From the NCBI GenBank assembly GCA_026126215.1, contig JAHCJQ010000005.1:1-64000 (forward strand): a stretch of DNA of 64,000 nt. Reading direction: 5' to 3'. Positions 1 through 64,000 of the stretch are shown one piece after another. The first letter of the stretch is position 1, and each line of letters starts with the position of its first letter. Made by a program: the position numbers and the translations under genes. The DNA is from Alphaproteobacteria bacterium (GTDB taxonomy: Bacteria > Pseudomonadota > Alphaproteobacteria > Ferrovibrionales > Ferrovibrionaceae). Under the pieces are notes generated by a model. It was not told the origin of the DNA and ran no database searches. It saw only the letters and a list, made by a program, of their open reading frames with translations.

Positions 1-1
1 T

Positions 2-745
2 GAGGGCCTGCGCCGTGGTGCCATGGGACTGCTTGAGGTGGCCACCGTCTGCGCCTGCGCCGGAATCATCATCGGCGTCATGATGCTGACCGGTCTCGGG
101 CTCCGTCTGTCCGCCATACTGATTGACATCTCGGGCGGCAATTTGGCCATCCTGCTCGTTCTGACCGCAATCGTCGCGCTCATTCTTGGCATGGGCCTGC
201 CAAGTTCGGCCGTCTATGTCGTCCTAGCGACCCTGGTCGCTCCTGCCATGGTCAAGCTCGGCGTCAATCCAATCGCCGCACATCTCTTCGTCTTCTATTT
301 CGGTGTCCTTGGGAATGTGACTCCGCCGGTTGCCATCGCCGCCTACGCGGCCGCCGCGTTGGCTGGCGCCAATGCGACCAGCACTGGTTTGGTTGCCTTT
401 CGCTTGGCGATGGCGGGATTCCTGTTGCCCTTTGTCTGGATCTACAGCCCGTCCCTCATTCTGGAAGGCGAACTGTTCGATGTGGCGGGAACTGCCCTGT
501 CCGCGATCGTCGGAATCGTGGCGCTTGGCGGAGCACTGCAAGGAAATCTTTGGTCGTTGCCGCTACCAGTTCCATCGCGGCTGCTGCTACTCGGGGCAGC
601 CATTGCATTGATCGTCCCCGGATGGGAAACCGATGCAGCCGGTCTTGCCCTGATCGCGGCCACGGTCCTGGTGTCGCGGCATGTTCACGGCCGGCGCATC
701 GCCGCGCGGGCGCACCTGATGGCTGCAAGGAAGGAAGAAGCATGA
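2..745 (+). CDS. TRAP transporter fused permease, C-terminal part (partial)
   Basis: The reading frame is open to the left edge, so the 5' end lies outside the window. The visible ~248 residues are strongly hydrophobic with about six membrane segments. They carry two motifs typical of the large DctM-like half of fused 4TM/12TM TRAP permeases: GMGLPSSAVYVVLATLVAPA and, about 40 residues later, GVLGNVTPPVAIAAYAAAAL. In this family the protein couples a Na+ or proton gradient to uptake of an organic acid handed over by a periplasmic binding protein. Its stop codon overlaps the start of the downstream DapA-family gene (ATGA), so the two are cotranscribed and the lyase probably acts on the imported substrate. 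The binding protein is not visible and would be expected upstream. Family assignment is secure; the substrate cannot be read from the sequence. Confidence 0.85.
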   Translation, partial: EGLRRGAMGLLEVATVCACAGIIIGVMMLTGLGLRLSAILIDISGGNLAILLVLTAIVALILGMGLPSSAVYVVLATLVAPAMVKLGVNPIAAHLFVFYFGVLGNVTPPVAIAAYAAAALAGANATSTGLVAFRLAMAGFLLPFVWIYSPSLILEGELFDVAGTALSAIVGIVALGGALQGNLWSLPLPVPSRLLLLGAAIALIVPGWETDAAGLALIAATVLVSRHVHGRRIAARAHLMAARKEEA

Positions 746-1671
746 GCAAGGACGGCATGGAAAGCACTCTGAAGCGATCGGTCATCGCGGTGCCGCCGCT
801 GGCGCGCAAGTCTGATGGCAGGGTTGATACATCGGACAACATTCGCCTGTTCCGACATCTGCAGAAAGGCGGCGTGTCGACGCTGCTCTATGGCGGCAAC
901 GCCAACTTCTACAACATGGGGCTCTACGAGTATGCCGAGGTCCTGGACCTGCTGGCGGCCATGGCTGGTGAGGGGGCAACGGTTATCCCCTCGGCCGGCC
1001 CGGAATATGGCCGCCTTATGGATCAGGTATCTGTCCTGAAGGAACGCAATTTTTCGACAGTCATGGTACTTCCGGCGAGCGCCGTCTCCACGGAAGAAGG
1101 GGTAATGCGCGGCATTCGCCAGTTCGCCGACCGGCTAGGCACGGCTGTCGTAGTCTACATCAAGTCGGAAACCTATCTCCGGCCTGAACATGTGGCAACG
1201 CTAGTAGATGACGGTGTGGTATCGTGGATCAAATATGCGATGGTGCGTGAAGATCCGCGCGAGGATGACTTCCTACGCGTACTTCTTGACCAGGTCGAGC
1301 GCCGATACGTCGTGAGCGGAATCGGCGAGCTACCGGCGGTGGTTCATCTACGTGACTTCGGCCTGGCCGGTTTTACCTCGGGTTCGGTCTGCCTTGCGCC
1401 GGCGCTGTCCATGCAGCTCCTGCGCTGCGCCCAGGCGGGGGACTGGACGGGCGCCTTTCGGTTACGGGAGTTCTTCCTTGAACTGGAAGGCCTTCGCAAC
1501 TTTATCAATCCGATTACGGTACTGCACGAGGCGGTGACGCTGTCGGGATTGGCGGACTTGGGACCGATTCTCCCCCTTCTCTCCAATCTTGCGCCGCAGC
1601 ATCACGCCAGAGTCCGGGAAGCAGCGATCCAACTGTTGCAACAGAATGAGAAAGAGGCGGTCCTTACCTGA
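742..1671 (+). CDS. Dihydrodipicolinate synthase (DapA) family aldolase/lyase
   Basis: 309 residues, the usual length for the DapA/N-acetylneuraminate lyase TIM-barrel family of class I (Schiff-base) aldolases. The expected Schiff-base lysine is in WIKYA (about K164), and a tyrosine in VVVYIKSE (about Y139) sits where the catalytic Tyr normally lies. The GGTTGE-type 2-oxoacid loop near residue 50 reads GGNANFYN instead, so this is unlikely to be true lysine-biosynthetic DapA. It is more likely a catabolic aldolase or dehydratase. The start ATG overlaps the stop of the TRAP permease by 4 bp, indicating translational coupling and a shared substrate. An in-frame extension upstream to about 550 exists but would lie inside the permease gene, so it was not used. 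Confidence 0.8.
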   Translation: MSKDGMESTLKRSVIAVPPLARKSDGRVDTSDNIRLFRHLQKGGVSTLLYGGNANFYNMGLYEYAEVLDLLAAMAGEGATVIPSAGPEYGRLMDQVSVLKERNFSTVMVLPASAVSTEEGVMRGIRQFADRLGTAVVVYIKSETYLRPEHVATLVDDGVVSWIKYAMVREDPREDDFLRVLLDQVERRYVVSGIGELPAVVHLRDFGLAGFTSGSVCLAPALSMQLLRCAQAGDWTGAFRLREFFLELEGLRNFINPITVLHEAVTLSGLADLGPILPLLSNLAPQHHARVREAAIQLLQQNEKEAVLT

Positions 1672-1773
1672 CAGGCTGACTCTGGTGCATCAAACATTCC
1701 AGTCGACATGTAGTCATCCATTGGGCAGGGGTGGGTGCCGTTTCTCTGCCTACCGATACCGGCAGTGAAGGTC

Positions 1774-2217
1774 CTAAAGCCAGCCTTGCACGATTCGCAG
1801 GCAACGCTGGCAGCCTCTCCCCGCAACCAGCGTTCCCTGCAAGGCAGGAACAGACCCGGCCCCGGAAACGGTGCCGGGTTTTTTGGTGCCTGCGGCGAGC
1901 GCCAGAATCCCGGCGAGATCGCCGCAGAGATGGATGCGAAGCTGGCCATCCTCCGGCACCAGGCGGATGGCCGAGGTCAGCCGGCGCAGGATCTGCGCCG
2001 CGTCGGCGCTGGTATCCTCCGCATTCAGGGCCTCGCGCAGGTTCTCAACCTTCGTCCGGTAGACCGCACTGAGGTTCGGATGCAGTCGCAGCGGCGGCGG
2101 TGCCGGCTGCACGAGCTCGCCCGAAACTGCCGCCTCGCGTTGCTCGAAATCGATCAGCCCAATGCTGCGTGCCGGCGCTTTGTTTGGCAGCGCACTTTGA
2201 GCGGCCGTCGGTACTGA
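1774..2217 (-). pseudogene. Remnant: C-terminal tail of a large serine recombinase
   Basis: On the minus strand an open stretch ends at 1774 and reads ...LRLHPNLSAVYRTKVENL, then an EALN segment, AAQILRRLTSAIRLVPEDG and later LCGDLAGILAL. From knowledge of the family this matches the distal part of site-specific recombinases (Pin/resolvase large serine recombinases), where an RLHPNLAxxYRxKVxxLxxAL segment is followed by EILRxLIxxIxLxP and GEIAxxLAL. No resolvase catalytic domain or recombinase domain is visible upstream: the frame is lost within about 100 bp of the RLHPNL motif. I therefore read it as a truncated relic of an integrated element. It fills most of the gene-free gap between the lyase gene and the ABC operon. 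Confidence 0.55.
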
Positions 2218-2314
2218 TGGCCGAGCCCTCAGGCATAGACATGTTGTTTAATCTGCTTCCCGGATTCCAGAACTCGCCGTTCTATAGAGTGCTCAGCCTG
2301 CCGTCACCCGCGCC

Positions 2315-3442
2315 CTACTGCATTCGCCCGAGAACCGTCCTGAACCTGGTGAGCGACACGACGAGACAAATGATCGTCATGCCTGCCAGTATGCATAGTT
2401 GCGGCCATACGACGTCAACGCCCGCCCCCCGAGACAGAACCGCCTGGGAAAAGCTGACGAAGTGGGGTGTAGGGGTGAACTGCATGACGTTCTGCAGCCA
2501 TAGAGGGATCGTTTCGGTCGGTGTTGTACTGCCGGATAAAAGGTTCAGGATGATCAAGACAGGGAGAAAGAGCAGGCCGAACTGCCCCATGGTCACGGCA
2601 AACGTGGCAAGCAGGATACCGAGGGCACCGACTGAGAGCTGATACAGGACGATGCCGGCTAGAAAGATGGGCATTGGCCCAGCCAGCGGCGCCCCAATCA
2701 TCTTGTGAACGACAAACCAGAGGGATGCCATGGCGCATACGATGATTACCAGACCATTTGCCCACAACTTGGCTAGCATGATTTCAGCCGGACGGACAGG
2801 CATGACCAGCAGATGCTCAACGGTCCCGTGCTCGCGCTCACGGATCAGCGCGGCCCCTGTGAGTACCAGCGACAGCATGGTGATATGCTGGATGACGGCC
2901 ATTGTGGCGTTGAACCACTCTGAACGCATGTTCGGGTTGAATCTCGTCCGCAGCACCATGTTGATCGGGACGCTCGCGACACCTTCGCCGCGGCCAGCGT
3001 AGCTTATGCTCTCCTGCGCGATAATATTCTGGATATAAACAGCGCCATTACCGGCCTGGGACATTGAGGTTGCGTCGACATTGATCTGTACGTTGGGCTT
3101 GCGCCCCGACAGAACATCGAACTCGAACCGGTACGGTATTTCGATGACGAAGGTGAGACGGCCGGCATCCATCTCCGGATCAATCTGGTCTGGCCTTATC
3201 GATTCCGCCGGCTTGAAGTAGGGCTCGATCAGCGCCGCCGTAATGCGGCGCGAGAGCTCGGATTGGTCCTCATCGACGACGCCGACCGACCCTCTCTCGA
3301 CCTCGAACTTGGCGCCCGTTGCCTGGGAGAACACGGCTACAGTGAAAACGAAGAAGATCATGAAGAGCAAAACAGGATCTGTTCGAAGGCTGTGAAACTC
3401 CTTGACACCAAGCCGGAACACGGTACTCAGCGAGATCGCCAT
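2315..3442 (-). CDS. ABC-2 type transporter permease (YhhJ-like)
   Basis: 375 residues with the ABC2_membrane_3 layout: an N-terminal membrane segment (VLLFMIFFVFTVAVF, about residues 24-40), a large extracytoplasmic domain of ~130 residues containing VGVVDEDQSELS, then five or six C-terminal membrane segments with the REREHGTVEHLLVMPV element just after the first of them. The start ATG at 3442 is 1 nt past the stop of the RbbA-like gene and is the only start that begins with a typical cytoplasmic N-terminus (MAISLSTVFRLGVKEF). HlyD / RbbA-like / YhhJ-like is the order seen in the Escherichia coli yhiI-rbbA-yhhJ cluster, so this is probably the second membrane subunit of an export complex. 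The exported substrate is unknown. Confidence 0.85.
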   Translation of the reverse strand: MAISLSTVFRLGVKEFHSLRTDPVLLFMIFFVFTVAVFSQATGAKFEVERGSVGVVDEDQSELSRRITAALIEPYFKPAESIRPDQIDPEMDAGRLTFVIEIPYRFEFDVLSGRKPNVQINVDATSMSQAGNGAVYIQNIIAQESISYAGRGEGVASVPINMVLRTRFNPNMRSEWFNATMAVIQHITMLSLVLTGAALIREREHGTVEHLLVMPVRPAEIMLAKLWANGLVIIVCAMASLWFVVHKMIGAPLAGPMPIFLAGIVLYQLSVGALGILLATFAVTMGQFGLLFLPVLIILNLLSGSTTPTETIPLWLQNVMQFTPTPHFVSFSQAVLSRGAGVDVVWPQLCILAGMTIICLVVSLTRFRTVLGRMQ

Positions 3443-3443
3443 C

Positions 3444-6185
3444 TCAGGCCTCCTGCTTTCGCAGCAATGCCGTCGCGGTGGCCACGAACGCCACGCCAAA
3501 ACCCGCGAGCACGGCCATGTCCAGCCAAAGATCTTCAAAGCCGAGAGACTTTGTGAACGTTCCAAGACTGATATGATTGAACCAGCCGGCCGGGAACCCC
3601 AGGCCGATCGCGTATGCCGGACCGGACAGGGATGCAACCGGCACCAGCAGGCCGGCAAAATTCACGCATACGACAACGCTTAGAACCGATGCGGTGAAAA
3701 TCGCAGCGACCTGCGTGGCAGTGAAACACGAGACGAGCAGACCGAACGCGGTCGAGCTGTACACGTAGAGCAGGACGCCGGATAGCAATGCGGCAAACGA
3801 CCCTCTGACGGGAACGCCAAAGACATGCACCGCCAGCAGGAGGAGGCAGAAGAAGCTGATTAAGGCGATAGCCACGTAAGGCAACTGCTTTCCCGCCAGG
3901 AACTCAAGCTGAGTGATCGGTGTCGACCGGAAATTGGCGATCGATCCGGTCTCCTTCTCCCGCACCACGCCAACCGCCGTCATCATGGCCGGAATCCCCA
4001 TGAGGACCAGCATGATCACGCCTGGTATGATCGAAAACACGCTCTTGAATGCCTGGTTGTAGCGAAATCGAATCCCGATATCGACAGGAACAGGCAGAGC
4101 CGCTTCGGTCCGCCCTCTCGCGACTTGATCGGCGAGGTAAGTTTGCCCGAGACCGATCAGATAGCTTCGCGCGGTCTCGGCGCGAAAAGGCATCGCCCCA
4201 TCGAGCCAGACCGAGATCTCAGGCTGTTGACTCCGTACAAGTCGCTGGCCAAAGTTTGGCGGAATCTCGACGACGACCTTCAATTCGCCATCGACGAGCC
4301 GCTGCTCGAGTTCGTCGAGGGTAGTGATCTCGGGATGTTCCTTGAAATAGCGCGAACCAGACAGGTGCTCCAGGAACTCTCGACTCTCTGGTGTCCGGTC
4401 TTGATCGAAGGCGGCATAGCTGAGGTCCTCCACGTCGAACGTTATGCCGTAGCCCGCAGCCAGCATCAGGATGATCGGACCAAGCAGCGCAAACGAGAGT
4501 CGTATCGGATCTCGGAAGATCTCGAGGGTCTCACGTCGAGCATAGGCCCACAGCCGCCGCAGGCCGGAAAAAGGCAATCCTGGCGAAGCTGTCAGCCCAG
4601 CCTCCGCTCTCGTCGCGGCGACCGGCGCAGTTCCCTCGGGCTTGCGATGGCTCTGGCCTGAAGCTTCCTCAAGGTAAGAAACAAACGCATCTTCGAGGGT
4701 TTCCGCGCCACGGCGCAGCGTCAACTCTTGCGAGGTTCCCACTGCCATCACCTTGCCCGCATGCATTAACGAGATGCGGTCGCAACGTTCGGCCTCGTTC
4801 ATGAAATGCGTCGACAGGAAGATCGTTACGCCATCATTGCGCGACAGATCAATCAGAAGGCGCCAGAAGGTATCGCGGGCGACCGGATCGACGCCTGAGG
4901 TCGGCTCATCGAGAATCAGCACTTCGGGTTGGTGAAGGACGGCGACGGCTAATTGTAGGCGTTGCTTCTTGCCAAGTGGCAGACTCTCCGGCCGGCTATC
5001 GGCATCGTCAGCGAAGTCAAAGCGCTTAAGCAGCCCCTGGATGCGCTCGGCCCGCGTCTGCGCCGGTAACTTGAAAAGATGCGCGTGCAGCTCGAGATTC
5101 TGCCGCACCGTAAGCTCGCCGTAGAGTGAGAATGCCTGCGTCATGAAACCGACGCGCTGCCTTGTCGCCATATCGCCGGGATCAAGATGCCGGCCGAGGA
5201 GCAGCGCTTCCCCTTCGGTCGGGGGCAGCAGCCCGGTGAGCATTTTCATGGTCGTGGTCTTGCCGCAGCCATTCGATCCGAGGAAGCCGAATATCTCACC
5301 TCGCTCGATACGGAAGCTGACATGGTCTACGGCCGTAAAGGCACCGAACCTCTGGGTAAGGCCTTCTGCCTCGATTGCCGGCGGTCCCTCGATGATCTTG
5401 CGTGGCGGTACTACAACGGCCTCATGACCGGCACGCCTGGCTTCCGGGAGAAGCCTGATAAAGGCCTCGTCAAGCGTGGGCGCCCCGCCTTGAGCCTTGA
5501 GTTCAGCCGGTGTCCCTGTGGCAATAGCCCGGCCTTCATCCAAGGCGGTCAGCCAGTCGAAGCGCTCGGCCTCCTCCATATAAGCCGTCGCTACGAGGAC
5601 GCTCATCTCCGGGCGCCGTTCGCGCATTCGATCGATCAGTTCCCAGAACTGACGGCGCGATAGGGGGTCGACGCCTGTAGTTGGCTCATCGAGGATTAAG
5701 AGGTCCGGATCGTGGATCAGGGAGCAGCAAAGGGAGAGCTTCTGCTTCATTCCCCCCGATAGCTTTCCGGCCGGTCGGTCGGGAAACGGATCCAATCCAG
5801 TGGCGGCAAGCAGTTCAGCGATCCGCCACTCTCGCTCCTTCCTGGACTGGCCGAAGAGGCGGCCAAAGAAATCGAGATTCTCGGCCACGCTTAGGGTCGG
5901 ATAGAGGTTGCGCCCCAGCCCTTGCGGCATATAGGCGACCCGCGGCAGGCTGGCGCGGCGATGCGCCGGATCACTCATGTCGCCGTCGAGCGCAAAGACT
6001 TCGCCCTCTTGAATTCTTCGAACGCCGGCGATAAGCCCCAGCAACGTCGATTTCCCGACGCCATCAGGACCGATCAGGCCAACCATTTGCCGGGGTGGCA
6101 ATTCAAGCGTTACATTGTCGAGCGCTGTCCGTTGGCCGTAGCGGTGCGATACATGCCGCAAGCGAGCGGCGCATTCCGTCGTCAC
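3444..6185 (-). CDS. RbbA-like ABC transporter: two ATPase domains fused to a permease
   Basis: About 913 residues. The first ABC ATPase domain spans roughly residues 5-230 (Walker A GPDGVGKST; signature LSGGMKQKLSL; Walker B LLILDEPTTGVDP). The second spans roughly 265-490 (Walker A GSNGCGKTT; signature degenerate as LPLGKKQRLQL; Walker B VLILDEPTSGVDP). An ABC-2 permease domain follows at roughly 540-913. This is the architecture of RbbA/YhiH. The GTG start at 6185 is preferred because it overlaps the upstream HlyD stop as GTGA; an ATG at 6215 would overlap that gene by 34 bp. The protein should power export with the HlyD adaptor and the YhhJ-like partner. E. coli RbbA has also been described as a ribosome-associated ATPase, but the context here fits export. 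Confidence 0.85.
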   Translation of the reverse strand: MTTECAARLRHVSHRYGQRTALDNVTLELPPRQMVGLIGPDGVGKSTLLGLIAGVRRIQEGEVFALDGDMSDPAHRRASLPRVAYMPQGLGRNLYPTLSVAENLDFFGRLFGQSRKEREWRIAELLAATGLDPFPDRPAGKLSGGMKQKLSLCCSLIHDPDLLILDEPTTGVDPLSRRQFWELIDRMRERRPEMSVLVATAYMEEAERFDWLTALDEGRAIATGTPAELKAQGGAPTLDEAFIRLLPEARRAGHEAVVVPPRKIIEGPPAIEAEGLTQRFGAFTAVDHVSFRIERGEIFGFLGSNGCGKTTTMKMLTGLLPPTEGEALLLGRHLDPGDMATRQRVGFMTQAFSLYGELTVRQNLELHAHLFKLPAQTRAERIQGLLKRFDFADDADSRPESLPLGKKQRLQLAVAVLHQPEVLILDEPTSGVDPVARDTFWRLLIDLSRNDGVTIFLSTHFMNEAERCDRISLMHAGKVMAVGTSQELTLRRGAETLEDAFVSYLEEASGQSHRKPEGTAPVAATRAEAGLTASPGLPFSGLRRLWAYARRETLEIFRDPIRLSFALLGPIILMLAAGYGITFDVEDLSYAAFDQDRTPESREFLEHLSGSRYFKEHPEITTLDELEQRLVDGELKVVVEIPPNFGQRLVRSQQPEISVWLDGAMPFRAETARSYLIGLGQTYLADQVARGRTEAALPVPVDIGIRFRYNQAFKSVFSIIPGVIMLVLMGIPAMMTAVGVVREKETGSIANFRSTPITQLEFLAGKQLPYVAIALISFFCLLLLAVHVFGVPVRGSFAALLSGVLLYVYSSTAFGLLVSCFTATQVAAIFTASVLSVVVCVNFAGLLVPVASLSGPAYAIGLGFPAGWFNHISLGTFTKSLGFEDLWLDMAVLAGFGVAFVATATALLRKQEA

Positions 6186-7264
6186 GGGAGCCTCACCACC
6201 AAGGTCTGCGGCCATCCGGCGTCGCGGTCGCTGCGAACATAACCGACCCCGCGCAGTCCCGTTTTGACCTGGTTCTCGTACTTCGAGCGGAGCTCGGGAT
6301 CAATTGTGAGTTTCACACGGAACATGAGTTTCTCGCGTTCCTCTGGAGTCTCCACCATCTTCGGTGTGAACTGCGCCTCCGTGGCAACGAAGGTAACCTT
6401 CGCGGGAAACACATAGCCCGGCAGCGGATCAAGAACCACGCGTGCCTCATCGCCAATGCCGAGCGCGCCAGCCACCCGCGCAGGAATGAAGATCGTCATG
6501 TAGACGTCAGACAGATCGATGAGAGTGAGCACACGTCCGCCCGCAGACAGGACCTCGCCTGGCTGGGCAAGCTTGTACTGGATACGGCCACGCTTCGGTG
6601 CCACCAGGACCGAGTCCTCAAGTTGCGCCTTCAGGCGGGCCACCTCAGCCTCCTGCGCCGCGATTGCCGCCACTGCAGCATTGAGATCGGCAACAGCCGC
6701 GTCATGGGCGGCTTGCGCTGTTTTCATCTCGTTCTGACGGCGATCCAGCATTTGTACGGTGCCATGACCGCGCTCCTGCAAGGTGGCCGCGCGATCGAGC
6801 TCTTGCTTGGCAAGTATCCGCTCGCTGACACGCTGTTTGATCACAGTCTCCGCAAAAGTCTTGGCATGCCGCGCGCGAATTACCTGTGCCTCGGCTGCTC
6901 GCAGTTGTGCCTCGAGTTCCTTCGTGTCCATGCGGGCAACAACTTCCCCAGCATCGACCATCTGACCTTCAACGGCCAGCACTGCTGCAATCCGGCCCGG
7001 ATACTTGGTGGCGATCTCCACTCGTTCGGCTTCGAGACGACCATTTGCTTTTGCGAAGCCTGGCGGAAGTGCCCGCAACTGCTCCAGCCACCAGTACCAA
7101 CCACCGAGGCCGGCCATCGCAAACACTATTGCAGAGATCAAGACTGGCCTAAGCAGACGCCAATTTCGCGGCGACGCAGCAGCGGGCCTGGATGCTGGAT
7201 GAGCTGCAGTAGCGTGCTGGCCCTTGACGGGTTCAGCCGAGGATGTGGTATCCGCCATCGACAT
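6182..7264 (-). CDS. HlyD-family periplasmic adaptor (membrane fusion protein)
   Basis: 360 residues. One N-terminal membrane anchor lies at about residues 37-57 (LRPVLISAIVFAMAGLGGWYWW). A lipoyl/barrel-sandwich half follows (VEIATKYPGRIAAVLAVEGQ), then an Ala/Glu/Arg-rich alpha-hairpin coiled coil of roughly 110 residues, the second lipoyl half (LVAPKRGRIQYKLAQPGEV) and a beta-barrel domain. The protein should link the inner-membrane RbbA/YhhJ-like ABC complex to an outer-membrane channel, though no channel gene is in the window. The start overlaps the 3' end of fabI by 32 bp and no later start is available before the membrane segment, so translational coupling is likely. Adaptor family is clear; cargo is unknown. 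Confidence 0.85.
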   Translation of the reverse strand: MSMADTTSSAEPVKGQHATAAHPASRPAAASPRNWRLLRPVLISAIVFAMAGLGGWYWWLEQLRALPPGFAKANGRLEAERVEIATKYPGRIAAVLAVEGQMVDAGEVVARMDTKELEAQLRAAEAQVIRARHAKTFAETVIKQRVSERILAKQELDRAATLQERGHGTVQMLDRRQNEMKTAQAAHDAAVADLNAAVAAIAAQEAEVARLKAQLEDSVLVAPKRGRIQYKLAQPGEVLSAGGRVLTLIDLSDVYMTIFIPARVAGALGIGDEARVVLDPLPGYVFPAKVTFVATEAQFTPKMVETPEEREKLMFRVKLTIDPELRSKYENQVKTGLRGVGYVRSDRDAGWPQTLVVRLP

Positions 7265-8015
7265 AGACGGTTTCTCCTGTGATCAGCTTTGCGTAGTCAG
7301 TTGCAAGCACCGCCGTTGCGGCCCCGACGTCTTCGATGGTTACGCAGCGTCCTGCTGGAGCCCTGCTGGCGGCCTGCTCCATGAGGGTGTCGAAGTGCGC
7401 GATACCCGAAGCGGCTCGTGTCCTTATAGGTCCCGGCGATATCGCATGAACGCGGATTCCTTTGGACCCAAACTCGTAGGCGAGATAACGGACCGCACTT
7501 TCAAGCGCGGCCTTGACGGGTCCCATCACGTTGTAGTGCTCGATCACCTTCTCCGCGCCGTAATAGCTCATGGTAAACAGCGCACCCCCATCGGGCATCA
7601 ATGGCTCCGCAAAATGGGCCATACGGATGAACGAGTAGCAGGACACCTCCATGGCGCTCAGGAAGCCATCCCTGGAACAGTCGGCGAGCCGGCCGTGCAG
7701 ATCTTCCTTAGGCGCATAGGCAATCGCGTGCAGCGCAAAATCAAGCTTGCCCCATTTTTCCTCTATGGCCTTGAATACTGCCTCAAGCTGCCCCGGCAGC
7801 CGCACATCGCAGGGAAGGAACAGCGATGCCTCGAGCTCGTCCGCGAGTGGCTCGACATACTGCCTGGCCTTTTCGTTGAGGTAGGAGACGGCGAGTTCTG
7901 CGCCGAGGATGCGAAATGCCCGGGCACATCCGTATGCTATCGACTGCTCGTTGGCGATCCCGAGAATCAGGCCCTTCTTGCCCATGAGCGGATACGTCGG
8001 AAGGTGTTCTGTCAT
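7233..8015 (-). CDS. fabI: Enoyl-[acyl-carrier-protein] reductase (NADH), FabI type
   Basis: 260 residues, the standard FabI length. The divergent nucleotide motif of FabI is present (GLILGIANEQSIAYG), as are the active-site residues of the SYxGAE...YNVMGxxKA block: about Y151, Y161 and K168. The C-terminus closes with GETVYVDGGYHILG. It reduces trans-2-enoyl-ACP in the last step of a fatty-acid elongation cycle. It lies inside a PHA synthase / acyl-phosphotransferase / kinase operon, and its ATG overlaps the ackA stop as ATGA. This is therefore probably a secondary FabI paralogue tied to storage-polymer or acyl metabolism rather than the housekeeping copy. Whether it uses ACP or CoA substrates cannot be decided here. 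Confidence 0.88.
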   Translation of the reverse strand: MTEHLPTYPLMGKKGLILGIANEQSIAYGCARAFRILGAELAVSYLNEKARQYVEPLADELEASLFLPCDVRLPGQLEAVFKAIEEKWGKLDFALHAIAYAPKEDLHGRLADCSRDGFLSAMEVSCYSFIRMAHFAEPLMPDGGALFTMSYYGAEKVIEHYNVMGPVKAALESAVRYLAYEFGSKGIRVHAISPGPIRTRAASGIAHFDTLMEQAASRAPAGRCVTIEDVGAATAVLATDYAKLITGETVYVDGGYHILG

Positions 8016-9238
8016 GCCATTCTTCCTCGCGAATGAGTTCGCACCGCCGCGGCTCCCGCTTCCAGCACATCGATCGTCTGCCTTACGATGGTCTTTTCTT
8101 CATTGGTGGCGACTACCCAAACGGATATGTCGCTCTCGGGCGTCGAGATGCATTCCGCGCCACTCTGGTTAGCAACGGGATCGACCTGGCACCCGAGCCA
8201 GCGGCTCGCCTCGCATACCCGACTGCGGATCTCTGATGAGTGCTCGCCGATCCCGCCGGTAAACACCAAGCCATCGAGACCACCAAGCGTCGCGGTCAAT
8301 GCTCCGATCTCGCGACAAATCCGATAAACGAACAGCTCTATTGCTTCTTTGGCATGCTTGTCGGTGGCGGCAAGCAGCTCGCGCATGTCGCCGCTGAGAC
8401 CCGATACACCCAGCAGGCCGCTGCGATTGTAGAGAAGCGTTTCTATCGTCGCGGCATTCATGCCGCGGTCGCGCAGGAGATAAAGAACCACCCCTGGATC
8501 GAGCGCGCCGCAGCGTGTCCCCATCGGCAACCCATCAAGTGCCGTGAATCCCATCGTCGTATCGACGCTCTTGCCGTCAAGCATCGCGCAGAGACTGGCG
8601 CCGGCCCCGAGATGCGCCACAATGACCCTTCCAGCGGCGAGTCTTGGGGCGCGTGTCCGCAATACCGACGCAATGTATTCGTAGGATAGGCCGTGGAAAC
8701 CGTAGCGTCGGACACCCGCATCGTGCAACTCGCGTGGTAGCGCGAAACGGCGCGCTATCTCAGGCTGGCTACGATGAAATGCCGTGTCGAAGCAGGCGAC
8801 CTGTGGCAGGGACGGTGCAACAGCGGCGATTGCTCTTATGGCGGCAATATTGTGTGGCTGGTGGAGAGGAGCGAGCGGACACAGCAAATCAAGCGCATGG
8901 AGTATGTTGCTGTCGACGAGGACAGGACCTGGGAACTGCAGGCCACCATGGACAATGCGATGACCGGCTGCTGACAGCGGCCTGCGGTCGATCTGCTCGC
9001 TTATCCATGCGGTAAGAATACCAAGTATCTCTTCGTGACCGACCCCTTCATTGTTTGGCCAGTACCGTTCGGCGATTTTGAGGCCGCGCCCATCCCATGC
9101 AATCATATGTGGTGCGGAGCCAATACCTTCGACCTGCCCCCTAAACCTGAGGTTGGACGTCTGCGCGTTCTCCGCTTCGTACGCAGCGAACTTGATACTT
9201 GAAGAGCCGGCGTTGACGACGAGGATCGGACCGCTCAT
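8012..9238 (-). CDS. ackA: Acetate/propionate kinase
   Basis: 408 residues from ATG 9238, chosen because GGAG lies 8 nt upstream and the protein then opens with MSGPILVVNAGSSSIK, the standard acetokinase N-terminus. GTG 9247 and ATG 9244 are alternatives; GTG 9247 would make a GTGA overlap with the upstream gene. Family motifs are visible: NAGSSSIKF, YGFHGLSYEY, HLGAGAS and FTGGIGEHS near the C-terminus. It interconverts acyl phosphate plus ADP with carboxylate plus ATP. With the fused phosphotransacylase just upstream it forms an acyl-CoA to acyl-phosphate to acid route that can drain or supply acyl-CoA for PHA metabolism. Confidence 0.9.
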   Translation of the reverse strand: MSGPILVVNAGSSSIKFAAYEAENAQTSNLRFRGQVEGIGSAPHMIAWDGRGLKIAERYWPNNEGVGHEEILGILTAWISEQIDRRPLSAAGHRIVHGGLQFPGPVLVDSNILHALDLLCPLAPLHQPHNIAAIRAIAAVAPSLPQVACFDTAFHRSQPEIARRFALPRELHDAGVRRYGFHGLSYEYIASVLRTRAPRLAAGRVIVAHLGAGASLCAMLDGKSVDTTMGFTALDGLPMGTRCGALDPGVVLYLLRDRGMNAATIETLLYNRSGLLGVSGLSGDMRELLAATDKHAKEAIELFVYRICREIGALTATLGGLDGLVFTGGIGEHSSEIRSRVCEASRWLGCQVDPVANQSGAECISTPESDISVWVVATNEEKTIVRQTIDVLEAGAAAVRTHSRGRMA

Positions 9239-9243
9239 CGGCA

Positions 9244-10692
9244 TCACTCCGCCGCAAGCGCGTTGCTGTGGCCTTGACGCCGGGCATGGGCGAGAAGTAC
9301 CGCGACAGCCGCCGATGCCATCCGGGTGCGTAAATTGTCGGCGCGGCTGGTCAGAATGATGGGTAGACGTGCGCCAAGGACAATGCCGGCGCCGTCGGCA
9401 TGTGCAAAATATGCGAGCTGCTTGGCAAGCATGTTTCCAGCCTCGAGGTCGGGAACGAGGAGGATGTTTGCCTTGCCGGCAACCGGCGAGATGATGCCCT
9501 TGTCACGCGCGGCTTGCTCGCTGATTGCGTTGTCGAAGGCCAATGGACCATCCACAATGCCTCCCGTGATCTGACCACGATCTGCCATCTTGCAAAGAGC
9601 TGCGGCTTCCAGGGTCGATGGTATCTTTGCGGTGACGGTTTCAACCGCCGACAGAACGGCAACACGGATCTCATCGAAACCAAGGATATTGGCGAGCTCG
9701 ATCGCGTTCTGACAAATGTCTCGCTTGTCCTCAAGCGTCGGGAAGATGTTTATCGCCGCGTCGGTGACGATGAGTGGCATTGGGTAACTGGGGACATCCA
9801 TTACAAATGCGTGACTGATCCGCCGTTCTGTGCGCAGGCCTGTTTCGGCCGCAGTCACTTCACGCATAAGTTCGTCTGTATGCAGACTGCCCTTCATGAG
9901 CGCTTCAACTTTTCCGGCGCGCGCGAGAGCCACGGCTTCCGCGGCAGCGGCATGACTATGCTTGACATCGATTATCTGATAGCTAGCGATGTCCAACCCC
10001 TCGGCGGAGGCCACAGCGCGTATTCGCTCCTGGGGGCCAACGAGCACTGGAACGATCAAATGCGCCTCCGCTGCCCGGACTGCTCCCTCTAGCGATGAGC
10101 GCTCGCACGGATGCACGACCGCTGTCGGGATCGGTGCAAGCGCGCTACAGCGGTCAAGTAGCGCCTCGTACTTGTCGTGACGTCGGAGCTGGATTTCCGG
10201 TAGCGACGGACGTGCTCGTCGGATCTTTTCCAGCGGCGCGATCGTCGTTGCCGTGCCTGTGATTACCTCTTCGCCGTTCTGATTGACGCATCGGCAATCG
10301 AAGATGACAACGTGTTTATCTGGCCGTTTCTCCTTGGCCGTAACAGTGACGGTTATCGTATCGCCAAGGCTGACGGGTTTGCGAAATCTCAGGTCCTGGC
10401 CGAGATAGATGGTTCCAGGTCCCGGAAGTTGCGTGCCAAGCACCGCCGATATGAGCGCACCGCCCCACATGCCATGCGCAATGATCCTGCGAAACATGCT
10501 TGCTTCTGCATATGCGGCATCTAGATGTGCCGGATTGACGTCGCCTGACAGGACGGCAAACAGGGCGATGTCATCCTCGGAGAGCGTTCTTGTCAGGCTC
10601 GCAGATTCATTGATCTCGATCTCGCTGAAAGTGCGGTTCTCCATGATCTGCGGCGCGGCGACTGAGGTGTCTGAGCGCGGAGAGTGCGACAT
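9244..10692 (-). CDS. Bifunctional MaoC enoyl-CoA hydratase / phosphate acyltransferase
   Basis: 482 residues in two parts. Residues ~20-150 are a MaoC-like hot-dog hydratase with the R-specific hydratase active-site pattern SGDVNPAHLD (catalytic Asp and His) and IAHGMWGGALIS. Residues ~170-482 are a phosphate acetyl/butyryltransferase (PTA/PTB) domain with VVHPCERSSLEGAVRAAE, EALMKGSLHTDELM and GKANILLVPDLEAGNMLAKQ. The fusion can hydrate enoyl-CoA to 3-hydroxyacyl-CoA and exchange CoA for phosphate. It sits between phaC and ackA, one base from the phaC stop, so it probably channels acyl-CoAs between polymer, beta-oxidation intermediates and acyl phosphate. The domain calls are secure; the preferred chain length is unknown. 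Confidence 0.88.
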   Translation of the reverse strand: MSHSPRSDTSVAAPQIMENRTFSEIEINESASLTRTLSEDDIALFAVLSGDVNPAHLDAAYAEASMFRRIIAHGMWGGALISAVLGTQLPGPGTIYLGQDLRFRKPVSLGDTITVTVTAKEKRPDKHVVIFDCRCVNQNGEEVITGTATTIAPLEKIRRARPSLPEIQLRRHDKYEALLDRCSALAPIPTAVVHPCERSSLEGAVRAAEAHLIVPVLVGPQERIRAVASAEGLDIASYQIIDVKHSHAAAAEAVALARAGKVEALMKGSLHTDELMREVTAAETGLRTERRISHAFVMDVPSYPMPLIVTDAAINIFPTLEDKRDICQNAIELANILGFDEIRVAVLSAVETVTAKIPSTLEAAALCKMADRGQITGGIVDGPLAFDNAISEQAARDKGIISPVAGKANILLVPDLEAGNMLAKQLAYFAHADGAGIVLGARLPIILTSRADNLRTRMASAAVAVLLAHARRQGHSNALAAE

Positions 10693-10693
10693 T

Positions 10694-12601
10694 TCAGCGC
10701 TCCTTCACATAGGCGCCGGGCGCATCCCGGATGATCCGGTACTGGCCTTTCGGGGTACCCATTGTTGGAGCAGCAGCTTTCTCAGTCGAATGTCGCGCTA
10801 GCCACTTTTGCCACTCGGGCCACCAGGAGCCCTCGCAGACGGGCGTTTCCCGGCGCCAGGTATCCGGATCGACATATAGATCGTCCTCGCGCTTTGTCCG
10901 GATCTGATAGGTGCGACCGCGACGGCCCGGTTCGCTAACGATACCGGCGTTGTGACCGCCGCTGGTGAGGACAAATGTAATTTCGCTGGTCGGATCCAGG
11001 TGCGCCTTGTAGACAGAACGCCAAGGCGCAACGTGATCAGTTATCGTACCAACGCAGAATCGTGGAACGCGGACGTTCGATATCCACAGGGGCCGGCCGT
11101 TGACTTCAAATCGGCCACTTGCGAGGTCATTTTGGAGGAACAGCCGACGCAAATACTCGGAGTGCATCTTGTAAGGCATGCGGGTCGCGTCGGCGTTCCA
11201 GGCCATCAGGTCATTGATTTCAGGCCGGCGCCCGAGAAGATACTCGCCCACGTAGCGAGACCACACGAGGTCGTTTGATCGCAGGATCTGAAATGCGCCG
11301 GCCATCTGATAAGTGTCCAGGTACCCGCGTTCCCACATCATGTTCTCCAGGTACGAGATCTCACTTTCATTCACGAACAGCATCAACTCGCCCGCTTCGC
11401 TGAAATCCGCCTGAGCGGCAAAAAGTGTTACCGATGCAAAGCGGTCGTCGTTCTGAAGGCCCATGGCTCCGGCGGTTATGACCAGCAAAGTGCCGCCAAG
11501 GCAGTATCCGGCCGCATGGACCTTGCGTCCTGGCACGATTGCTGTGACCGCGTCCAGGGCCGCCATTACGCCCAAATGGCGATAGTCGTCCATGCCGAGA
11601 TCGCGATCCGCGGACGTCGGGTTCTTCCAGGAGATCATGAAGACCGTGTGACCGTTATCGACCAGGTATTTCACCAGGGAGTTCTGCGGCGATAGGTCGA
11701 GGATGTAGTACTTCATGATCCAGGCCGGCACGATGAGGATGGGTTCGGCATGTACCTCGTCGCTCGCGGGCGAGTACTGGATCAGTTCGATAAGGCGGTT
11801 CTGAAACACGACTTTTCCGGGCGTCGTCGCGACATTGGTTCCGACCACGAAGCGGTCCGCGCCCGCGGGAGGTCGTCCGGCCACAGCCCGACCCCAGTCT
11901 TCCAGAAGATTCTTGAGTCCTTGCGCGAGGTTGCTCCCGCCTGATGTCATCGTCGCCTGGGCGACGTCGGGATTAGTCCAGACATAGTTGGACGGCGAGG
12001 CCATATCGAGAAGCTGACGTACCGTGAAAGACAGGCTGTTCTGATGGCGCTGGGACATGCCATCGACGTCACTTGTCGCGTTGTGCCACCATTGCTGAGT
12101 TAGAAGGAACGATTGATGGATAAGACTGTAAGGCCATCTCTGCCATGCTTCGGAACGAAAGCGCCGATCCTGCGGAAGCGGAGTGATGCTAGGAGGGGTG
12201 GAGGGATCCACGAGGCTTTGCGCGGCATACATGGCCAGGCGGCTCACCGTGCTGCCCCAGTTCTCGGCAAGCTGCATCTGCTTTCCGGGTGATATGGCCA
12301 AATGCACCAGCCAGTCGAAGGTCTGGGCTCCTAGAACCGCGGGGCTCAAGCCCATTGTCAGTCGCGCCAAATTGGCTTTGAACGCTCGATCCATTCCGAG
12401 GTAAATGGAGCGATCCGCGGGCGACCGGGTACTCACTGGCGGCTCGCCGGTCGGCGCGCTGGGTGCGGCTGGTCTTTCTTTGGAGCTTACCGGTTTCTCG
12501 GCATTCGCTAACTCGCCACTCCGCGCCACATGTCTCCTGGCGGCAGAACGACGTTCGCCCCTGGTCGCCAAAGATTGTCCGACTGACGCCGAATCCGTCA
12601 T
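10694..12601 (-). CDS. phaC: Class I-like poly(3-hydroxyalkanoate) synthase
   Basis: 635 residues. The alpha/beta-hydrolase core carries the PHA synthase lipase-like box GYCLGG with catalytic cysteine about C367, followed by an Asp in TDHVAPW and a His in SGGHNAGI, completing the Cys-Asp-His triad. The N-terminal ~80 residues are low-complexity. I chose ATG 12601 because AAAGGA lies 8 nt upstream; ATG 12607 has almost no spacing. The enzyme polymerises 3-hydroxyacyl-CoA on the granule surface. It is the first gene of a minus-strand operon reaching 2315 and is divergent from a TetR regulator, with dyad repeats between them. No phaA, phaB or phasin gene is in the window. Confidence 0.9.
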   Translation of the reverse strand: MTDSASVGQSLATRGERRSAARRHVARSGELANAEKPVSSKERPAAPSAPTGEPPVSTRSPADRSIYLGMDRAFKANLARLTMGLSPAVLGAQTFDWLVHLAISPGKQMQLAENWGSTVSRLAMYAAQSLVDPSTPPSITPLPQDRRFRSEAWQRWPYSLIHQSFLLTQQWWHNATSDVDGMSQRHQNSLSFTVRQLLDMASPSNYVWTNPDVAQATMTSGGSNLAQGLKNLLEDWGRAVAGRPPAGADRFVVGTNVATTPGKVVFQNRLIELIQYSPASDEVHAEPILIVPAWIMKYYILDLSPQNSLVKYLVDNGHTVFMISWKNPTSADRDLGMDDYRHLGVMAALDAVTAIVPGRKVHAAGYCLGGTLLVITAGAMGLQNDDRFASVTLFAAQADFSEAGELMLFVNESEISYLENMMWERGYLDTYQMAGAFQILRSNDLVWSRYVGEYLLGRRPEINDLMAWNADATRMPYKMHSEYLRRLFLQNDLASGRFEVNGRPLWISNVRVPRFCVGTITDHVAPWRSVYKAHLDPTSEITFVLTSGGHNAGIVSEPGRRGRTYQIRTKREDDLYVDPDTWRRETPVCEGSWWPEWQKWLARHSTEKAAAPTMGTPKGQYRIIRDAPGAYVKER

Positions 12602-13074
12602 CGCCATATTCCTTTGATGGAGCGAAAAATCGGCGTGAGCTGCGCGGTATGTTGATATGCCAAGCACAATACGTGGATATCTGGATTCCAGCCTTGATTT
12701 GAATCAATAGTCGCCCGGCCATGGGTCAGGAGACCAGGGGTCTGCTCGAACTGTGCATTTCCGTTTCCGCGGCAACGATCGCGCGGCCGGCAGACTCGCC
12801 CGGGTCGCCAGCCGCCATTCGTGGAGCGACCCGGCGCTTGCAACGGAGGTACACCTCGGGAAACGACGTGTGGTGAAGCGTCCGCTTGAGCGGAGCCGAA
12901 GGGCATGTAGAGAGGGTCGCTCGCTGATCTCGGAGTGGACATTGTCAACATTTAGCCAAAAAAGTTGTCGCTGTCAACATCAGCGTCGAGCGCGATCGAG
13001 CTTTCGAGATTTGCCAAGTTGACAACAACAACTCCGGAGCATAAGTAGCTGCGATCGATGACGGATTTCTGATT
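12602..13074. other. Divergent intergenic region phaC / TetR
   Basis: About 470 bp without a convincing gene; the open frames here are short and have no recognisable domains. The right-hand 130 bp is richer in A and T than the surroundings and holds the repeats annotated at 12943-13033. Promoters for both the leftward phaC operon and the rightward TetR gene must lie here. The left-hand 250 bp shows nothing I can assign. Confidence 0.6.
12943..13033. promoter_or_regulatory. Candidate TetR operator repeats upstream of the TetR gene
   Basis: Two dyads of the form AGTTG-N7-CAAC[A/T] lie at 12963-12979 and 13017-13033. The 9-mer TGTCAACAT occurs at 12943-12951 and again at 12972-12980. They end 42 bp before the TetR start codon. 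Clustered dyads in the region shared with phaC fit autoregulation and control of phaC, but no binding data can be inferred from sequence. Confidence 0.4.
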
Positions 13075-13761
13075 ATGACCAAGACCCTGATCGCCGACCG
13101 TCCCTACCACCATGGTGACCTTCGTCGCACGATCGTCCAGGCGGCGCTCTCCATTCTCGGCGAGACGCAGAGCCTCGAGTTCTCGCTACGCGAACTGGCC
13201 CGGCGCGCCGGCGTAAGCCACAATGCGCCCTACAAGCACTTTGCAGACAAGCGCGAGCTGTTGGCGGCCGTTTCTGCGGCCGGATTTGAGATGCTCACCA
13301 AGCGGATGGCGCGGAAGAGCGATGGCGTCATCGGCGCTCGCGAGCAATTAACAGCGATGCTTTGCGCCTATATCGATCATGGCGTCGAGAATCCAGCACT
13401 CTACGGACTGATGTTCGGCGGTTATCTGGGCGGCCCCGATTATTCCCGTCCCGCCATCGAGTTGGCGGCGGCCGAAAAGACGAGGTCATTGCTTGCGGGC
13501 GCCATCATTGCTGGCGGTCTTGGGCAGCCCATTACGCAGACGGCCAGGAACGAACGAAGGATCGCGGGCGCGATACTTGCATGCTGGTCGCTTGTGCACG
13601 GGCTGACAATGCTGCTGGCCGATGGGTTGGTCGGGCCGAAGGAAAAGGCTGGCGCACTGGCCAGCAGGCTCGTCCTCGGGATGCTTGACAGATTGTCTGT
13701 AGAGATGCTGGTTCTTCCGCGCGGAGCGTGGGTTGGCCCAAAAGTGCTACGTTCCAAGTGA
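13075..13761 (+). CDS. TetR/AcrR-family transcriptional regulator
   Basis: 228 residues. The N-terminal helix-turn-helix (about 12-62) reads HHGDLRRTIVQAAL ... SLRELARRAGVSHNAPYKHF and is typical of TetR proteins with a WHG-type (TetR_C_33) ligand domain. The C-terminal part contains the YIDHGVENPALYGLMFGG segment of that subgroup. It is transcribed divergently from the phaC operon with direct and inverted repeats in between, so it probably represses that operon and itself. An acyl-CoA-type ligand would suit the neighbours, but that is inference. Confidence 0.85.
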   Translation: MTKTLIADRPYHHGDLRRTIVQAALSILGETQSLEFSLRELARRAGVSHNAPYKHFADKRELLAAVSAAGFEMLTKRMARKSDGVIGAREQLTAMLCAYIDHGVENPALYGLMFGGYLGGPDYSRPAIELAAAEKTRSLLAGAIIAGGLGQPITQTARNERRIAGAILACWSLVHGLTMLLADGLVGPKEKAGALASRLVLGMLDRLSVEMLVLPRGAWVGPKVLRSK

Positions 13762-13876
13762 TCGCGAGTCTTGGTCGGTTGATCCGCGAATGCGCTGTGC
13801 CGCTCCTCAGAGGACGAAAATTATGGCGCAATTGGCCCATGCTCTGATCCCTGAGAGCCGGATTGTTTTCGGGTAG

Positions 13877-14347
13877 CGTTTTCCGCGTCTTTTCCCGGGC
13901 TGGGAGGGCCCGACGCTCTATCAGATTCAGGACCTCACGGGCAGCGGCAAGACAGAGGCCGCGCTGATCCTGCTCGCGCGGCTGCTTCTGGCCGGGCGTG
14001 CGGCAGGCGCCTATTTCGCCTTGCCCACGATGGCGACCGCCAATGCAATGCATGACCGGTTGCAGGCCAAGCTCGACCTGCTGTTCCCGGGTGACGCGGG
14101 GCGCCTTGCCCTGCTGCATGGGCGGGCGGAACTGACGCCGCTGCTTTCCGGCCTAACGAAGTCGCGGATCGGGGAAGATGGGCGCGGGCAGGATGGCCTT
14201 GAGCCGGCCGAGGATGCGGCGGCGCAATGGCTGCGCAGCGACCGGCGGCTCTTTTTCCTCATGGATCTCGGCGCGGGCACCATCGATTAGGCGCTGCTTT
14301 CCGTCCTGCCGGCGCGCTTCCAGACGGTGCGCCGGCTGGGCCTCATG
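13877..14347 (+). pseudogene. cas3 helicase fragment (type I-E CRISPR-Cas relic)
   Basis: The frame from 13877 reads ...GPTLYQIQDLTGSGKTEAAL, followed by AGAYFALPTMATANAM, ALLHGRAELTPLL, WLRSDRRLFFLMD and GTID, then TAG (14288-14290), then ALLSVLPARFQTVRRLGL. This is the Cas3 DExD/H helicase core: Walker A TGSGKTE, the YFALPTMATANAM motif, and a segment normally reading GTIDQALL. One C-to-T change (CAG to TAG) explains the stop. The HD nuclease domain is missing from the 5' side (TAG at 13874), and the protein would break off just before the Walker B region. Two bases after the last Cas3-like codon a CRISPR repeat begins, so a deletion has joined cas3 to the array and removed the cascade, cas1 and cas2 genes. 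Confidence 0.75.
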
Positions 14348-14348
14348 C

Positions 14349-14377
14349 GTGTTCCCCGCGCACGCGGGGATGAACCA
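14349..14377 (+). CRISPR. Solitary type I-E CRISPR repeat
   Basis: A 28-29 nt element beginning GTGTTCCCCGCG and ending CGCGGGGATGAACC(A). It contains the CCCCGCG...CGCGGGG hairpin and the GAACC end typical of type I-E repeats. Only this copy is visible: no second repeat occurs at the expected ~61 nt spacing on either side. It directly follows the cas3 relic. It is therefore a remnant of an array, not a working one. Confidence 0.75.
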
Positions 14378-14540
14378 TGCGGCCACTCCGAAGGGGCGGA
14401 TGGAGGTCCGCAAGCATGCCCGGCTTTCCATTTCCGGTCGAAGGCGGATCGTGCGCCATGTGCTGCGCGGGCAGACGTCGCGGACGGCGAGGATCCCCGC
14501 CGCACGAACGGACCATCGCTCCGGGCTGTCGCCGTCGATC

Positions 14541-15920
14541 TCAGGGCTCCTCGCCCCGGGGTGGTCCGCCGGCGCTTGCGCGAATCAGGGCGGCATACCA
14601 TTCGGCCGATGCCTTGGGTATGCGACGCTGGGAATCGAAATCGACATAGACGATACCGAAGCGATGATTGTAACCGGAACCCCACTCGAAATTGTCCAGA
14701 AGCGACCAGACGAAGTATCCCCGAATATCGGCGCCAAGCGCTACCGCCTCTGCCATCGCTCCGATATAGGCATCGAGATAGTCGATGCGCCGCCGGTCGT
14801 CGATGCGGCCCTCGGCGTCGGGTTGTTCGCGCCCGCCATAGCCGTTCTCCAGAACATAGATCGGCAGACGATAGCGGACGGCCGTCCCGGCCAGTTCATC
14901 CCGGAATGCAGCCGCGTGGATGGGCCATCCGATATCCGTCCGTTCGATTCCACCCGGCGCATCGCCCCAGGCGAAACCGAGCGGCGCGACCGTCGCCTTG
15001 CCATAGATGGGCGCATAATGATTGAGGCCGAACCAGTCGATTGGCCGGCAGATCTGGGCGATATCGCCGGGGCGCGTCCAGGATTCCACCGCCTCCGCCA
15101 GATCCGGCGGGTAATGGCCGAGAATCTGGGCATCGGGAAAAGCCCGGTTCCAGTGCTGATCCAGGAGCGCCGCCGCATGTGCATCTTCCGGCGATGACGA
15201 GGAGGGCAAACATTTCTGCCGGTTGTGAATGGCGCCGATGCTGGCCGAGGGGGCGAGAGAGCGGAGAACGTCGACGGCGCGGCCATGCGCCAGGTTGACA
15301 TGATGCATCGCGCGGAAATAGGCGCTGCGGTCGGCGACGCCCGGCGCGTTCCAGCCGAAGCCGTAGCCGAAAAGGACGAAGACCGACGGCTCGTTGAAGG
15401 TCGCGAAACGGCGCACGCGATCGCCATAGCGACGGGCAAGCAGGGCGGCATAGTCGGCGAACCAGCCGGCGCTGTCGCGATTGGTCCAGCCGCCGAGATC
15501 GTCGAGCGCCTGCGGCAGGTCCCAGTGATAGAGGCAGAGCCAGGGCTCGATGCCGCTGTCAAGAAGCTCGTCGATCAGGCGGTCGTAGAAGTCCAGCCCC
15601 GTCTCGTTGATCTTCCCCATGCCGCGCGGCAGGACGCGTGGCCAGGCGACGGAGAAACGGTAGGCGCGCATGCCCAGCCGCCGCATGAGTTCCACGTCCT
15701 CGGCATAACGGTGATAATGGTCGCAGGCGGCGTCACCGGTATGGCCACCCGAAATACGACCAGTTTCCCGGCAATGGGTATCCCAGATGCTCATGCCACG
15801 CCCGCCCTCGCGCGCGCCCCCCTCGATCTGATAGCTCGAAGTCGAGGCACCCCATATGAAGTCGTGCGGCAGGACGGCGAGACGGTTCGCGCCGGTTCGA
15901 GCCTGAGGACGTGCTTGCAT
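14541..15920 (-). CDS. GH1 family beta-glucosidase
   Basis: 459 residues, full length for GH1. It opens with the family motif FIWGASTSSYQIEGG. The acid/base glutamate is in ATFNEPSVF and the nucleophile glutamate in IYVLENGYGG; the C-terminal aglycone-site block SLLDNFEWGSGYNHRFGI is intact. ATG 15920 has a GGAGGG ribosome site 3-4 nt upstream. No signal peptide is seen, so it should act in the cytoplasm on imported beta-glucosides. It is the last gene of the minus-strand operon that starts at 20696, 16 bp after the SbmA/YddA-like gene. The association with an NdvA-like glucan exporter suggests beta-glucan or beta-glucoside turnover. Confidence 0.92.
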   Translation of the reverse strand: MQARPQARTGANRLAVLPHDFIWGASTSSYQIEGGAREGGRGMSIWDTHCRETGRISGGHTGDAACDHYHRYAEDVELMRRLGMRAYRFSVAWPRVLPRGMGKINETGLDFYDRLIDELLDSGIEPWLCLYHWDLPQALDDLGGWTNRDSAGWFADYAALLARRYGDRVRRFATFNEPSVFVLFGYGFGWNAPGVADRSAYFRAMHHVNLAHGRAVDVLRSLAPSASIGAIHNRQKCLPSSSSPEDAHAAALLDQHWNRAFPDAQILGHYPPDLAEAVESWTRPGDIAQICRPIDWFGLNHYAPIYGKATVAPLGFAWGDAPGGIERTDIGWPIHAAAFRDELAGTAVRYRLPIYVLENGYGGREQPDAEGRIDDRRRIDYLDAYIGAMAEAVALGADIRGYFVWSLLDNFEWGSGYNHRFGIVYVDFDSQRRIPKASAEWYAALIRASAGGPPRGEEP

Positions 15921-15936
15921 GATCCCTCCGTCTGGT

Positions 15937-17730
15937 TCAGGTCGTTGCCGTCCAGGCGCCATCAGCGCCAACATGGCGATGGTTGGGCAGTTCTATCTTC
16001 CGGCCATGAAGCGCTTCCGCCCCGGCATGGCGGGCGATGGTAATGAGCGTCGCGTCGGAGAACTCGTCAACCACGAGCCGCAGCAGCTTTTCCTGCTCGG
16101 CCTCCTCGAGCGTGTCGGTGGCGTCCTGCAGGAAGACCCAGTGCGGACGATGGGCCAAAAGGCGGGCGAAAGCGAGGCGCTGCTGTTCTTCCTCGGTCAG
16201 GATCCGGGACCAGTTCTCCGTGTCATCGAGGCGTCGCGAGAGATCGGGGAGGCCTACTCTCTCCAGGGCATTCCTGAGGATCTCGGAATCGAACGACTCG
16301 TCAGTCGCAGGATAGGCCAGTACCGAACGCAACCGGTCGACGGGAAGATAGGGCCGCTGCGGCAGCAAGAAGATCTCGGTGCGGGCTGGAAGCTCGATGG
16401 AACCCTCGCCCCAGGGCCATAGTCCGGCTGTCGCCTTGAAAAGCTTCGTCGCGGCATCCAGATTGCCGGTGATCAGAACCCGCTCTCCCTGACTGACGGT
16501 CGCCTCGAAGTTCTTCAGGATCGGATGCCCCTCCGGCGAGCGAATGGTGAGATTTACGAAACGAAGAACCGGCTCGCCGGCACTCTGGCGCAGGATGCCG
16601 GCGGCGGCTTGCGCTCCGGCTTGCCGCCTCAGCCTGAATACGGCTTCGTCCAGGGACAGCACCCGCTCAACGGAGGCGCGCCACTCCGCCACCCGCGCGG
16701 AATTGTCGACGATCCATGACAGGGACTGGATGACTTGCTGGAAGGCTTGCGCAGTCTGCATGAGGCCGCCCAGAGTGATCGCACCGACGATATAGCGGGG
16801 CGCGCTCACCAGAAGCGGAAAGACGGTGGCGAGGCTCGCATAGCCGGAGCTGAAGTAGAGCAGGCGCCGGAGGCCCAGCGTCTGCTGTTGCCAGGCCAGC
16901 CGGATATCGTCGAACAGCCGCGAGAGGTGCCGCCGTTCGTCCGGTTCGCCGCGGAGGACGGCGATGGCCTCAGAGTATTCCACCGCCCTTGCGAGGCCGA
17001 AGCGGAACTCGGCCTCCTGCGTCTGGCGTAGATTCGTCGCAACGACGATCGGCTTGCCGAGAAGGTAGGCCAGGGTGGACCCGACCCCGGCATAGAGGAG
17101 CGCGACCCAGACCATGTGTCCCGGAATGTCTAAGCTCGTGTCGCCGATCCGTGCCGTCATGGCACCGGACAGAGTCCAGAGAATGCTGACGAAACTCACG
17201 AGCATCAGCGCGCAGTAGAGAAATGAGTGCGCGAGCTCGATCGCAACCTCAGTCAGGTTCCGGATATCCTCTGCGATGCGGCCATCGGGGTTGCCGTGAT
17301 CGCCCGGCAGATGCTCGAGCTGGTAATGGCGCCCGTCGCGCAACCACTCGTCCAGAAGCCGTTCCGTGAGCCAGCGCCGCCAGCGGAACTGCACGTCGCG
17401 CTTCACATGCAGATGCGCTCCGGTGACAAGGATGGTGGCGACCATGATGAGAAGGAAGATACCGGATTGCCGGATCACCTCGATCGGTTCCCGGCTTTCG
17501 ATCGCATCGAAGAAAAGCGCGCTCCAGTAGTTCGTCCAGACGGCGAGACCGACCTGCACGACGCTCAGGAGAATGAGGAGCGTCACGATTCCGGCGCCGG
17601 CCGCGCTGCTGTCGCGCTGCCAGTGCGGAATCGCAAGCGCGATGAATCTTGTGGTGAAGCTTCTGCCGCGACGCAGGCCGGGGTTGCGGTGCTCATCCTC
17701 GCGGTAGAACGGCGGCTGGGGTCCGGTCAT
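15937..17730 (-). CDS. SbmA/YddA-like ABC transporter with degenerate ATPase domain
   Basis: 597 residues. Residues ~30-370 are the SbmA/BacA-type membrane domain (VWTNYWSALFFDAIESRE, LTERLLDEWL, YQLEHLPGDHGNPDGRIAED). Residues ~390-580 are an ABC ATPase related to YddA, recognisable from ATAGLWPWGEGSIEL and LPQRPYLPVDRLRSVLAYP. All three catalytic motifs are damaged: the Walker A region reads ITGNLDAATKLF instead of ITGxSGSGKSxL, the signature reads LTEEEQQRLAFARLL instead of LSGGEQQRLAFARLL, and Walker B/catalytic Glu reads WVFLQDATDTLEE instead of WxFLDEATSALDE. The protein is unlikely to hydrolyse ATP in the usual way. SbmA itself is proton driven and lacks an ATPase, so this may be an SbmA-like carrier keeping a vestigial domain. 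Its ATG overlaps the NdvA-like stop. Confidence 0.8.
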   Translation of the reverse strand: MTGPQPPFYREDEHRNPGLRRGRSFTTRFIALAIPHWQRDSSAAGAGIVTLLILLSVVQVGLAVWTNYWSALFFDAIESREPIEVIRQSGIFLLIMVATILVTGAHLHVKRDVQFRWRRWLTERLLDEWLRDGRHYQLEHLPGDHGNPDGRIAEDIRNLTEVAIELAHSFLYCALMLVSFVSILWTLSGAMTARIGDTSLDIPGHMVWVALLYAGVGSTLAYLLGKPIVVATNLRQTQEAEFRFGLARAVEYSEAIAVLRGEPDERRHLSRLFDDIRLAWQQQTLGLRRLLYFSSGYASLATVFPLLVSAPRYIVGAITLGGLMQTAQAFQQVIQSLSWIVDNSARVAEWRASVERVLSLDEAVFRLRRQAGAQAAAGILRQSAGEPVLRFVNLTIRSPEGHPILKNFEATVSQGERVLITGNLDAATKLFKATAGLWPWGEGSIELPARTEIFLLPQRPYLPVDRLRSVLAYPATDESFDSEILRNALERVGLPDLSRRLDDTENWSRILTEEEQQRLAFARLLAHRPHWVFLQDATDTLEEAEQEKLLRLVVDEFSDATLITIARHAGAEALHGRKIELPNHRHVGADGAWTATT

Positions 17731-19487
17731 GACAGCTCCTCGCCGCCTTTCGCGATGGCCAGAAGTTCGCTGAACTTGCCGCCCTTCTGCGCCAGCTCCT
17801 GAGAGCTTCCCTGCTCGACGATTCGGCCGCCATCCATCACGAGGACAAGATCGGCATGGCGCACTGTGGACAGGCGATGGGCGATCACGAAGGTAGTCCG
17901 CCCGCGCATGAGACGGCCCAGCGCGACCTGCACCCTCGCCTCCGTCACCGTATCGAGCGCACTGGTCGCCTCATCGAGAATGAGGATCGGCGGATCCTTC
18001 AGCAATGCCCGTGCAATGGCGAGGCGCTGGCGCTCGCCGCCGGAAAGGCTGCGGCCCCGCTCTCCCACCAGTGCGTTATAGCCGTCCGGGTGCGACATAA
18101 TAAACTCGTGTGCCTCAGCCTGTCGGGCGGCGGCGGCGAGATCCTCATCCGTTGCGTCCGGTCTCCCGACGCGAAGATTCTCCGCGATCGTGCGATAGAA
18201 CATCGGGCTGTCCTGAAAGACGATGCCGATGTTGCGCCGGAGCGATTCCAGGCTGACGTCGCGAATGTCGATGCCGTCGATGCGAATGCTTCCCTCCTGC
18301 GGATCCCACAGGCGATGCAGCAGGGCCATGGCGGAGGATTTCCCGGCGCCCGTCGGTCCGACGAGCGCCACGATCCGGCCAGCCGGCACGTGGAAGCTGA
18401 CATCGGCGAGCGCGCGCTTGCCGGAACCGTAACTCAGTCCGACATTACGGAACTCCACCTCTCCGGCGACCCGTCCGAGATTGAGGGCGTTGGGCTTTTC
18501 CACGACCGACGAGCGCGTGTCGAGCACGCCGAAGAATTCCGCGAGCGAGGGCATCTGAAAGAACAGGCGGGCGGCGAACGCCATCGCCTGTTCGAGCCTG
18601 CCAATGAGCAGCGTGGCGAAACCCATGAAGGTCACGATATCGCCCACGCTCGCCTGTCCGCCAAGGAAGAGCCAAGTGCCCAAAAGGAAGATTGAGATCA
18701 CGGTGAGCGTGGAGGCGGCGTGGCTCAGCACCGTCACGACCGCCCACCAGGTCAGCACCGGATACTGCGCGCGCAACACCCGGTCGATGAGCTGCCCAAG
18801 CTGCTGCACCTCGAGCGCGAGGCGGACAAAACTCTGGATGAGATTGATGTTTCCCAGCGCGTCTCCTACCCGTTCCGCGAGTTCGGAATGGGACCGCTGG
18901 ACGTCGGACTGGGCCTCTTCGGTGCGGCGCACCACGATTGCACTGAGGCCGGCGAAGACGAAGAGCAACCCGACGAGCAGGATCGCGAGCCGCCAGTTGA
19001 GCAGGAAAGTAAAGGGGAGCAGCACCAGAACGGAGACGAAGGTTGCGAGATGCTCGCGGAAGAACGCAAGCCAGATGCCAAACAGATTGTCTGACCCCTC
19101 CAGCATTATTTTCAACAGACGCCCCGAATGGGTTGTCGCGTGATAGGCGAGGGGGAGCGACAGGACATGCTCGAAAAATCCTGCCATCGTGGCGAGCCGG
19201 CGCCGGTGCGCCATGCGGTCGGCATGCAGCGCGACAAGGATGTTCGCGCCGATGCCGAGCAGCCCGACCGCGCCCCAGATGCCGAGGAACATGAAGCTCC
19301 GGCTCCAGATCGCATCGCGCTCGAGCCCCTGGGCATTGGCAAGCGTGTCGATGACACGGCCGAACAGGACCGGCTCGAGGAACTGCAAGCCCGCGAGCAG
19401 CAGGTTCGCGACCGCGAGGACCATGGCAAGGCTCTTCTCCGGCGCGAGAAGCCCGATCACGCGACGATAGACTCCGACGAACCGCAT
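17727..19487 (-). CDS. NdvA/ChvA-like glucan exporter, ABC transporter ATPase/permease
   Basis: About 586 residues as a half-transporter: a six-helix exporter domain (residues ~15-310) followed by an ATPase with Walker A GPTGAGKSS, signature LSGGERQRLAIARAL, Walker B ILILDEATSALD and switch His in IAHRLSTV. N-terminal features (LLAPEKSLAMVLAVANLLLA, EPVLFGRVIDTLA) resemble the NdvA/ChvA cyclic beta-1,2-glucan exporter group. ATG 19487 follows a GTG at 19490 that is also possible. The stop overlaps the SbmA/YddA-like start by 4 bp. No cyclic glucan synthase (NdvB) is in the window, so the substrate might be a different beta-glucan or glycoside. Confidence 0.82.
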   Translation of the reverse strand: MRFVGVYRRVIGLLAPEKSLAMVLAVANLLLAGLQFLEPVLFGRVIDTLANAQGLERDAIWSRSFMFLGIWGAVGLLGIGANILVALHADRMAHRRRLATMAGFFEHVLSLPLAYHATTHSGRLLKIMLEGSDNLFGIWLAFFREHLATFVSVLVLLPFTFLLNWRLAILLVGLLFVFAGLSAIVVRRTEEAQSDVQRSHSELAERVGDALGNINLIQSFVRLALEVQQLGQLIDRVLRAQYPVLTWWAVVTVLSHAASTLTVISIFLLGTWLFLGGQASVGDIVTFMGFATLLIGRLEQAMAFAARLFFQMPSLAEFFGVLDTRSSVVEKPNALNLGRVAGEVEFRNVGLSYGSGKRALADVSFHVPAGRIVALVGPTGAGKSSAMALLHRLWDPQEGSIRIDGIDIRDVSLESLRRNIGIVFQDSPMFYRTIAENLRVGRPDATDEDLAAAARQAEAHEFIMSHPDGYNALVGERGRSLSGGERQRLAIARALLKDPPILILDEATSALDTVTEARVQVALGRLMRGRTTFVIAHRLSTVRHADLVLVMDGGRIVEQGSSQELAQKGGKFSELLAIAKGGEELS

Positions 19488-19538
19488 CACCGATACCCTG
19501 TATCCTTTTATCCAGCCGTCCGGGGCATCGCCCCGCCT

Positions 19539-20696
19539 CTAGCCGCTTTGCCCGCCCGCATGCCGGCCGAAGAGCTGCACGAAGGTGGAGCCCGGGATAT
19601 CGAGGGGTGCGGAGGAAGCCGGCGTTCTGCCCGCTTCGCGGAAGTCCAGCTCCCATGCCGAGAGACCGGACATGAAGAATCGGGCGCGCCGCCCGGCGAT
19701 GGTGTCGCCTTCGCCGGCGCCAAGGCCGACGATCTGAGGATACCAGCCGCCGCGTCGAATGAGTTCGATCGGCGGGCTCCATCCCTCCGGATCGCCGATG
19801 TCGGCGTTGAAGGAGACATGGATCCCATCCTGGCGGAGATTGCTGCGTCCGCCTGCGGTGCGGTTGAGCAGCATGACATAGAGATCAAGGGCGGTATTGA
19901 AGTGAATGGCCGGCCCCCAGAATCCGACCGGATCGGGATGCTTCCAGCTCCGTTCCACGGCAAGGATTGGCGTTGGCAGACGTCCGAGAGGGGATCGCCA
20001 TGCGCCTTCGTGCCAGATGCGCACATGGCCGACCGGGGTTTCGCGGGCGCTTGCCGGATAACGGGCGATGCAGATGCCCTGCGCTGCCTCCTCCCGCACA
20101 TAACTGGAGAAGTATAGGTAAAGGAAATCGCCGGCTCGGTCGGGCAGAACCGTGAAGTCGCCATAACCTCCGGCCAGAAATCCATTCTCGAAAGTGCAAT
20201 CGGGCTGGCTGGCGTCCGCCGCGAGAATGGTGCCGAGATCGCGCCAGTGCCATCCATCATCGTTCGAAACCGCGGCACCGATACTTGGAACGAACAGATG
20301 CTTGCCCGGACAGTCGGCCCTTTGTTCGGCGTGATACCAGCCGAACAGGTGACCCAGGCGCCCGCGCCAGGTTGCCTCGATCCATTTGCCGATCTGCGGC
20401 GTCGGATCGGCGAGGAAGCGGACCGGCCGGGTATCCGCGAAATCCGCAAGGCCGCCTGGGCTGATGCGGCGATAGCTGTGACCGATCGGCAGGTAGTGGG
20501 AGTAGAAGATGTAGAGCCTCCCCTCATGCGCATGCACCGGGCTATTGCTGTCGGTCCGCTCGAGTTCGGGCGGCTGAAGCATCAGGGGCGGGGCGTCGCG
20601 GATATCGATGGCGACCCTTCTGGTCTTGTCGAGGGTGACGGAAATGCTGGCGAGCGCCTCGCCGCCTTTACCCGACCAGTCGGAAAATCCTTGCAC
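19539..20696 (-). CDS. Predicted beta-propeller glycoside-hydrolase-like protein
   Basis: 385 residues with no family I can name firmly. The body is rich in aromatic beta-strand segments and repeated Asp/Trp turns (SPVHAHEGRLYIFYSHY, AAVSNDDGWHWRDLG, ENGFLAGGYGDFTVLPD, GFWGPAIHFNTALD, DGIHVSFNADIGDPEGWSPP). These look like the blades of a five-bladed propeller of the GH43/GH32/GH130 fold. No signal peptide is evident. The most 5' start is a GTG at 20696. It is the first gene of the operon with the NdvA-like exporter, the SbmA-like protein and the GH1 beta-glucosidase, which supports a carbohydrate role. Catalytic residues cannot be assigned by eye. Confidence 0.55.
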   Translation of the reverse strand: MQGFSDWSGKGGEALASISVTLDKTRRVAIDIRDAPPLMLQPPELERTDSNSPVHAHEGRLYIFYSHYLPIGHSYRRISPGGLADFADTRPVRFLADPTPQIGKWIEATWRGRLGHLFGWYHAEQRADCPGKHLFVPSIGAAVSNDDGWHWRDLGTILAADASQPDCTFENGFLAGGYGDFTVLPDRAGDFLYLYFSSYVREEAAQGICIARYPASARETPVGHVRIWHEGAWRSPLGRLPTPILAVERSWKHPDPVGFWGPAIHFNTALDLYVMLLNRTAGGRSNLRQDGIHVSFNADIGDPEGWSPPIELIRRGGWYPQIVGLGAGEGDTIAGRRARFFMSGLSAWELDFREAGRTPASSAPLDIPGSTFVQLFGRHAGGQSG

Positions 20697-21124
20697 ACGC
20701 TTGCCCCGTTCAAGGCCTTGCGACGCCCGGATGATCCCGCAGCGCCGGCCCCCTTGCCTTGATGCAAATCAAGCCTTTGGATGCGGGCTTTGCCTCCCGG
20801 CGATTTGTTCTCGTCGTGGCGCGTCGCCATACAGGCTCGGTTCGCGACAGGTTTCCTGAGGAACTTGCAGCAGAACTGTTGGAATCAGGTCGTCCCGAAG
20901 CATGTGTGGGGGAGCGGGCCCGTCAGTTGCTTGATGGCAGTGTTGTTCGATCCACGAATTCTACCCATCAACAATCCAAGTTCGGTCGCCAGGCAAACCC
21001 AGGCCGCTGTCTGGCCGGAAGAGACCATGCTCGCAGGTCGCTCCAATCCCAATTTGGCCGGGGGAACGAGACCAGACGGGTTGCGGTCGGGGCATGCTCT
21101 TCGCGGCGGACCTGGCGACGGTGT
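20697..21124. other. Gene-free stretch upstream of the beta-propeller gene
   Basis: About 430 bp holding open frames on both strands but no domain I recognise. It must contain the promoter of the leftward glucan operon; no clear -35/-10 or operator could be picked. Its right side ends in the terminator of the TRAP binding-protein gene. Confidence 0.5.
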
Positions 21125-21156
21125 AAAAAGAAAGGGCGCGGCAAGCCGCGCCCCTT
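21125..21156 (-). terminator. Rho-independent terminator of the TRAP binding-protein gene
   Basis: GGGCGCGGC at 21134-21142 pairs with GCCGCGCCC at 21145-21153. Read on the minus strand the stem is followed by TTTCTTTTT. It starts about 25 bp after the stop codon at 21181, so it ends the leftward transcript and separates it from the glucan operon. Confidence 0.8.
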
Positions 21157-21180
21157 CCCGTGCGTTGTTAGTGGCCTGTC

Positions 21181-22230
21181 CTACTGAGCGACCGCCGTAA
21201 GGTTGAGTTGCTTGCCGACCGAGCCGTTCCATTCCGCGACGCAGGTCGCACCGCAGCGCTTGGCCCATGCGGGGAGCACCGCCTTGAGAAGCGCCTCCCG
21301 GCGCAGTTCCTCGTCACGCTGGCTGGGTTCCGCGAGTTTCATCGTGCCGGGCGCGCCCTGACTGCAGGACTTGCCGGTGTTGCAATCGATGCCCAGTTGG
21401 TGTTCCGTCCGGTTGAGTTCCCAGATATCGTTCTCCAGCTTGCCTAGGTGGGTCTGGAAGAAAGCTTGAACCTTGGGATCGAGCGATTCCCACTTCTTGG
21501 TGCTCATGACGAAGGCAATGCTTCCCCAGGTCACCGGAAGCGAATAGACGGCCTTCGCGCCTTCGCCCCATTTGAGCTGGTAGGCGCCCAGCGTGCCGAC
21601 AATGCCGCAATCTATGACGCCGGTGACGAGTGCCTGCTGCGTTTCGCCAATCGGCATCGGAATACCCGATCCGCCGAAGTAGGCGACAAAGTCCGACTGG
21701 GTGGCGCTTGAGGTACGAACCTTCCGGCCTTTCAGGTCATTCAGGCTGTTGAGCGGTTCGCGGCAGAACAGCACCTGTGCCTGGTACGACCACAGGCCGA
21801 GCAGCTTTAGGCCTAGATCCTTCTCGTAATGTTTCGCCAGCACGGGCCGGAATGTCTCCGATACCTTGCGGAATATCTCGTAGCTTGGGCTCAGCCCGGC
21901 GAGGTCGACGCCTTCGTTCATCGGCACGTCGCCGGCCATGTGTCCAAGGAATGCGGTCGAGCCGTCGGCCACGCCACGCTGGACCAGGCGGAGCACTTCG
22001 GGTCCCTTGAGGCCGATCTCGTTGAATGGCTTGAAATCCACTTCGACGCGGCCGCCAGAGAGCTTCTGCACCTGCTCGGTCCAGAACGGACGCTCGAGCA
22101 GCCTGCTCTGGGTGGTCACGCTGATGCCGCCGATCAGCTTGAGCGACGTGGGCGGGAGTTCCTGCGCCGCCACCACGCCCGCCATGCCGAGCCCGAAAAG
22201 GAGCACTCCTCCTCCCAGCAAACCTTTCAT
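21181..22230 (-). CDS. TRAP transporter periplasmic binding protein (DctP family)
   Basis: 349 residues. The signal peptide MKGLLGGGVLLFGLGMAGVV is followed by AAQ, with cleavage expected there. The DctP fold is seen in GGRVEVDFKPFNEIGLKGPE, SLNDLKGRKVRTSSATQSD (the conserved arginine strand that contacts substrate carboxylates) and VTGVIDCGIVG. ATG 22230 is chosen over ATG 22233 because it gives a 5-nt spacing from AGGAGG. It is divergent from the cupin gene, and both promoters carry a TGTATACA core palindrome. Its membrane partners are probably the DctQ/DctM genes at 28346-30267, in the same presumed regulon. Two internal Cys-rich stretches (CNTGKSC, CGATC) are unusual for the family. Confidence 0.85.
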   Translation of the reverse strand: MKGLLGGGVLLFGLGMAGVVAAQELPPTSLKLIGGISVTTQSRLLERPFWTEQVQKLSGGRVEVDFKPFNEIGLKGPEVLRLVQRGVADGSTAFLGHMAGDVPMNEGVDLAGLSPSYEIFRKVSETFRPVLAKHYEKDLGLKLLGLWSYQAQVLFCREPLNSLNDLKGRKVRTSSATQSDFVAYFGGSGIPMPIGETQQALVTGVIDCGIVGTLGAYQLKWGEGAKAVYSLPVTWGSIAFVMSTKKWESLDPKVQAFFQTHLGKLENDIWELNRTEHQLGIDCNTGKSCSQGAPGTMKLAEPSQRDEELRREALLKAVLPAWAKRCGATCVAEWNGSVGKQLNLTAVAQ

Positions 22231-22289
22231 CATTTCCTCCTGATTGCGTTGGCCCCGATGTAACAGCCGTCTGCAAGTTGAACCATCAG

Positions 22290-22297
22290 TGTATACA
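22290..22297. promoter_or_regulatory. Candidate GntR (FCD) operator upstream of the TRAP binding protein
   Basis: A TGTATACA palindrome in the context GTGTATACAAT, 57 bp upstream of the binding-protein start. It matches the core of the perfect palindrome at 22443-22452 on the other side of the same divergent promoter region. Confidence 0.5.
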
Positions 22298-22442
22298 ATC
22301 AAGCTCAATCCAACAAGGACGTTTCCTGATCCGGTGTCTTGAAACGGGCCTGAGAATTATCAATTACTACTGGGGATATTGGATATTCTCCATCCTCCCC
22401 GGGATGCGATGCAAAATGGTGCTTCCGAAGATCGTATAGCTA

Positions 22443-22452
22443 TTGTATACAA
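22443..22452. promoter_or_regulatory. Candidate GntR (FCD) operator upstream of the cupin operon
   Basis: The perfect 10-bp palindrome TTGTATACAA lies 33 bp before the TTG start of the cupin gene. FadR/FCD-subfamily GntR proteins are known to prefer T-x-GT-N-AC-x-A type palindromes, and an FCD-type regulator is encoded 2 kb downstream in the same operon. A position overlapping or just after the promoter would suit repression. Confidence 0.6.
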
Positions 22453-22485
22453 AGATGCCAAGTTAGGGGTTCCGGAGGTTCAATC

Positions 22486-22872
22486 TTGACGACCGACAAC
22501 AGACAACTCGCCAAGACCGGCCATCTCTTCGTCCGTTCCGCGGATGTCGCGCCTGAGAAGATCACCGCCGTGGAGGGTGTCGCCGAACAGGGGCACGTCA
22601 CCGTGCGGAAGCTGATGGTGGGCGAGGAGATCCTGCTGCTCGAGGTGGAGCGCAAGAAGGGCCTGATCGATCCGGTTCACAAACACCTTGATCACGAATC
22701 GATGGGCTACCTGATCAAGGGGCGTCTGCGCCTGATCATCGGCGGCAAGGAATTCATCGCGGAAGCCGGAACTTCCTGGGTGCATCCGGTCGGCGTCGAG
22801 CATTTCAGCGAAGCTCTCGAGGACTGCCTTCAGATCGAGATCAAATCGCCACCGAAGAAGACCTGGGTCTGA
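22486..22872 (+). CDS. Small cupin-domain protein
   Basis: 128 residues forming one cupin barrel. Motif 1 appears as VHKHLDHESMGYLIKGRLRLIIGG (His-x-His and Glu metal ligands) and motif 2 as AGTSWVHPVGVEHFSE. The start is TTG with GGAGG 7 nt upstream. Single-domain cupins of this size act as small metalloenzymes or ligand sensors. First gene of a seven- to nine-gene plus-strand operon with oxygenase, racemase-like and CoA enzymes; its reaction cannot be assigned from sequence. Confidence 0.75.
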   Translation: MTTDNRQLAKTGHLFVRSADVAPEKITAVEGVAEQGHVTVRKLMVGEEILLLEVERKKGLIDPVHKHLDHESMGYLIKGRLRLIIGGKEFIAEAGTSWVHPVGVEHFSEALEDCLQIEIKSPPKKTWV

Positions 22873-22942
22873 TCCGGCCGGCCCTGCCGAGTGCGATCGG
22901 CCTCCTGAGCCGATGGACCATCAAGCAGCGGAGTGGAGCAGC

Positions 22943-23737
22943 ATGGCTCATACGGAAGGCACATGGACCAGCTTTGCGGAAGCACCACTGACGCGGGCGA
23001 ACCTGCTGGCCCTCATCGAGAACCGGATCCCGGCCATTCGCATCAGGAATTTTGCCACGCCGGAGGAATGTCGGCGATTTTCCGATGCCGTCGAGGCGGT
23101 CGGCTGCAAGTACTATAGTGTGGGGCGGAAGATCGGATACATCGGTCTTGCCCAGTACGAGTATCGCTGGAACCGGCCGAAGGCGGACTATTTCCGCGAT
23201 GCCGCGGAAGCCTACCGGCAGCAGCAGGCGCTGACCGAGCGTTCGTTCGATGCTGTTGGTCGTTTGATGGAATACCTGCGCCCCTTTACGGAGGCTGGCA
23301 TAAAGATTGCCGATGAGGCGGAATTCGGCCGCTACTATGCGGGCATCGCGCGGGTGGCATCCGAAGGTGTCGACCTGCATGCCGACTGGGCTCCGCTCAA
23401 TTCCCCCGCCTACGATATCGCCAGCATCGACGGCCAACTGGGCTGGAACTTCTACGCCGAGGAGCTGGTCGAAGGGGGCGATACGATCGTGCACAATGCG
23501 CCATGGGCCCCGGAGTGCGCTCCGGGCGAGATTCCGAAGAGCTACGGCCTGTCCTATGACATCGTCGAGGGGGCGCCGAAGTTCACCTTCAAGGCCATCG
23601 CTGGCGACGTGGTGATCTTCAATACGCGTAACCCGCATGAAATCGCCGCAGGAGTGGCTGGCCCCCGGCGCAACCGGGTCTCCATCGGCTCGTTCATCGG
23701 CCGCATGCCCGACCGCCAACTCGTGCTGTGGTCATAA
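22943..23737 (+). CDS. 2-oxoglutarate/Fe(II)-dependent oxygenase-like protein
   Basis: 264 residues. A complete 2OG-Fe(II) signature is visible: H146-x-D148 in VDLHADWAPLN, the distal His in RNPHEIAAG (about H232) and the 2OG-binding Arg in RRNRVSIGSFIG (about R245). The layout (HxDWAPxxxP, then QLGWNFY, GGDT and GDVVIFNTRNPHE) recalls the group that includes BesD-type amino-acid halogenases. Here the iron-binding Asp is retained, which predicts hydroxylation rather than halogenation. That likeness is from memory and would need a structure-based search. ATG 22943 has GGAG 5 nt upstream; an earlier ATG at 22913 lacks a ribosome site. Confidence 0.7.
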   Translation: MAHTEGTWTSFAEAPLTRANLLALIENRIPAIRIRNFATPEECRRFSDAVEAVGCKYYSVGRKIGYIGLAQYEYRWNRPKADYFRDAAEAYRQQQALTERSFDAVGRLMEYLRPFTEAGIKIADEAEFGRYYAGIARVASEGVDLHADWAPLNSPAYDIASIDGQLGWNFYAEELVEGGDTIVHNAPWAPECAPGEIPKSYGLSYDIVEGAPKFTFKAIAGDVVIFNTRNPHEIAAGVAGPRRNRVSIGSFIGRMPDRQLVLWS

Positions 23738-23746
23738 GGGGGGACA

Positions 23747-24490
23747 ATGACAGACTCGCTTGGCTGGCGGAAGAAGTTCGGCGTCCTGATTCCCTCCACC
23801 AATACCAGCGTGCAGCCGGAGTTCGATGCTATGCGGCCGGCCGGCGTCACCAACCATATCAGCCGTATCGTCATTCCGAACATTCCGCTGAACAATGACG
23901 ATGATTTCAACCGCCTGATCGAGCTTATCCAGACGGCGCAGATCGCCGCAGTAGATTCGATCATGTCCTGCGAACCTGACCACCTGGTACTGGGCATATC
24001 GGCTGAGACCTTTTGGGATGGCTATGCGGCGAGCCTGCGGCTGAAGGCCGAGATCGAGCAGCATACCGGCCTGGGCGTTTCGATGGGGTCGGACGCCTGC
24101 CGCGCCGCGCTTAATCTCTATGGCGCAAGGACGATTGGCGTGATCACGCCCTACCAGCCGGTCGGCGACCGCAATGTCGTGCGCTTTTTCGAGGAATGCG
24201 GCTTCACGGTCAGGCGCATCATCGGTCTCAAGTGTGCAAGCCCGGTGCAGATTGCCCATGTCAGCGAAAGCCGACTCGCGGAGGCGATCCGCGAAGTCGA
24301 TGGCGATGACGTCGACGCAGTGATCCAGGTCGGCACGAACCTTGCCATGGCACGTCTGGCGGCGGCGGCGGAACTCTGGCTCGGGAAGCCGGTTCTGGCC
24401 ATCAATACGGCGATTTACTGGCAGGCATTGCGCAGCAATGGGATCGCCGACAAGATCGACGGCTGGGGATCGCTGCTGGCCCGGCACTGA
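23747..24490 (+). CDS. Maleate isomerase / arylmalonate decarboxylase family protein
   Basis: 247 residues of the Asp/Glu racemase superfamily, subgroup of maleate cis-trans isomerase and arylmalonate decarboxylase (FGVLIPSTNTSVQPEFDAM, the typical N-terminus). The first catalytic cysteine region is VDSIMSCEPDHLVLGIS. The second reads IQVGTNLAMARL, where Gly replaces the Cys found in classical maleate isomerase (CTN), so only one catalytic Cys is likely. A proton-relay isomerase with two Cys is therefore doubtful; a decarboxylase or one-sided isomerase is possible. It lies 9 bp after the oxygenase gene within the GntR-controlled operon. Confidence 0.75.
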   Translation: MTDSLGWRKKFGVLIPSTNTSVQPEFDAMRPAGVTNHISRIVIPNIPLNNDDDFNRLIELIQTAQIAAVDSIMSCEPDHLVLGISAETFWDGYAASLRLKAEIEQHTGLGVSMGSDACRAALNLYGARTIGVITPYQPVGDRNVVRFFEECGFTVRRIIGLKCASPVQIAHVSESRLAEAIREVDGDDVDAVIQVGTNLAMARLAAAAELWLGKPVLAINTAIYWQALRSNGIADKIDGWGSLLARH

Positions 24491-24534
24491 GGCGGCGGAC
24501 GGATGCGTTCCGTCCGAATCACGGAGTGAACGAA

Positions 24535-25296
24535 ATGCAGTCCCGTGAGGAACAGAACGGCAGTCAGAGTGCGGTGGCCAAGGCCTATGCCGATATCAGG
24601 CGCCGTATCATTGCCAATGAGTACCAACAGGGCGAGCGGCTCAAGGAGGAGGATCTCGCCGTTGAAGTCGGTGTCAGCCGCACACCGATTCGAGAGGCGC
24701 TGCGACGGCTCGCTATCGAAGGCATGGTGGAACTGCGGCCGAACTATGGCGCCTTCGTCAGCACCTGGTCATCGCGGGACCTGGAGCAGATGTTTGATCT
24801 CAGGGCAACCCTGGAAGGCTCCGTCGCTGCCATGGCGACTCCGCGGATGAGCGCGGCGACGATCGCCGAATTGCGGGCGCTGGCGGAACAGATGGTTGCC
24901 ACAGCGGCGGTGCGGCAACCGGACGCGCTGGAGCGCATCGCGGAACTCAACGACACCTTCCATAAAATGATACTCGTCGCGGCCGAAAGCCCCCGGCTGA
25001 GCCGCCTCATGGGACAACTCGTTGAACTGCCGATCGTGCTGCGTACCTTTAACTGCTATGACGAAGAGGAACTTCAGCGCAGTCTTGGTCATCATCGCGA
25101 GCTTGTTGCCGCTTTTACGGCGCGGGACGGCGCGTGGGCAGAGGCGGTGATGCGCGCGCATGTCCTTGCAGCCAAGCATTCCCTGCTCGCGGTCCAACTC
25201 CGTCACGAGGCGGAGCAGCAGCTTCGGACGCCGGAAGCGGCCGGCCACGACAGCACGGACCTCGCGCTGGCAGCGCGCGTCGCCGGACGCGGCTAG
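24535..25296 (+). CDS. GntR-family regulator with FCD ligand domain
   Basis: 253 residues. The winged-helix GntR domain (~residues 15-80) contains YADIRRRIIANEYQQGERL and VSRTPIREALRRLAIEGMVE. The FCD domain (~90-225) has the metal-site residues in ELNDTFHKMI (Asp, His), GHHRELVAAF (His) and MRAHVLAAK (His), so it should bind a metal plus a carboxylate ligand. ATG 24535 with GGAG 8 nt upstream is preferred to the GTG at 24526. It is embedded in the operon it presumably controls. The TTGTATACAA-type palindromes at 22290 and 22443 fit FCD-subfamily operators. Confidence 0.88.
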   Translation: MQSREEQNGSQSAVAKAYADIRRRIIANEYQQGERLKEEDLAVEVGVSRTPIREALRRLAIEGMVELRPNYGAFVSTWSSRDLEQMFDLRATLEGSVAAMATPRMSAATIAELRALAEQMVATAAVRQPDALERIAELNDTFHKMILVAAESPRLSRLMGQLVELPIVLRTFNCYDEEELQRSLGHHRELVAAFTARDGAWAEAVMRAHVLAAKHSLLAVQLRHEAEQQLRTPEAAGHDSTDLALAARVAGRG

Positions 25297-25339
25297 ATTC
25301 CAATCGTTTCCATAGTTCTACGACCCAGCGGGAGTCCCG

Positions 25340-26539
25340 ATGAAGCCGTTGTCCGATATCGTCATTCTTGACTTCACTCATATGCTGTCAGGGCCTTACT
25401 GCTCCATGCTGCTCGCCGATCTTGGCGCGCAGACGATCAAGATTGAGCCACCCGTTAGCGGCGAGGGAACGCGCAAGCTCCTGGCTCAGGATCCCGAACA
25501 TTCCGTCGACGGCATGGGCGCCTATTTTCTCACGCTTGCCCGAAACAAGCAGAGCGTCTGCATCGACATGAAGTCGGAAGAAGGACGAAAGGTCTTTCAC
25601 CGCCTGGCCAGACATTCCGACGTTGTGGTGGAGAACTTCAGCCCTGGCGTCGCCAGGCGGATCGGCATAGACCATGCGACGCTGTCGGCGATAAATCCGG
25701 GAATCATCACCTGTTCGATCAGCGGGTTTGGCAGTGTCGGACCCAACATTGATCGGCCGGCCTTCGATATGGTGGCCCAGGGCATGGGCGGCGGAATGTC
25801 GCTTACGGGCGAGGCCGATGGCCGGCCGCTCAGGGCGGGCATTCCGATCGGCGATCTCGGCGGCGGCGTATTCGGAGCGCTCGGCATTCTGGCCGCCTTG
25901 CATGCCCGCGCCGGGAGCGGGCGCGGGCAGCATGTCGACATATCCATGCTCGACGCGCAGATCTCGATGCTGAACTACATGGCCACCATGTATCTGTTGT
26001 CGGGCAAGAGCCCCGGCCGGGCCGGGAACGGGCATTTCGTGCATGTGCCCTACGATACGTTCCGGACCCGGACACGGGACCTCATCGTTGCGGTCATCAC
26101 GGACAATTTCTGGGCTGAATTGGCGCGCCTGATTGGCGACGCCGAACTCCTGCAGCCGCGGTTTGCCGGGCAACCCGGCCGGTTCGCCGAGCGCACTTTC
26201 ATCAACCAGCGTCTGCAGAAGCATTTCCTCAAGGAAAGCTGCGAATACTGGCTGGAGAAGCTGACAGAGCGGCGCATTCCTTGCGCGCCGGTCAACGATC
26301 TCGCTCATGCCCTCTCGGATGAACAGGTTCGCGCGCGGAACATGGTGGTGGGAGTCGACCTGCCCTCCGGGCGGCGGATCGAGATGCCGGGCAATCCGGT
26401 GAAGCTCAGTGGCATGACGGAGGAAGCATATGCGCCCCCGCCGGCGCTTGGGCAGGATACGGAACAGGTTCTTGCGCGGCTGGGCGGCCTCGACGGGCGG
26501 GAGATTGCCGAATTGCGCCGCCGCGGGGTCATCGGCTGA
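25340..26539 (+). CDS. Class III CoA transferase (CaiB/BaiF family)
   Basis: 399 residues, the usual length. Family marks: VILDFTHMLSGPYCSMLLAD, LGAQTIKIEPP, the DVVVENFSPGV motif, and the probable catalytic aspartate in IPIGDLGGGVFG. It moves CoA from an acyl-CoA donor to a free carboxylate through an aspartyl-CoA thioester. Directly followed by an HMG-CoA-lyase-like gene (11-bp gap), so the likely role is to activate a hydroxy-dicarboxylate for C-C cleavage, as in citramalate or itaconate catabolism. The particular acid is not determined. Confidence 0.88.
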   Translation: MKPLSDIVILDFTHMLSGPYCSMLLADLGAQTIKIEPPVSGEGTRKLLAQDPEHSVDGMGAYFLTLARNKQSVCIDMKSEEGRKVFHRLARHSDVVVENFSPGVARRIGIDHATLSAINPGIITCSISGFGSVGPNIDRPAFDMVAQGMGGGMSLTGEADGRPLRAGIPIGDLGGGVFGALGILAALHARAGSGRGQHVDISMLDAQISMLNYMATMYLLSGKSPGRAGNGHFVHVPYDTFRTRTRDLIVAVITDNFWAELARLIGDAELLQPRFAGQPGRFAERTFINQRLQKHFLKESCEYWLEKLTERRIPCAPVNDLAHALSDEQVRARNMVVGVDLPSGRRIEMPGNPVKLSGMTEEAYAPPPALGQDTEQVLARLGGLDGREIAELRRRGVIG

Positions 26540-26550
26540 AGGAGCAAGGC

Positions 26551-27525
26551 ATGCCGGCGCAGGGGGAATCGGGAAACGGACGGGTCACGATCAACGAAGT
26601 GGGGCTCAGGGACGGGTTGCAGAACCATCCCAGGCGGCTAGGCGTTGCCGAGAAGCTGGAGCTCTATCGCGCGTTGCGGATATCGGGCCTGCACAGTTTC
26701 GAGCTTACGAGCTTCGTCAGTCCCAAGGCGGTGCCGGCGATGGCCGATGCGGCCGAGCTGGTTGCCGCACTGCCTCCGGAAGAGGGGGTGAACCTGACGG
26801 CGCTGGTACCGAACCGGCGTGGCTATGCGCGCGCCCGCGAGGCGGGAATGCGCGGGATCGCAGTGGTCCTTGCCGCGACCGAGACGCTGAACCAGCGCAA
26901 TATTGGCATGTCGCTGGATCGGGCGCGGGAGGAATGCGCGGCCGTGCTGCGCCAGGCTGCCGCCGACGGGGTTTTTGCCCGCGCCTATGTTGCCGCCGCC
27001 TGCGCCTGCCCTTATGAGGGGCCGACCAGTCCCGATACGGTGATTGCGCTGGCGGAGGAGATGCTGGCGGCCGGTGCCGATGAAGTCGCCATCGCAGACA
27101 CGATCGGTGCCGGCAATCCACGACAGGTCGCCACGCTGTTCCGTAGCGCCGTCGCACGCTGCGGGGCGGGGTGCCTTTCGGCGCACTTTCACGATACGCG
27201 CGCCCTCGGTGTGACGCTGAGCTGGGTGGCTTTGCAGGAGGGTATCAGGAAGTTCGACGCCTCGATCGGCGGGCTCGGAGGATGCCCCTTCGCGCCGGGC
27301 GCCTCGGGCAACCTGGCGACCGAGGATCTGGTGTTCATGCTGGAGGAAAGCGGCTACAGGACGCAGGTGGACCTCCCGGCGCTGATGGCGGCCGCATCGC
27401 TGGCGGGACGCCTCCTTGGCGGTCAGGTGGGCGGCCGCATCACCCCCTGGTATGAGAGCCGCCATCGCTCCCGGAACATCGAAAGCAACGGCACGAACCA
27501 GGGCCAGGCCCGGGGAGGGGATTGA
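26551..27525 (+). CDS. Hydroxymethylglutaryl-CoA lyase-like enzyme
   Basis: 324 residues in the DRE-TIM metallolyase family. It carries EVGLRDGLQN (metal and general-base block), SFVSPKAVPAMADA, AHFHDTRALG (metal His-x-His) and the active-site cysteine loop GGLGGCPFAPGASGN. The family cleaves HMG-CoA to acetyl-CoA and acetoacetate, but relatives split citramalyl-CoA and similar 3-hydroxy-3-methyl acyl-CoAs. Its coupling to a class III CoA transferase and its setting in an organic-acid operon favour such a catabolic variant over leucine degradation, as no other leucine-pathway gene is nearby. The stop TGA shares a base with the next start (TGATG). Confidence 0.85.
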   Translation: MPAQGESGNGRVTINEVGLRDGLQNHPRRLGVAEKLELYRALRISGLHSFELTSFVSPKAVPAMADAAELVAALPPEEGVNLTALVPNRRGYARAREAGMRGIAVVLAATETLNQRNIGMSLDRAREECAAVLRQAAADGVFARAYVAAACACPYEGPTSPDTVIALAEEMLAAGADEVAIADTIGAGNPRQVATLFRSAVARCGAGCLSAHFHDTRALGVTLSWVALQEGIRKFDASIGGLGGCPFAPGASGNLATEDLVFMLEESGYRTQVDLPALMAAASLAGRLLGGQVGGRITPWYESRHRSRNIESNGTNQGQARGGD

Positions 27526-28337
27526 TGAAAATCGGAATCATCGGTACCGCATTCCGCAGGAACGACCCCCTGGCGATACCGGAGGAGCTTGCGAAGGTGC
27601 TGGCGCCCGGCAGCGAGGCGGCCGTCTATGCGCCCGCACTGAGCGCCTTCCCGCACAATCCCTTCGATCTCAAGCTGCAGGAGATCGGCTATATCGAGGC
27701 AGGTCTAAGGGCGGCCGCCGATGGCTGCGGAGCGATCGTGCTCAATACGGTCGGAGATTATGGCGCAGCCGCGCTCAAGTCCGCCGTGCGTGTCCCGGTC
27801 GCCGCCGCCGGCGAGGTCGGCCTGCATGTCGCGGCGAGCCTCGGCCGGCCGGTCGGTATCGTAACGATATGGCCGGAATCGACTCGCTTCCTCTATCGGT
27901 CCGTCATCAGGGAGAGCGGGCTGGAGGCAGCAGTCGCAAGCGTCCTCCATGTGGGCAGCGAGAGCGAGCTTGCCGGGCTGGGCGCGGAGGATGACTATAT
28001 CGCCCGAATGCAGCAAGCCGACCGCGACGTGGTTTCGCGCATTATCGCCGCCTGCCGCAAGGCCCAGCGGGACGGTGCGGCAAGCATCCTCCTGGGTTGC
28101 ACCTGCATGTCTCCTATCGCGGCGGAAGTCGCCGCCGCCCTTGATATACCAGTGGTCAATCCGCTGACCGTGGTCGTCAAGTATGCGGAGTTGATGGCGA
28201 GCCTCGGCATCAGGCAGAGTTCGGCCTGCTACGCCGCAGCCAATCCGGCCCGCCGCCCGGCTCTCGCCGCCATGGCCGCCGCGGGCGCCGCCATTGTCGG
28301 CGCCGCCGATTGCGAGGTCTGTCTGGTGGGAGAATAG
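27525..28337 (+). CDS. Asp/Glu/hydantoin racemase family protein
   Basis: 270 residues of the Asp/Glu racemase superfamily, hydantoin-racemase-like. The C-terminal catalytic cysteine motif GCTCMSPIAAEVAAAL is intact. The N-terminal half, where the partner Cys is usually found, reads IVLNTVGDYGAAALKSA, with Thr in place of Cys. That would prevent a classical two-base racemisation. It is the second superfamily member in this operon; each has lost a different cysteine (the gene at 23747 keeps the N-terminal one). The start ATG overlaps the lyase stop. Confidence 0.72.
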   Translation: MKIGIIGTAFRRNDPLAIPEELAKVLAPGSEAAVYAPALSAFPHNPFDLKLQEIGYIEAGLRAAADGCGAIVLNTVGDYGAAALKSAVRVPVAAAGEVGLHVAASLGRPVGIVTIWPESTRFLYRSVIRESGLEAAVASVLHVGSESELAGLGAEDDYIARMQQADRDVVSRIIAACRKAQRDGAASILLGCTCMSPIAAEVAAALDIPVVNPLTVVVKYAELMASLGIRQSSACYAAANPARRPALAAMAAAGAAIVGAADCEVCLVGE

Positions 28338-28345
28338 GTTTGTCC

Positions 28346-28984
28346 ATGCGGCACCCCGACCACCGGGAGAAGGATGCGGCGCTGGCACTGCCATCCTGGG
28401 TCATGCGGATGAGCCTCTGGCTCGGCCGCATCGGGGGCGGCCTCGTCTTCCTCATGGCCTTTCCGATTACCATCGACGTGATCACCCGCAAGCTGTTCAG
28501 CGTGTCGCTTCTCGAGAGTTATGAGATCAGCACTTATGCCTTCGCCGTGGCGGTGGCTTTCGGCTACACCTATGCATTGCTGGCCGGTGCGCATATCCGC
28601 ATTGACGTGATGTACGCCCGCCTGAAACAGGGTCCGCGGGCCATCCTCGACGTGGTAGCCCTGTGCCTGCTGTCGGGGGTTTCCGCGATCCTGGCATGGC
28701 AGGCCGCAATAACGGCGATCGAGAGCTTTCGCATCGGCGCCCGCTCGAACAGCAGCCTGGGCGCGCCGCTCGCGCTGCCGCAGCTCATGTGGGCCGCCGG
28801 TCTCGTGCTGTTCGCGGTGATGTCGGGCATCGTGCTTGTCCGCGTCGCCTGGCTGGTGGCTCGCCGCCGCTACCAGATGAAGGAGCATCTCCTCGGCGGC
28901 GCGGCGATGGCGGCGTTCGAGACGGGTACGGCGCGCGCCCGGCCGGGCGGTGCGGTCGAAGATCGGGACGGCGAGGCACGATGA
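28346..28984 (+). CDS. TRAP transporter small permease (DctQ family)
   Basis: 212 residues with four membrane segments (LGRIGGGLVFLMAFPITIDV, YEISTYAFAVAVAFGYTYAL, and two more) in the DctQ pattern, including the FPITIDVITRKLF helix end. The C-terminal ~35 residues are a charged cytoplasmic tail. ATG 28346 is used; no strong ribosome site precedes it. The stop overlaps the DctM start (ATGA). It works with DctM and probably with the distant binding protein at 21181-22230, since no other binding protein lies in the operon. Confidence 0.85.
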   Translation: MRHPDHREKDAALALPSWVMRMSLWLGRIGGGLVFLMAFPITIDVITRKLFSVSLLESYEISTYAFAVAVAFGYTYALLAGAHIRIDVMYARLKQGPRAILDVVALCLLSGVSAILAWQAAITAIESFRIGARSNSSLGAPLALPQLMWAAGLVLFAVMSGIVLVRVAWLVARRRYQMKEHLLGGAAMAAFETGTARARPGGAVEDRDGEAR

Positions 28985-30267
28985 TCGTCCTTGCGCTGAG
29001 CGTTCTTTTCCTCCTCGTCGTGGCCGGCGTTCATGTCGCGGCAATCCTTGGCATCGTCTCGCTGGTCCTGGCAGAGTTCTATGCGTTCTTCCCGCTGACC
29101 GCCGCGCTCGGTGAGGTCGCCTGGTCGGCCAGTTCGGAGTTCACCTTGATCGCCGTCCCGATGTTCATCCTGATGGGCGAGATCCTGACCAAGTCGGGCA
29201 TGACAGACCGGATGTACACGGCTCTGGATGCATGGCTGAACCGCCTGCCCGGCGGCGTCATGCATACCAACGTGGCGGCGGCCACCATGTTCGCCGCGAC
29301 CTCGGGCTCGAGCGTCGCCACCGCGGCGACGGTCGGCACGGTGTCGCTCTCGAACATCGACCGTTACGGCTACAATCCGCCGCTCTTCCTGGGCAGCCTG
29401 GCGGCGGGCGGCACGCTTGGCATCCTCATCCCGCCGAGTATCAACATGGTGCTCTATGGCATGCTGTCCGATACCTCGATCACGGCACTCTACATTGCCA
29501 GCGCCATACCCGGACTGCTGCTTGCTTTCCTGTTCTCCTCGGTAATCTTCGTTGCCTGCGTGGTCAGGCCGCGATGGAGCGGCAGGGCTATCCCCTATTC
29601 CTGGGGCGACCGGCTGCGCGGCCTGCCGCATCTCCTGCCGCCGCTCGCGCTTTTCCTGGTTGTAGTGGGCAGCATCTATGGCGGCGTGGCGACGCCGAGC
29701 GAGGCCGCCGCGATGGGCGTGATCGCTTCCCTCCTCATCGCGCTGTTGGGCCGTGGCCTGTCGTGGCGGAGCCTCATCGCCGCCTTTGAGGCGACGATGC
29801 GGACGACCTGCATGATCATGCTGATCATCGTCATTGCCGTGTTCCTTAACTTCTGCATGGGCAGTGTCGGCATCACCGACATGGTCCTTGGCTGGGTGAA
29901 GTCGCTCGGCCTCGGCAAGTACGAGATGATGGCGGTCATCGTCTGCGTCTATCTGCTGCTTGGCTGCTTCATGGATCCGATCTCGATGATGGTGGCGACG
30001 GCACCGATCGTCGTGCCGCTGGTGGTAGCGCTTGGCTTCGACCCGGTCTGGTTTGGGGTGGTCTTCATGATTCTGAGCGAGGCGGCGATGATCACACCGC
30101 CGATCGGCGTCAACCTTTTCGTGGTCCAGTCGTTGCGCAAGAGCGGCTCGTTCTCCGAGGTAGCAATCGGCGTGCTGCCGTTCCTTGCGATCATGATCGG
30201 CTTCGTGGTCCTCATGATCGCTTTTCCGCAGATTGCCATGTGGCTGCCGGGGATTCTGGCGAAATAG
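28981..30267 (+). CDS. TRAP transporter large permease (DctM family)
   Basis: 428 residues, standard DctM size, with about 12-13 hydrophobic segments. Family motifs include FTLIAVPMFILMGEIL, AAATMFAATSGSSVATAATVG, GGTLGILIPPSINMVLYG and the repeat-end motif GVATPSEAAAMG, then ITPPIGVNLFVVQ near the C-terminus. It is the ion-coupled transport subunit for an organic acid that is then handled by the CoA transferase/lyase genes just upstream. It starts with ATG inside the DctQ stop. Confidence 0.9.
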   Translation: MIVLALSVLFLLVVAGVHVAAILGIVSLVLAEFYAFFPLTAALGEVAWSASSEFTLIAVPMFILMGEILTKSGMTDRMYTALDAWLNRLPGGVMHTNVAAATMFAATSGSSVATAATVGTVSLSNIDRYGYNPPLFLGSLAAGGTLGILIPPSINMVLYGMLSDTSITALYIASAIPGLLLAFLFSSVIFVACVVRPRWSGRAIPYSWGDRLRGLPHLLPPLALFLVVVGSIYGGVATPSEAAAMGVIASLLIALLGRGLSWRSLIAAFEATMRTTCMIMLIIVIAVFLNFCMGSVGITDMVLGWVKSLGLGKYEMMAVIVCVYLLLGCFMDPISMMVATAPIVVPLVVALGFDPVWFGVVFMILSEAAMITPPIGVNLFVVQSLRKSGSFSEVAIGVLPFLAIMIGFVVLMIAFPQIAMWLPGILAK

Positions 30268-30282
30268 GGCGGGGAGGGGCCG

Positions 30283-30921
30283 ATGGCTGATCTGGAAGAG
30301 AACTATCGGGGCGTGTTCGATGGCAGGCTGGGGTTCGGCTGCAGCCCGGCCGTTCTGGTCATTGACTTCATCAAGGCCTACACGACGCCCGGTGCGCCCC
30401 TCCATGCGCCGGACGTGGAGGTTGCGGTACGTGCCACGGCTCCCCTGCTCGACCTGGCGCGCGCGAGGAAGGTGCCCGTGATTTTCACCCGGGTGCTTTA
30501 TCACCCGGACGGTCTCGATGGCGGCCTGTTCATCCGCAAGGTACCCGCGTTGAGGGCGATGGTGCCGGGCGAGCCGCTTTCCGAAATCGTCGATGAGCTG
30601 CCGCTGGTGGCGAGCGACCTGGTCATCGTCAAGAACTATGCCAGCGCATTTTTCGGGACCACGCTCGGCGCCACTCTGACAGCGAACGGCATCGACACGC
30701 TGATTGTCACTGGATGTTCGACGAGCGGCTGTGTGCGCGCGACGGCCGTCGATGGAATGCAGCATGGCTTCCGGGTAATCGTGCCGCGCGAATGCGTGGG
30801 AGACCGTCACCGCACGCCGCACGAGGCGAACCTGTTCGACATCAACGCCAAGTATGGCGACGTATTGCCGCTGGAGGAGGTGATGGCGTATCTGCGCGGC
30901 CTCAATAGCGGCAGTGCCTGA
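30283..30921 (+). CDS. Isochorismatase-family hydrolase
   Basis: 212 residues with the cysteine-hydrolase triad of this family: about D28 (LVIDFIKAY), K117 (VIVKNYASAF) and C150 (STSGCVRATAVDGM). A cis-peptide-like VTGCSTSG precedes the nucleophile. The closest functional look-alikes are N-carbamoylsarcosine amidase and related amide hydrolases. It follows DctM by 15 bp and ends the operon, so it probably releases ammonia or a carbamoyl group from a pathway intermediate. The exact amide is unknown. Confidence 0.85.
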   Translation: MADLEENYRGVFDGRLGFGCSPAVLVIDFIKAYTTPGAPLHAPDVEVAVRATAPLLDLARARKVPVIFTRVLYHPDGLDGGLFIRKVPALRAMVPGEPLSEIVDELPLVASDLVIVKNYASAFFGTTLGATLTANGIDTLIVTGCSTSGCVRATAVDGMQHGFRVIVPRECVGDRHRTPHEANLFDINAKYGDVLPLEEVMAYLRGLNSGSA

Positions 30922-31027
30922 CCGCTGGCCAACGCTTCGCAGACCCTCGAAGTGACGCCCATGCGCCTGACCGACCGGTACTGGCGTCAGATCGGCCTTG
31001 GCTTGAGCCTAAGAAAACTGCATTTTC

Positions 31028-31043
31028 ATATGTAATTGCATGT
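31028..31043. promoter_or_regulatory. Candidate MarR operator, site A (dctQM-monooxygenase operon)
   Basis: ATATGTAATTGCATGT, a 16-bp imperfect dyad 45 bp before the DctQ start. It matches sites B (37333) and C (38477) with the form ATATGTR-N2-TRCATAT (one mismatch here). Several MarR regulators of aromatic catabolism use AT-rich dyads of this length, and two MarR genes lie in this cluster. Confidence 0.6.
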
Positions 31044-31088
31044 GATAGACTGCTCCCGGTACAAGGACGTGGGCTGCGGGGAGGCCCG

Positions 31089-31637
31089 ATGAGCTGGGAA
31101 GGGGGACGGTACGGACAGCGGCCAAGCGACGAGCCGCATGGTTTCGCGCTCGCAGCGCGACGCGCCGGCGCGCTCCTAGGCGTGCTGTCCGGAAGCTGCC
31201 TTTTCCTGATGATGCTGATGACCTTCGCGGATGTCATCGGACGCTATGTCTTCTCCGCCCCGATCCGTGGCGCCTACGAACTGACGGAGTTGTTGCTGGC
31301 GGTCGCCGTCTTCGGAGTCCTGCCCTCCGTGACGCTACGACGCAATCATGTTTCGACCGGCCTGTTCGACAGCGTCCTGCGAGGCCGGGCAAGGCATGCT
31401 GCCGATCTAGTCGTCCATCTTGCCGGGAGCGTGGCATGCGTGGTCGCAAGCTATGCGTTGACGCTGCAGGCCGGCCAGCAGATCCGGCTTGGTACCGCGA
31501 CCAGCGTACTGGCCCTGCCGACAGCACCCATCGTCATCTTCATTTCGGTGATGGCGGCCATTGCTGCGCTGATCCTCGCCCTCTTCTCCCTGGTGGCGCT
31601 TCGCGCCCTGGTTTCGTCCGGGCCGAGTCTCAGATGA
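31089..31637 (+). CDS. TRAP transporter small permease (DctQ family)
   Basis: 182 residues with four membrane segments (LGVLSGSCLFLMMLMTFADV, LTELLLAVAVFGVLPSV, LVVHLAGSVACVVASYAL, IVIFISVMAAIAALILALFS) and the DctQ element FADVIGRYVFSAPIRGAYELTE split over the first loop. It is the first gene of a four-gene operon whose members overlap by 4 bp each. Its operator-like site A lies just upstream. The partner binding protein is probably the one at 36194-37237, which shares the same operator motif. Confidence 0.88.
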   Translation: MSWEGGRYGQRPSDEPHGFALAARRAGALLGVLSGSCLFLMMLMTFADVIGRYVFSAPIRGAYELTELLLAVAVFGVLPSVTLRRNHVSTGLFDSVLRGRARHAADLVVHLAGSVACVVASYALTLQAGQQIRLGTATSVLALPTAPIVIFISVMAAIAALILALFSLVALRALVSSGPSLR

Positions 31638-32926
31638 TAGCCACGGCCATAGCCTTCGCCGTACTCTTCGCGCTGCTGTTCCTTGGCGTTCCGATCGGTT
31701 TTGGAATGGGTATCGTCGGCGCTGTGGGATTCGCGGCTTTTGTCGGCTGGCAACCCACCATCGCCATGATCGGACAGATCATCACCGACAACGTCTTCAA
31801 TTATGGCTTCTCGATCCTGCCGCTCTTCATCCTGATGGGCAACCTGGTCACCAGCTCGCGACTGTCAGAGGAACTGTATTCCGCCTCGCATGCTTTCCTT
31901 GGCCATCGACGTGGCGGGCTGGCGATGGCCACCATCGTGGCATGCGGTGGCTTTAGTGCGGTCTGCGGTTCCAGCATGGCGACGGCGGCCACCATGGCGA
32001 AGGTCGCCATGCCGTCGATGCGGCGCTATGGCTATGGCGATGGGCTGGCGACCGCATCTATTGCCGCCGGCGGCACGCTCGGCATACTGATACCGCCGAG
32101 CGTGATCCTGGTCATCTATGGCTTCATGACGGATACCGATATCGGCAAGCTTTTTATCGCCGGGATCATTCCTGGAGCTATCGGGGTTCTGTTCTATCTG
32201 GTCGCCGTTTCTATCGCGGCCTGGATGAATCCGAAAGGTGCGCCGCGCGCCGAACGCACGCCATGGCCGCAGCGCTTCCTTGCGCTACGCAGCGTTGGCG
32301 GTATCCTGGGCCTGTTCGCTCTCGTCATGGGCGGAATCTATGGCGGTATCTTCACTCCGTCGGAGGCGGCAGGTATCGGCGCGACCGGCGCCTTCCTGCT
32401 GGCGCTGGTCCGGCGCACCCTTTCCTGGTCGGGGCTGCTTGATGTGCTGCTGGAAACGGCGCGCACTTCCTCGATGATGTTCATCGTCCTGTTCGGCGCT
32501 CTGATCTTTTCAAACTTCATCAACATCGCCGGGCTTCCCTCGTCGCTCTCGCAGGCGATGCGCGATCTCGACGTATCGCCGATCACCGTCATCTTTCTCA
32601 TCTGCCTGCTCTATCTGGTTCTGGGCTGCCTGCTCGAAAGCCTGTCGATGATCCTGCTCACCATCCCCCTGTTCTATCCGTTGGTGCAGAGCCTGGGCTT
32701 CGACATGGTCTGGTTCGGGATCGTGGTCGTCGTGGTGGTAGAGGTCAGCCTTATCACGCCGCCGATTGGCATGAACGTCTTCATGCTGAAGGCGGTGATA
32801 CCCGATGTGCCGCTCGGGAGGATGTTCGGCGGCCTTCTGCCGTTCATACTGATGGACCTTGCCCGCCTCGCCCTCTTCATACTCGTGCCCGGCATTGTTC
32901 TCTTTCTGCCCTCGTTCATGCGATGA
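31634..32926 (+). CDS. TRAP transporter large permease (DctM family)
   Basis: 430 residues with the DctM helices and motifs: SILPLFILMGNLV, GGFSAVCGSSMATAATMAKV, GGTLGILIPPSVILVIYGF, GIFTPSEAAGIG and ITPPIGMNVFML. The start ATG overlaps the DctQ stop and the stop overlaps the monooxygenase start, so transporter and first catabolic enzyme are translationally coupled. Substrate is presumably an aromatic or heteroaromatic acid, inferred only from the downstream enzymes. Confidence 0.9.
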   Translation: MIATAIAFAVLFALLFLGVPIGFGMGIVGAVGFAAFVGWQPTIAMIGQIITDNVFNYGFSILPLFILMGNLVTSSRLSEELYSASHAFLGHRRGGLAMATIVACGGFSAVCGSSMATAATMAKVAMPSMRRYGYGDGLATASIAAGGTLGILIPPSVILVIYGFMTDTDIGKLFIAGIIPGAIGVLFYLVAVSIAAWMNPKGAPRAERTPWPQRFLALRSVGGILGLFALVMGGIYGGIFTPSEAAGIGATGAFLLALVRRTLSWSGLLDVLLETARTSSMMFIVLFGALIFSNFINIAGLPSSLSQAMRDLDVSPITVIFLICLLYLVLGCLLESLSMILLTIPLFYPLVQSLGFDMVWFGIVVVVVVEVSLITPPIGMNVFMLKAVIPDVPLGRMFGGLLPFILMDLARLALFILVPGIVLFLPSFMR

Positions 32927-34080
32927 TGCGCGGAAGGTCTCAGCAGCCCAGGGCCGAGATCGCCGGCGCCGGCATTGCCGGCCTTGCCGCCGCGATCGGC
33001 CTTGGCCTGCGCGGATGGCGGGTGCGGGTGCACGAGCGAAGCCCAGCTCTGCGCGGCGATGGTGCGGGCATCTATATCTGGGAGAACGGGCTTCGTGTTC
33101 TGGAGGCGCTTGGCGCCCTTGCGCAGGCGACGGCCGATTGCCACCAGGGCATCGCACGCGAGACGCGCGACGACAGAAACCGCGTTGTGGCGAGGGCGCA
33201 ATGGACGCGTGAGCCGGGCAAGCGCGTCGTGTCGATCGTGCGCAAGCAGCTTCTGGAGGCGCTGGCGGGCCGGGCGCGCGCCGTGGGCGCCGAGGTTATC
33301 TTTGGTTCCGAAGCGGTTGGCGCCACGCCGGAAGGGGAGATCCGCTTTGCCGATGGAAGCCATGCCAGAGCCGATCTGGTGGTGGCCGCCGACGGGGTGA
33401 ACTCGCGGATCCGGGACAGCCTCGGCCTGTTGCGCTCGCGTCGCCAGCTGGCGGATGGCGCCATCCGACTCCTGATCGACCGGCTGCCGGAAGAGCGCGA
33501 AAGCGAGGCCGGCAGCCGCTATGTCGAATACTGGTCGGGCCACCGGCGTATCCTTTATACGCCCTGCAGTTCCAGGCATCTTTATCTCGCCCTGACCACC
33601 CTTGACAGTGATGCCGAGGGCAAGGCGATCCCGCTGGACAAGGCTGCCTGGAAGCGATCGTTTCCACATCTGGCGGCGTTGATTGATCGCATCGATGACC
33701 GCGGGCGCTGGGACCGTTTTGAGGTCGTGCGGCTGCACCGATGGTCCACCGGCCGGGTGGCGGTTGTCGGCGATGCGGCGCATGCGCAGGCACCAAATCT
33801 GGGGCAAGGTGGCGGCTGCAGCCTGATGAACGCGCTAGCCCTCGCGGTGGCTGTCAGCGGGGCGGAAAGCATCGAGCAGGGACTATCGGAATGGGAGATG
33901 CGGGAGCGTCCGCTGACCGAACACACGCAACGCGCATCGTCCCTCTATGGCAAGGTAACGGTGCTGCCGCCGCTGCTTCGCAGCATCGTTCTCGATCTTG
34001 CCGGCCGTTCGAGGTGGGTCACCGCGCAACGCATGCGAACGGCTTTTCACATACCCACCGGAACGAGGGACGCAAGATGA
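32923..34080 (+). CDS. FAD-dependent aromatic-ring monooxygenase
   Basis: 385 residues, class A flavoprotein hydroxylase (PHBH/salicylate hydroxylase superfamily). It has the Rossmann GxGxxG in IAGAGIAGLAAAIGL, the DG motif in LVVAADGVNSRIRD and the second FAD motif GRVAVVGDAAHAQAPNLGQG. Length and N-terminus resemble 6-hydroxynicotinate 3-monooxygenase/salicylate hydroxylase types, but substrate cannot be read off. Its ATG overlaps the DctM stop, and its stop overlaps the alpha/beta hydrolase start. A clear paralogue of equal length is at 39391-40548, in the next operon of the same cluster. Confidence 0.85.
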   Translation: MMRGRSQQPRAEIAGAGIAGLAAAIGLGLRGWRVRVHERSPALRGDGAGIYIWENGLRVLEALGALAQATADCHQGIARETRDDRNRVVARAQWTREPGKRVVSIVRKQLLEALAGRARAVGAEVIFGSEAVGATPEGEIRFADGSHARADLVVAADGVNSRIRDSLGLLRSRRQLADGAIRLLIDRLPEERESEAGSRYVEYWSGHRRILYTPCSSRHLYLALTTLDSDAEGKAIPLDKAAWKRSFPHLAALIDRIDDRGRWDRFEVVRLHRWSTGRVAVVGDAAHAQAPNLGQGGGCSLMNALALAVAVSGAESIEQGLSEWEMRERPLTEHTQRASSLYGKVTVLPPLLRSIVLDLAGRSRWVTAQRMRTAFHIPTGTRDAR

Positions 34081-34949
34081 GCCTGGACGATCTTCCGACG
34101 CTGCCGCCGCTCATCCACGCGGAGGCGAAAGGCTATGCCGAGCGCGCCCTGGCTGCGACGCGCGAGGTGCAGTCAAGATCGCATGTTATGATCGATATCC
34201 AGTATGGTGACGATTACTGGCAGAAGCTCGATGTCTACCTGCCGGGTACGCCGGCATCCGCACCGCTGCCTTGTCTTGTATTCTTCCATGGTGGGGCCTG
34301 GACCAACGGCACCAAGGAATGGATGGGGTTCATGGCGCCGCCGCTGCTTGCGCTGCCCGCCATCTTCGTCGCCGCGAACTATCGCCTGGCGCCGACAGTG
34401 AGGCATCCGCAACAGCTCGAAGACTGCCTAGCGGCGGTCTCCTGGGTGCATAGGAATCTCGCGCAGATCGGCGGCGATCCAAAGCGCCTTTTCGTTGGCG
34501 GACACTCCGCCGGTGGCCATCTTGCCGCGCTGGCTGCGCTGCACGGGCCGCTGCGCGCGCGGACGGGACTGCCCGCAAACGCGATCCGTGGTTGCCTGCC
34601 GATCTCGGGTTCCTACGACCTAAGGAACCGGCAGGCCGCGGCCGGCACCTCGGCGCGTCGCATCTACGAAATGGTCCTGGCAAGGGAGACCGACGACGAG
34701 GATGCGAGCCCGATTGCTCATGTCGGGCCATCCGCGCCACCCTTCCTCCTGGCCTGGGGCGAGAAGGATTTCCCGCATCTTGTGCAGCAGGCCGCCGACA
34801 TGACGCGCGCCCTGGCCGATGCCGGCATCCCAGTCGAGACGCTGGAGATCGCCGATGCCGATCATTTTGCCGCGAGCGAGCGTTGCGGTCTCGCCAGTGC
34901 GACCTGGACCAGCGCCGCGCTCGCATGGCTGTCGGGCACTCGCTTTTGA
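34077..34949 (+). CDS. Alpha/beta hydrolase, kynurenine-formamidase/esterase-like
   Basis: 290 residues. The oxyanion-hole motif HGGAW (LVFFHGGAWTNGTKEW) and the nucleophile elbow GHSAGGHL are those of the HSL/BD-FAE/kynurenine formamidase group. The acid and base appear as an Asp near LAWGEKDFPH and a His in ADADHFAASE. It would hydrolyse an ester, lactone or N-formyl group formed after ring hydroxylation or cleavage. It closes the dctQ-dctM-monooxygenase operon and converges on the MarR gene with a 4-bp gap. Formamidase versus esterase cannot be separated by eye. Confidence 0.8.
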   Translation: MSLDDLPTLPPLIHAEAKGYAERALAATREVQSRSHVMIDIQYGDDYWQKLDVYLPGTPASAPLPCLVFFHGGAWTNGTKEWMGFMAPPLLALPAIFVAANYRLAPTVRHPQQLEDCLAAVSWVHRNLAQIGGDPKRLFVGGHSAGGHLAALAALHGPLRARTGLPANAIRGCLPISGSYDLRNRQAAAGTSARRIYEMVLARETDDEDASPIAHVGPSAPPFLLAWGEKDFPHLVQQAADMTRALADAGIPVETLEIADADHFAASERCGLASATWTSAALAWLSGTRF

Positions 34950-34953
34950 ATCT

Positions 34954-35493
34954 TCAGGCGCGAAACCGGTCCTGGACGTTGGCGAGAACAAGGTGCAGAA
35001 GTCCGACCAGGGCAGCCTGCTGCTGCTTCGACAGTCCCTTGACCGCGTGCCGGTAGTGGGCCATCGCGATCGGCAGGACCTGTTCGAGCATTGCCCTTCC
35101 GTGCCGCGTCATGTGCACCTCGACCACACGATTGTCATGGCGCGGGCTCCGGCGTTCCACAAGGCCATCCCGCACCATCTGGTCGATGACGCGGCTGAGC
35201 GTCGACTGCTCGATGATGGTGTGTTTGGAGAGATCGCCGATCCGGTTGCCGAGGCCGGCTTGCAGCACAGCGAGGACGCGCCATTGCGGCACTGACAGGC
35301 CCATCGCCCTGATCTGGGCGCGCAGGTCGGTGTTCATGCGATTGGCGATCTGGTTTACAAGGTACGGAAGAAAGTCGGAGAGCGGCAGTCCGGGTACCAG
35401 AATGCCCGTTTCTTGGTCGCTCGCGGCGCCGCACATCCCGCCATCGTCTGTTCTTCTTGCGGCTGTTGCCGCCTGGCCACGACGAAGGTGCAT
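34954..35493 (-). CDS. MarR-family transcriptional regulator (first of a tandem pair)
   Basis: 179 residues. The MarR winged-helix core spans ~45-145: MGLSVPQWRVLAVLQAG, ISDL-type helix GNRIGDLSKHTIIEQSTLSRVIDQMVRDGLVERR split over recognition helix and wing, and the wing sequence SPRHDNRVVEVHMT. GGGGA precedes ATG 35493. The gene starts 3 bp after the stop of a second MarR gene in the same direction. One of this pair is the likely reader of operator sites A, B and C. Confidence 0.88.
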   Translation of the reverse strand: MHLRRGQAATAARRTDDGGMCGAASDQETGILVPGLPLSDFLPYLVNQIANRMNTDLRAQIRAMGLSVPQWRVLAVLQAGLGNRIGDLSKHTIIEQSTLSRVIDQMVRDGLVERRSPRHDNRVVEVHMTRHGRAMLEQVLPIAMAHYRHAVKGLSKQQQAALVGLLHLVLANVQDRFRA

Positions 35494-35496
35494 ACG

Positions 35497-36024
35497 CTAT
35501 CCCCGCGACCCGCCGTTCCGAGAATTCGTGTCGAGCCAGGGATGACGTGGTGCCGTAACATGATCGAACATTCGCTGCAGCATGTCCTCCATGGCGCGTC
35601 GTTCGGTGGCGGAGAGAGCACTTACCGCATCGGCGACGATGGCTTGGGCATAGGGCCTCATCATCGCGAAGGTCGAGCGCCCTTCCTCCGTCAGCTTGAC
35701 ATCGACGATACGGGCATTCCCCTTGCGCTTGCTGCGGGTGACAAAACCGCGTCGCTCGAGCTGGTCGACGATACGGCTGACGACGGACTGCTCGATCACC
35801 GTGTCGCGCGAAATCTCGCCAACGCTCGCCACCTCGCGCGCATCGAGCATTTGCATGATCCGGAACTGCTGCACGGTCACCTGGAGCGGTCGCAGATGCT
35901 CCAGCAGGCGAAGGTTGAGCACATTCATCAGCCGGCTGATGTAGTGCGGCAGATACCCCCGCATGACGGGCTGACTGGGGGTTCGGTCGATCCTTGGCGG
36001 TCTTGACCTGCTGCTGGCACTCAT
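35497..36024 (-). CDS. MarR-family transcriptional regulator (second of a tandem pair)
   Basis: About 175 residues from ATG 36024; ATG 36081 and TTG 36120 are also possible and I see no decisive ribosome site. The MarR core is clear: LQVTVQQFRIMQMLDAREVA, TVIEQSVVSRIVDQLERRGF and the wing SKRKGNARIVDVKLTEEG. It is similar in layout to the gene just downstream (DTVIEQSVVSRIVDQLERRG versus HTIIEQSTLSRVIDQMVRDG), suggesting an old duplication. It follows the TRAP binding-protein gene, separated by a strong hairpin at 36153-36184. Confidence 0.85.
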   Translation of the reverse strand: MSASSRSRPPRIDRTPSQPVMRGYLPHYISRLMNVLNLRLLEHLRPLQVTVQQFRIMQMLDAREVASVGEISRDTVIEQSVVSRIVDQLERRGFVTRSKRKGNARIVDVKLTEEGRSTFAMMRPYAQAIVADAVSALSATERRAMEDMLQRMFDHVTAPRHPWLDTNSRNGGSRG

Positions 36025-36152
36025 GCGTCTTCGCTCGAGGTATTGCCGAACGCGGCAAAGCAGGATGGCGGCATGCCGCATTTCCTCGTCTAGGTATAAC
36101 GGAGCGCTGCCCGGTTGCAAGTCATTTGCGGCACGTTCCCATTGGTGGCGAT

Positions 36153-36184
36153 GCCCGGCGCCGGCAGGACCGCTGGCGCCGGGC
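36153..36184 (-). terminator. GC-rich hairpin between the TRAP binding protein and the MarR genes
   Basis: GCCCGGCGCC at 36153-36162 pairs perfectly with GGCGCCGGGC at 36175-36184 around a 12-nt loop. On the minus strand it comes about 10 bp after the binding-protein stop. There is no T-run, so it may be a partial terminator, a processing site or an mRNA-stabilising stem that keeps MarR expression below that of the binding protein. Confidence 0.45.
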
Positions 36185-36193
36185 TACGGAGGA

Positions 36194-37237
36194 TCAGTTC
36201 ATCGGCTTGTGGCGGGCGGCTTCGGCACGCAGCATAGCGACGGCGGCCTTACCATCAACACCCTTCGCGGCCGCCTCGCGGATCCAGCCTTGCTCAACTC
36301 CGGAAAGCCGGGACTTGAGTTCGGCCATCATCGCCGGAGAAGCAGTGCTGATTTTCATGCCGCTATCCCGGAATTGCTCGTTCGCTATACGATCCTGATC
36401 ATCCCAGATGCGACCGGCTTCGCGCGCAAAGACTTCGCCCGACACGCTCCAGATCGCCTTCCGGTTCGCCTCGGAAAGCGCATTCCATTTGGCTTCGTTC
36501 ATAACCACGAAGAATGCGGCGTTAAACAAGCCGGCGGGAACCTTCACCTGATGCGCGAGGAACTTGTCCATGCGGAAGCTTCGGATCGAATCGGGTGGCA
36601 GAAAGGTTCCATCAACGATGCCACGCGAAAGCATCTCATAAGCCTCGGTCACCGGCGCGCCAATCGGGACCACGCCAAGCGCGGTCGCCACTTCCGTCGG
36701 CGTTCCTCCCGCGGCGCGCATCTTGAGGTTCTTCAGATCCTCAACGGTCGCGATCGGCTTCTTTGCAGTGAAGATCTGGAAAGGTCCGTTGTTGAACACC
36801 GTCAGTAGCTTGGTTCCCTTGTACTCTCCTGCCGATGCAAAGAACTTCTCATGCACCCGCCATTGCGCGACGGAGAGGGCTTCGGCGCTGTCCCCGAGGA
36901 ACGGCAGCTCCGCGACACGACTGAGGACGAAGCGGTCGGGCGTATAGGTCTGGTTGCCGGCAGTGATGTCGGCAATGCCGGTCGCCGCCAGATCGAACTG
37001 GCGGGGTGGTGCGCCCAGCGACGAGGCGGTGAATTCGATCTTGACCCGCCCCTCGGTCGCCTTTTCTACGCGCTCGGCCCATGGAGCCATGATGCGCGCA
37101 TGAAAATGATGGGTTGGCGGCACCCAGCGGTTGAAGCGCAAGACGATATCCTGCGCGTTGGCGCTCGCCGGCGCGATCCCGATCAATGCAACGAACGCGG
37201 CTATCGCCGCTCCCGCCAACGGAACTATCCTGCTCAT
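36194..37237 (-). CDS. TRAP transporter periplasmic binding protein (DctP family)
   Basis: 347 residues. A Sec signal peptide (SRIVPLAGAAIAAFVALIGI, then APASANA-Q) is followed by a DctP fold: FNRWVPPTHHFHARIMAPWA, EDLKNLKMRAAGGTPTEVA with the substrate-binding Arg, and YEMLSRGIVDGTFLPPDSI. A GGGGGAAA ribosome site precedes ATG 37237. It is divergent from the LigB-type dioxygenase, and site B sits between the two genes. It should feed the DctQM pair at 31089-32926. Confidence 0.88.
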   Translation of the reverse strand: MSRIVPLAGAAIAAFVALIGIAPASANAQDIVLRFNRWVPPTHHFHARIMAPWAERVEKATEGRVKIEFTASSLGAPPRQFDLAATGIADITAGNQTYTPDRFVLSRVAELPFLGDSAEALSVAQWRVHEKFFASAGEYKGTKLLTVFNNGPFQIFTAKKPIATVEDLKNLKMRAAGGTPTEVATALGVVPIGAPVTEAYEMLSRGIVDGTFLPPDSIRSFRMDKFLAHQVKVPAGLFNAAFFVVMNEAKWNALSEANRKAIWSVSGEVFAREAGRIWDDQDRIANEQFRDSGMKISTASPAMMAELKSRLSGVEQGWIREAAAKGVDGKAAVAMLRAEAARHKPMN

Positions 37238-37332
37238 GAGCTGTTTCCCCCTTATGCCTCGCTGTTAGAGAACGCGAATTCGATCGGCGTGACCGGCCGC
37301 CACTGGTTCGCAGCGGAATTATTTGCAACATC

Positions 37333-37348
37333 ATATGTGATTGCATAT
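37333..37348. promoter_or_regulatory. Candidate MarR operator, site B (binding protein / dioxygenase)
   Basis: ATATGTGATTGCATAT, 95 bp before the TRAP binding-protein start (minus strand) and 117 bp before the dioxygenase start (plus strand). It shares arms with sites A and C and could control both divergent promoters. Confidence 0.6.
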
Positions 37349-37465
37349 TATGCCTGAAGACAGGATCGCGCAAGTGGCCTGCACCGCGCGAGCAAGTGAA
37401 GGTCCGCAGTGTATTGGCGGGGCTGCGATCCGGCGGAGCAGCGCAGGGGGAAGCGAAGCAGGATC

Positions 37466-38437
37466 ATGCCGATTGTTGCAGCGATAGCGATGACTCACAC
37501 GCCGGGACTGGGTGATCGGCTCGACGCACCACCGGCCCAGCAGATGGCACGCCTCAATGCGGGCTTTGCCCAAGCGCGCGAGATCCTCGCGGAGGCGCGG
37601 CCGGATCTGGTGATTGGCTTCGTGAACGATCATTTCGACATGTACTGTCTCAACAACATGCCGACCTTCTCCATTTCAGTGGCGTCCGAACATTGGGGAC
37701 CGCCAGCGAATGCGGAAGCGTGGCTGCGGATGAAGCGGCGGCGCCTGCCTGGTCACGAAGATTACGCGCTTGAAATTCATCGTACCGCAGTGCGCGCCGG
37801 CTACGACGTCTGCCGTTCGGGTCCGGCGGAACTGGTGCATAACGCGTTGATGCCTTTCAAGTTCCTGCGGCCCGAATGCGACCTGCCCCTGGTTCCGATT
37901 TTCACCAACTGTTTCGCGCCTCCGCTTCCCACATTCGCCCGCTGCTACGGCCTTGGCGAGTTGGTCGGTGATGTCATCGGGCGTCGACCGGAGCGAGTGG
38001 CGCTCATAGCGTCCGGTGGCATTTCCCACTGGCCGCCCTTCGCGAAGGAAGATGGGATTCACGACGAACTCGACCGGCGCATGCTGCGTATCCAGAGGCT
38101 TGGGCCGATCGGGCGCGAACGCGATCCAGAAGTACGGAAGTTGATCCACCAGCGCGAGCGGGAAATGGCCGCGTCGGGTCGTGAACTCATTAATGTTGAG
38201 TGGGACAGAGAACTGCTTGCGGCGTTCGAGCGGGGTGACAAGGCCTTTCTCACTGGCCTGACATACGACGAGATCGAGCGCGATGGTGGTAATGGCGGCC
38301 ATGAGATGGCGATGTGGGTGATGATGATGGGCGCGCTGGGCGGGCGTCCGGGGCGGACTCTGGTTTACGAGCCGGTCCGGGAGTGGATGGGCGGTGTCGG
38401 GATCCTGTCCTACGACAGGGTGCTGCCGATCACCTGA
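37466..38437 (+). CDS. LigB-type class III extradiol ring-cleavage dioxygenase
   Basis: 323 residues of the LigB/MhpB superfamily. Candidate iron and catalytic histidines are visible at about H11 (MTHTPG), H56 (NDHFD), H125 (AELVHNALMPF) and H188 (GGISHWP). Relatives cleave catechols such as 2,3-dihydroxyphenylpropionate, protocatechuate or gallate next to a hydroxyl, using non-haem Fe(II). AGCAGGA precedes ATG 37466. It leads a five-gene plus-strand run, and its product would be an open-chain oxo-acid that the hydrolase and oxidoreductase genes could process. Confidence 0.85.
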   Translation: MPIVAAIAMTHTPGLGDRLDAPPAQQMARLNAGFAQAREILAEARPDLVIGFVNDHFDMYCLNNMPTFSISVASEHWGPPANAEAWLRMKRRRLPGHEDYALEIHRTAVRAGYDVCRSGPAELVHNALMPFKFLRPECDLPLVPIFTNCFAPPLPTFARCYGLGELVGDVIGRRPERVALIASGGISHWPPFAKEDGIHDELDRRMLRIQRLGPIGRERDPEVRKLIHQREREMAASGRELINVEWDRELLAAFERGDKAFLTGLTYDEIERDGGNGGHEMAMWVMMMGALGGRPGRTLVYEPVREWMGGVGILSYDRVLPIT

Positions 38438-38476
38438 GGCCGCGGGCAGGATGGTTGACAGGGCGGAGAGTTCAGA

Positions 38477-38492
38477 ATATGTAAATACATAT
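38477..38492. promoter_or_regulatory. Candidate MarR operator, site C (PhyH-monooxygenase-ior operon)
   Basis: ATATGTAAATACATAT: the 7-bp arms ATATGTA/TACATAT pair perfectly around AA. It sits 24 bp before the PhyH start, in the only gap of the downstream gene run, so a separate promoter probably begins here. Best copy of the three-site motif. Confidence 0.65.
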
Positions 38493-38516
38493 GTAAAAGA
38501 ATATTAGGAGAAGGCC

Positions 38517-39371
38517 ATGTCCAGCACCACTGCCTGCCGCGTCGCTGAAGATGACATTGTCCGCTTTGAGACCGATGGCGTCGTCTGTCTTCGTAACGTC
38601 CTCGATGAGGGATGGATCGAGCAGCTCCGGGCGGCACTCGAGGAGGTGCTGGCGGCCCCGGGGCCGCAGGCGAAGACCTATGGCGGCGATGGGACTGGAC
38701 GTTTCGGTTACGACACGTTCATGTGGACGCGCAACGAGGTCTTCTGGCGGTTGCAGGCCGAGTCTCCGATCCCGCGGATAACCGCCGGGATCATGCGCTC
38801 AAGCGTGTCCCATCTCATGGCAGACATCGCTTTTGTGAAGGAGCCCAATACGCCGAACACGACGCCCTGGCATCAGGATCAGCCTTATGGCTGGTATGAC
38901 GGTCGGCAGGTCTGCTCCGTCTGGTTGCCGCTCGATCGTGTGACGCTGGCCAGCGGGGCGCTTGAGTATGTGGTGGGCTCGCATCTGAGCGGACACTGGT
39001 ACAGGCCGGTGGACTTCGCCGACGGAAAAGACCAGGACACGGACGAGTTCGTGCCGATGCCCGATATCGACGGTGAACGGCAGAAGTACAACATCATTCA
39101 TTTCGACATGGAACCGGGCGATCTGCTGATTCACGACCTGCTGGTTCTGCATGGATCGCCGGGCAACTCGATGGCGGATCGCCGCCGTCGGGCGATCGCC
39201 TTCCGCTACGCGGGCGACGATGCACGCTATGCGGTACGAAAAGTTGGACCAAAGCCGATCTGGGATCCGGGCATCGGCCATGGCGAGCGCTTCGGGTGCG
39301 AGCTGTTTCCGCAGGTCTGGCCGCACGCGCGCGTTCCGCGCTTTTGGGAGCGGCCGAGGGTGACGGCCTGA
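38517..39371 (+). CDS. Phytanoyl-CoA dioxygenase (PhyH) family protein
   Basis: 284 residues. The 2OG-Fe(II) ligands are visible as H119-x-D121 (TPWHQDQPYGW) and about H212 (LLVLHGSPGNS), with an Arg in RRRAIAFRYAGDD for 2OG binding. GGAGAAGG precedes ATG 38517. PhyH proteins hydroxylate acyl-CoAs, acids or other small molecules. In this setting it could hydroxylate a side chain before or after ring cleavage. It follows operator-like site C and is 19 bp from the next monooxygenase gene. Confidence 0.85.
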   Translation: MSSTTACRVAEDDIVRFETDGVVCLRNVLDEGWIEQLRAALEEVLAAPGPQAKTYGGDGTGRFGYDTFMWTRNEVFWRLQAESPIPRITAGIMRSSVSHLMADIAFVKEPNTPNTTPWHQDQPYGWYDGRQVCSVWLPLDRVTLASGALEYVVGSHLSGHWYRPVDFADGKDQDTDEFVPMPDIDGERQKYNIIHFDMEPGDLLIHDLLVLHGSPGNSMADRRRRAIAFRYAGDDARYAVRKVGPKPIWDPGIGHGERFGCELFPQVWPHARVPRFWERPRVTA

Positions 39372-39390
39372 ACGAGGGAGGAGGCCGGCG

Positions 39391-40548
39391 GTGAGGGAGA
39401 AGCGGCATGCTGAGATCGTCGGCGCGGGCCTTGGCGGGCTGACGGCTGCGGCTGCGCTCTGCCAGAGGGGGTGGAGCGTACGTGTACATGAGCGCATGCC
39501 GGAGATGCGGATCGTCGGCTCGGGCCTGTCCATGTTCGAAAACTCCCTGCGGGTCATGCGGGCGCTCGGCGCGGAGGCGGATGCCTGCCGCGGCGCCCGG
39601 CAGGGTTTTGAACGAGAGACCCGCGATGCGCGGGGGCGTACCACGTCGCACCTGAAATACTCGACCCGCATGTTCGAGATCACCCGCCAGCAGGTGGTCG
39701 CGGCACTGGCGAAGGCGGCAGAGCGCTCCGGCGCGGAGATTGTTACCGGCTCCACTGTCGTCGAGGCGGACCCCAGCGGCGCAATTACGCTCGCGAAGGG
39801 ACGTGTCTGCCGCGCCGACCTCGTCGTCGCGGCGGATGGCGTTCATTCCCGCATCCGCGACCAGTTGCGTATCCCCTACCGGCAGCGCTGGCTTAAGGAT
39901 GGCGCGATCCGGATCATGGTTCCGCGACTGCCGGAGGAGCTGTCAAGCCCGGATGCAAAGCGCAACGTGGAATACTGGTCAGGTTACCGCCGCATCCTGC
40001 TCGCGCCCTGCAGCGATGAGGATCTCTATGTGGCATTGACCACTCTCGATACGGACGAGGTTGGGAAACGCATTCCCATCGACAAGGTGGCCTGGCAGGC
40101 AGCATTTCCCGCGCTGCGCGACCTTATCGGGCGGCTTGACGGCGAAGCCCGCTGGGACCGGTTTCAGGTCATTAGCATGAAGCGATGGTCGAAAGGGCGC
40201 GTGGCGGTCATTGGCGATGCTGCGCATGCGATGGCACCCAACCTCGGTCAGGGTGGGGCCTGTGCGATGATGAATGCCCTGGGACTGGCGGTGACGCTGG
40301 AGCATGGCGCGGATGTCGAAACGGCGCTGGAGGAATGGGAGCGAAAGGAGCGGCCGCTTACCGATCACACACAGCGCTTCTCCAGCTTCTATAGTGAGCT
40401 GACAGTCTGGCCGGAGTGGCTGCGTTCCCGCGTGTTCGCCCTGCTCGCGCGATCATCCTGGCTGCGCAGCCAGCATCAGCGCACCGCATTTCACATTCCC
40501 AGGGGGACCGAGGGATTTGACGCTCCCGGCGCCCTTCCCGCCGGCTGA
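39391..40548 (+). CDS. FAD-dependent aromatic-ring monooxygenase (paralogue)
   Basis: 385 residues, the same length as the enzyme at 32923-34080 and closely similar along it: LVVAADGVHSRIRDQL versus LVVAADGVNSRIRDSL, VEYWSGYRRILLAPCS versus VEYWSGHRRILYTPCS, GDAAHAMAPNLGQGG versus GDAAHAQAPNLGQGG, and AFHIPRGT versus AFHIPTGT at the end. FAD motifs GAGLGGL and GDAAH are intact. The start is GTG 39391, preceded by a GGAGGAGG ribosome site. Two paralogues in one regulon suggest two successive hydroxylations or two related substrates. Confidence 0.85.
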   Translation: MREKRHAEIVGAGLGGLTAAAALCQRGWSVRVHERMPEMRIVGSGLSMFENSLRVMRALGAEADACRGARQGFERETRDARGRTTSHLKYSTRMFEITRQQVVAALAKAAERSGAEIVTGSTVVEADPSGAITLAKGRVCRADLVVAADGVHSRIRDQLRIPYRQRWLKDGAIRIMVPRLPEELSSPDAKRNVEYWSGYRRILLAPCSDEDLYVALTTLDTDEVGKRIPIDKVAWQAAFPALRDLIGRLDGEARWDRFQVISMKRWSKGRVAVIGDAAHAMAPNLGQGGACAMMNALGLAVTLEHGADVETALEEWERKERPLTDHTQRFSSFYSELTVWPEWLRSRVFALLARSSWLRSQHQRTAFHIPRGTEGFDAPGALPAG

Positions 40549-40568
40549 CCGGAATAGGGGAGGGTGCT

Positions 40569-42725
40569 TTGGCCGAACGATCTTTCGCCCGGGAGGTTGC
40601 CCAGCTCCGCTTGCGCGCCGGCGAGGAGTTCCGTGGCGAAGGAATCGTCGCTATCACCAAGGCGCTCCTGCAATGCGGCGTCGGCTATGTGGCCGGATAT
40701 CAGGGCGCTCCGATATCGCACCTGATGGATGTACTCGCCGATGCGCGCGAGATTCTCGAAGAACTCGGGGTGCATTTTGAGTCGAGCGCGAGCGAGGCAG
40801 CGGCCGCCGCCACTTTGGCCGCCTCGGTCATGTATCCGATCCGAGGCGCGGTCGCCTGGAAGTCGACGGCGGGAACCAACGTTGCCGCCGACGCGCTTTC
40901 GAACCTGGCATCCAGTGGTGTCAACGGCGGTGCGCTGATCGTGGTCGGTGAGGATTATGGCGAGGGCTCGTCGATCATGCAGGAGCGAAGTCACGCGTTC
41001 GCCATGAAATCGCAGATCTGGCTGCTCGATCCCCGTCCAAACCTGCCGAGCATCGTATCGAGCGTCGAGGCGGGCTTCGAGCTTTCGGAGGCATCAGCCA
41101 CGCCGGTCATGCTTGAAGTGAGGATCAGGGCTTGTCACCTGCACGGCCGCTTCATCGCCAGGGACAACAGGCGGCCATCTTTCCCTCTCGCCGAGGCGCG
41201 TGCCAATCCGCAGCGCGATACCGGCCGGATCGTCCTTCCGCCAGCTTCCTTTGCCCATGAACAGGACAAGATCGCCCGGCGATGGCCGGCGGCGGTCAGG
41301 TTCATCCGGGAGCGGCAGCTGAACGAACATTTCCCGGTGAGCGGGGCGGAGGCCGGCATCATTCTTCAGGGCGGCATGTTCAATGGCGTGGTCCGCGCCC
41401 TGCAGGTTCTTGGCCTGGCCGATGGGCTGGGCCGTCCGCAGATTCCTCTGCTCGTGCTCAATGTCACCTATCCACTGGTCGAGGAGGAAATAACAGAGTT
41501 CTGCCGGGACAAGCGTGCGGTCCTGGTGGCGGAAGAGGGCCAGCCCAACTTCATCCAGCAGGCGATCCAGTCGGTGCTTGCACAGTCAGGGCTGTCCACG
41601 CGGGTGCATGGCAAGGATGTTCTGCCGATGGCCGGAGAGTATACGACATCGGTCCTTGTAGAGGGTATCAGGGGCTTTGTTGGTCGCGCCGTGCCGCCGC
41701 ACATGAGGCCAAATCTCCGCTCACCGCCCGATCCGGGGCCTGTCCTGGCTCAAGAGAGCGTGCGCGCGCTCGCCGATATAGTGCCGTCAAGACCACCGGG
41801 TTTCTGCACCGGCTGCCCGGAGCGGCCAATATTTGCGGCCATGAAACTCGTCGAGCGGGAGCTTGGCGCCCATCACGTGGCAGCCGATATCGGCTGCCAC
41901 CTGTTTTCGATCCTGCCGCCGTTCAATATCGGCGCCACCACCATGGGTTACGGTCTGGGGCCGGCTTCCGCCTCTGCATTCGGTGCAAAGTCGGGAAGGC
42001 GCACGATCTCGATCATGGGTGACGGGGGTTTCTGGCATAACGGCCTTACCAGCAGCATCGGCAATGCCGTCTTCAACAAGTCCGATGGCGTCATTCTCAT
42101 CGTCGACAACCACTATGCGGCGGCGACCGGTGGCCAGGATCTGCCATCCTCGCGCGCGGCCAGCCTCGCTCGTTCCACCAGGCATCCGATCGCTGAGGCG
42201 GTACGGGGCGTGGGTGTCGGCTGGGTCCGGGAGATCGATGACACCTACGACGTTTCACGGATGCGGGACACGCTTCGGGAGGCGCTAGGCACGAGCGAGG
42301 ACGGCCCGAAGGTCATCATCGCCTCTTCGGAGTGCATGCTGAACCGCCAGAGAAGGCTTGCGCCGGTGCGGCGCGAGGCGCTTGCCCGGGGCAGGCGGGT
42401 CGTGCAGGAGCGATTTGGCGTCGACGAGGATGTGTGCAATGGCGACCATGCCTGCGTCCGGCTGTCGGGCTGTCCATCACTATCCCTCAAGCCTTCATCG
42501 GACCCGTTCAAGGAAGACCCGGTCGCCGCCATTGACCAGGACTGCGTTGGCTGTGGCAACTGCGGCGAAGTCGCCGATGCGGCAATTCTGTGTCCATCCT
42601 TCTACCGGCTGACGGCAATCCGTAACCCGGGGAGATGGGAGCGGCTGCGCGGATGGTTCCGCGCCTGCGTCATGGAACTTGTCTGGCGCGCCAGCCGCCG
42701 CCGCCCACACACCGGACCAGCCTGA
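40569..42725 (+). CDS. Indolepyruvate:ferredoxin oxidoreductase-like alpha subunit (IorA)
   Basis: 718 residues, the length of IorA. Residues ~20-200 are the pyrimidine-binding domain (VAGYQGAPISHLMD, FESSASEAAAAATL). Residues ~420-600 are the TPP-pyrophosphate domain with FCTGCPERPIF, ADIGCHLFS, MGDGGFWHNG and VDNHYAAATGGQ. The C-terminal ~60 residues carry two [4Fe-4S] motifs (CNGDHACVRLSGCP and CVGCGNCGEVADAAILCP). It would decarboxylate a 2-oxo acid to acyl-CoA and reduce ferredoxin, with the IorB-like partner downstream. The start is TTG 40569 after GGGGAGGG. This enzyme type is oxygen sensitive in many hosts, so it is unusual beside oxygenases. Confidence 0.88.
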   Translation: MAERSFAREVAQLRLRAGEEFRGEGIVAITKALLQCGVGYVAGYQGAPISHLMDVLADAREILEELGVHFESSASEAAAAATLAASVMYPIRGAVAWKSTAGTNVAADALSNLASSGVNGGALIVVGEDYGEGSSIMQERSHAFAMKSQIWLLDPRPNLPSIVSSVEAGFELSEASATPVMLEVRIRACHLHGRFIARDNRRPSFPLAEARANPQRDTGRIVLPPASFAHEQDKIARRWPAAVRFIRERQLNEHFPVSGAEAGIILQGGMFNGVVRALQVLGLADGLGRPQIPLLVLNVTYPLVEEEITEFCRDKRAVLVAEEGQPNFIQQAIQSVLAQSGLSTRVHGKDVLPMAGEYTTSVLVEGIRGFVGRAVPPHMRPNLRSPPDPGPVLAQESVRALADIVPSRPPGFCTGCPERPIFAAMKLVERELGAHHVAADIGCHLFSILPPFNIGATTMGYGLGPASASAFGAKSGRRTISIMGDGGFWHNGLTSSIGNAVFNKSDGVILIVDNHYAAATGGQDLPSSRAASLARSTRHPIAEAVRGVGVGWVREIDDTYDVSRMRDTLREALGTSEDGPKVIIASSECMLNRQRRLAPVRREALARGRRVVQERFGVDEDVCNGDHACVRLSGCPSLSLKPSSDPFKEDPVAAIDQDCVGCGNCGEVADAAILCPSFYRLTAIRNPGRWERLRGWFRACVMELVWRASRRRPHTGPA

Positions 42726-42726
42726 G

Positions 42727-44310
42727 ATGGAGGAGCCGGCCACCCCAGGCGAAGTGCCAGCCAGACCAATCTCCATTGCGATTGCGGCCATGGGCGGGCA
42801 AGGCGGAGGCGTTCTTGCCAACTGGATCGTCACGCTGGCCGAACAGAGCGGCTGGCTCGCGCAGTCAACATCCGTGCCTGGCGTAGCACAACGGACGGGG
42901 GCAACGCTCTACTATCTCGAACTCCTGCCATGGAGCGGTGGGCAAGCCGGGCATGGCACGCCGCCTCTTGCCTTGATGCCAATGCCGGGCGACGTGGATA
43001 TCGTCATAGCGGCCGAATGGATGGAGGCCGGTCGAGCAATCCAGCGCGGCCTGGTCACCCCGGAGCGAACCACGCTGATCGCATCGACTCACCGAGCGCT
43101 TTCGGTGCAGGAGAAGTCCGTTCCCGGTAATGGCATTGCCGATGGCGGGAAGGTTTTCGAGGCGGCCAGGCAAGCCGCACGGAGCCTTGTCGCTGCCGAC
43201 ATGGCGGCGATCGCGCGACGCCATGGCAGCGTGATATCCGCGGCGCTGTTTGGTGCCCTAGCCGCGAGCGGCGCGATTCCGCTGCCGGAATCCCGGTTTG
43301 AGGACGCCATCCGCTCGACCGGTGTCGGCGTGGAGGCAAGCCTCGCCGCCTTTCGCGAGGCGGCCAGCGGCGCCTTGGCCGGGGCGGACATGGCGCGTAC
43401 GGGGCTTGCGCCCAGGTGCGCACCCGAAATGGTGGCCGGCCATTCCGATGTCTTGACCGAGCGGCTGGGCCAGCGCGTGCTGAGCCTGCTGCCCGCGGGC
43501 GTGCATGAGCTGGCACTTGCGGCATGCCGGCGTCTGGCCGAGTACCAGGATACAGCCTACGCGGACGAGTTTCTTGAGCGGATCGCCAGGTTTCAGGGTC
43601 TGGGCGGGATCGCCGTAGATGGAGAAGCCGGAGAAGTCTTGTTCGAAGCCGCATTGCGTCGCATCGCGGCCGCAATGACATATGACGATGTCATGCGTGT
43701 CGCCGATCTCAAGACGCGCGCCTCGCGTTTCGATCGGCTCAGGCGCGAAGCCGGACTCGAGCGCGGCCAGATTCTGGTGGTGACGGAGTATTTTCATCCA
43801 CGCCTCGAGGAGGTATGCGGCACGCTCCCACGGGCGCTTGGCACCTTTGTGGAGGAGAACCGCTTTCTGGGCTGGCTGCTCGGTCGAACTTTCGCCCGCG
43901 GCCGGCGCATTCGCACGGATTCGCTCCCGGGATTCCTGACGCTGGCATTGCTCGCCCGATGGGGGAGATATCGGCGCGGGACGCTGCGCCATGCGCGTGA
44001 AATGCAGCACATCGACGATTGGCTCGCGCTGGTTCGGCGATTTGCGGCGAAGGACGCGCGGCTGGCGATCGAGGCGCTGCATTGCCGGGTCCTGGTGAAG
44101 GGCTATGGCGACACGCTGGCGGGGGGGCGGGGAAAATTCGAGCGTATCATGCAGGCCGCGCAGGCGCTGGAGGGACGGCAGGATGCAGCGGATTGGGTGC
44201 GGCGGCTGCGCGACATCGCGCGCAAGGATGAAGATGGCTCAAAGCTGGATGGGGCACTCGCGACGGTTCATTCATTTCTTTCGGAGAGTTCCCGGTCGCC
44301 GCCCGGGTGA
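42727..44310 (+). CDS. Indolepyruvate:ferredoxin oxidoreductase-like beta subunit (IorB) with C-terminal extension
   Basis: 527 residues, much longer than the ~200 of a standalone IorB. Residues ~15-190 are the POR gamma-type domain: IAAMGGQGGGVLANWIV, QSTSVPGVAQRTGATLYYLE, VDIVIAAEWMEAGRAI. The remaining ~330 residues have no catalytic motif I know; they resemble the C-terminal region that follows this domain in fused Ior proteins (DUF6537-like, from memory). The ATG comes 1 nt after the IorA stop. The pair should form an alpha2beta2 2-oxoacid:ferredoxin oxidoreductase for an aryl or alkyl pyruvate. Confidence 0.82.
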   Translation: MEEPATPGEVPARPISIAIAAMGGQGGGVLANWIVTLAEQSGWLAQSTSVPGVAQRTGATLYYLELLPWSGGQAGHGTPPLALMPMPGDVDIVIAAEWMEAGRAIQRGLVTPERTTLIASTHRALSVQEKSVPGNGIADGGKVFEAARQAARSLVAADMAAIARRHGSVISAALFGALAASGAIPLPESRFEDAIRSTGVGVEASLAAFREAASGALAGADMARTGLAPRCAPEMVAGHSDVLTERLGQRVLSLLPAGVHELALAACRRLAEYQDTAYADEFLERIARFQGLGGIAVDGEAGEVLFEAALRRIAAAMTYDDVMRVADLKTRASRFDRLRREAGLERGQILVVTEYFHPRLEEVCGTLPRALGTFVEENRFLGWLLGRTFARGRRIRTDSLPGFLTLALLARWGRYRRGTLRHAREMQHIDDWLALVRRFAAKDARLAIEALHCRVLVKGYGDTLAGGRGKFERIMQAAQALEGRQDAADWVRRLRDIARKDEDGSKLDGALATVHSFLSESSRSPPG

Positions 44311-44317
44311 GGCGGTG

Positions 44318-44755
44318 CTACTTGGCCGGAGCGGGAACGCGCATGAGTGTGCCGGAGAATGAAAGAACTGGCTTCTCCGCAATGCGCACCAGCCCTCGCA
44401 TGAAGATCAGCCGCCCGCCGAGGCGCACGATCTCGGGGTAGGCCAGGATCAGATCGCCAATCCTCCCGGCGCCGATGAATTCGGATGCGACGGCGACGGT
44501 GACGGCCTCTTGTCCGTCGCAGTGGCGCGCGGCCAGCGCGAACAGCGCATAATCCATGAACGCGAGGAGACAGCCCCCATGCACGATCTCGAGGCCGTTG
44601 GTGTGCGAGCGGTCGGCGCGGAATGCGGCAACGAAGCGGCCGGACTCATCAATCCGGTGATGAAAGGGACCGATCTTGTCTTCAAAGGGTTCGGCCAGCC
44701 AGCGCTGCCAGCCGGCGAACTCGCCTTCCCCTACCGTTTCTGACTTTGGCGCCAT
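44318..44755 (-). CDS. PaaI-like hot-dog thioesterase
   Basis: 145 residues from ATG 44755; a longer TTG-started version (44815) is possible but adds an unlikely N-terminus. The PaaI signature is seen in TNGLEIVHGGCLLAFMDYAL (the HGG motif), with VTVAVASEFIGAGRIGD following. It would release CoA from hydroxyaryl- or acyl-CoA dead-end products, suiting a nearby acyl-CoA-forming oxidoreductase. Convergent with the IorB-like gene, with 7 bp between the stops, so it belongs to a separate transcript, possibly started near the TetR-type dyad at 44903. Confidence 0.8.
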   Translation of the reverse strand: MAPKSETVGEGEFAGWQRWLAEPFEDKIGPFHHRIDESGRFVAAFRADRSHTNGLEIVHGGCLLAFMDYALFALAARHCDGQEAVTVAVASEFIGAGRIGDLILAYPEIVRLGGRLIFMRGLVRIAEKPVLSFSGTLMRVPAPAK

Positions 44756-44902
44756 CCTGTATCTCCACGCGCGCCGAGCGGCTGCCTCTGCGGCGAACTC
44801 GCGCGACTGTTGCAATGCCGCCGCCGGTCAACTCTTCTGCGAACACGTTCCGCCGGCAGCGGGGGCACCTTAGCACCGGTCGTTAGCGATCCGAAAACAA
44901 AC

Positions 44903-44920
44903 TTGTTGTCTGTCCAACAA
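44903..44920. promoter_or_regulatory. Candidate TetR operator upstream of the branched-chain-type ABC operon
   Basis: TTGTTGTCTGTCCAACAA, an 18-bp dyad with 6-bp arms and a 6-bp centre, 77 bp before the binding-protein start. On the opposite strand it reads TTGTTGGACAGACAACAA, almost identical to the site at 51893-51910. The only TetR gene in this module lies between the two sites. Confidence 0.65.
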
Positions 44921-44997
44921 ACTTGTGCCCATCATGCCAGAGGAGGCAGATAGTCGGCTCGACTGGTGTCTCGCGGCTCACCGACCGGAGGAATTCC

Positions 44998-46161
44998 ATG
45001 CGACGCTTGTTTCGAACGCTCGGCATTGTAACCGCCTTCCTGGGGCTCGCGGCTGCACCGCTGGCCGCGCAGGCACAGATCAAGATCGGCATAGTCATCA
45101 GCATGACGGGGCCGGCGGCAACGCTTGGCCTGCCACAGAAGAACGCTATTGCCCTCATGCCCAAGACGATGGGTGGCAAGACCGTCGAGTACATCACCCT
45201 GGACGATGCTTCAGATCCGACCAACGCCCGCCGCCTGGTGGAGCGGCTGGTTACGGAAGACAAGGTCGACCTGTTGATGGGTCCGACCATTTCGCCCTCC
45301 GCTCTGGCAGTGATCGAAGTGGCTGGCCGCTCGAAGACGCCGATCATCACCTTTGCCGCGGCGCGGTCCATCATTCTGCCGATGGATGACATCCGCCGGT
45401 GGACCTACAAGACCACGATCAATGACGACGTGTTCGCCGCCGCCACGGTGGAGCATATGAAGGGAAAGGGCGCGAAATCGGTAGGGGTCATCGGCTTCAA
45501 TGACGCCTATGGCGAGAGCTGGGCAAGTGCGTTCGATGCTGCGGCAAAGGCCGCCGGCCTGAATATCGTTGCGGCGGAGAAGTACAACAAGAACGATACG
45601 TCGGTGACGGCCCAGGTTCTCAAGGTGGTGGCTGCGCGACCGGATGCGGTGCTCGTGATCGGTGCCGGCACTCCGGGCGTTCTGCCGCAGGCGACGCTGC
45701 GTCAGCGAGGCTATACCGGCCCCATCTACCAGACGACTGGCGTGACGACCAACGACTTCCTTCGCGTCGGCGGCAAGGATGTCGAGGGGGCGATCATCGC
45801 AACCGGGCCGCTGATCGTTGCACACCAGCTTCCCGACTCGAATCCGGCCAAGAAGGCAGCCGTGGAGTTCGCGGACGCCTACAACAAGCAGTATGGCGAA
45901 GGGTCCATCTCGGCATTCCCCGGCTTTGCCTGGGACGGCATGCTGCTGGCGCAGGCGGCCATTCCGATGGCGCTCCAGAAGGCGCAGCCAGGAACGCCGC
46001 AGTTTCGTCAGGCGCTCAATGACGCGCTGGAGAACGGGAAGAATGTGGTGACCACGTCCGGTCTTGTCTCGATGTCTCCGGAAAGCCATGTAGGATTCAC
46101 GCCGGAATCCCTCATCTTCATCCAGGTCAAGGACAATCGCTGGACCTACCTGCCGAAGTAG
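44998..46161 (+). CDS. Branched-chain amino acid-type ABC transporter binding protein
   Basis: 387 residues. A signal peptide (RRLFRTLGIVTAFLGLAAAP then LAAQAQ) is followed by a type I periplasmic binding fold (Peripla_BP_6): KIGIVISMTGPAATLGLPQK, DDASDPTNARRLVERLV, VGVIGFNDAYGESWASAF and AYNKQYGEGSISAFPGFAWD. ATG 44998 has GGAGG 8 nt upstream. LivJ-like proteins in catabolic clusters commonly bind aromatic acids, amides or urea rather than amino acids. Given the amidase, RidA and CoA ligase downstream, an amide or N-heterocyclic acid is a reasonable guess. Confidence 0.9.
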   Translation: MRRLFRTLGIVTAFLGLAAAPLAAQAQIKIGIVISMTGPAATLGLPQKNAIALMPKTMGGKTVEYITLDDASDPTNARRLVERLVTEDKVDLLMGPTISPSALAVIEVAGRSKTPIITFAAARSIILPMDDIRRWTYKTTINDDVFAAATVEHMKGKGAKSVGVIGFNDAYGESWASAFDAAAKAAGLNIVAAEKYNKNDTSVTAQVLKVVAARPDAVLVIGAGTPGVLPQATLRQRGYTGPIYQTTGVTTNDFLRVGGKDVEGAIIATGPLIVAHQLPDSNPAKKAAVEFADAYNKQYGEGSISAFPGFAWDGMLLAQAAIPMALQKAQPGTPQFRQALNDALENGKNVVTTSGLVSMSPESHVGFTPESLIFIQVKDNRWTYLPK

Positions 46162-46222
46162 TTTCCATTTCGGCGGCCGGTGCCATCGCGGGGAGGGCTG
46201 AGCCCTGAGTTTCGATATCGTT

Positions 46223-47238
46223 ATGCTGCTTACGCAGGATGGCCTCGTCAATGGGGCCATCTATGCCCTCCTCGCACTGGCCCTCATTCTTGTCTTCACC
46301 GTCACGCGGATCATCTTCGTTCCGCAGGGCGAGTTCGTGACCTACGGCGCGCTCACCCTGGCGCTGCTGCAGCAGGGGATCGTGCCGGCAACGGTACTTC
46401 TGCTGCTGGCCGCAGGCGTCATGGCGGCGGCCCTCGAACTCTGGAGCGGATTGCGGAGTCCGCATCGCAGGCGCTCCGTCACTTTGGCTATGCTCTATAC
46501 CGGTTATCCCGCACTGCTTTCCTACAGCCTCTACTATCACATCGGCGCCCCGGCGAATGTTGCGGCGCAGGTTCTCGTGACGCTGGCAATCATCGTCCCG
46601 CTTGGCCCGATCCTCTACCGTGTCGTCTTTCAACCGATGGCAAACGCCTCGGTTCTCGTGCTGCTGATCGCCGCAGTGGCATTGCATCTGGTCCTGATGG
46701 GCGGTGGGCTGCTCGCCTTCGGGCCGGAAGGCGGCCGCACTTCGCCCCTCATTCAGGCAAACTTCGATGTCGGCGTCATGACGGTGACCGGGCAGAGCCT
46801 GGCGACGCTGGCAGCCAGCATGCTGCTGATCGCGGTGCTCTTTCTCGCCTTCAGGCATACGCTGCGCGGGAAGGCGCTGCGGGCGACCGCGGTCAACAGC
46901 GTGGGTGCGAGGCTGGTGGGCGTCAGTCCGGAAACGGCGGGCGCCATCTGTTTCACCCTCGCCGCACTGGTCGGCGCGGTCTCCGGTATCCTCATATCAT
47001 CGATTACGACGATCTACTTCGATACCGGTCTTCTGATCGCGCTGAAGGGCTTCATCGGCGCGATTATGGGCGCCCTGGGTAGCTATCCGCTGGGTGCGCT
47101 GGGCGCGCTCGTCGTGGGCCAGATCGAGGCTTTCTCTTCCTTCTGGTGGAGCGCCTTCAAGGAGGCGATCCTGTTCGCCTCCATCCTGCCCATCCTGCTC
47201 TGGCTCTCGATCACGCATCCCGCAACAGGTGACGAGGA

Positions 47239-47242
<4 letters not shown>
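46223..47242 (+). CDS. Branched-chain amino acid-type ABC transporter permease (LivH-like)
   Basis: 339 residues with eight or more hydrophobic segments, a little longer than the usual ~290 because of extra sequence at about residues 70-130. LivH marks: [42 protein letters not shown] (the coupling EAA-like loop) and [23 protein letters not shown]. The first ATG is 46223; a CTG at 46205 could add six residues. Its stop overlaps the next start (ATGA). Confidence 0.88.
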
Positions 47243-49001
<1,759 letters not shown>

Positions 49002-49005
<4 letters not shown>

Positions 49006-49727
49006 GCGCGCTGATTGAAGTCGAGGGCCTGAGCAGCGGGTATGGAAAGATCAGCGCGCTGCGCGAACTCAGCATCCGGCTCGAGGAAGGCAGCGTCGCG
49101 ACGGTGATCGGTCCCAACGGCGCCGGCAAGACCACCCTCCTCAACTGTCTGATCGGGCTGCATCCATTCCGGGGCGAGATGCGCTTTGACGGCGAGCGGA
49201 TGAACGCTCTCAGCGTCGAGGAGCGTCTGGGGCGGGGTATTGCCTTGGTGGCGGAGAAGCGCGAACTTTTCTCAAGCATGAGCGTCGAAGACAACCTGCT
49301 GCTTGGGGCATACTGTCGCCGTCGGCATGGAATGGCCGCCGCGCGGCGGGATGCCGAGAAGATTTATCAGAGATTTCCGCGCCTCAAGGAGCGGCGGACG
49401 CAGGAGGCCGGCACGCTCTCCGGTGGTGAGCGGCAGATGCTGGCGATAGGTCGCGCGCTGATGTCGCGGCCGCGACTGCTGATGCTTGACGAGCCCAGCC
49501 TTGGCCTTGCACCTCTCATTGTCGCCGAAGTGTTCCGCATTCTCGAGGATCTGCGCCAGTCGGGCGTGACTATTCTGCTGGTGGAGCAGAATGCACGCGC
49601 CGCGCTGAATGTTGCGGATCATGGCTACGTGCTGGAGACTGGCGAGATCGTCCTTGCCGGTCCAAGCGGCGACCTGACCCACAATCCGCGGATCGTCGAG
49701 ACCTATCTCGGGATCTCTGGCGACTGA
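49002..49727 (+). CDS. Branched-chain amino acid-type ABC transporter ATPase (LivF-like)
   Basis: 241 residues. Walker A GPNGAGKTT, signature LSGGERQMLAIGRALM, Walker B LLMLDEPSLGLAPLI and switch His position LLVEQNARAAL (Gln-Asn, as is normal for LivF). LivF group marks include LVAEKRELFSSMSVEDNLLLG. The second ATPase of the importer; the start overlaps the LivM-LivG fusion stop. Confidence 0.92.
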
Positions 49728-49747
49728 CGGGGCGCGGAGGAAAGGAC

Positions 49748-51154
49748 ATGAGCGATCTGCATTGGATGAGCGCGAGTGCCCTTGCAGAGGCCTATCGTGC
49801 CCGGCAGCTTTCGCCGGTGGAAGTCACCAGGGCCGCTCTCGACCGGCTGGCCGCTCTCAATCCACGCCTTAACGCCTTCTATCTTGTTGACGAGGATGGC
49901 GCGATGAAGGCGGCAGGGCAGTCTGAAGCCCGCTGGATGCAGGGCGCCGAGTTTGGTCCCTTGGATGGCGTGCCCACCTCGGCCAAGGATGCGCTTTCCA
50001 CCATCGGCTGGGTCACCTACCGCGGGTCCGGCGCGCATCAGGAGCCGACCTCGAATCCCGACAGCGATGCGCCGGCGATCGCGCGTCAGCGTGAACAGGG
50101 CATGGTCCTCCTTGGCAAAACGACAATGCCGGATTTCGGCATTCTGGCCTCTGGGTACAGTTCAAAGCATGGGGTCACCAGGAATCCCTGGAATCAGGCG
50201 CTGAATTGCGGCGGGTCGAGTTCGGGCGCTGCAGTGTCAGTGGCGGCCGGCATTGCGCCGCTGGCTGTCGGAACGGACATTGTCGGTTCGATCCGCCTGC
50301 CTGCATCCTTCTGTGGCCTCTACGGTCTCAAACCAAGCCAGGGCCGCGTGCCTTATTACCCGCCAAACGATCCGGCACTGGCCGCAGGTCCGATGTCCCG
50401 CAATGTTGCCGACGCGGTGCTGCTGATGCAGGCGATCGGCCGTCCCGACCAAAGGGACTTTACCGCTCTGCCTCCTTCGCCGATCGACTATGCCGCGGCC
50501 ATGGGCGGATCGGTTGCGGGGGCCAGGGTTGGCTGGCTCGATCAGCTCGGCTTTGGAACCTCCGCCGACGCGGAAGTGATCCAGATCGCCGGGCGCGCCG
50601 CGCGGATTTTCGAGGGTTGCGGTTGCGCTTTGCGTCCGATCAGCTTGGCCTTTGCGCCGGACGAGCTCGCTGCGGCGGAGACCTATTACCGGACGCGCTG
50701 CTACGCAGAGTTCATGAAGTTCACGTCCGCCCAGCGGGACAGAGCGGTCGTGATCCGCGACTGGACCGCCTCGATATCGCGTGTCGGCGCACGCGAGCTT
50801 TTCGATGCAATGCAGACGATGCGCCGCATGCGCGAACGCGTGGTGCGGCTTTTCGATGACCTCGACTTCCTGCTGCTGCCAAGCGTTCATATACCGCCTT
50901 TTGCGGCTGAACTTCCTGCGCCGGATGCGGATGCGCTGTTTGCTCCATGGATCAATACGTTCCTGTTCAATATTACGGAGCAGCCCGCGGCGTCAGTGCC
51001 TTGCGGGTTAACGGCGGCCGGCGCGCCAGTGGGCCTGCAGATCGTGGGACGCCGCTTCGATGACGAAGGCGTGATCGGCATGTCGTCCGCCTTCGAACGT
51101 ATGAGCGGTCCATTTCCAATGCCGGATGAGGCCCGTATACTTGGCCAATCATAG
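49748..51154 (+). CDS. Amidase signature family amidohydrolase
   Basis: 468 residues, full length for the amidase signature (AS) family. The Ser-cisSer-Lys triad can be placed: Lys in TSAKDALST, the cis-Ser in the GGSSSGAAVSVAAG loop and the nucleophile Ser in TDIVGSIRLPASFCG (the usual TDxxGSIR block). It hydrolyses an amide to acid and ammonia. It starts 20 bp after the LivF stop with AGGAAAGG upstream, so it belongs to the importer operon and probably acts on the imported compound. Substrate not readable. Confidence 0.9.
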   Translation: MSDLHWMSASALAEAYRARQLSPVEVTRAALDRLAALNPRLNAFYLVDEDGAMKAAGQSEARWMQGAEFGPLDGVPTSAKDALSTIGWVTYRGSGAHQEPTSNPDSDAPAIARQREQGMVLLGKTTMPDFGILASGYSSKHGVTRNPWNQALNCGGSSSGAAVSVAAGIAPLAVGTDIVGSIRLPASFCGLYGLKPSQGRVPYYPPNDPALAAGPMSRNVADAVLLMQAIGRPDQRDFTALPPSPIDYAAAMGGSVAGARVGWLDQLGFGTSADAEVIQIAGRAARIFEGCGCALRPISLAFAPDELAAAETYYRTRCYAEFMKFTSAQRDRAVVIRDWTASISRVGARELFDAMQTMRRMRERVVRLFDDLDFLLLPSVHIPPFAAELPAPDADALFAPWINTFLFNITEQPAASVPCGLTAAGAPVGLQIVGRRFDDEGVIGMSSAFERMSGPFPMPDEARILGQS

Positions 51155-51182
51155 CACCGGAGATTGTGGGAGCCGGAAGCGC

Positions 51183-51848
51183 ATGGAAACTGCGACAAGA
51201 ACGAGCACACGCCGGCGCAGGCCGGTGCGACGCAAGCCATCGGGCATTGCCATCGAACGCCGACAGGACCTGCGCGATGCGGCAGTACGCTCCATCGCCA
51301 AACATGGCTATGCCGGCGTCACCGTCTCGATGATCTGCGAGGAGGCAGGGTTCTCCCGCGGGCTGATCGGCCACTACTTCAAGGGTAAGGACGATCTGCT
51401 TCTGGAGGCAATCAGGGCCATGTCGATGGACGTGGCGCGCGCCAATCAGGCGGCGGTGCGCGCGGCGGGGAAGGATCCCCGCGACCGGCTCCACGCAGTT
51501 GTCCGATCGAGTTTTTCGCCGCCCGGATTCTCCGCCGACCAGGTGGCGGTCTGGGTGGCGCTGGTCGGCAGTGCGCGCTGGTCGCCGAGCCTGCGGGCGA
51601 TCTATCGCGATCTCTGGCGGGGATATCGCGCCGGCATTTCGAAGCTCATGCGGCAGGCCGCCGAACAGCGCGGAATTGCTATCGATGCGGAACTTGCCGC
51701 GCTCTCGTTCTCCCAGTTGATCGAAGGATTCTGGGTCGGCTGGGCGGCTGATCCCGTAGCCGTCGATCGCGCGCGCGCCGAGAAGGCCTGCCACTTGCTT
51801 GTGGATATGCTGCTCTCTCCTGCCGTTGGACCTCAAGCCGGCGACTGA
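51183..51848 (+). CDS. TetR-family regulator, BetI-like C-terminal domain
   Basis: 221 residues. The N-terminus is basic (RTSTRRRRPVRRK), then a TetR helix-turn-helix: AAVRSIAKHGYAGVTVSMIC and AGFSRGLIGHYFKGKDDLLLEA. The C-terminal domain resembles BetI (VWVALVGSARWSPSLRAIYR, LIEGFWVGWAADP). ATG 51183 follows GGAAGCGC; an upstream in-frame start at 51126 lies inside the amidase gene. The gene sits between two transcription units that both carry the TTGTTG-N6-CAACAA dyad, so it is the likely reader of those sites. Confidence 0.88.
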   Translation: METATRTSTRRRRPVRRKPSGIAIERRQDLRDAAVRSIAKHGYAGVTVSMICEEAGFSRGLIGHYFKGKDDLLLEAIRAMSMDVARANQAAVRAAGKDPRDRLHAVVRSSFSPPGFSADQVAVWVALVGSARWSPSLRAIYRDLWRGYRAGISKLMRQAAEQRGIAIDAELAALSFSQLIEGFWVGWAADPVAVDRARAEKACHLLVDMLLSPAVGPQAGD

Positions 51849-51892
51849 AGCGTCGAGACACAGCCGGCGGGTATCTCATCGGACCGGTGTTT

Positions 51893-51910
51893 TTGTTGGA
51901 CGTGCAACAA
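51893..51910. promoter_or_regulatory. Candidate TetR operator upstream of the RidA-LLM-ligase operon
   Basis: TTGTTGGACGTGCAACAA, 40 bp before the RidA start and 45 bp after the TetR stop. Arms TTGTTG/CAACAA pair perfectly. Same architecture as the dyad at 44903-44920. Confidence 0.65.
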
Positions 51911-51950
51911 ATCACGTGTTACGGTTTCGCCTCGATAAGGAGGGCTGCGA

Positions 51951-52364
51951 ATGTCACATCTGAAGGCCGTGCTTCCGGAAGGCTGGGCCCGCGGGCCAGG
52001 CTTTTCCTGGGGCATGTCGGCGCAAGGCGGCAAGGTCCTGAGCGTTGCCGGACAGCTTGCCACCGAAAAAGGTGGAGTCGAAGTCCCGAAGGGTATGCCG
52101 TTCGCGAAACAGTTCGCGCAGTGCCTGCGCAACGTGGTCGATGTGGTTGCCGCGGATGGCGGCAAGCCGACCGACATCGCGATGATGCGTGCCTACGTTC
52201 GCGACATACAGGCTTTCAAGGACAGCGCAGCGGAGATTCGCACTGCCTGGATGGAAATCCTGGGCAAGCACTTTCCCGCCATGACAATGGTCGAGGTCAC
52301 GATGCTGTTCGATCCCGATGCCATGATCGAGATCGATGCGCTTGCCGTCATCCAAACCGCTTGA
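51951..52364 (+). CDS. RidA (YjgF/YER057c/UK114) family protein
   Basis: 137 residues, the normal RidA size, with GWARGPGFSWGMSAQGGKVLSVAGQLA at the start (split over two strands), the AKQFAQCLRNVVDVVAADGG helix, and VEVTMLFDPDAMIEIDALAV at the end. The canonical C-terminal Arg-containing loop is not evident by eye. RidA proteins deaminate reactive enamines/imines; RutC-like members act in pyrimidine breakdown. Placed 7 bp before a luciferase-like flavin monooxygenase gene, the same pairing as rutA and rutC, so it probably removes an unstable amine intermediate. Confidence 0.85.
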   Translation: MSHLKAVLPEGWARGPGFSWGMSAQGGKVLSVAGQLATEKGGVEVPKGMPFAKQFAQCLRNVVDVVAADGGKPTDIAMMRAYVRDIQAFKDSAAEIRTAWMEILGKHFPAMTMVEVTMLFDPDAMIEIDALAVIQTA

Positions 52365-52371
52365 GGCCCAC

Positions 52372-53490
52372 ATGCGTTTCAACATCCTGGTAATTCCGTA
52401 TCTCATCGGTCGCGGCGAACGAGTGCAGCTTGCGGGTTCCGACAAGGGCCGCTTCCGCGTCTTCATGGACAGGCTGCGGGAGCAGATGCAGTATGCCGAA
52501 TCACTCGGCTACGGTGGCTTCTGCATGACCGAACAGCATATGCAGGTGGAAGGCATTGAGCCAACGACCAACCCGCTGTTCTGGGACTACTTCGTCGCGC
52601 AGCACACGAAGAAGATGCGCGTGGGCCAGCTTGGGATGAATCTGACGGTGGTCAACCCGATCCAGCTCGCCGAGGATATCGCCCTGCTCGATCACTTTAC
52701 AAATGGCAGGGTCTTCGCAGGATTCTCACGCGGCAATACACCGCGCTGGACAGCAACATTCGGCCAGCATGTGAACGTAACCTCGACGCACTCCGACCGC
52801 TCGGAGGCAGACAGGCGCAACCGCGCGATCTTTTACGAGAACTGGCGCATCGTGAAGGAACTCTGGACCAAGCCGACAACGCATATCGATGGTGAGTTCT
52901 GGAAGGTGCCCTATCCGACGGAATGGCATTTCGCGCCGACCGAGGATTTTGGCGCTCATGCCATCACAAAGGATCACCAGCTGAAGGAAATCGGCATTGT
53001 TCCGCGGCCTTTCCAGGATCCGTATCCGCCTGTCTATGCCCCATTCTCGAACAGCATGGAGACGGTTCGCTTCTGGGCGCGGGAGGGCGGCAAGATGGTG
53101 TCCTTCGTATCCAACGAGAACGAGCGCTTCATGCCGATCGTGATCGACGAATACACGAAGGAAGCCGAGCGCGTAGGCCGCAAGGTCGTGCCGGACGATC
53201 TGGTCGCGATCGGCGGTCACCTGACACTGGGCCGCAATCCCGCCGAGACCAAGGACATTGAGCAGGGCTTCCTCGAACTCTTCAACTATGCCTACAATGC
53301 GCCCCCCTATCATGTGCCGGTTGGCAGGCTGTGGAGCGGCAGCAAGCAGGCGGTTCAGGACGATATCGGGCGGATGCGCGAACTCTACAAGGTGAATGAG
53401 TTCTTCCTGTGGCACCATGTCGGATACTTTCCGCAGGAGGTCGAGATGGCCATGCTGCGCGAGTTCGCGGACGCGATGATCGGAAAGTAG
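52372..53490 (+). CDS. LLM-class (bacterial luciferase-like) flavin-dependent monooxygenase
   Basis: 372 residues in the bacterial-luciferase TIM-barrel family. Typical segments are QMQYAESLGYGGFCMTEQHM (split), LGMNLTVVNPIQLAEDIALL, GRVFAGFSRGNTPRW, and RAIFYENWRIVKELW. This two-component class uses reduced FMN made by a partner reductase and oxygen. RutA (uracil ring opening) and several N-heterocycle or amine oxygenases belong here. ATG 52372 with TGAGG upstream is chosen over ATG 52336, which lies inside the RidA gene. No flavin reductase gene is seen in the window. Confidence 0.87.
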   Translation: MRFNILVIPYLIGRGERVQLAGSDKGRFRVFMDRLREQMQYAESLGYGGFCMTEQHMQVEGIEPTTNPLFWDYFVAQHTKKMRVGQLGMNLTVVNPIQLAEDIALLDHFTNGRVFAGFSRGNTPRWTATFGQHVNVTSTHSDRSEADRRNRAIFYENWRIVKELWTKPTTHIDGEFWKVPYPTEWHFAPTEDFGAHAITKDHQLKEIGIVPRPFQDPYPPVYAPFSNSMETVRFWAREGGKMVSFVSNENERFMPIVIDEYTKEAERVGRKVVPDDLVAIGGHLTLGRNPAETKDIEQGFLELFNYAYNAPPYHVPVGRLWSGSKQAVQDDIGRMRELYKVNEFFLWHHVGYFPQEVEMAMLREFADAMIGK

Positions 53491-53526
53491 GGGACTGGTA
53501 CGAATTCCGGATCGGGGCGTTGCACG

Positions 53527-55098
53527 ATGTTGACTTTTGGTGAACTGGCGCGGCGCAATGGGGCGCACTGGCCGGGGAAGGATGCCTTCGTCGAAATCGA
53601 TAGGCGGATAAGCTGGGGTGAGCTGGACCGGCGCACGGATGCGCTCGGGCATGCCTGTCGAGCACTTGGCGTGCAGCGTGGCGAGCGGATCGCGATCCTC
53701 ACCAACGATTGCATCGAAGTTCCCGAGACGTTCTTCGCCGCAACAAAGATTGGGGCAATCAGGGTCGGCATCAATCCGCGGCTTGCGGCGGCTGAAGTGG
53801 CCGCGCTGATCGCTGACTGTGAGCCGCGGCTGGTGTTCTATGCCGGCGAGCACCAGCGGATCATCGATCTCATTGCCGCGCGGGTAAGCGAGTTCGAGCT
53901 GGTGCCCACCTTCATTGGGTTCGGTGCCGGTCATGCGGCGGCATACGATTATGAGGAGCTGATCACACGCCACATGCGCGATGGCGTCCTGGAACAGACG
54001 CCGCACGAAACTGCAATGATCGCCTATACCTCGGGTTCGACCGGGCTACCGAAGGGTGCGATCTATCCGCATGACAAGTTCCTCCGTACCATTCTCTATA
54101 CGGCGATGAACGAAGGCCTGGTGCACGATTCTGTCTGGCTGCAGGCGATGCCTGCGGCGGGCGTGCCCATGATGCACATGCTTCGCAACGTGTTCCTGGC
54201 GGCAACCTGCGTGATCGTTGGTCCCTGGAATGCGGAACGGGCGCTGCACCTGATCGACCGCGAGAAAGTGACGAACGGGGTTCTCGTGCCGACCATGCTT
54301 GCCGCCCTGCTGACGGTCCCCGACCTGGAGCGCTACGATGTGCGGTCCATGAAGCTGCTGGGCTATGGGGCTTCGCCGCTGCCACCTGCCACCATTCGCG
54401 AGGCGATGTCGCGCTTTGGCTGTCCGTTCCTGCAGATGTATGGCACGACCGAACTTCTTGGCATGTCGAACATGCTGTTTCCATCCGATCATATGCTGGG
54501 CCTGACTACGCGGCCGGAACTGCTTTCCTCGATCGGCCGGCCACTTTCCTGGGTGGATGTACGGATCGTCGATGAGGAAAACCGAGACCTGCCGAATGGC
54601 GAGATCGGGGAACTCGTCGTCCGTTCCGACGTGATCTTTCCTGGCTACTGGAGGCCGCCAGAGAATTTCGGCGAGATGTTCTTTGGCGAATGGCTGCGCA
54701 CGGGCGATCTGGCGCGGCAGGACGACGACGGATACGTCTATCTGGCTGACCGGGCCAAGTTCCGCATCAAGACGGGGGGTTACAATGTCTTTCCGACCGA
54801 AGTCGAGAACGTGCTGGCGGAACATCCCGCCATTCATGAAGTCTCGGTTTTCGGTCTGCCTGATCCGGTCTGGGGCGACCGTATCGAGGCCGTGGTCAGC
54901 CTGAAGCCGGGGAAGTCGGCCACTCCGGAGGAATTGCGTGGTTTCTGCGTCGACAAGATCGCCAACTTCAAGATCCCCAAGAACATCGAGATCTGGCAGG
55001 AACTGCCCAAGGGCGCCACGGGCAAGATCCTGAAACGGGCGGTGATCGAAACAATGATCGAGCGCTACTCCGCAAAGGGCGGCAACGATGCGAACTGA
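53527..55098 (+). CDS. Acyl-CoA synthetase (ANL superfamily AMP-forming ligase)
   Basis: 523 residues. The AMP-binding P-loop-like motif YTSGSTGLPKGA (A3) is intact. The A5 block is FLQMYGTTELLGMS, A7 is WLRTGDLARQDDDG, A8 is KFRIKTGGYNVFPTEVEN, and the adenylation lysine is in PKGATGKILKRAV (A10). It activates a carboxylic acid to acyl-CoA through acyl-AMP. It follows the flavin monooxygenase in the TetR-linked operon and precedes the DUF35/thiolase pair, so the acid from oxidation is probably activated and then cleaved thiolytically. Confidence 0.9.
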   Translation: MLTFGELARRNGAHWPGKDAFVEIDRRISWGELDRRTDALGHACRALGVQRGERIAILTNDCIEVPETFFAATKIGAIRVGINPRLAAAEVAALIADCEPRLVFYAGEHQRIIDLIAARVSEFELVPTFIGFGAGHAAAYDYEELITRHMRDGVLEQTPHETAMIAYTSGSTGLPKGAIYPHDKFLRTILYTAMNEGLVHDSVWLQAMPAAGVPMMHMLRNVFLAATCVIVGPWNAERALHLIDREKVTNGVLVPTMLAALLTVPDLERYDVRSMKLLGYGASPLPPATIREAMSRFGCPFLQMYGTTELLGMSNMLFPSDHMLGLTTRPELLSSIGRPLSWVDVRIVDEENRDLPNGEIGELVVRSDVIFPGYWRPPENFGEMFFGEWLRTGDLARQDDDGYVYLADRAKFRIKTGGYNVFPTEVENVLAEHPAIHEVSVFGLPDPVWGDRIEAVVSLKPGKSATPEELRGFCVDKIANFKIPKNIEIWQELPKGATGKILKRAVIETMIERYSAKGGNDAN

Positions 55099-55525
55099 GC
55101 AGGCAGACCTGCGCGAAGGGGGAGGTGTCGTGTCGGTTTCCCTGAAAGGTCCCGGCCCGGTCGCACAGTACCTGAAGTACCTCTCCGAGGGCCGCTTCAT
55201 GCTGCAGCGCTCCTCGGAAACTGGCGAGCTGCTCTATTATCCCCGCTCCTTTGCGAGAGGTGCACCGAGCGCGGGGCTCGAATGGGTCGAGATGTCCGGC
55301 CTCGGAACGGTCTATTCGTTCACGACGGTACGTCGCAAGCCGGAACACGGCGGGGACTACAATATTTCGCTTGTCGAACTGGTCGAGGGGCCGCGCATGC
55401 TGACGCGCGTGCTGGGCATGGACCCGAACGCGGTCTCGATTGGATTGAAGGTCAGGGCGCGCATCGAGAAGCCGGCCTGGGATCCAAAGGCTGAGCAGCC
55501 GCTCGTCGTTTTCTATCCGGCCTGA
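55088..55525 (+). CDS. DUF35 OB-fold protein, thiolase partner, zinc ribbon lost
   Basis: 145 residues. The OB-fold half is typical: LEWVEMSGLGTVYSFTTVRR, ISLVELVEGPRMLTRVLG and GLKVRARIE. The preceding rubredoxin-like zinc ribbon, normally CxxCG...CPxC, here reads QRSSETGELLYYPRSFARGA with no cysteine, so zinc cannot be bound there. Proteins of this type form complexes with SCP2-like thiolases or acyl-CoA-acting enzymes and bind the CoA substrate. The start overlaps the ligase gene by 11 bp and the thiolase gene follows directly. Confidence 0.82.
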   Translation: MRTEQADLREGGGVVSVSLKGPGPVAQYLKYLSEGRFMLQRSSETGELLYYPRSFARGAPSAGLEWVEMSGLGTVYSFTTVRRKPEHGGDYNISLVELVEGPRMLTRVLGMDPNAVSIGLKVRARIEKPAWDPKAEQPLVVFYPA

Positions 55526-55533
55526 ACTGGAGC

Positions 55534-56688
55534 ATGGCAATGAATTCCTTGCGCGGAAAGACCGCCGTGGCCGGGCTCGGCTATGCTGGCCTTGGTTCTG
55601 CTCCAGGCTGGAGTCCGATCGAGCTTGGCGCTGCCGCCGCGGAACGGGCCTTGGCGGATGCTGGGCTCTCCATCGACGATGTAGACGGGCTCTGCGCCAG
55701 CACCTTCTACCATTTTTTCCCGACCACATCCTTCGCCGAGCAGCTTCGAATCCGGCCGCGATGGACCAATGCCGACATGACCGGCGGCTCGACATTCATG
55801 GCACATATCCAGCAGGCGTCGCTGGCGATCGAAGCGGGCCTGTGCGAGACAGTGTTGATCATCTATGGTTCGAACGCGCGTTCGTCGCGCGACATTTACG
55901 GGCTGATCGACCTTACGCCCTTGCAGGTCGCTTACCAGCCACTGCTTCCGGTCGGTGCCTACGCCATGGCCGCCGCGCGACACATGCACCAGTACGGAAC
56001 AACGCGCGAGCAGATGGCCGAAGTGGCCGTGGCCTCGCGGCTCTGGGCCCGGGGCAATCCGGATGCGGCGCTCAGGGATCCGATCACCGTCGCCGATGTT
56101 CTGTCGTCGCCGATGGTATGCGATCCGTTGTCTCGCCTTGATTGCTGTCTCGTTTCGGATGGCGGGGCCGCGATCGTCCTGACATCGGCGGAGCGCGCCC
56201 GGGATCTGCGCCAGCCCCCTGTCTATGTCCTGGGCTCGGCTTCGGCCACCTGGCATCGCGATATCTCGACTATGGAGGATCTCACGGTGACGGCCGCAGT
56301 CCAAAGCGGGCGCGAGGCGTTCGCCATGGCGGGGCTCGCTCCAAAGGATGTGGATGTGGTGCAGCTCTACGATGCCTTCACCATCCTGCCGATCCTCTTT
56401 CTCGAGGATCTCGGATTCTGCAGCAAGGGCGAAGGCGGGCCCTACGTCGAGAATGGCGGCATCGCGCCGGGCGGGCGATTGCCGGTGAATACAGGTGGTG
56501 GCGGTCTTTCCTTCGTGCATCCAGGCATGTTTGGGCTTTTCGCCATCATGGAAGCCTGCATCCAGCTACGCCGCCAGGGTGGCGAGCGGCAGGCAGGAGC
56601 GCCCGATGTGGCGCTGGCACATGGCAATGGCGGATACTTCTCGCATCAATCGACCAACATCTTCGGTACCGCCGTCACACTTCGTTAG
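55534..56688 (+). CDS. SCP2-like thiolase family protein
   Basis: 384 residues of the thiolase superfamily, nondecarboxylating SCP2/lipid-transfer type (IELGAAAAERALADAGLSIDDVDGL, then ADMTGGSTFMAHIQQAS, LSRLDCCLVSDGGAAIVL, QLYDAFTILPILFLEDLGF). The usual nucleophile Cys position carries Ser in GGSTFMAH, which is common in this subgroup and means classical Claisen thiolysis may not apply. Relatives catalyse retro-aldol or other C-C cleavage with a DUF35 partner, which is encoded just upstream. ATG 55540 has better spacing to GGAG than ATG 55534. Confidence 0.83.
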   Translation: MAMNSLRGKTAVAGLGYAGLGSAPGWSPIELGAAAAERALADAGLSIDDVDGLCASTFYHFFPTTSFAEQLRIRPRWTNADMTGGSTFMAHIQQASLAIEAGLCETVLIIYGSNARSSRDIYGLIDLTPLQVAYQPLLPVGAYAMAAARHMHQYGTTREQMAEVAVASRLWARGNPDAALRDPITVADVLSSPMVCDPLSRLDCCLVSDGGAAIVLTSAERARDLRQPPVYVLGSASATWHRDISTMEDLTVTAAVQSGREAFAMAGLAPKDVDVVQLYDAFTILPILFLEDLGFCSKGEGGPYVENGGIAPGGRLPVNTGGGGLSFVHPGMFGLFAIMEACIQLRRQGGERQAGAPDVALAHGNGGYFSHQSTNIFGTAVTLR

Positions 56689-56754
56689 CGCGGAGGTTGT
56701 GACGCCGTCTCTGGAAACCGTTATGCTCCGTCCAGCATGGCAGGAGAGGCGTCG

Positions 56755-57648
56755 ATGAACGAGCAGCAACCGTGGGCCTGGTCTGAAGTGGAATGGCGGC
56801 GGCTGGTCGATCAGGTGCGGGCCGGACGGTCGCTTGCGCCGAGGAGTTGGCCGAACGGAGCGCGGGCGGCGGTCGCGCTTTCCTTCGACTCAGATCACGA
56901 GACGAACGAGTTGCGCGACGGCGCCAGGTCGATCGGTCGCATGTCGTGGGGGCAGTACGGCCCGCGGCAGGGTGTGCCGAGAATCACCCGGACCCTGGAT
57001 CGCCATGGGGTTCGGGCCAGTTTTTTCGTTCCGGCGGTGGCAGCGCTTCTCCACCCGGAGGAACAGCGCGATCTCGCCGCCGCAGGTCACGAGATCGGCA
57101 TTCATGGCTGGATTCACGAACTGAATTCGGCGCTGCCCTACGAGACGGAACGTGATCTCATGTTCCGTGCTGCCGATGTTCTCGAGAAGCTGACCGGCCG
57201 GCGGCCTGTTGGAATGCGAACGCCATCCTGGGACTTCAGCCCGAATACTCTCCGGATCGTGCGGGAGCTGGGTTTGCTCTACGATTCCTCGCTCATGGCC
57301 GACGATGATCCCTACGAGCTGCTCGAGGCGGGGGAGCCCACTGGAATCATTGAACTGCCGGTGGAGTGGATCCGCGACGATGCCGTCTATTTCAACATGC
57401 ACCGCTTCTCGGGCCTCAGGCCCTACACTCCGCCCGAGGCAGTATTCGACATCTTCCGGCGGGAGTTCGATGGGGCCTATTCTGAAGGAGGCCTCTTCCT
57501 GCTCACGATGCATCCACACGTGATCGGCTACCGCTCCCGCATCTGGATCCTCGATCGCCTCCTCGAATACATGAAGGAGAAGGGCGATGTCTGGTTCGCG
57601 ACTCACGCGGAAGTCGCCAGCCATGTAAAGGCAGAAGCCGGCCTGTAA
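56755..57648 (+). CDS. Polysaccharide-deacetylase-fold amidohydrolase (PuuE/cyclic imidase-like)
   Basis: 297 residues with the NodB/CE4 fold. Metal and catalytic residues are visible in LSFDSDHETNEL (paired Asp), IGIHGWIHELN (His-x3-His) and GMRTPSWDFSPNTLRI; the last strand has LLTMHPHVIGYRSR. The group with an ALSFDxDxE motif and no signal peptide includes PuuE allantoinase and a cyclic imidase, which open N-containing rings rather than acting on chitin. ATG 56755 with AGGAGAGG 5 nt upstream is used. It ends the TetR-linked operon, supporting a ring amide or imide substrate. Confidence 0.82.
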   Translation: MNEQQPWAWSEVEWRRLVDQVRAGRSLAPRSWPNGARAAVALSFDSDHETNELRDGARSIGRMSWGQYGPRQGVPRITRTLDRHGVRASFFVPAVAALLHPEEQRDLAAAGHEIGIHGWIHELNSALPYETERDLMFRAADVLEKLTGRRPVGMRTPSWDFSPNTLRIVRELGLLYDSSLMADDDPYELLEAGEPTGIIELPVEWIRDDAVYFNMHRFSGLRPYTPPEAVFDIFRREFDGAYSEGGLFLLTMHPHVIGYRSRIWILDRLLEYMKEKGDVWFATHAEVASHVKAEAGL

Positions 57649-57732
57649 GGCTTCTCTCCGTGAAGTGTTGATGGCGACTGCGAGCGCTGCCGCGAGCGAC
57701 AGAATCGAAATGCGAATCAGGCCCGCCCAGGC

Positions 57733-59157
57733 TTATGCCGATGGTCGTTCGGGCCGGTGCTGGAATCGCGCATAATCGTATGGCGTCTGCAGGCCAAGCC
57801 GGCGTAACAGCAGGACCCATGCGCGAAGCCCTTTATCGAACGAGGCAAGGCGAAAGAATTCGTCGGGCGCGTGAAACTTTTCATCGGCAGTCGAGAAGGA
57901 GAACATGACCGTATCCAGTCCAAGCCTTGTCGAAACGATATCGCTGAGCGGCAGGGTGGCGCCGATCCTGACACGGACCGGCTGTGCGCCAGTCACGTCC
58001 GCAAGAGTCCGTTCCACGGCGAGCAGGAGCGGATGGTTTTCCGGGACGGTGTAGGCTCGACTTCCCGGGGACGTGTCCCTGAAATCCAGCTGCGCTCCGG
58101 CAGGACAATGGTTCTTGAGATGTCGCCGGACCGCCGCAACGACCCGAGCGGGATCCTGTCCATCCGCCAGACGCATGGTGAGTTTGGCTTCCGCCCGATG
58201 GGGGACAATGGTTTTCGCACCTGCCCCCGTGTAGCCGCCCCACATCCCGTTCATTTCCAGCGTGGGGCGAAGCCACAGCCGGGCGAGGGTGCCATAGCCC
58301 GGCTCGCCATGCGGCCTGCCGCTGAACTCCCTGAAGAAGCCGGATTCATCAAAGGGAATGCGCGCCAACATGGCAAGGTCTGCCGCCTCGGGCAGCCGCG
58401 CGTCATCATAAAAATCCTCCACCGCCACGCGGCCGTCCGCCTCGTGCAGGCTGGCCAGCAGCCTGGCCATGGCGTGCAGGGCATTGACGGTAGCGCCACC
58501 GAAGCGGCCCGAATGGAGGTCGCGAGCGGCGGTGGTCAGGGAAAACTCGAGCGCCGCATTGCCGCGGGACCCGACATTGACCGTGCAGAGATCGGTCCGC
58601 CAGCGCGCGCCGTCGGCTGAGATCACCGCATCGGCAGCCAGGAGATCGCGGTGCCTCTCGCAGATCTGGCCGAGCGTGGCGCTGCCGCATTCTTCCTCGC
58701 CTTCGAGCAGCAGTTTGACATTGACCGGAAGTCTCCCTTCGACATGAAGGAATCCGGCCATTGCCTCGATTGCGATCGACAATGGCGCCTTGTCGTCGGA
58801 AACGCCACGCGCGCGGATACGCCCATCCACGATCCGCGGCTCAAATGGCGGCGACGACCAGTCCGCAATCGGATCCGGCGGCTGCACATCGTAATGGCCG
58901 TAAACAAGGAAGGTGGGCCGCCCGGGCTGGCCACACCACTCACCATAGATGGCCGGGTGTCCGCCTGCGGAGATTTCCCGGACGTGGCCGAAGCCGGCCC
59001 TGGCAAGCCGGGCCATGAGCAGTTCCCGCGCCGCCCCCATGCCTTGCGCGTAGGCCGGATCGGTGCTGACGGACGGACAGCGAAGCAGCGCCATCAGGCG
59101 CTCGAGCGCGGCGGCCCGATCCTGCTCAAGGAATGACAGGACCGGGTCGGCGGTCAA
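57733..59157 (-). CDS. M20-family metallopeptidase (ArgE/DapE/carnosinase type)
   Basis: 474 residues from TTG 59157, which overlaps the SDR stop as TTGA and has GGAGG 6 nt upstream; a longer version from 59199 would overlap the SDR gene by 46 bp. Metal ligands of the M20 family are in FLVYGHYDVQPPD (His, Asp), SDDKAPLS (bridging Asp), LLEGEEECGS (catalytic and metal Glu) and EKFHAPDEFF (C-terminal His). The size and lid insertion match M20 dipeptidases. It probably hydrolyses a dipeptide or N-acyl amino acid delivered by the peptide-type binding protein at the end of this module. Confidence 0.88.
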   Translation of the reverse strand: MTADPVLSFLEQDRAAALERLMALLRCPSVSTDPAYAQGMGAARELLMARLARAGFGHVREISAGGHPAIYGEWCGQPGRPTFLVYGHYDVQPPDPIADWSSPPFEPRIVDGRIRARGVSDDKAPLSIAIEAMAGFLHVEGRLPVNVKLLLEGEEECGSATLGQICERHRDLLAADAVISADGARWRTDLCTVNVGSRGNAALEFSLTTAARDLHSGRFGGATVNALHAMARLLASLHEADGRVAVEDFYDDARLPEAADLAMLARIPFDESGFFREFSGRPHGEPGYGTLARLWLRPTLEMNGMWGGYTGAGAKTIVPHRAEAKLTMRLADGQDPARVVAAVRRHLKNHCPAGAQLDFRDTSPGSRAYTVPENHPLLLAVERTLADVTGAQPVRVRIGATLPLSDIVSTRLGLDTVMFSFSTADEKFHAPDEFFRLASFDKGLRAWVLLLRRLGLQTPYDYARFQHRPERPSA

Positions 59158-59909
59158 CTCCGTCCTCCATCGACCGATAGAACCTGACCGCTGATCCATC
59201 CGGCCTGGTCAGAGGCGAAGAAGATGGTGGCGTTGGCGATGTCTTCGGGGCTCCCAAGGCGCTTGCAATGGATGCCCTCGACCAGCCGTCGTTGGCCATC
59301 CACACCATAGCTTTCCCATTGACGCACGGTCGCGGGATTCGACAGTACGAAGCCCGGCGCGACGGAATTGACCGTTATGCCGTAGGGGGCAAGCTCCCAG
59401 GAAAGCTGCCGGGTCAGTCCAACCAGGGCGTGCTTGGCGGCGGCATATGCCTGGATTCCGGTGAGGCTCGGGCGTAGTCCGGCGCCGGACGAAATGTTGA
59501 CGATACGGCCATGTGCAAGGCGCTTCATGTGGGGCGCGGCAGCCTGGGACAGGAAGAATGCGCCATCTACATTCGCGGCGAAGAGCGCGCGCCAGTCCGC
59601 CTCCGAAATCTCCTCGATGGGACGGCCGATCTGTCCGCGGACGCCGCCGGCCGCGTTGACCAGAATATCGAGCCGCCCCCTCGCGCCGGCAACCTCCTCG
59701 ATCACCCGCCGGGCGGTGGCACGATCGCTGAGGTCGGCGACATGGGCTGTCTGACCCAGTTCGGAGGCGCTGGCCTCTAGCCCGTCACGGTCCAGATCGA
59801 CGAGATGCACGTTTGCACCGGCCTCGCCGAGCGTCCTGGCGATGGCCCGGCCGATGCCCTGCGCTGCCCCGGTGACGACTGCCACCCTTCCTTCGAGCCC
59901 GATCAGCAT
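59154..59909 (-). CDS. Short-chain dehydrogenase/reductase (SDR, FabG-like)
   Basis: 251 residues, classical SDR. It has cofactor motif VVTGAAQGIGRAIA, LVDLDRDG (acidic residue after the second strand favours NAD+), DILVNAAGGVRG, the catalytic Ser in NISSGAG, YAAAK for Tyr and Lys, and VNSVAPGFV. The ATG at 59909 overlaps the end of the upstream reductase-like gene. It would oxidise or reduce a small alcohol/ketone. The substrate is likely to be shared with the hydrolases either side. Confidence 0.9.
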   Translation of the reverse strand: MLIGLEGRVAVVTGAAQGIGRAIARTLGEAGANVHLVDLDRDGLEASASELGQTAHVADLSDRATARRVIEEVAGARGRLDILVNAAGGVRGQIGRPIEEISEADWRALFAANVDGAFFLSQAAAPHMKRLAHGRIVNISSGAGLRPSLTGIQAYAAAKHALVGLTRQLSWELAPYGITVNSVAPGFVLSNPATVRQWESYGVDGQRRLVEGIHCKRLGSPEDIANATIFFASDQAGWISGQVLSVDGGRS

Positions 59910-60919
59910 ACGCGCAGCAGCTCCCCGAGCGTGTCCATGGACTGCTCCCGGCGCCCGTCCTCGATGTCGTGAATCAGTTCCACAAGCCGCGTTATCGCCG
60001 GTGTGCGAACCCCGCTCTCGACTCCGAGCCTGGTGATGATCCCGATCTGCGCATCGACTTCCGTCCGGCGTTTGCGCACGGCAAGGTCTCGCCAGATGCC
60101 GGAGTGAGTCTTTGCCGTGTGGCGATTGAACTCCGCCAGCGTGGCGATGCATGCACGCGCCGCATCCAGGCCGGCGCCGGGCATGAAGGCCGCTGGCTCA
60201 TAGCCATTGAAGCCGCGCGGCTTCACGCCGCGTGCCACGGCGACGGCCATCACCTCGCGCGCAAGCGCGACCCAGGCGCGCTCCCTCTTCGGGTCGGCGA
60301 AGTTGTCGGACATTGAATCCATGGTGAGGGCCGTGCCGAACAGCATGGCGCCATAGCCGAGCTTTCCCCACAGATAGGCCCAGATATCATCGGTCAGGAC
60401 CGCGTCCGGCTCAAAGATGCGCAGCGCCTCATGCATCGCGCGCGTCCGCGCGCGGATGCTGCCATCGATCTCGCCCACCACGACCGCACCCCTGTTTCCG
60501 TAAAGTATCTCCCCCGGTCCATGCCAGTCGGCGCCAAAGTTCACGAATGCGCCCATGGTGTTCTCTGCGCCAATCGCGTCGGCGATCTCGATCTCGTTCA
60601 GGCCGTTCTGTGCAGAGAGCACGAAGCCATTCTCCGCCAGGTGCGGCTTCAGCATCCGTGTCGCCTCCACCGTGTGCTGCGCCTTGACCGCCAGAATGAT
60701 CCGCTCGAAGCGGCCACGCAGCACATCAGGCGTGACGGCCGGGACCCGGACGGAAAAACTGTCCACCGGACCGGAAATGCGAAGGCCCTCTCCGGCGCAG
60801 CGCGCCACGTGCTCCTCGACAATATCGACCAGCAGCACATCGAGCCCCGCCCGCGCCCAGTAGGCACCCAGCGTCCCGCCGATGGCTCCGGCACCCCAGA
60901 TCAGGATCGGTTCGGCCAT
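59903..60919 (-). CDS. Ketopantoate reductase (PanE/ApbA) family protein
   Basis: 338 residues. The N-terminal Rossmann motif LIWGAGAIGGTLGAYWARAG and the family segment FVLSAQNGLNEIEIADAIG are clear, and the active-site Lys is in LWGKLGYG. The Asn that follows that Lys in authentic ketopantoate reductases (KLxxN) is Gly here, so pantothenate synthesis is doubtful. An NAD(P)-dependent 2-keto acid reductase of another kind is likelier. ATG 60919 with GGAGGGG upstream lies within the 3' end of the creatininase gene (19-bp overlap). Confidence 0.82.
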   Translation of the reverse strand: MAEPILIWGAGAIGGTLGAYWARAGLDVLLVDIVEEHVARCAGEGLRISGPVDSFSVRVPAVTPDVLRGRFERIILAVKAQHTVEATRMLKPHLAENGFVLSAQNGLNEIEIADAIGAENTMGAFVNFGADWHGPGEILYGNRGAVVVGEIDGSIRARTRAMHEALRIFEPDAVLTDDIWAYLWGKLGYGAMLFGTALTMDSMSDNFADPKRERAWVALAREVMAVAVARGVKPRGFNGYEPAAFMPGAGLDAARACIATLAEFNRHTAKTHSGIWRDLAVRKRRTEVDAQIGIITRLGVESGVRTPAITRLVELIHDIEDGRREQSMDTLGELLRVC

Positions 60920-61611
60920 GGCCCCTCCAGAACCTCGCGCGTTTCCGCCACGCCCACCTGCCAGAGTTCTTCCATCAGGCTGTCGGACTTCTCCCATTCA
61001 CCGCCATAGTTTCCGTCGCCGAGCAGCCGGCGCGCTTCATCCGGTGCGCAGAGTTTCAGCAATTGCAGGTCGACCATGGGCTTTCGGCCTGCCGGCGCCT
61101 TGCCATCGGCAACTCTGGTCCAGGGGAAATTCTCCATCCAGCTTGCGTGACTGGCCAGGCGGTCGATGGCGAGAGCCTTCGCCATTGTGCGAGGGGCCGC
61201 CCACCAATTGTGCAGCTTTATGGCCAGACCCGGCCGATCTGCCATCAGTTCCTGCGCCAGGGCTCCCACAGGAGCGTTGCCACCATGGCCGTTGACCACC
61301 ACGATGCGGCGAAATCCGGCATGTGCCAGGCTGGCGATCACGTCGCGGAACACCGCCAGCAGGGTCTCGGTCCGCAGCGTGATCGTGCCGGGATAGGCGG
61401 AGAAATACGGGGAGAGGCCGAAAGGCATGACCGGCAGGACCGGAATGCCAAGCGGCGCGGCGGCTTCCGCGGCAACCCGTTCCGCAAGAATGGTGTCAAC
61501 GCAGAGGGAAAGCTGGGCGTGCTGCTCGGTCGAGCCGATCGGAAAAGCGCAGCGGTCGTCGCGCCTGAGATACGTCTCCACCTGCATCCAGTTCATTTCG
61601 GCGATTCGCAT
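60901..61611 (-). CDS. Creatininase-family amidohydrolase
   Basis: 236 residues. The dinuclear-metal motifs of the family are visible: FPIGSTEQHAQLSLCVDT (Glu, His and Asp ligands), VVVNGHGGNAPVG (His) and the C-terminal Glu in YGGEWEKSDSL. Members open lactam or amide bonds, as creatininase and 2-amino-5-formylamino-pyrimidinone formamide hydrolase do. It is first in the minus-strand run 61611-57733 with the reductase, SDR and peptidase genes, so it probably begins breakdown of a cyclic amide. Confidence 0.88.
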   Translation of the reverse strand: MRIAEMNWMQVETYLRRDDRCAFPIGSTEQHAQLSLCVDTILAERVAAEAAAPLGIPVLPVMPFGLSPYFSAYPGTITLRTETLLAVFRDVIASLAHAGFRRIVVVNGHGGNAPVGALAQELMADRPGLAIKLHNWWAAPRTMAKALAIDRLASHASWMENFPWTRVADGKAPAGRKPMVDLQLLKLCAPDEARRLLGDGNYGGEWEKSDSLMEELWQVGVAETREVLEGPWPNRS

Positions 61612-61666
61612 GGCTCTCCAATCCCGGTTCGAAATTCCGCTCTACGGATGCGGTGCATACCGCCGT

Positions 61667-62200
61667 CTATTCTTCCGGCAGTTCCTCCGGCCAGTTCACC
61701 GAGTCGAGCACGATCTTCGCCATGATCCGCGAAAGATCATCGCGTTCCTTCGCGCTCAGTGTGCGCAGCATTCGCTGCTCGAACTCGACGAAGCTCGGCA
61801 AGGCCTCCTCGAATATGCGCAAACCTTCCGGCCGCAGGCGCAGAATCTGGCCGCGCCGGTCGGCCGGATCGACGTTGCGCTGGATCAATCGGGCCTTGAT
61901 GAGTTTCTGTATAGCCCGGCTCAGAGTGTTCTTGGGAAAGCCGGAGCTCTGGGATATGTCGCTTGCGCGCGCGCCGTCCATCAGGCCGAGCGAGAAGATC
62001 ACGACGAACTCCGGGCGCGCGAGGCCATAGCGGCGCTGCACCCAGCTATAAAGCGGGACGTTGTAGCGGAGCGCCAGATAGTTGAGGCGGAACGTCAGCC
62101 AGCAGGGATTGCGCCAGAGCTTGGTCTCGATCATGACGTTGAGACCGCTGGCGCCCTGGGGCGGGGCAGCGGCGGCAGACGAGCGGCGTTCGGCAGCCAT
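61667..62200 (-). CDS. MarR-family transcriptional regulator
   Basis: 177 residues from ATG 62200; ATG 62245 is also possible but would place an operator-like dyad inside the coding sequence. The winged-helix core reads LARPEFVVIFSLGLMDGARA, SDISQSSGFPKNTLSRAIQK and the wing NVDPADRRGQILRLRPEG. It is divergent from the peptide-type binding protein and lies 56 bp upstream of the creatininase gene in the same direction. It probably controls both, through the TTCCA-AT-GGAA dyads at 62220-62285. Confidence 0.86.
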   Translation of the reverse strand: MAAERRSSAAAAPPQGASGLNVMIETKLWRNPCWLTFRLNYLALRYNVPLYSWVQRRYGLARPEFVVIFSLGLMDGARASDISQSSGFPKNTLSRAIQKLIKARLIQRNVDPADRRGQILRLRPEGLRIFEEALPSFVEFEQRMLRTLSAKERDDLSRIMAKIVLDSVNWPEELPEE

Positions 62201-62219
62201 GGCGTGATATTCGCAACTG

Positions 62220-62233
62220 GTTCCAGATAGAAC
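62220..62233. promoter_or_regulatory. Candidate MarR operator 1 (MarR / peptide-binding-protein region)
   Basis: GTTCCAGATAGAAC, a dyad whose inner part TTCCAGATAGAA is close to the perfect palindrome at 62274-62285. It lies 20 bp before ATG 62200 of the MarR gene. Confidence 0.45.
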
Positions 62234-62273
62234 TTGACGAGTCATTCTGGACCGAACAAGCTTTAAAGAAAAG

Positions 62274-62285
62274 TTCCATATGGAA
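62274..62285. promoter_or_regulatory. Candidate MarR operator 2 (upstream of the peptide-type binding protein)
   Basis: The perfect palindrome TTCCATATGGAA in an A/T-rich context, 59 bp before the binding-protein start. Same family of sequence as operator 1, 42 bp away. Confidence 0.5.
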
Positions 62286-62344
62286 TTTTTTGCCGCGCGG
62301 AGTGACGGGCGGCAACGACGACTTCAGGGACCGGGAGACAGATC

Positions 62345-63934
62345 ATGAAGCAATCTCGCGCCAGCCTCATGCTGACCGCCGCGGTCAGCGCCTTCATCTT
62401 CGCCGGAAGCGCCTTCGCGCAGACGCTCACCATCGGCGTGCGGGGCGGACCAGAATCGCTCGATCCGCACTTCTCCGCCCTTGGCACGCATGCCGAGGCG
62501 GCGAAGCACATCTTCGATACGCTTGTCTGGTCGGGCGACAACCTGCAGCTCGAACCCGGACTGGCGGAAAGCTGGAAGTCGCTGGATGCAACCACGTGGG
62601 AGTTTCGGTTGCGCAGGGGGGTCAAGTTCCATGACGGCAGTGATTTCACCGCCGAGGACGTGAAGTTTTCCATCGAGCGCGTACCCCTGGTCTCCGGTCC
62701 GACGACCACCACGATCTACGTGCGCCGGGTAAAGGAAGTCGTGATCGTCGATCCGCATACGCTGCACATCAGGACGGATGGGCCTGCGGCCACCCTGCCA
62801 TACGATTTCGTGCGGCTGTTCATCGTCTCGGCCAAGGCTGCAAAAGACTTCTCGACGAAAGAGACGTCAGCCGCAGGATTCAACTCAGGCAAGGCGGCCG
62901 TCGGAACCGGCCCCTACAAGCTGGTTTCCTGGGAGCCGAAGGGCGACCTGGTGCTGGATCGCCACGACGCTTACTGGCGCGGCAAGTCCCACTGGTCGCG
63001 GGTCGTTCGCAAGGAGATGGCGAACGATTCCTCGCGCCTCGCCGCGCTCAAGGCTGGCCAGGTAGACCTCATCAACTACGTCTCGGCCGCCGACTGGGTC
63101 GCGTTGAAGCGCGATCCGAAGATCGCGACCTTTGTGGGCGACAGTGTCTATGTCATGAACCTGCAGCTCGACCAGAGGGAGCCGACGCCGAAAGTCTATG
63201 ACCTCCAAGGCAATGCCCTGGCAAAGAATCCGCTGCGCGATCCCCGCGTCCGCGAGGCGTTCGACCTTGCCATCGACCGTCAGGCGATGGTGGAGGTTGT
63301 TCTGGAAGGACTGGGAAAGCCGGCACGCCAGCTCATGCCGGAAGGTTTCTTCGGTTCGAGCACCAGGATAGCCTGGCCCAAGCACGACGCGCGGCGGGCG
63401 CGCCAGCTTCTGGCGGAAGCCGGATATCCCAACGGCTTCAAGATCGACCTGCATTGCACCAATGACCGGCTGCCGGGCGATGGCGCGATCTGCCAGGGTC
63501 TCGGGCAGATGTTCTCGCAGGTCGGCATCCAGACGAACGTCAATGCGATCAGCCGTACTGTTTATTTCCCCGCCCAGGCGCGCAAGGAATATTCGGTGTT
63601 CATGAATGGCTGGGGTACCCTTACGGGCGAAGCTTCCTACACGCTCGGCTCTCTTGCCCATTCCATGGACAAGGAAGTGAACATGGGGGCGTTCAACCGT
63701 ATCGAGTACAAGAACCCGGATGTCGACAAAGCCATGCAGGAGGGCGCCAGGACGCTTGACGACACCAAGCGGCGGGCGCTGTTCGAGAAGGCGATGGAGC
63801 TTACGGTCGCCGACCGCGCCTACATTCCCGTCGTCGTACTGCAGACCGTATGGGCCGGGGCAAAGGACAAGGTGATCATCGCCCCGAGGACGGACGAAGA
63901 TACGCTCGCCTACTTCGTCAAGCCGGCGAAGTAA
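62345..63934 (+). CDS. ABC transporter binding protein, peptide/nickel family (SBP_bac_5)
   Basis: 529 residues, normal for DppA/OppA-type proteins. The signal peptide (RASLMLTAAVSAFIFAGSAF, cut near AFAQ) leads into TLTIGVRGGPESLDPHFSAL. The family motif FRLRRGVKFHDGSDFTAEDVKFSIER is split over the first domain, and PRVREAFDLAIDRQAMVEVV and ARQLLAEAGYPNGFKIDL follow. It captures oligopeptides or related compounds in the periplasm. The permease and ATPase genes are expected just beyond the right edge. The neighbouring M20 peptidase and creatininase-type amidohydrolase suggest a peptide-like or cyclic amide substrate. Confidence 0.9.
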   Translation: MKQSRASLMLTAAVSAFIFAGSAFAQTLTIGVRGGPESLDPHFSALGTHAEAAKHIFDTLVWSGDNLQLEPGLAESWKSLDATTWEFRLRRGVKFHDGSDFTAEDVKFSIERVPLVSGPTTTTIYVRRVKEVVIVDPHTLHIRTDGPAATLPYDFVRLFIVSAKAAKDFSTKETSAAGFNSGKAAVGTGPYKLVSWEPKGDLVLDRHDAYWRGKSHWSRVVRKEMANDSSRLAALKAGQVDLINYVSAADWVALKRDPKIATFVGDSVYVMNLQLDQREPTPKVYDLQGNALAKNPLRDPRVREAFDLAIDRQAMVEVVLEGLGKPARQLMPEGFFGSSTRIAWPKHDARRARQLLAEAGYPNGFKIDLHCTNDRLPGDGAICQGLGQMFSQVGIQTNVNAISRTVYFPAQARKEYSVFMNGWGTLTGEASYTLGSLAHSMDKEVNMGAFNRIEYKNPDVDKAMQEGARTLDDTKRRALFEKAMELTVADRAYIPVVVLQTVWAGAKDKVIIAPRTDEDTLAYFVKPAK

Positions 63935-63953
63935 AGAGACTGGCTGGCGAATG

Positions 63954-63982
63954 AACCCCGGCGCCGACGGGCCGCCGGGGTT
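63954..63982 (+). terminator. Hairpin after the peptide-type binding protein
   Basis: AACCCCGGCG at 63954-63963 pairs with CGCCGGGGTT at 63973-63982 around a 9-nt loop, 19 bp after the stop codon. There is no T-run on either strand. It may be a partial terminator or a stem that protects the 3' end of the binding-protein mRNA so that it exceeds the permease genes. Confidence 0.45.
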
Positions 63983-64000
63983 CTGGCGTTTGCGGGCGTC

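Follow-up and report, generated by a model that had tools for sequence, protein, structure and literature searches.

Three conserved dyads mark a predicted regulon in a probable aromatic-degradation cluster, with a MarR-family protein as their likely reader

At this locus of a Ferrovibrionaceae bacterium, genes for a transporter, for several oxygenases and for two tandem MarR-family proteins lie close to copies of one short dyad, which raises the question of whether these copies mark a common regulon and, if so, which protein reads them. A sequence-only reading of the window (the whole stretch of 64,000 nucleotides that was analysed) had proposed three such sites, each 24–117 bp before a start codon and none inside a gene. 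We recovered all three 16-bp dyads at exactly the coordinates proposed there, every one of them intergenic and followed by a start codon after 45, 117 or 24 bp. The sites and the genes around them are as follows.

31028–31043, plus strand: candidate operator 1, ATATGTAATTGCATGT, 45 bp 5' of the dctQ ATG (31089)
31089–31637, plus strand: dctQ, TRAP small permease (PF04290)
31640–32926, plus strand: dctM, TRAP large permease (TIGR00786, over cut-off)
32923–34080, plus strand: FAD-dependent aromatic monooxygenase 1, FMO1 (PF01494)
34068–34949, plus strand: alpha/beta hydrolase (PF07859)
34954–35493, minus strand: MarR1, second MarR-family protein (PF01047 and PF12802, over cut-off)
35497–36024, minus strand: MarR2, MarR-family protein with its ATG at 36024, predicted as the likeliest operator binder (PF01047 and PF12802, over cut-off)
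36194–37237, minus strand: dctP, TRAP solute-binding protein, heading a putative dctP-MarR2-MarR1 operon (Pfam, NCBIfam)
37333–37348, no strand assigned: candidate operator 2, ATATGTGATTGCATAT, between the divergent dctP and LigB genes, 117 bp from the LigB ATG (37466, plus) and 95 bp from the dctP ATG (37237, minus)
37466–38437, plus strand: LigB-type extradiol dioxygenase (PF02900)
38477–38492, plus strand: candidate operator 3, ATATGTAAATACATAT, 24 bp 5' of the PhyH ATG (38517)
38517–39371, plus strand: PhyH-type Fe(II)/2-oxoglutarate oxygenase (PF05721)
39391–40548, plus strand: FAD-dependent aromatic monooxygenase 2, FMO2 (PF01494)
40569–42725, plus strand: iorA-like 2-oxoacid:ferredoxin oxidoreductase subunit (TIGR03336 matched, below cut-off)
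42730–44310, plus strand: iorB-like subunit (NF006179, over cut-off)

The genes under the dyads comprise both halves of the TRAP transporter, the two FAD monooxygenases, LigB, PhyH, iorAB, the hydrolase and the MarR genes, and the prediction that the three sites mark one regulon of this catabolic cluster is well supported. With dctQM and dctP both behind dyads, the regulon does take in both transporter halves, as had been claimed. The further claim that it embraces all oxygenases stands for the cluster (FMO1, FMO2, LigB and PhyH) but not for the window, where a WelO5-like gene at 22913–23737 has no site. The latter belongs to a separate cluster (21181–30921) with its own TRAP transporter, a GntR/FCD regulator, a CoA transferase, an HMGL-like lyase and an arylmalonate decarboxylase-like protein, in which no dyad of the three-site type was found; its product matches the WelO5 Pfam model (E 8e-11) and is a candidate halogenase or hydroxylase, WelO5 itself being a carrier-independent Fe/2-oxoglutarate halogenase.

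The dyad-bearing cluster probably imports and degrades an aromatic compound, and the gene content suggests a likely order of steps: an aromatic acid would be taken up, hydroxylated, opened by extradiol cleavage and converted to a CoA thioester by oxidative decarboxylation. In estrogen degradation, an Ior-type enzyme has been reported to act on a meta-cleavage product (EdcB then EdcC, PMC7793797). The locus unites a transporter, four oxygenases and an Ior-type enzyme in one probable pathway with one probable regulator, so that its substrate becomes testable.

How specific is the dyad to these promoters? Allowing up to three mismatches, the pattern occurs 11 times in the window where 2.44 occurrences would be expected, a count reached by none of 100 shuffles, and the sole match inside a gene, at 40685, carries three mismatches. 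Pattern searches were then extended to the genome (3.65 Mb in 237 contigs, an assembly 84% complete), where the three window dyads are the only matches at zero or one mismatch and four further places appear at two mismatches, compared with 0 and 1, respectively, for the reversed-pattern control. Matches of equal score at unrelated positions, which the sequence-only reading had named as evidence against a regulon, are therefore absent from the scanned sequence. A cross-species matrix built solely from the sites of other organisms, with the window sites left out, also ranked the three dyads first, second and third in the window with scores of 25.5, 23.9 and 22.6, while the maximum over 200 dinucleotide shuffles was 18.5. 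In the converse test, a window-only matrix gave the sites of the Ferrovibrio and Parahaliea relatives described below scores of 21–25 against shuffle maxima of 17–19.

The closest relative of LigB outside this genome (64%) occurs in a Ferrovibrio metagenome-assembled genome of the same family (G011 = L091), in which the cluster is rearranged: hydrolase, FMO1 and LigB lie on one strand, MarR2, iorAB and an FMO on the other, and PhyH-FMO2 farther along. Three sites were present on one contig, GTATGTAATTACATGT between LigB and MarR2, GTATGTAATTTCATAT before PhyH and ATATGTTATTGCATAT ahead of an operon for a solute-binding protein. This last protein resembles dipeptide/glutathione ABC binding proteins (all matches lie below the curated cut-offs), and the transporter genes thus seem to have been exchanged under a retained candidate operator, TRAP in this genome, what looks like a dipeptide-type ABC system in Ferrovibrio. 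The Ferrovibrio cluster also encodes a bifunctional salicylyl-CoA 5-hydroxylase (L039:8633-10945, over the NCBIfam cut-off) with no equivalent among those genes of the window cluster that were scanned, a hint as to the pathway. A TA-rich exact palindrome on the Ferrovibrio contig C106 was left aside as probable chance.

Conservation extends to two genomes of the gammaproteobacterium Parahaliea, where LigB adjoins the MarR2 orthologue with ATATGTAATAACATAT in between; neither of these 5-Mb genomes contains another exact match to the pattern. A MarR2-clade protein, LigB and the dyad therefore co-occur in Ferrovibrio and both Parahaliea genomes. A plasmid cluster of Novosphingobium resinovorum encodes a MarR2-clade protein but has only GCTTGCGTTTGCATAT before LigB, a weak, half-matching sequence whose score of 11.0 falls within the shuffle range; the independent lineages are few, four in number, or five if Novosphingobium is counted. 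No dyad was found at the LigB loci that have no MarR2-clade gene in reach (L096-L099), and the LigB loci of G059, G077, Betaproteobacteria, Achromobacter and N. naphthalenivorans showed neither such a protein in reach nor a dyad. Searches with the MarR2 alignment in 391 and 398 genomes yielded two distant relatives besides the Parahaliea start genome and nothing else.

These observations bear on the reading in which the dyads are no operators at all, just core-promoter sequence or chance AT-rich palindromes. It draws on their overlap with promoter-like hexamers and on their AT-richness within a GC-rich genome, but we consider it very improbable given the rarity of the motif genome-wide relative to the control, the outcome of the cross-species matrix test and the conservation of the dyad beside orthologous genes from alpha- to gammaproteobacteria. 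Since the motif is rare in the genome and recurs before orthologous genes elsewhere, the regulon reading is well supported.

The regulator of these dyads, and their predicted binder, is probably MarR2. MarR-family regulators typically have palindromic operators of about 16–20 bp in the promoters that they control, and the three conserved palindromes here are 6-4-6 dyads in promoters; a MarR domain scores over the Pfam cut-off in both tandem proteins (PF01047, PF12802). The earlier proposal tied the dyad to the tandem pair as a whole; this is borne out for MarR2 and not for MarR1, which has no counterpart that we could find in the dyad-bearing clusters of Ferrovibrio or Parahaliea. The MarR proteins of these clusters share 52% (Ferrovibrio) and 43–44% (Parahaliea) identity with MarR2, compared with 30% for MarR1. 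In a maximum-likelihood tree, MarR2 groups with the Ferrovibrio, Novosphingobium plasmid and Parahaliea proteins in a single clade (support 95/92), adjoined by the MarR of a Pusillimonas cluster (96/93), while MarR1 is placed apart in a weakly supported group of its own. The recognition helix, VIEQSVVSR, is invariant across the MarR2 clade.

Might MarR1 bind the dyads as well, whether by itself, in a heterodimer with MarR2 or as a competitor of MarR2, so that shared operators would answer to different ligands? The two genes lie in tandem in one putative operon, the helix motifs of the pair are related (EQSVVSR in MarR2 and its clade, EQSTLSR in MarR1), and proteins nearer MarR1 by BLAST (L142-L144, 30–38%) also have adjacent ATATG-type dyads, so MarR1 could read the same sequence. 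However, its absence from the Ferrovibrio and Parahaliea dyad clusters, its separate position in the tree and the lack of such a dyad within 1.5 kb of its closest relatives (44% and 40%) make this a possibility that we regard as doubtful.

The position of the dyads relative to the promoters suggests how MarR2, as the preferred reader, might act. Five bases ahead of the dyad, LigB promoters from three lineages carry TTGCA and the dctQ promoter carries CTGCA, an arrangement that can be read as a –35 element TTGCAN followed, after 17 bp, by a –10 element that starts with the last bases of the dyad. The –10 hexamers read in this way are TATTAT, TACTAT and TATAAA, with a poorer TGTGAT at dctQ. A consensus scan lists TTGCAA-17-TATTAT at 37323–37351 toward LigB, with operator 2 in the spacer. 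Before PhyH, a promoter-like site consists of TTGACA (38455–38460), 17 bp and TATGTA, and the –10-like hexamer overlaps the left half of operator 3. If these hexamers are promoter elements, as we infer, the dyad fills the –35/–10 spacer in the LigB promoters, an arrangement that fits repression. In the gap between dctP and MarR2, before the MarR2 gene, lies another such arrangement, TTGCAA-16-TATACC (36093–36120, minus strand), which has no dyad and may serve the MarR genes as a second promoter.

Activation from these sites would have a precedent in the MarR protein BhbR2, reported to act as an activator when bound to TTGATT-N5-AATCAA, a site placed over a –35 box (PMC12016517). Several of the dyads described here, however, fill the spacer and touch the –10 element, where the usual mode of MarR proteins is to block the polymerase, and an activating MarR2 is accordingly an unlikely reading.

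Repression by MarR2 would involve more than the 16-bp dyads. Every window site is accompanied, at an offset of exactly 12 bp, by a partial dyad on one side (31016, 37321 and 38489), a feature absent from the sequence-only reading, with companion half-sites CTGCA at about 31018 for operator 1 and TTGCA for operator 2. At operator 3 the offset copy forms a further candidate feature:

38489–38504, plus strand: candidate second dyad, ATATGTAAAAGAATAT, overlapping operator 3 at a 12-bp offset

We scored the outer half-site at every offset from 7 to 30 in nine promoters of four lineages, with 5000 shuffles of the flanks. The mean was 3.9 at 12 bp and at most –2.2 at all other offsets, and no shuffle reached the peak, which persisted when the four TTGCA promoters were removed and when the window-only matrix was applied to the relatives. 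Reading TTGCA as a –35 element accounts for part of the –12 signal. Since most promoters carry the companion half-site on one side at exactly this 12-bp distance, the operator likely exceeds 16 bp and consists of two overlapping dyads, a double layout that the first reading had not included.

The double arrangement is most distinct in the clusters of two Pusillimonas species, which have TATTGTAATAACAATTGTAAAAACAACT before dctP, with two 6-4-6 dyads offset by 12 bp. Their outer letters are ATTGT instead of ATATGT, and the helix of the cluster MarR reads TLPVLSR where the MarR2 clade has EQSVVSR. Having been found by seeking that layout after the best-position list, these sites support the double arrangement and do not test it. 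We tentatively suggest, at somewhat less than even chances, that two dimers of a MarR2-clade repressor occupy overlapping dyads at the 12-bp offset, and that operator letters and helix changed together between the clade and its sister group (ATATGT with EQSVVSR, ATTGT with TLPVLSR) while the 12-bp layout was kept. If true, this would provide a natural series from which the MarR DNA code could be read; the locus and its relatives supply a few such pairs of operator and helix that differ by natural variation.

Taken as a whole, the sites, their genome-wide rarity, their conservation, the linkage to the MarR2 clade and the 12-bp companion are established by the analysis and are best explained, with good though not full confidence, by three operators of one local repressor, MarR2 (35497–36024); within this explanation we infer binding, repression, the promoter hexamers, the ligand and the two-dimer mode. 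When no inducer is present, a MarR2 dimer, probably two dimers on the overlapping dyads 12 bp apart, would sit on the core promoters that drive dctQM-FMO1-hydrolase, LigB together with the divergent dctP-MarR2-MarR1 operon, and PhyH-FMO2-iorAB, keeping RNA polymerase out and restricting the synthesis of MarR2 itself. An aromatic carboxylate imported through the TRAP transporter, or a metabolite derived from that carboxylate, would bind and release MarR2, and uptake, ring hydroxylation, extradiol cleavage and oxidative decarboxylation would be induced together. MarR1 may act as a partner or as an additional sensor, by analogy with IadR2 of auxin-degrading bacteria.

MarR repressors of aromatic catabolism with dyads on –10/–35 elements are well known, among them CouR, HpaR and Saro_0803. 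Closest to the present arrangement are the IadR/IadR2 and IacR systems, whose MarR repressors lie inside an aerobic aromatic-acid cluster, as the predicted repressor does here. The iad loci for auxin (indole-3-acetate, IAA) contain iorAB and two MarR genes, of which only one product was shown to bind auxin (Conway 2022, PMC9613470), and the IadR-type chains 3CDH and 7KFO are among the nearest solved structures. The iad loci, however, encode the Rieske-type IadDE, while no such enzyme occurs among the scanned genes from 31089 to 44310, and one 24-bp IadR site has been described against several dispersed candidate operators here (compared by description). Moreover, IadR contacts the IAA carboxylate through Ser28, His32 and Arg46, and alignments to 7KFO and 7KKI place Asn, Leu and Arg at these positions in MarR2 and Asn, Arg and Arg in MarR1. 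With only the arginine of the three contacts kept, the ligand of MarR2 and MarR1 likely differs from IAA, although it could perhaps still be a carboxylate.

HpaR, the homoprotocatechuate repressor, is the best NCBIfam model for both proteins (TIGR02337), at 58.2 and 52.3 bits, short of the cut-off of 121.2. It acts as a repressor of extradiol catabolism at a dyad that covers the –10 element and has arms 4 bp apart (PMC7180172), but its described operator is TTAA-N4-TTAA. CouR of Rhodococcus jostii likewise serves as one MarR repressor with several dispersed promoter boxes, one of them for a divergent pair (PMC4737184); its box, in contrast, is ATTGA-N5-TCAAT over the –35 element, its ligand is a CoA thioester and its pathway is unrelated. 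We found no description of these dyads as an operator, or of this cluster, in the open-access literature. We place the cluster among the MarR-controlled catabolic regulons, as neither an HpaR nor an IadR system; the predicted type of control is ordinary, with a conserved and fairly elaborate candidate binding site.

Finally, among the 22 MarR-domain genes of the genome, a high-scoring dyad within 1.5 kb was detected only for this cluster and for one paralogue. There, ATTTGTAATTGCAAAT (G000:C112:67673-67688; L006:1501-1516; L145:11674) precedes a luciferase-like monooxygenase gene, so named from its translation without a family search, which is followed by a MarR1-like gene. Dyads of the ATTTGCATTTGCAAAT type, resembling ATTTGTAATTGCAAAT, lie near relatives in G001, G007 and G082 (L079, L075 and L081), and a second, related family of predicted MarR operators seems to exist. 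ATATG-type dyads also stand beside more distant MarR genes in sphingomonads and in G003, by which the predicted 6-4-6 dyad is common to a wider MarR group. Several of them accompany a MarR gene in sphingomonad clusters (L142:9931, 13728, 8927; L143:15729, 8579), together with genes that, from their translations alone, appear amidohydrolase-like, transporter-like and aminotransferase-like.
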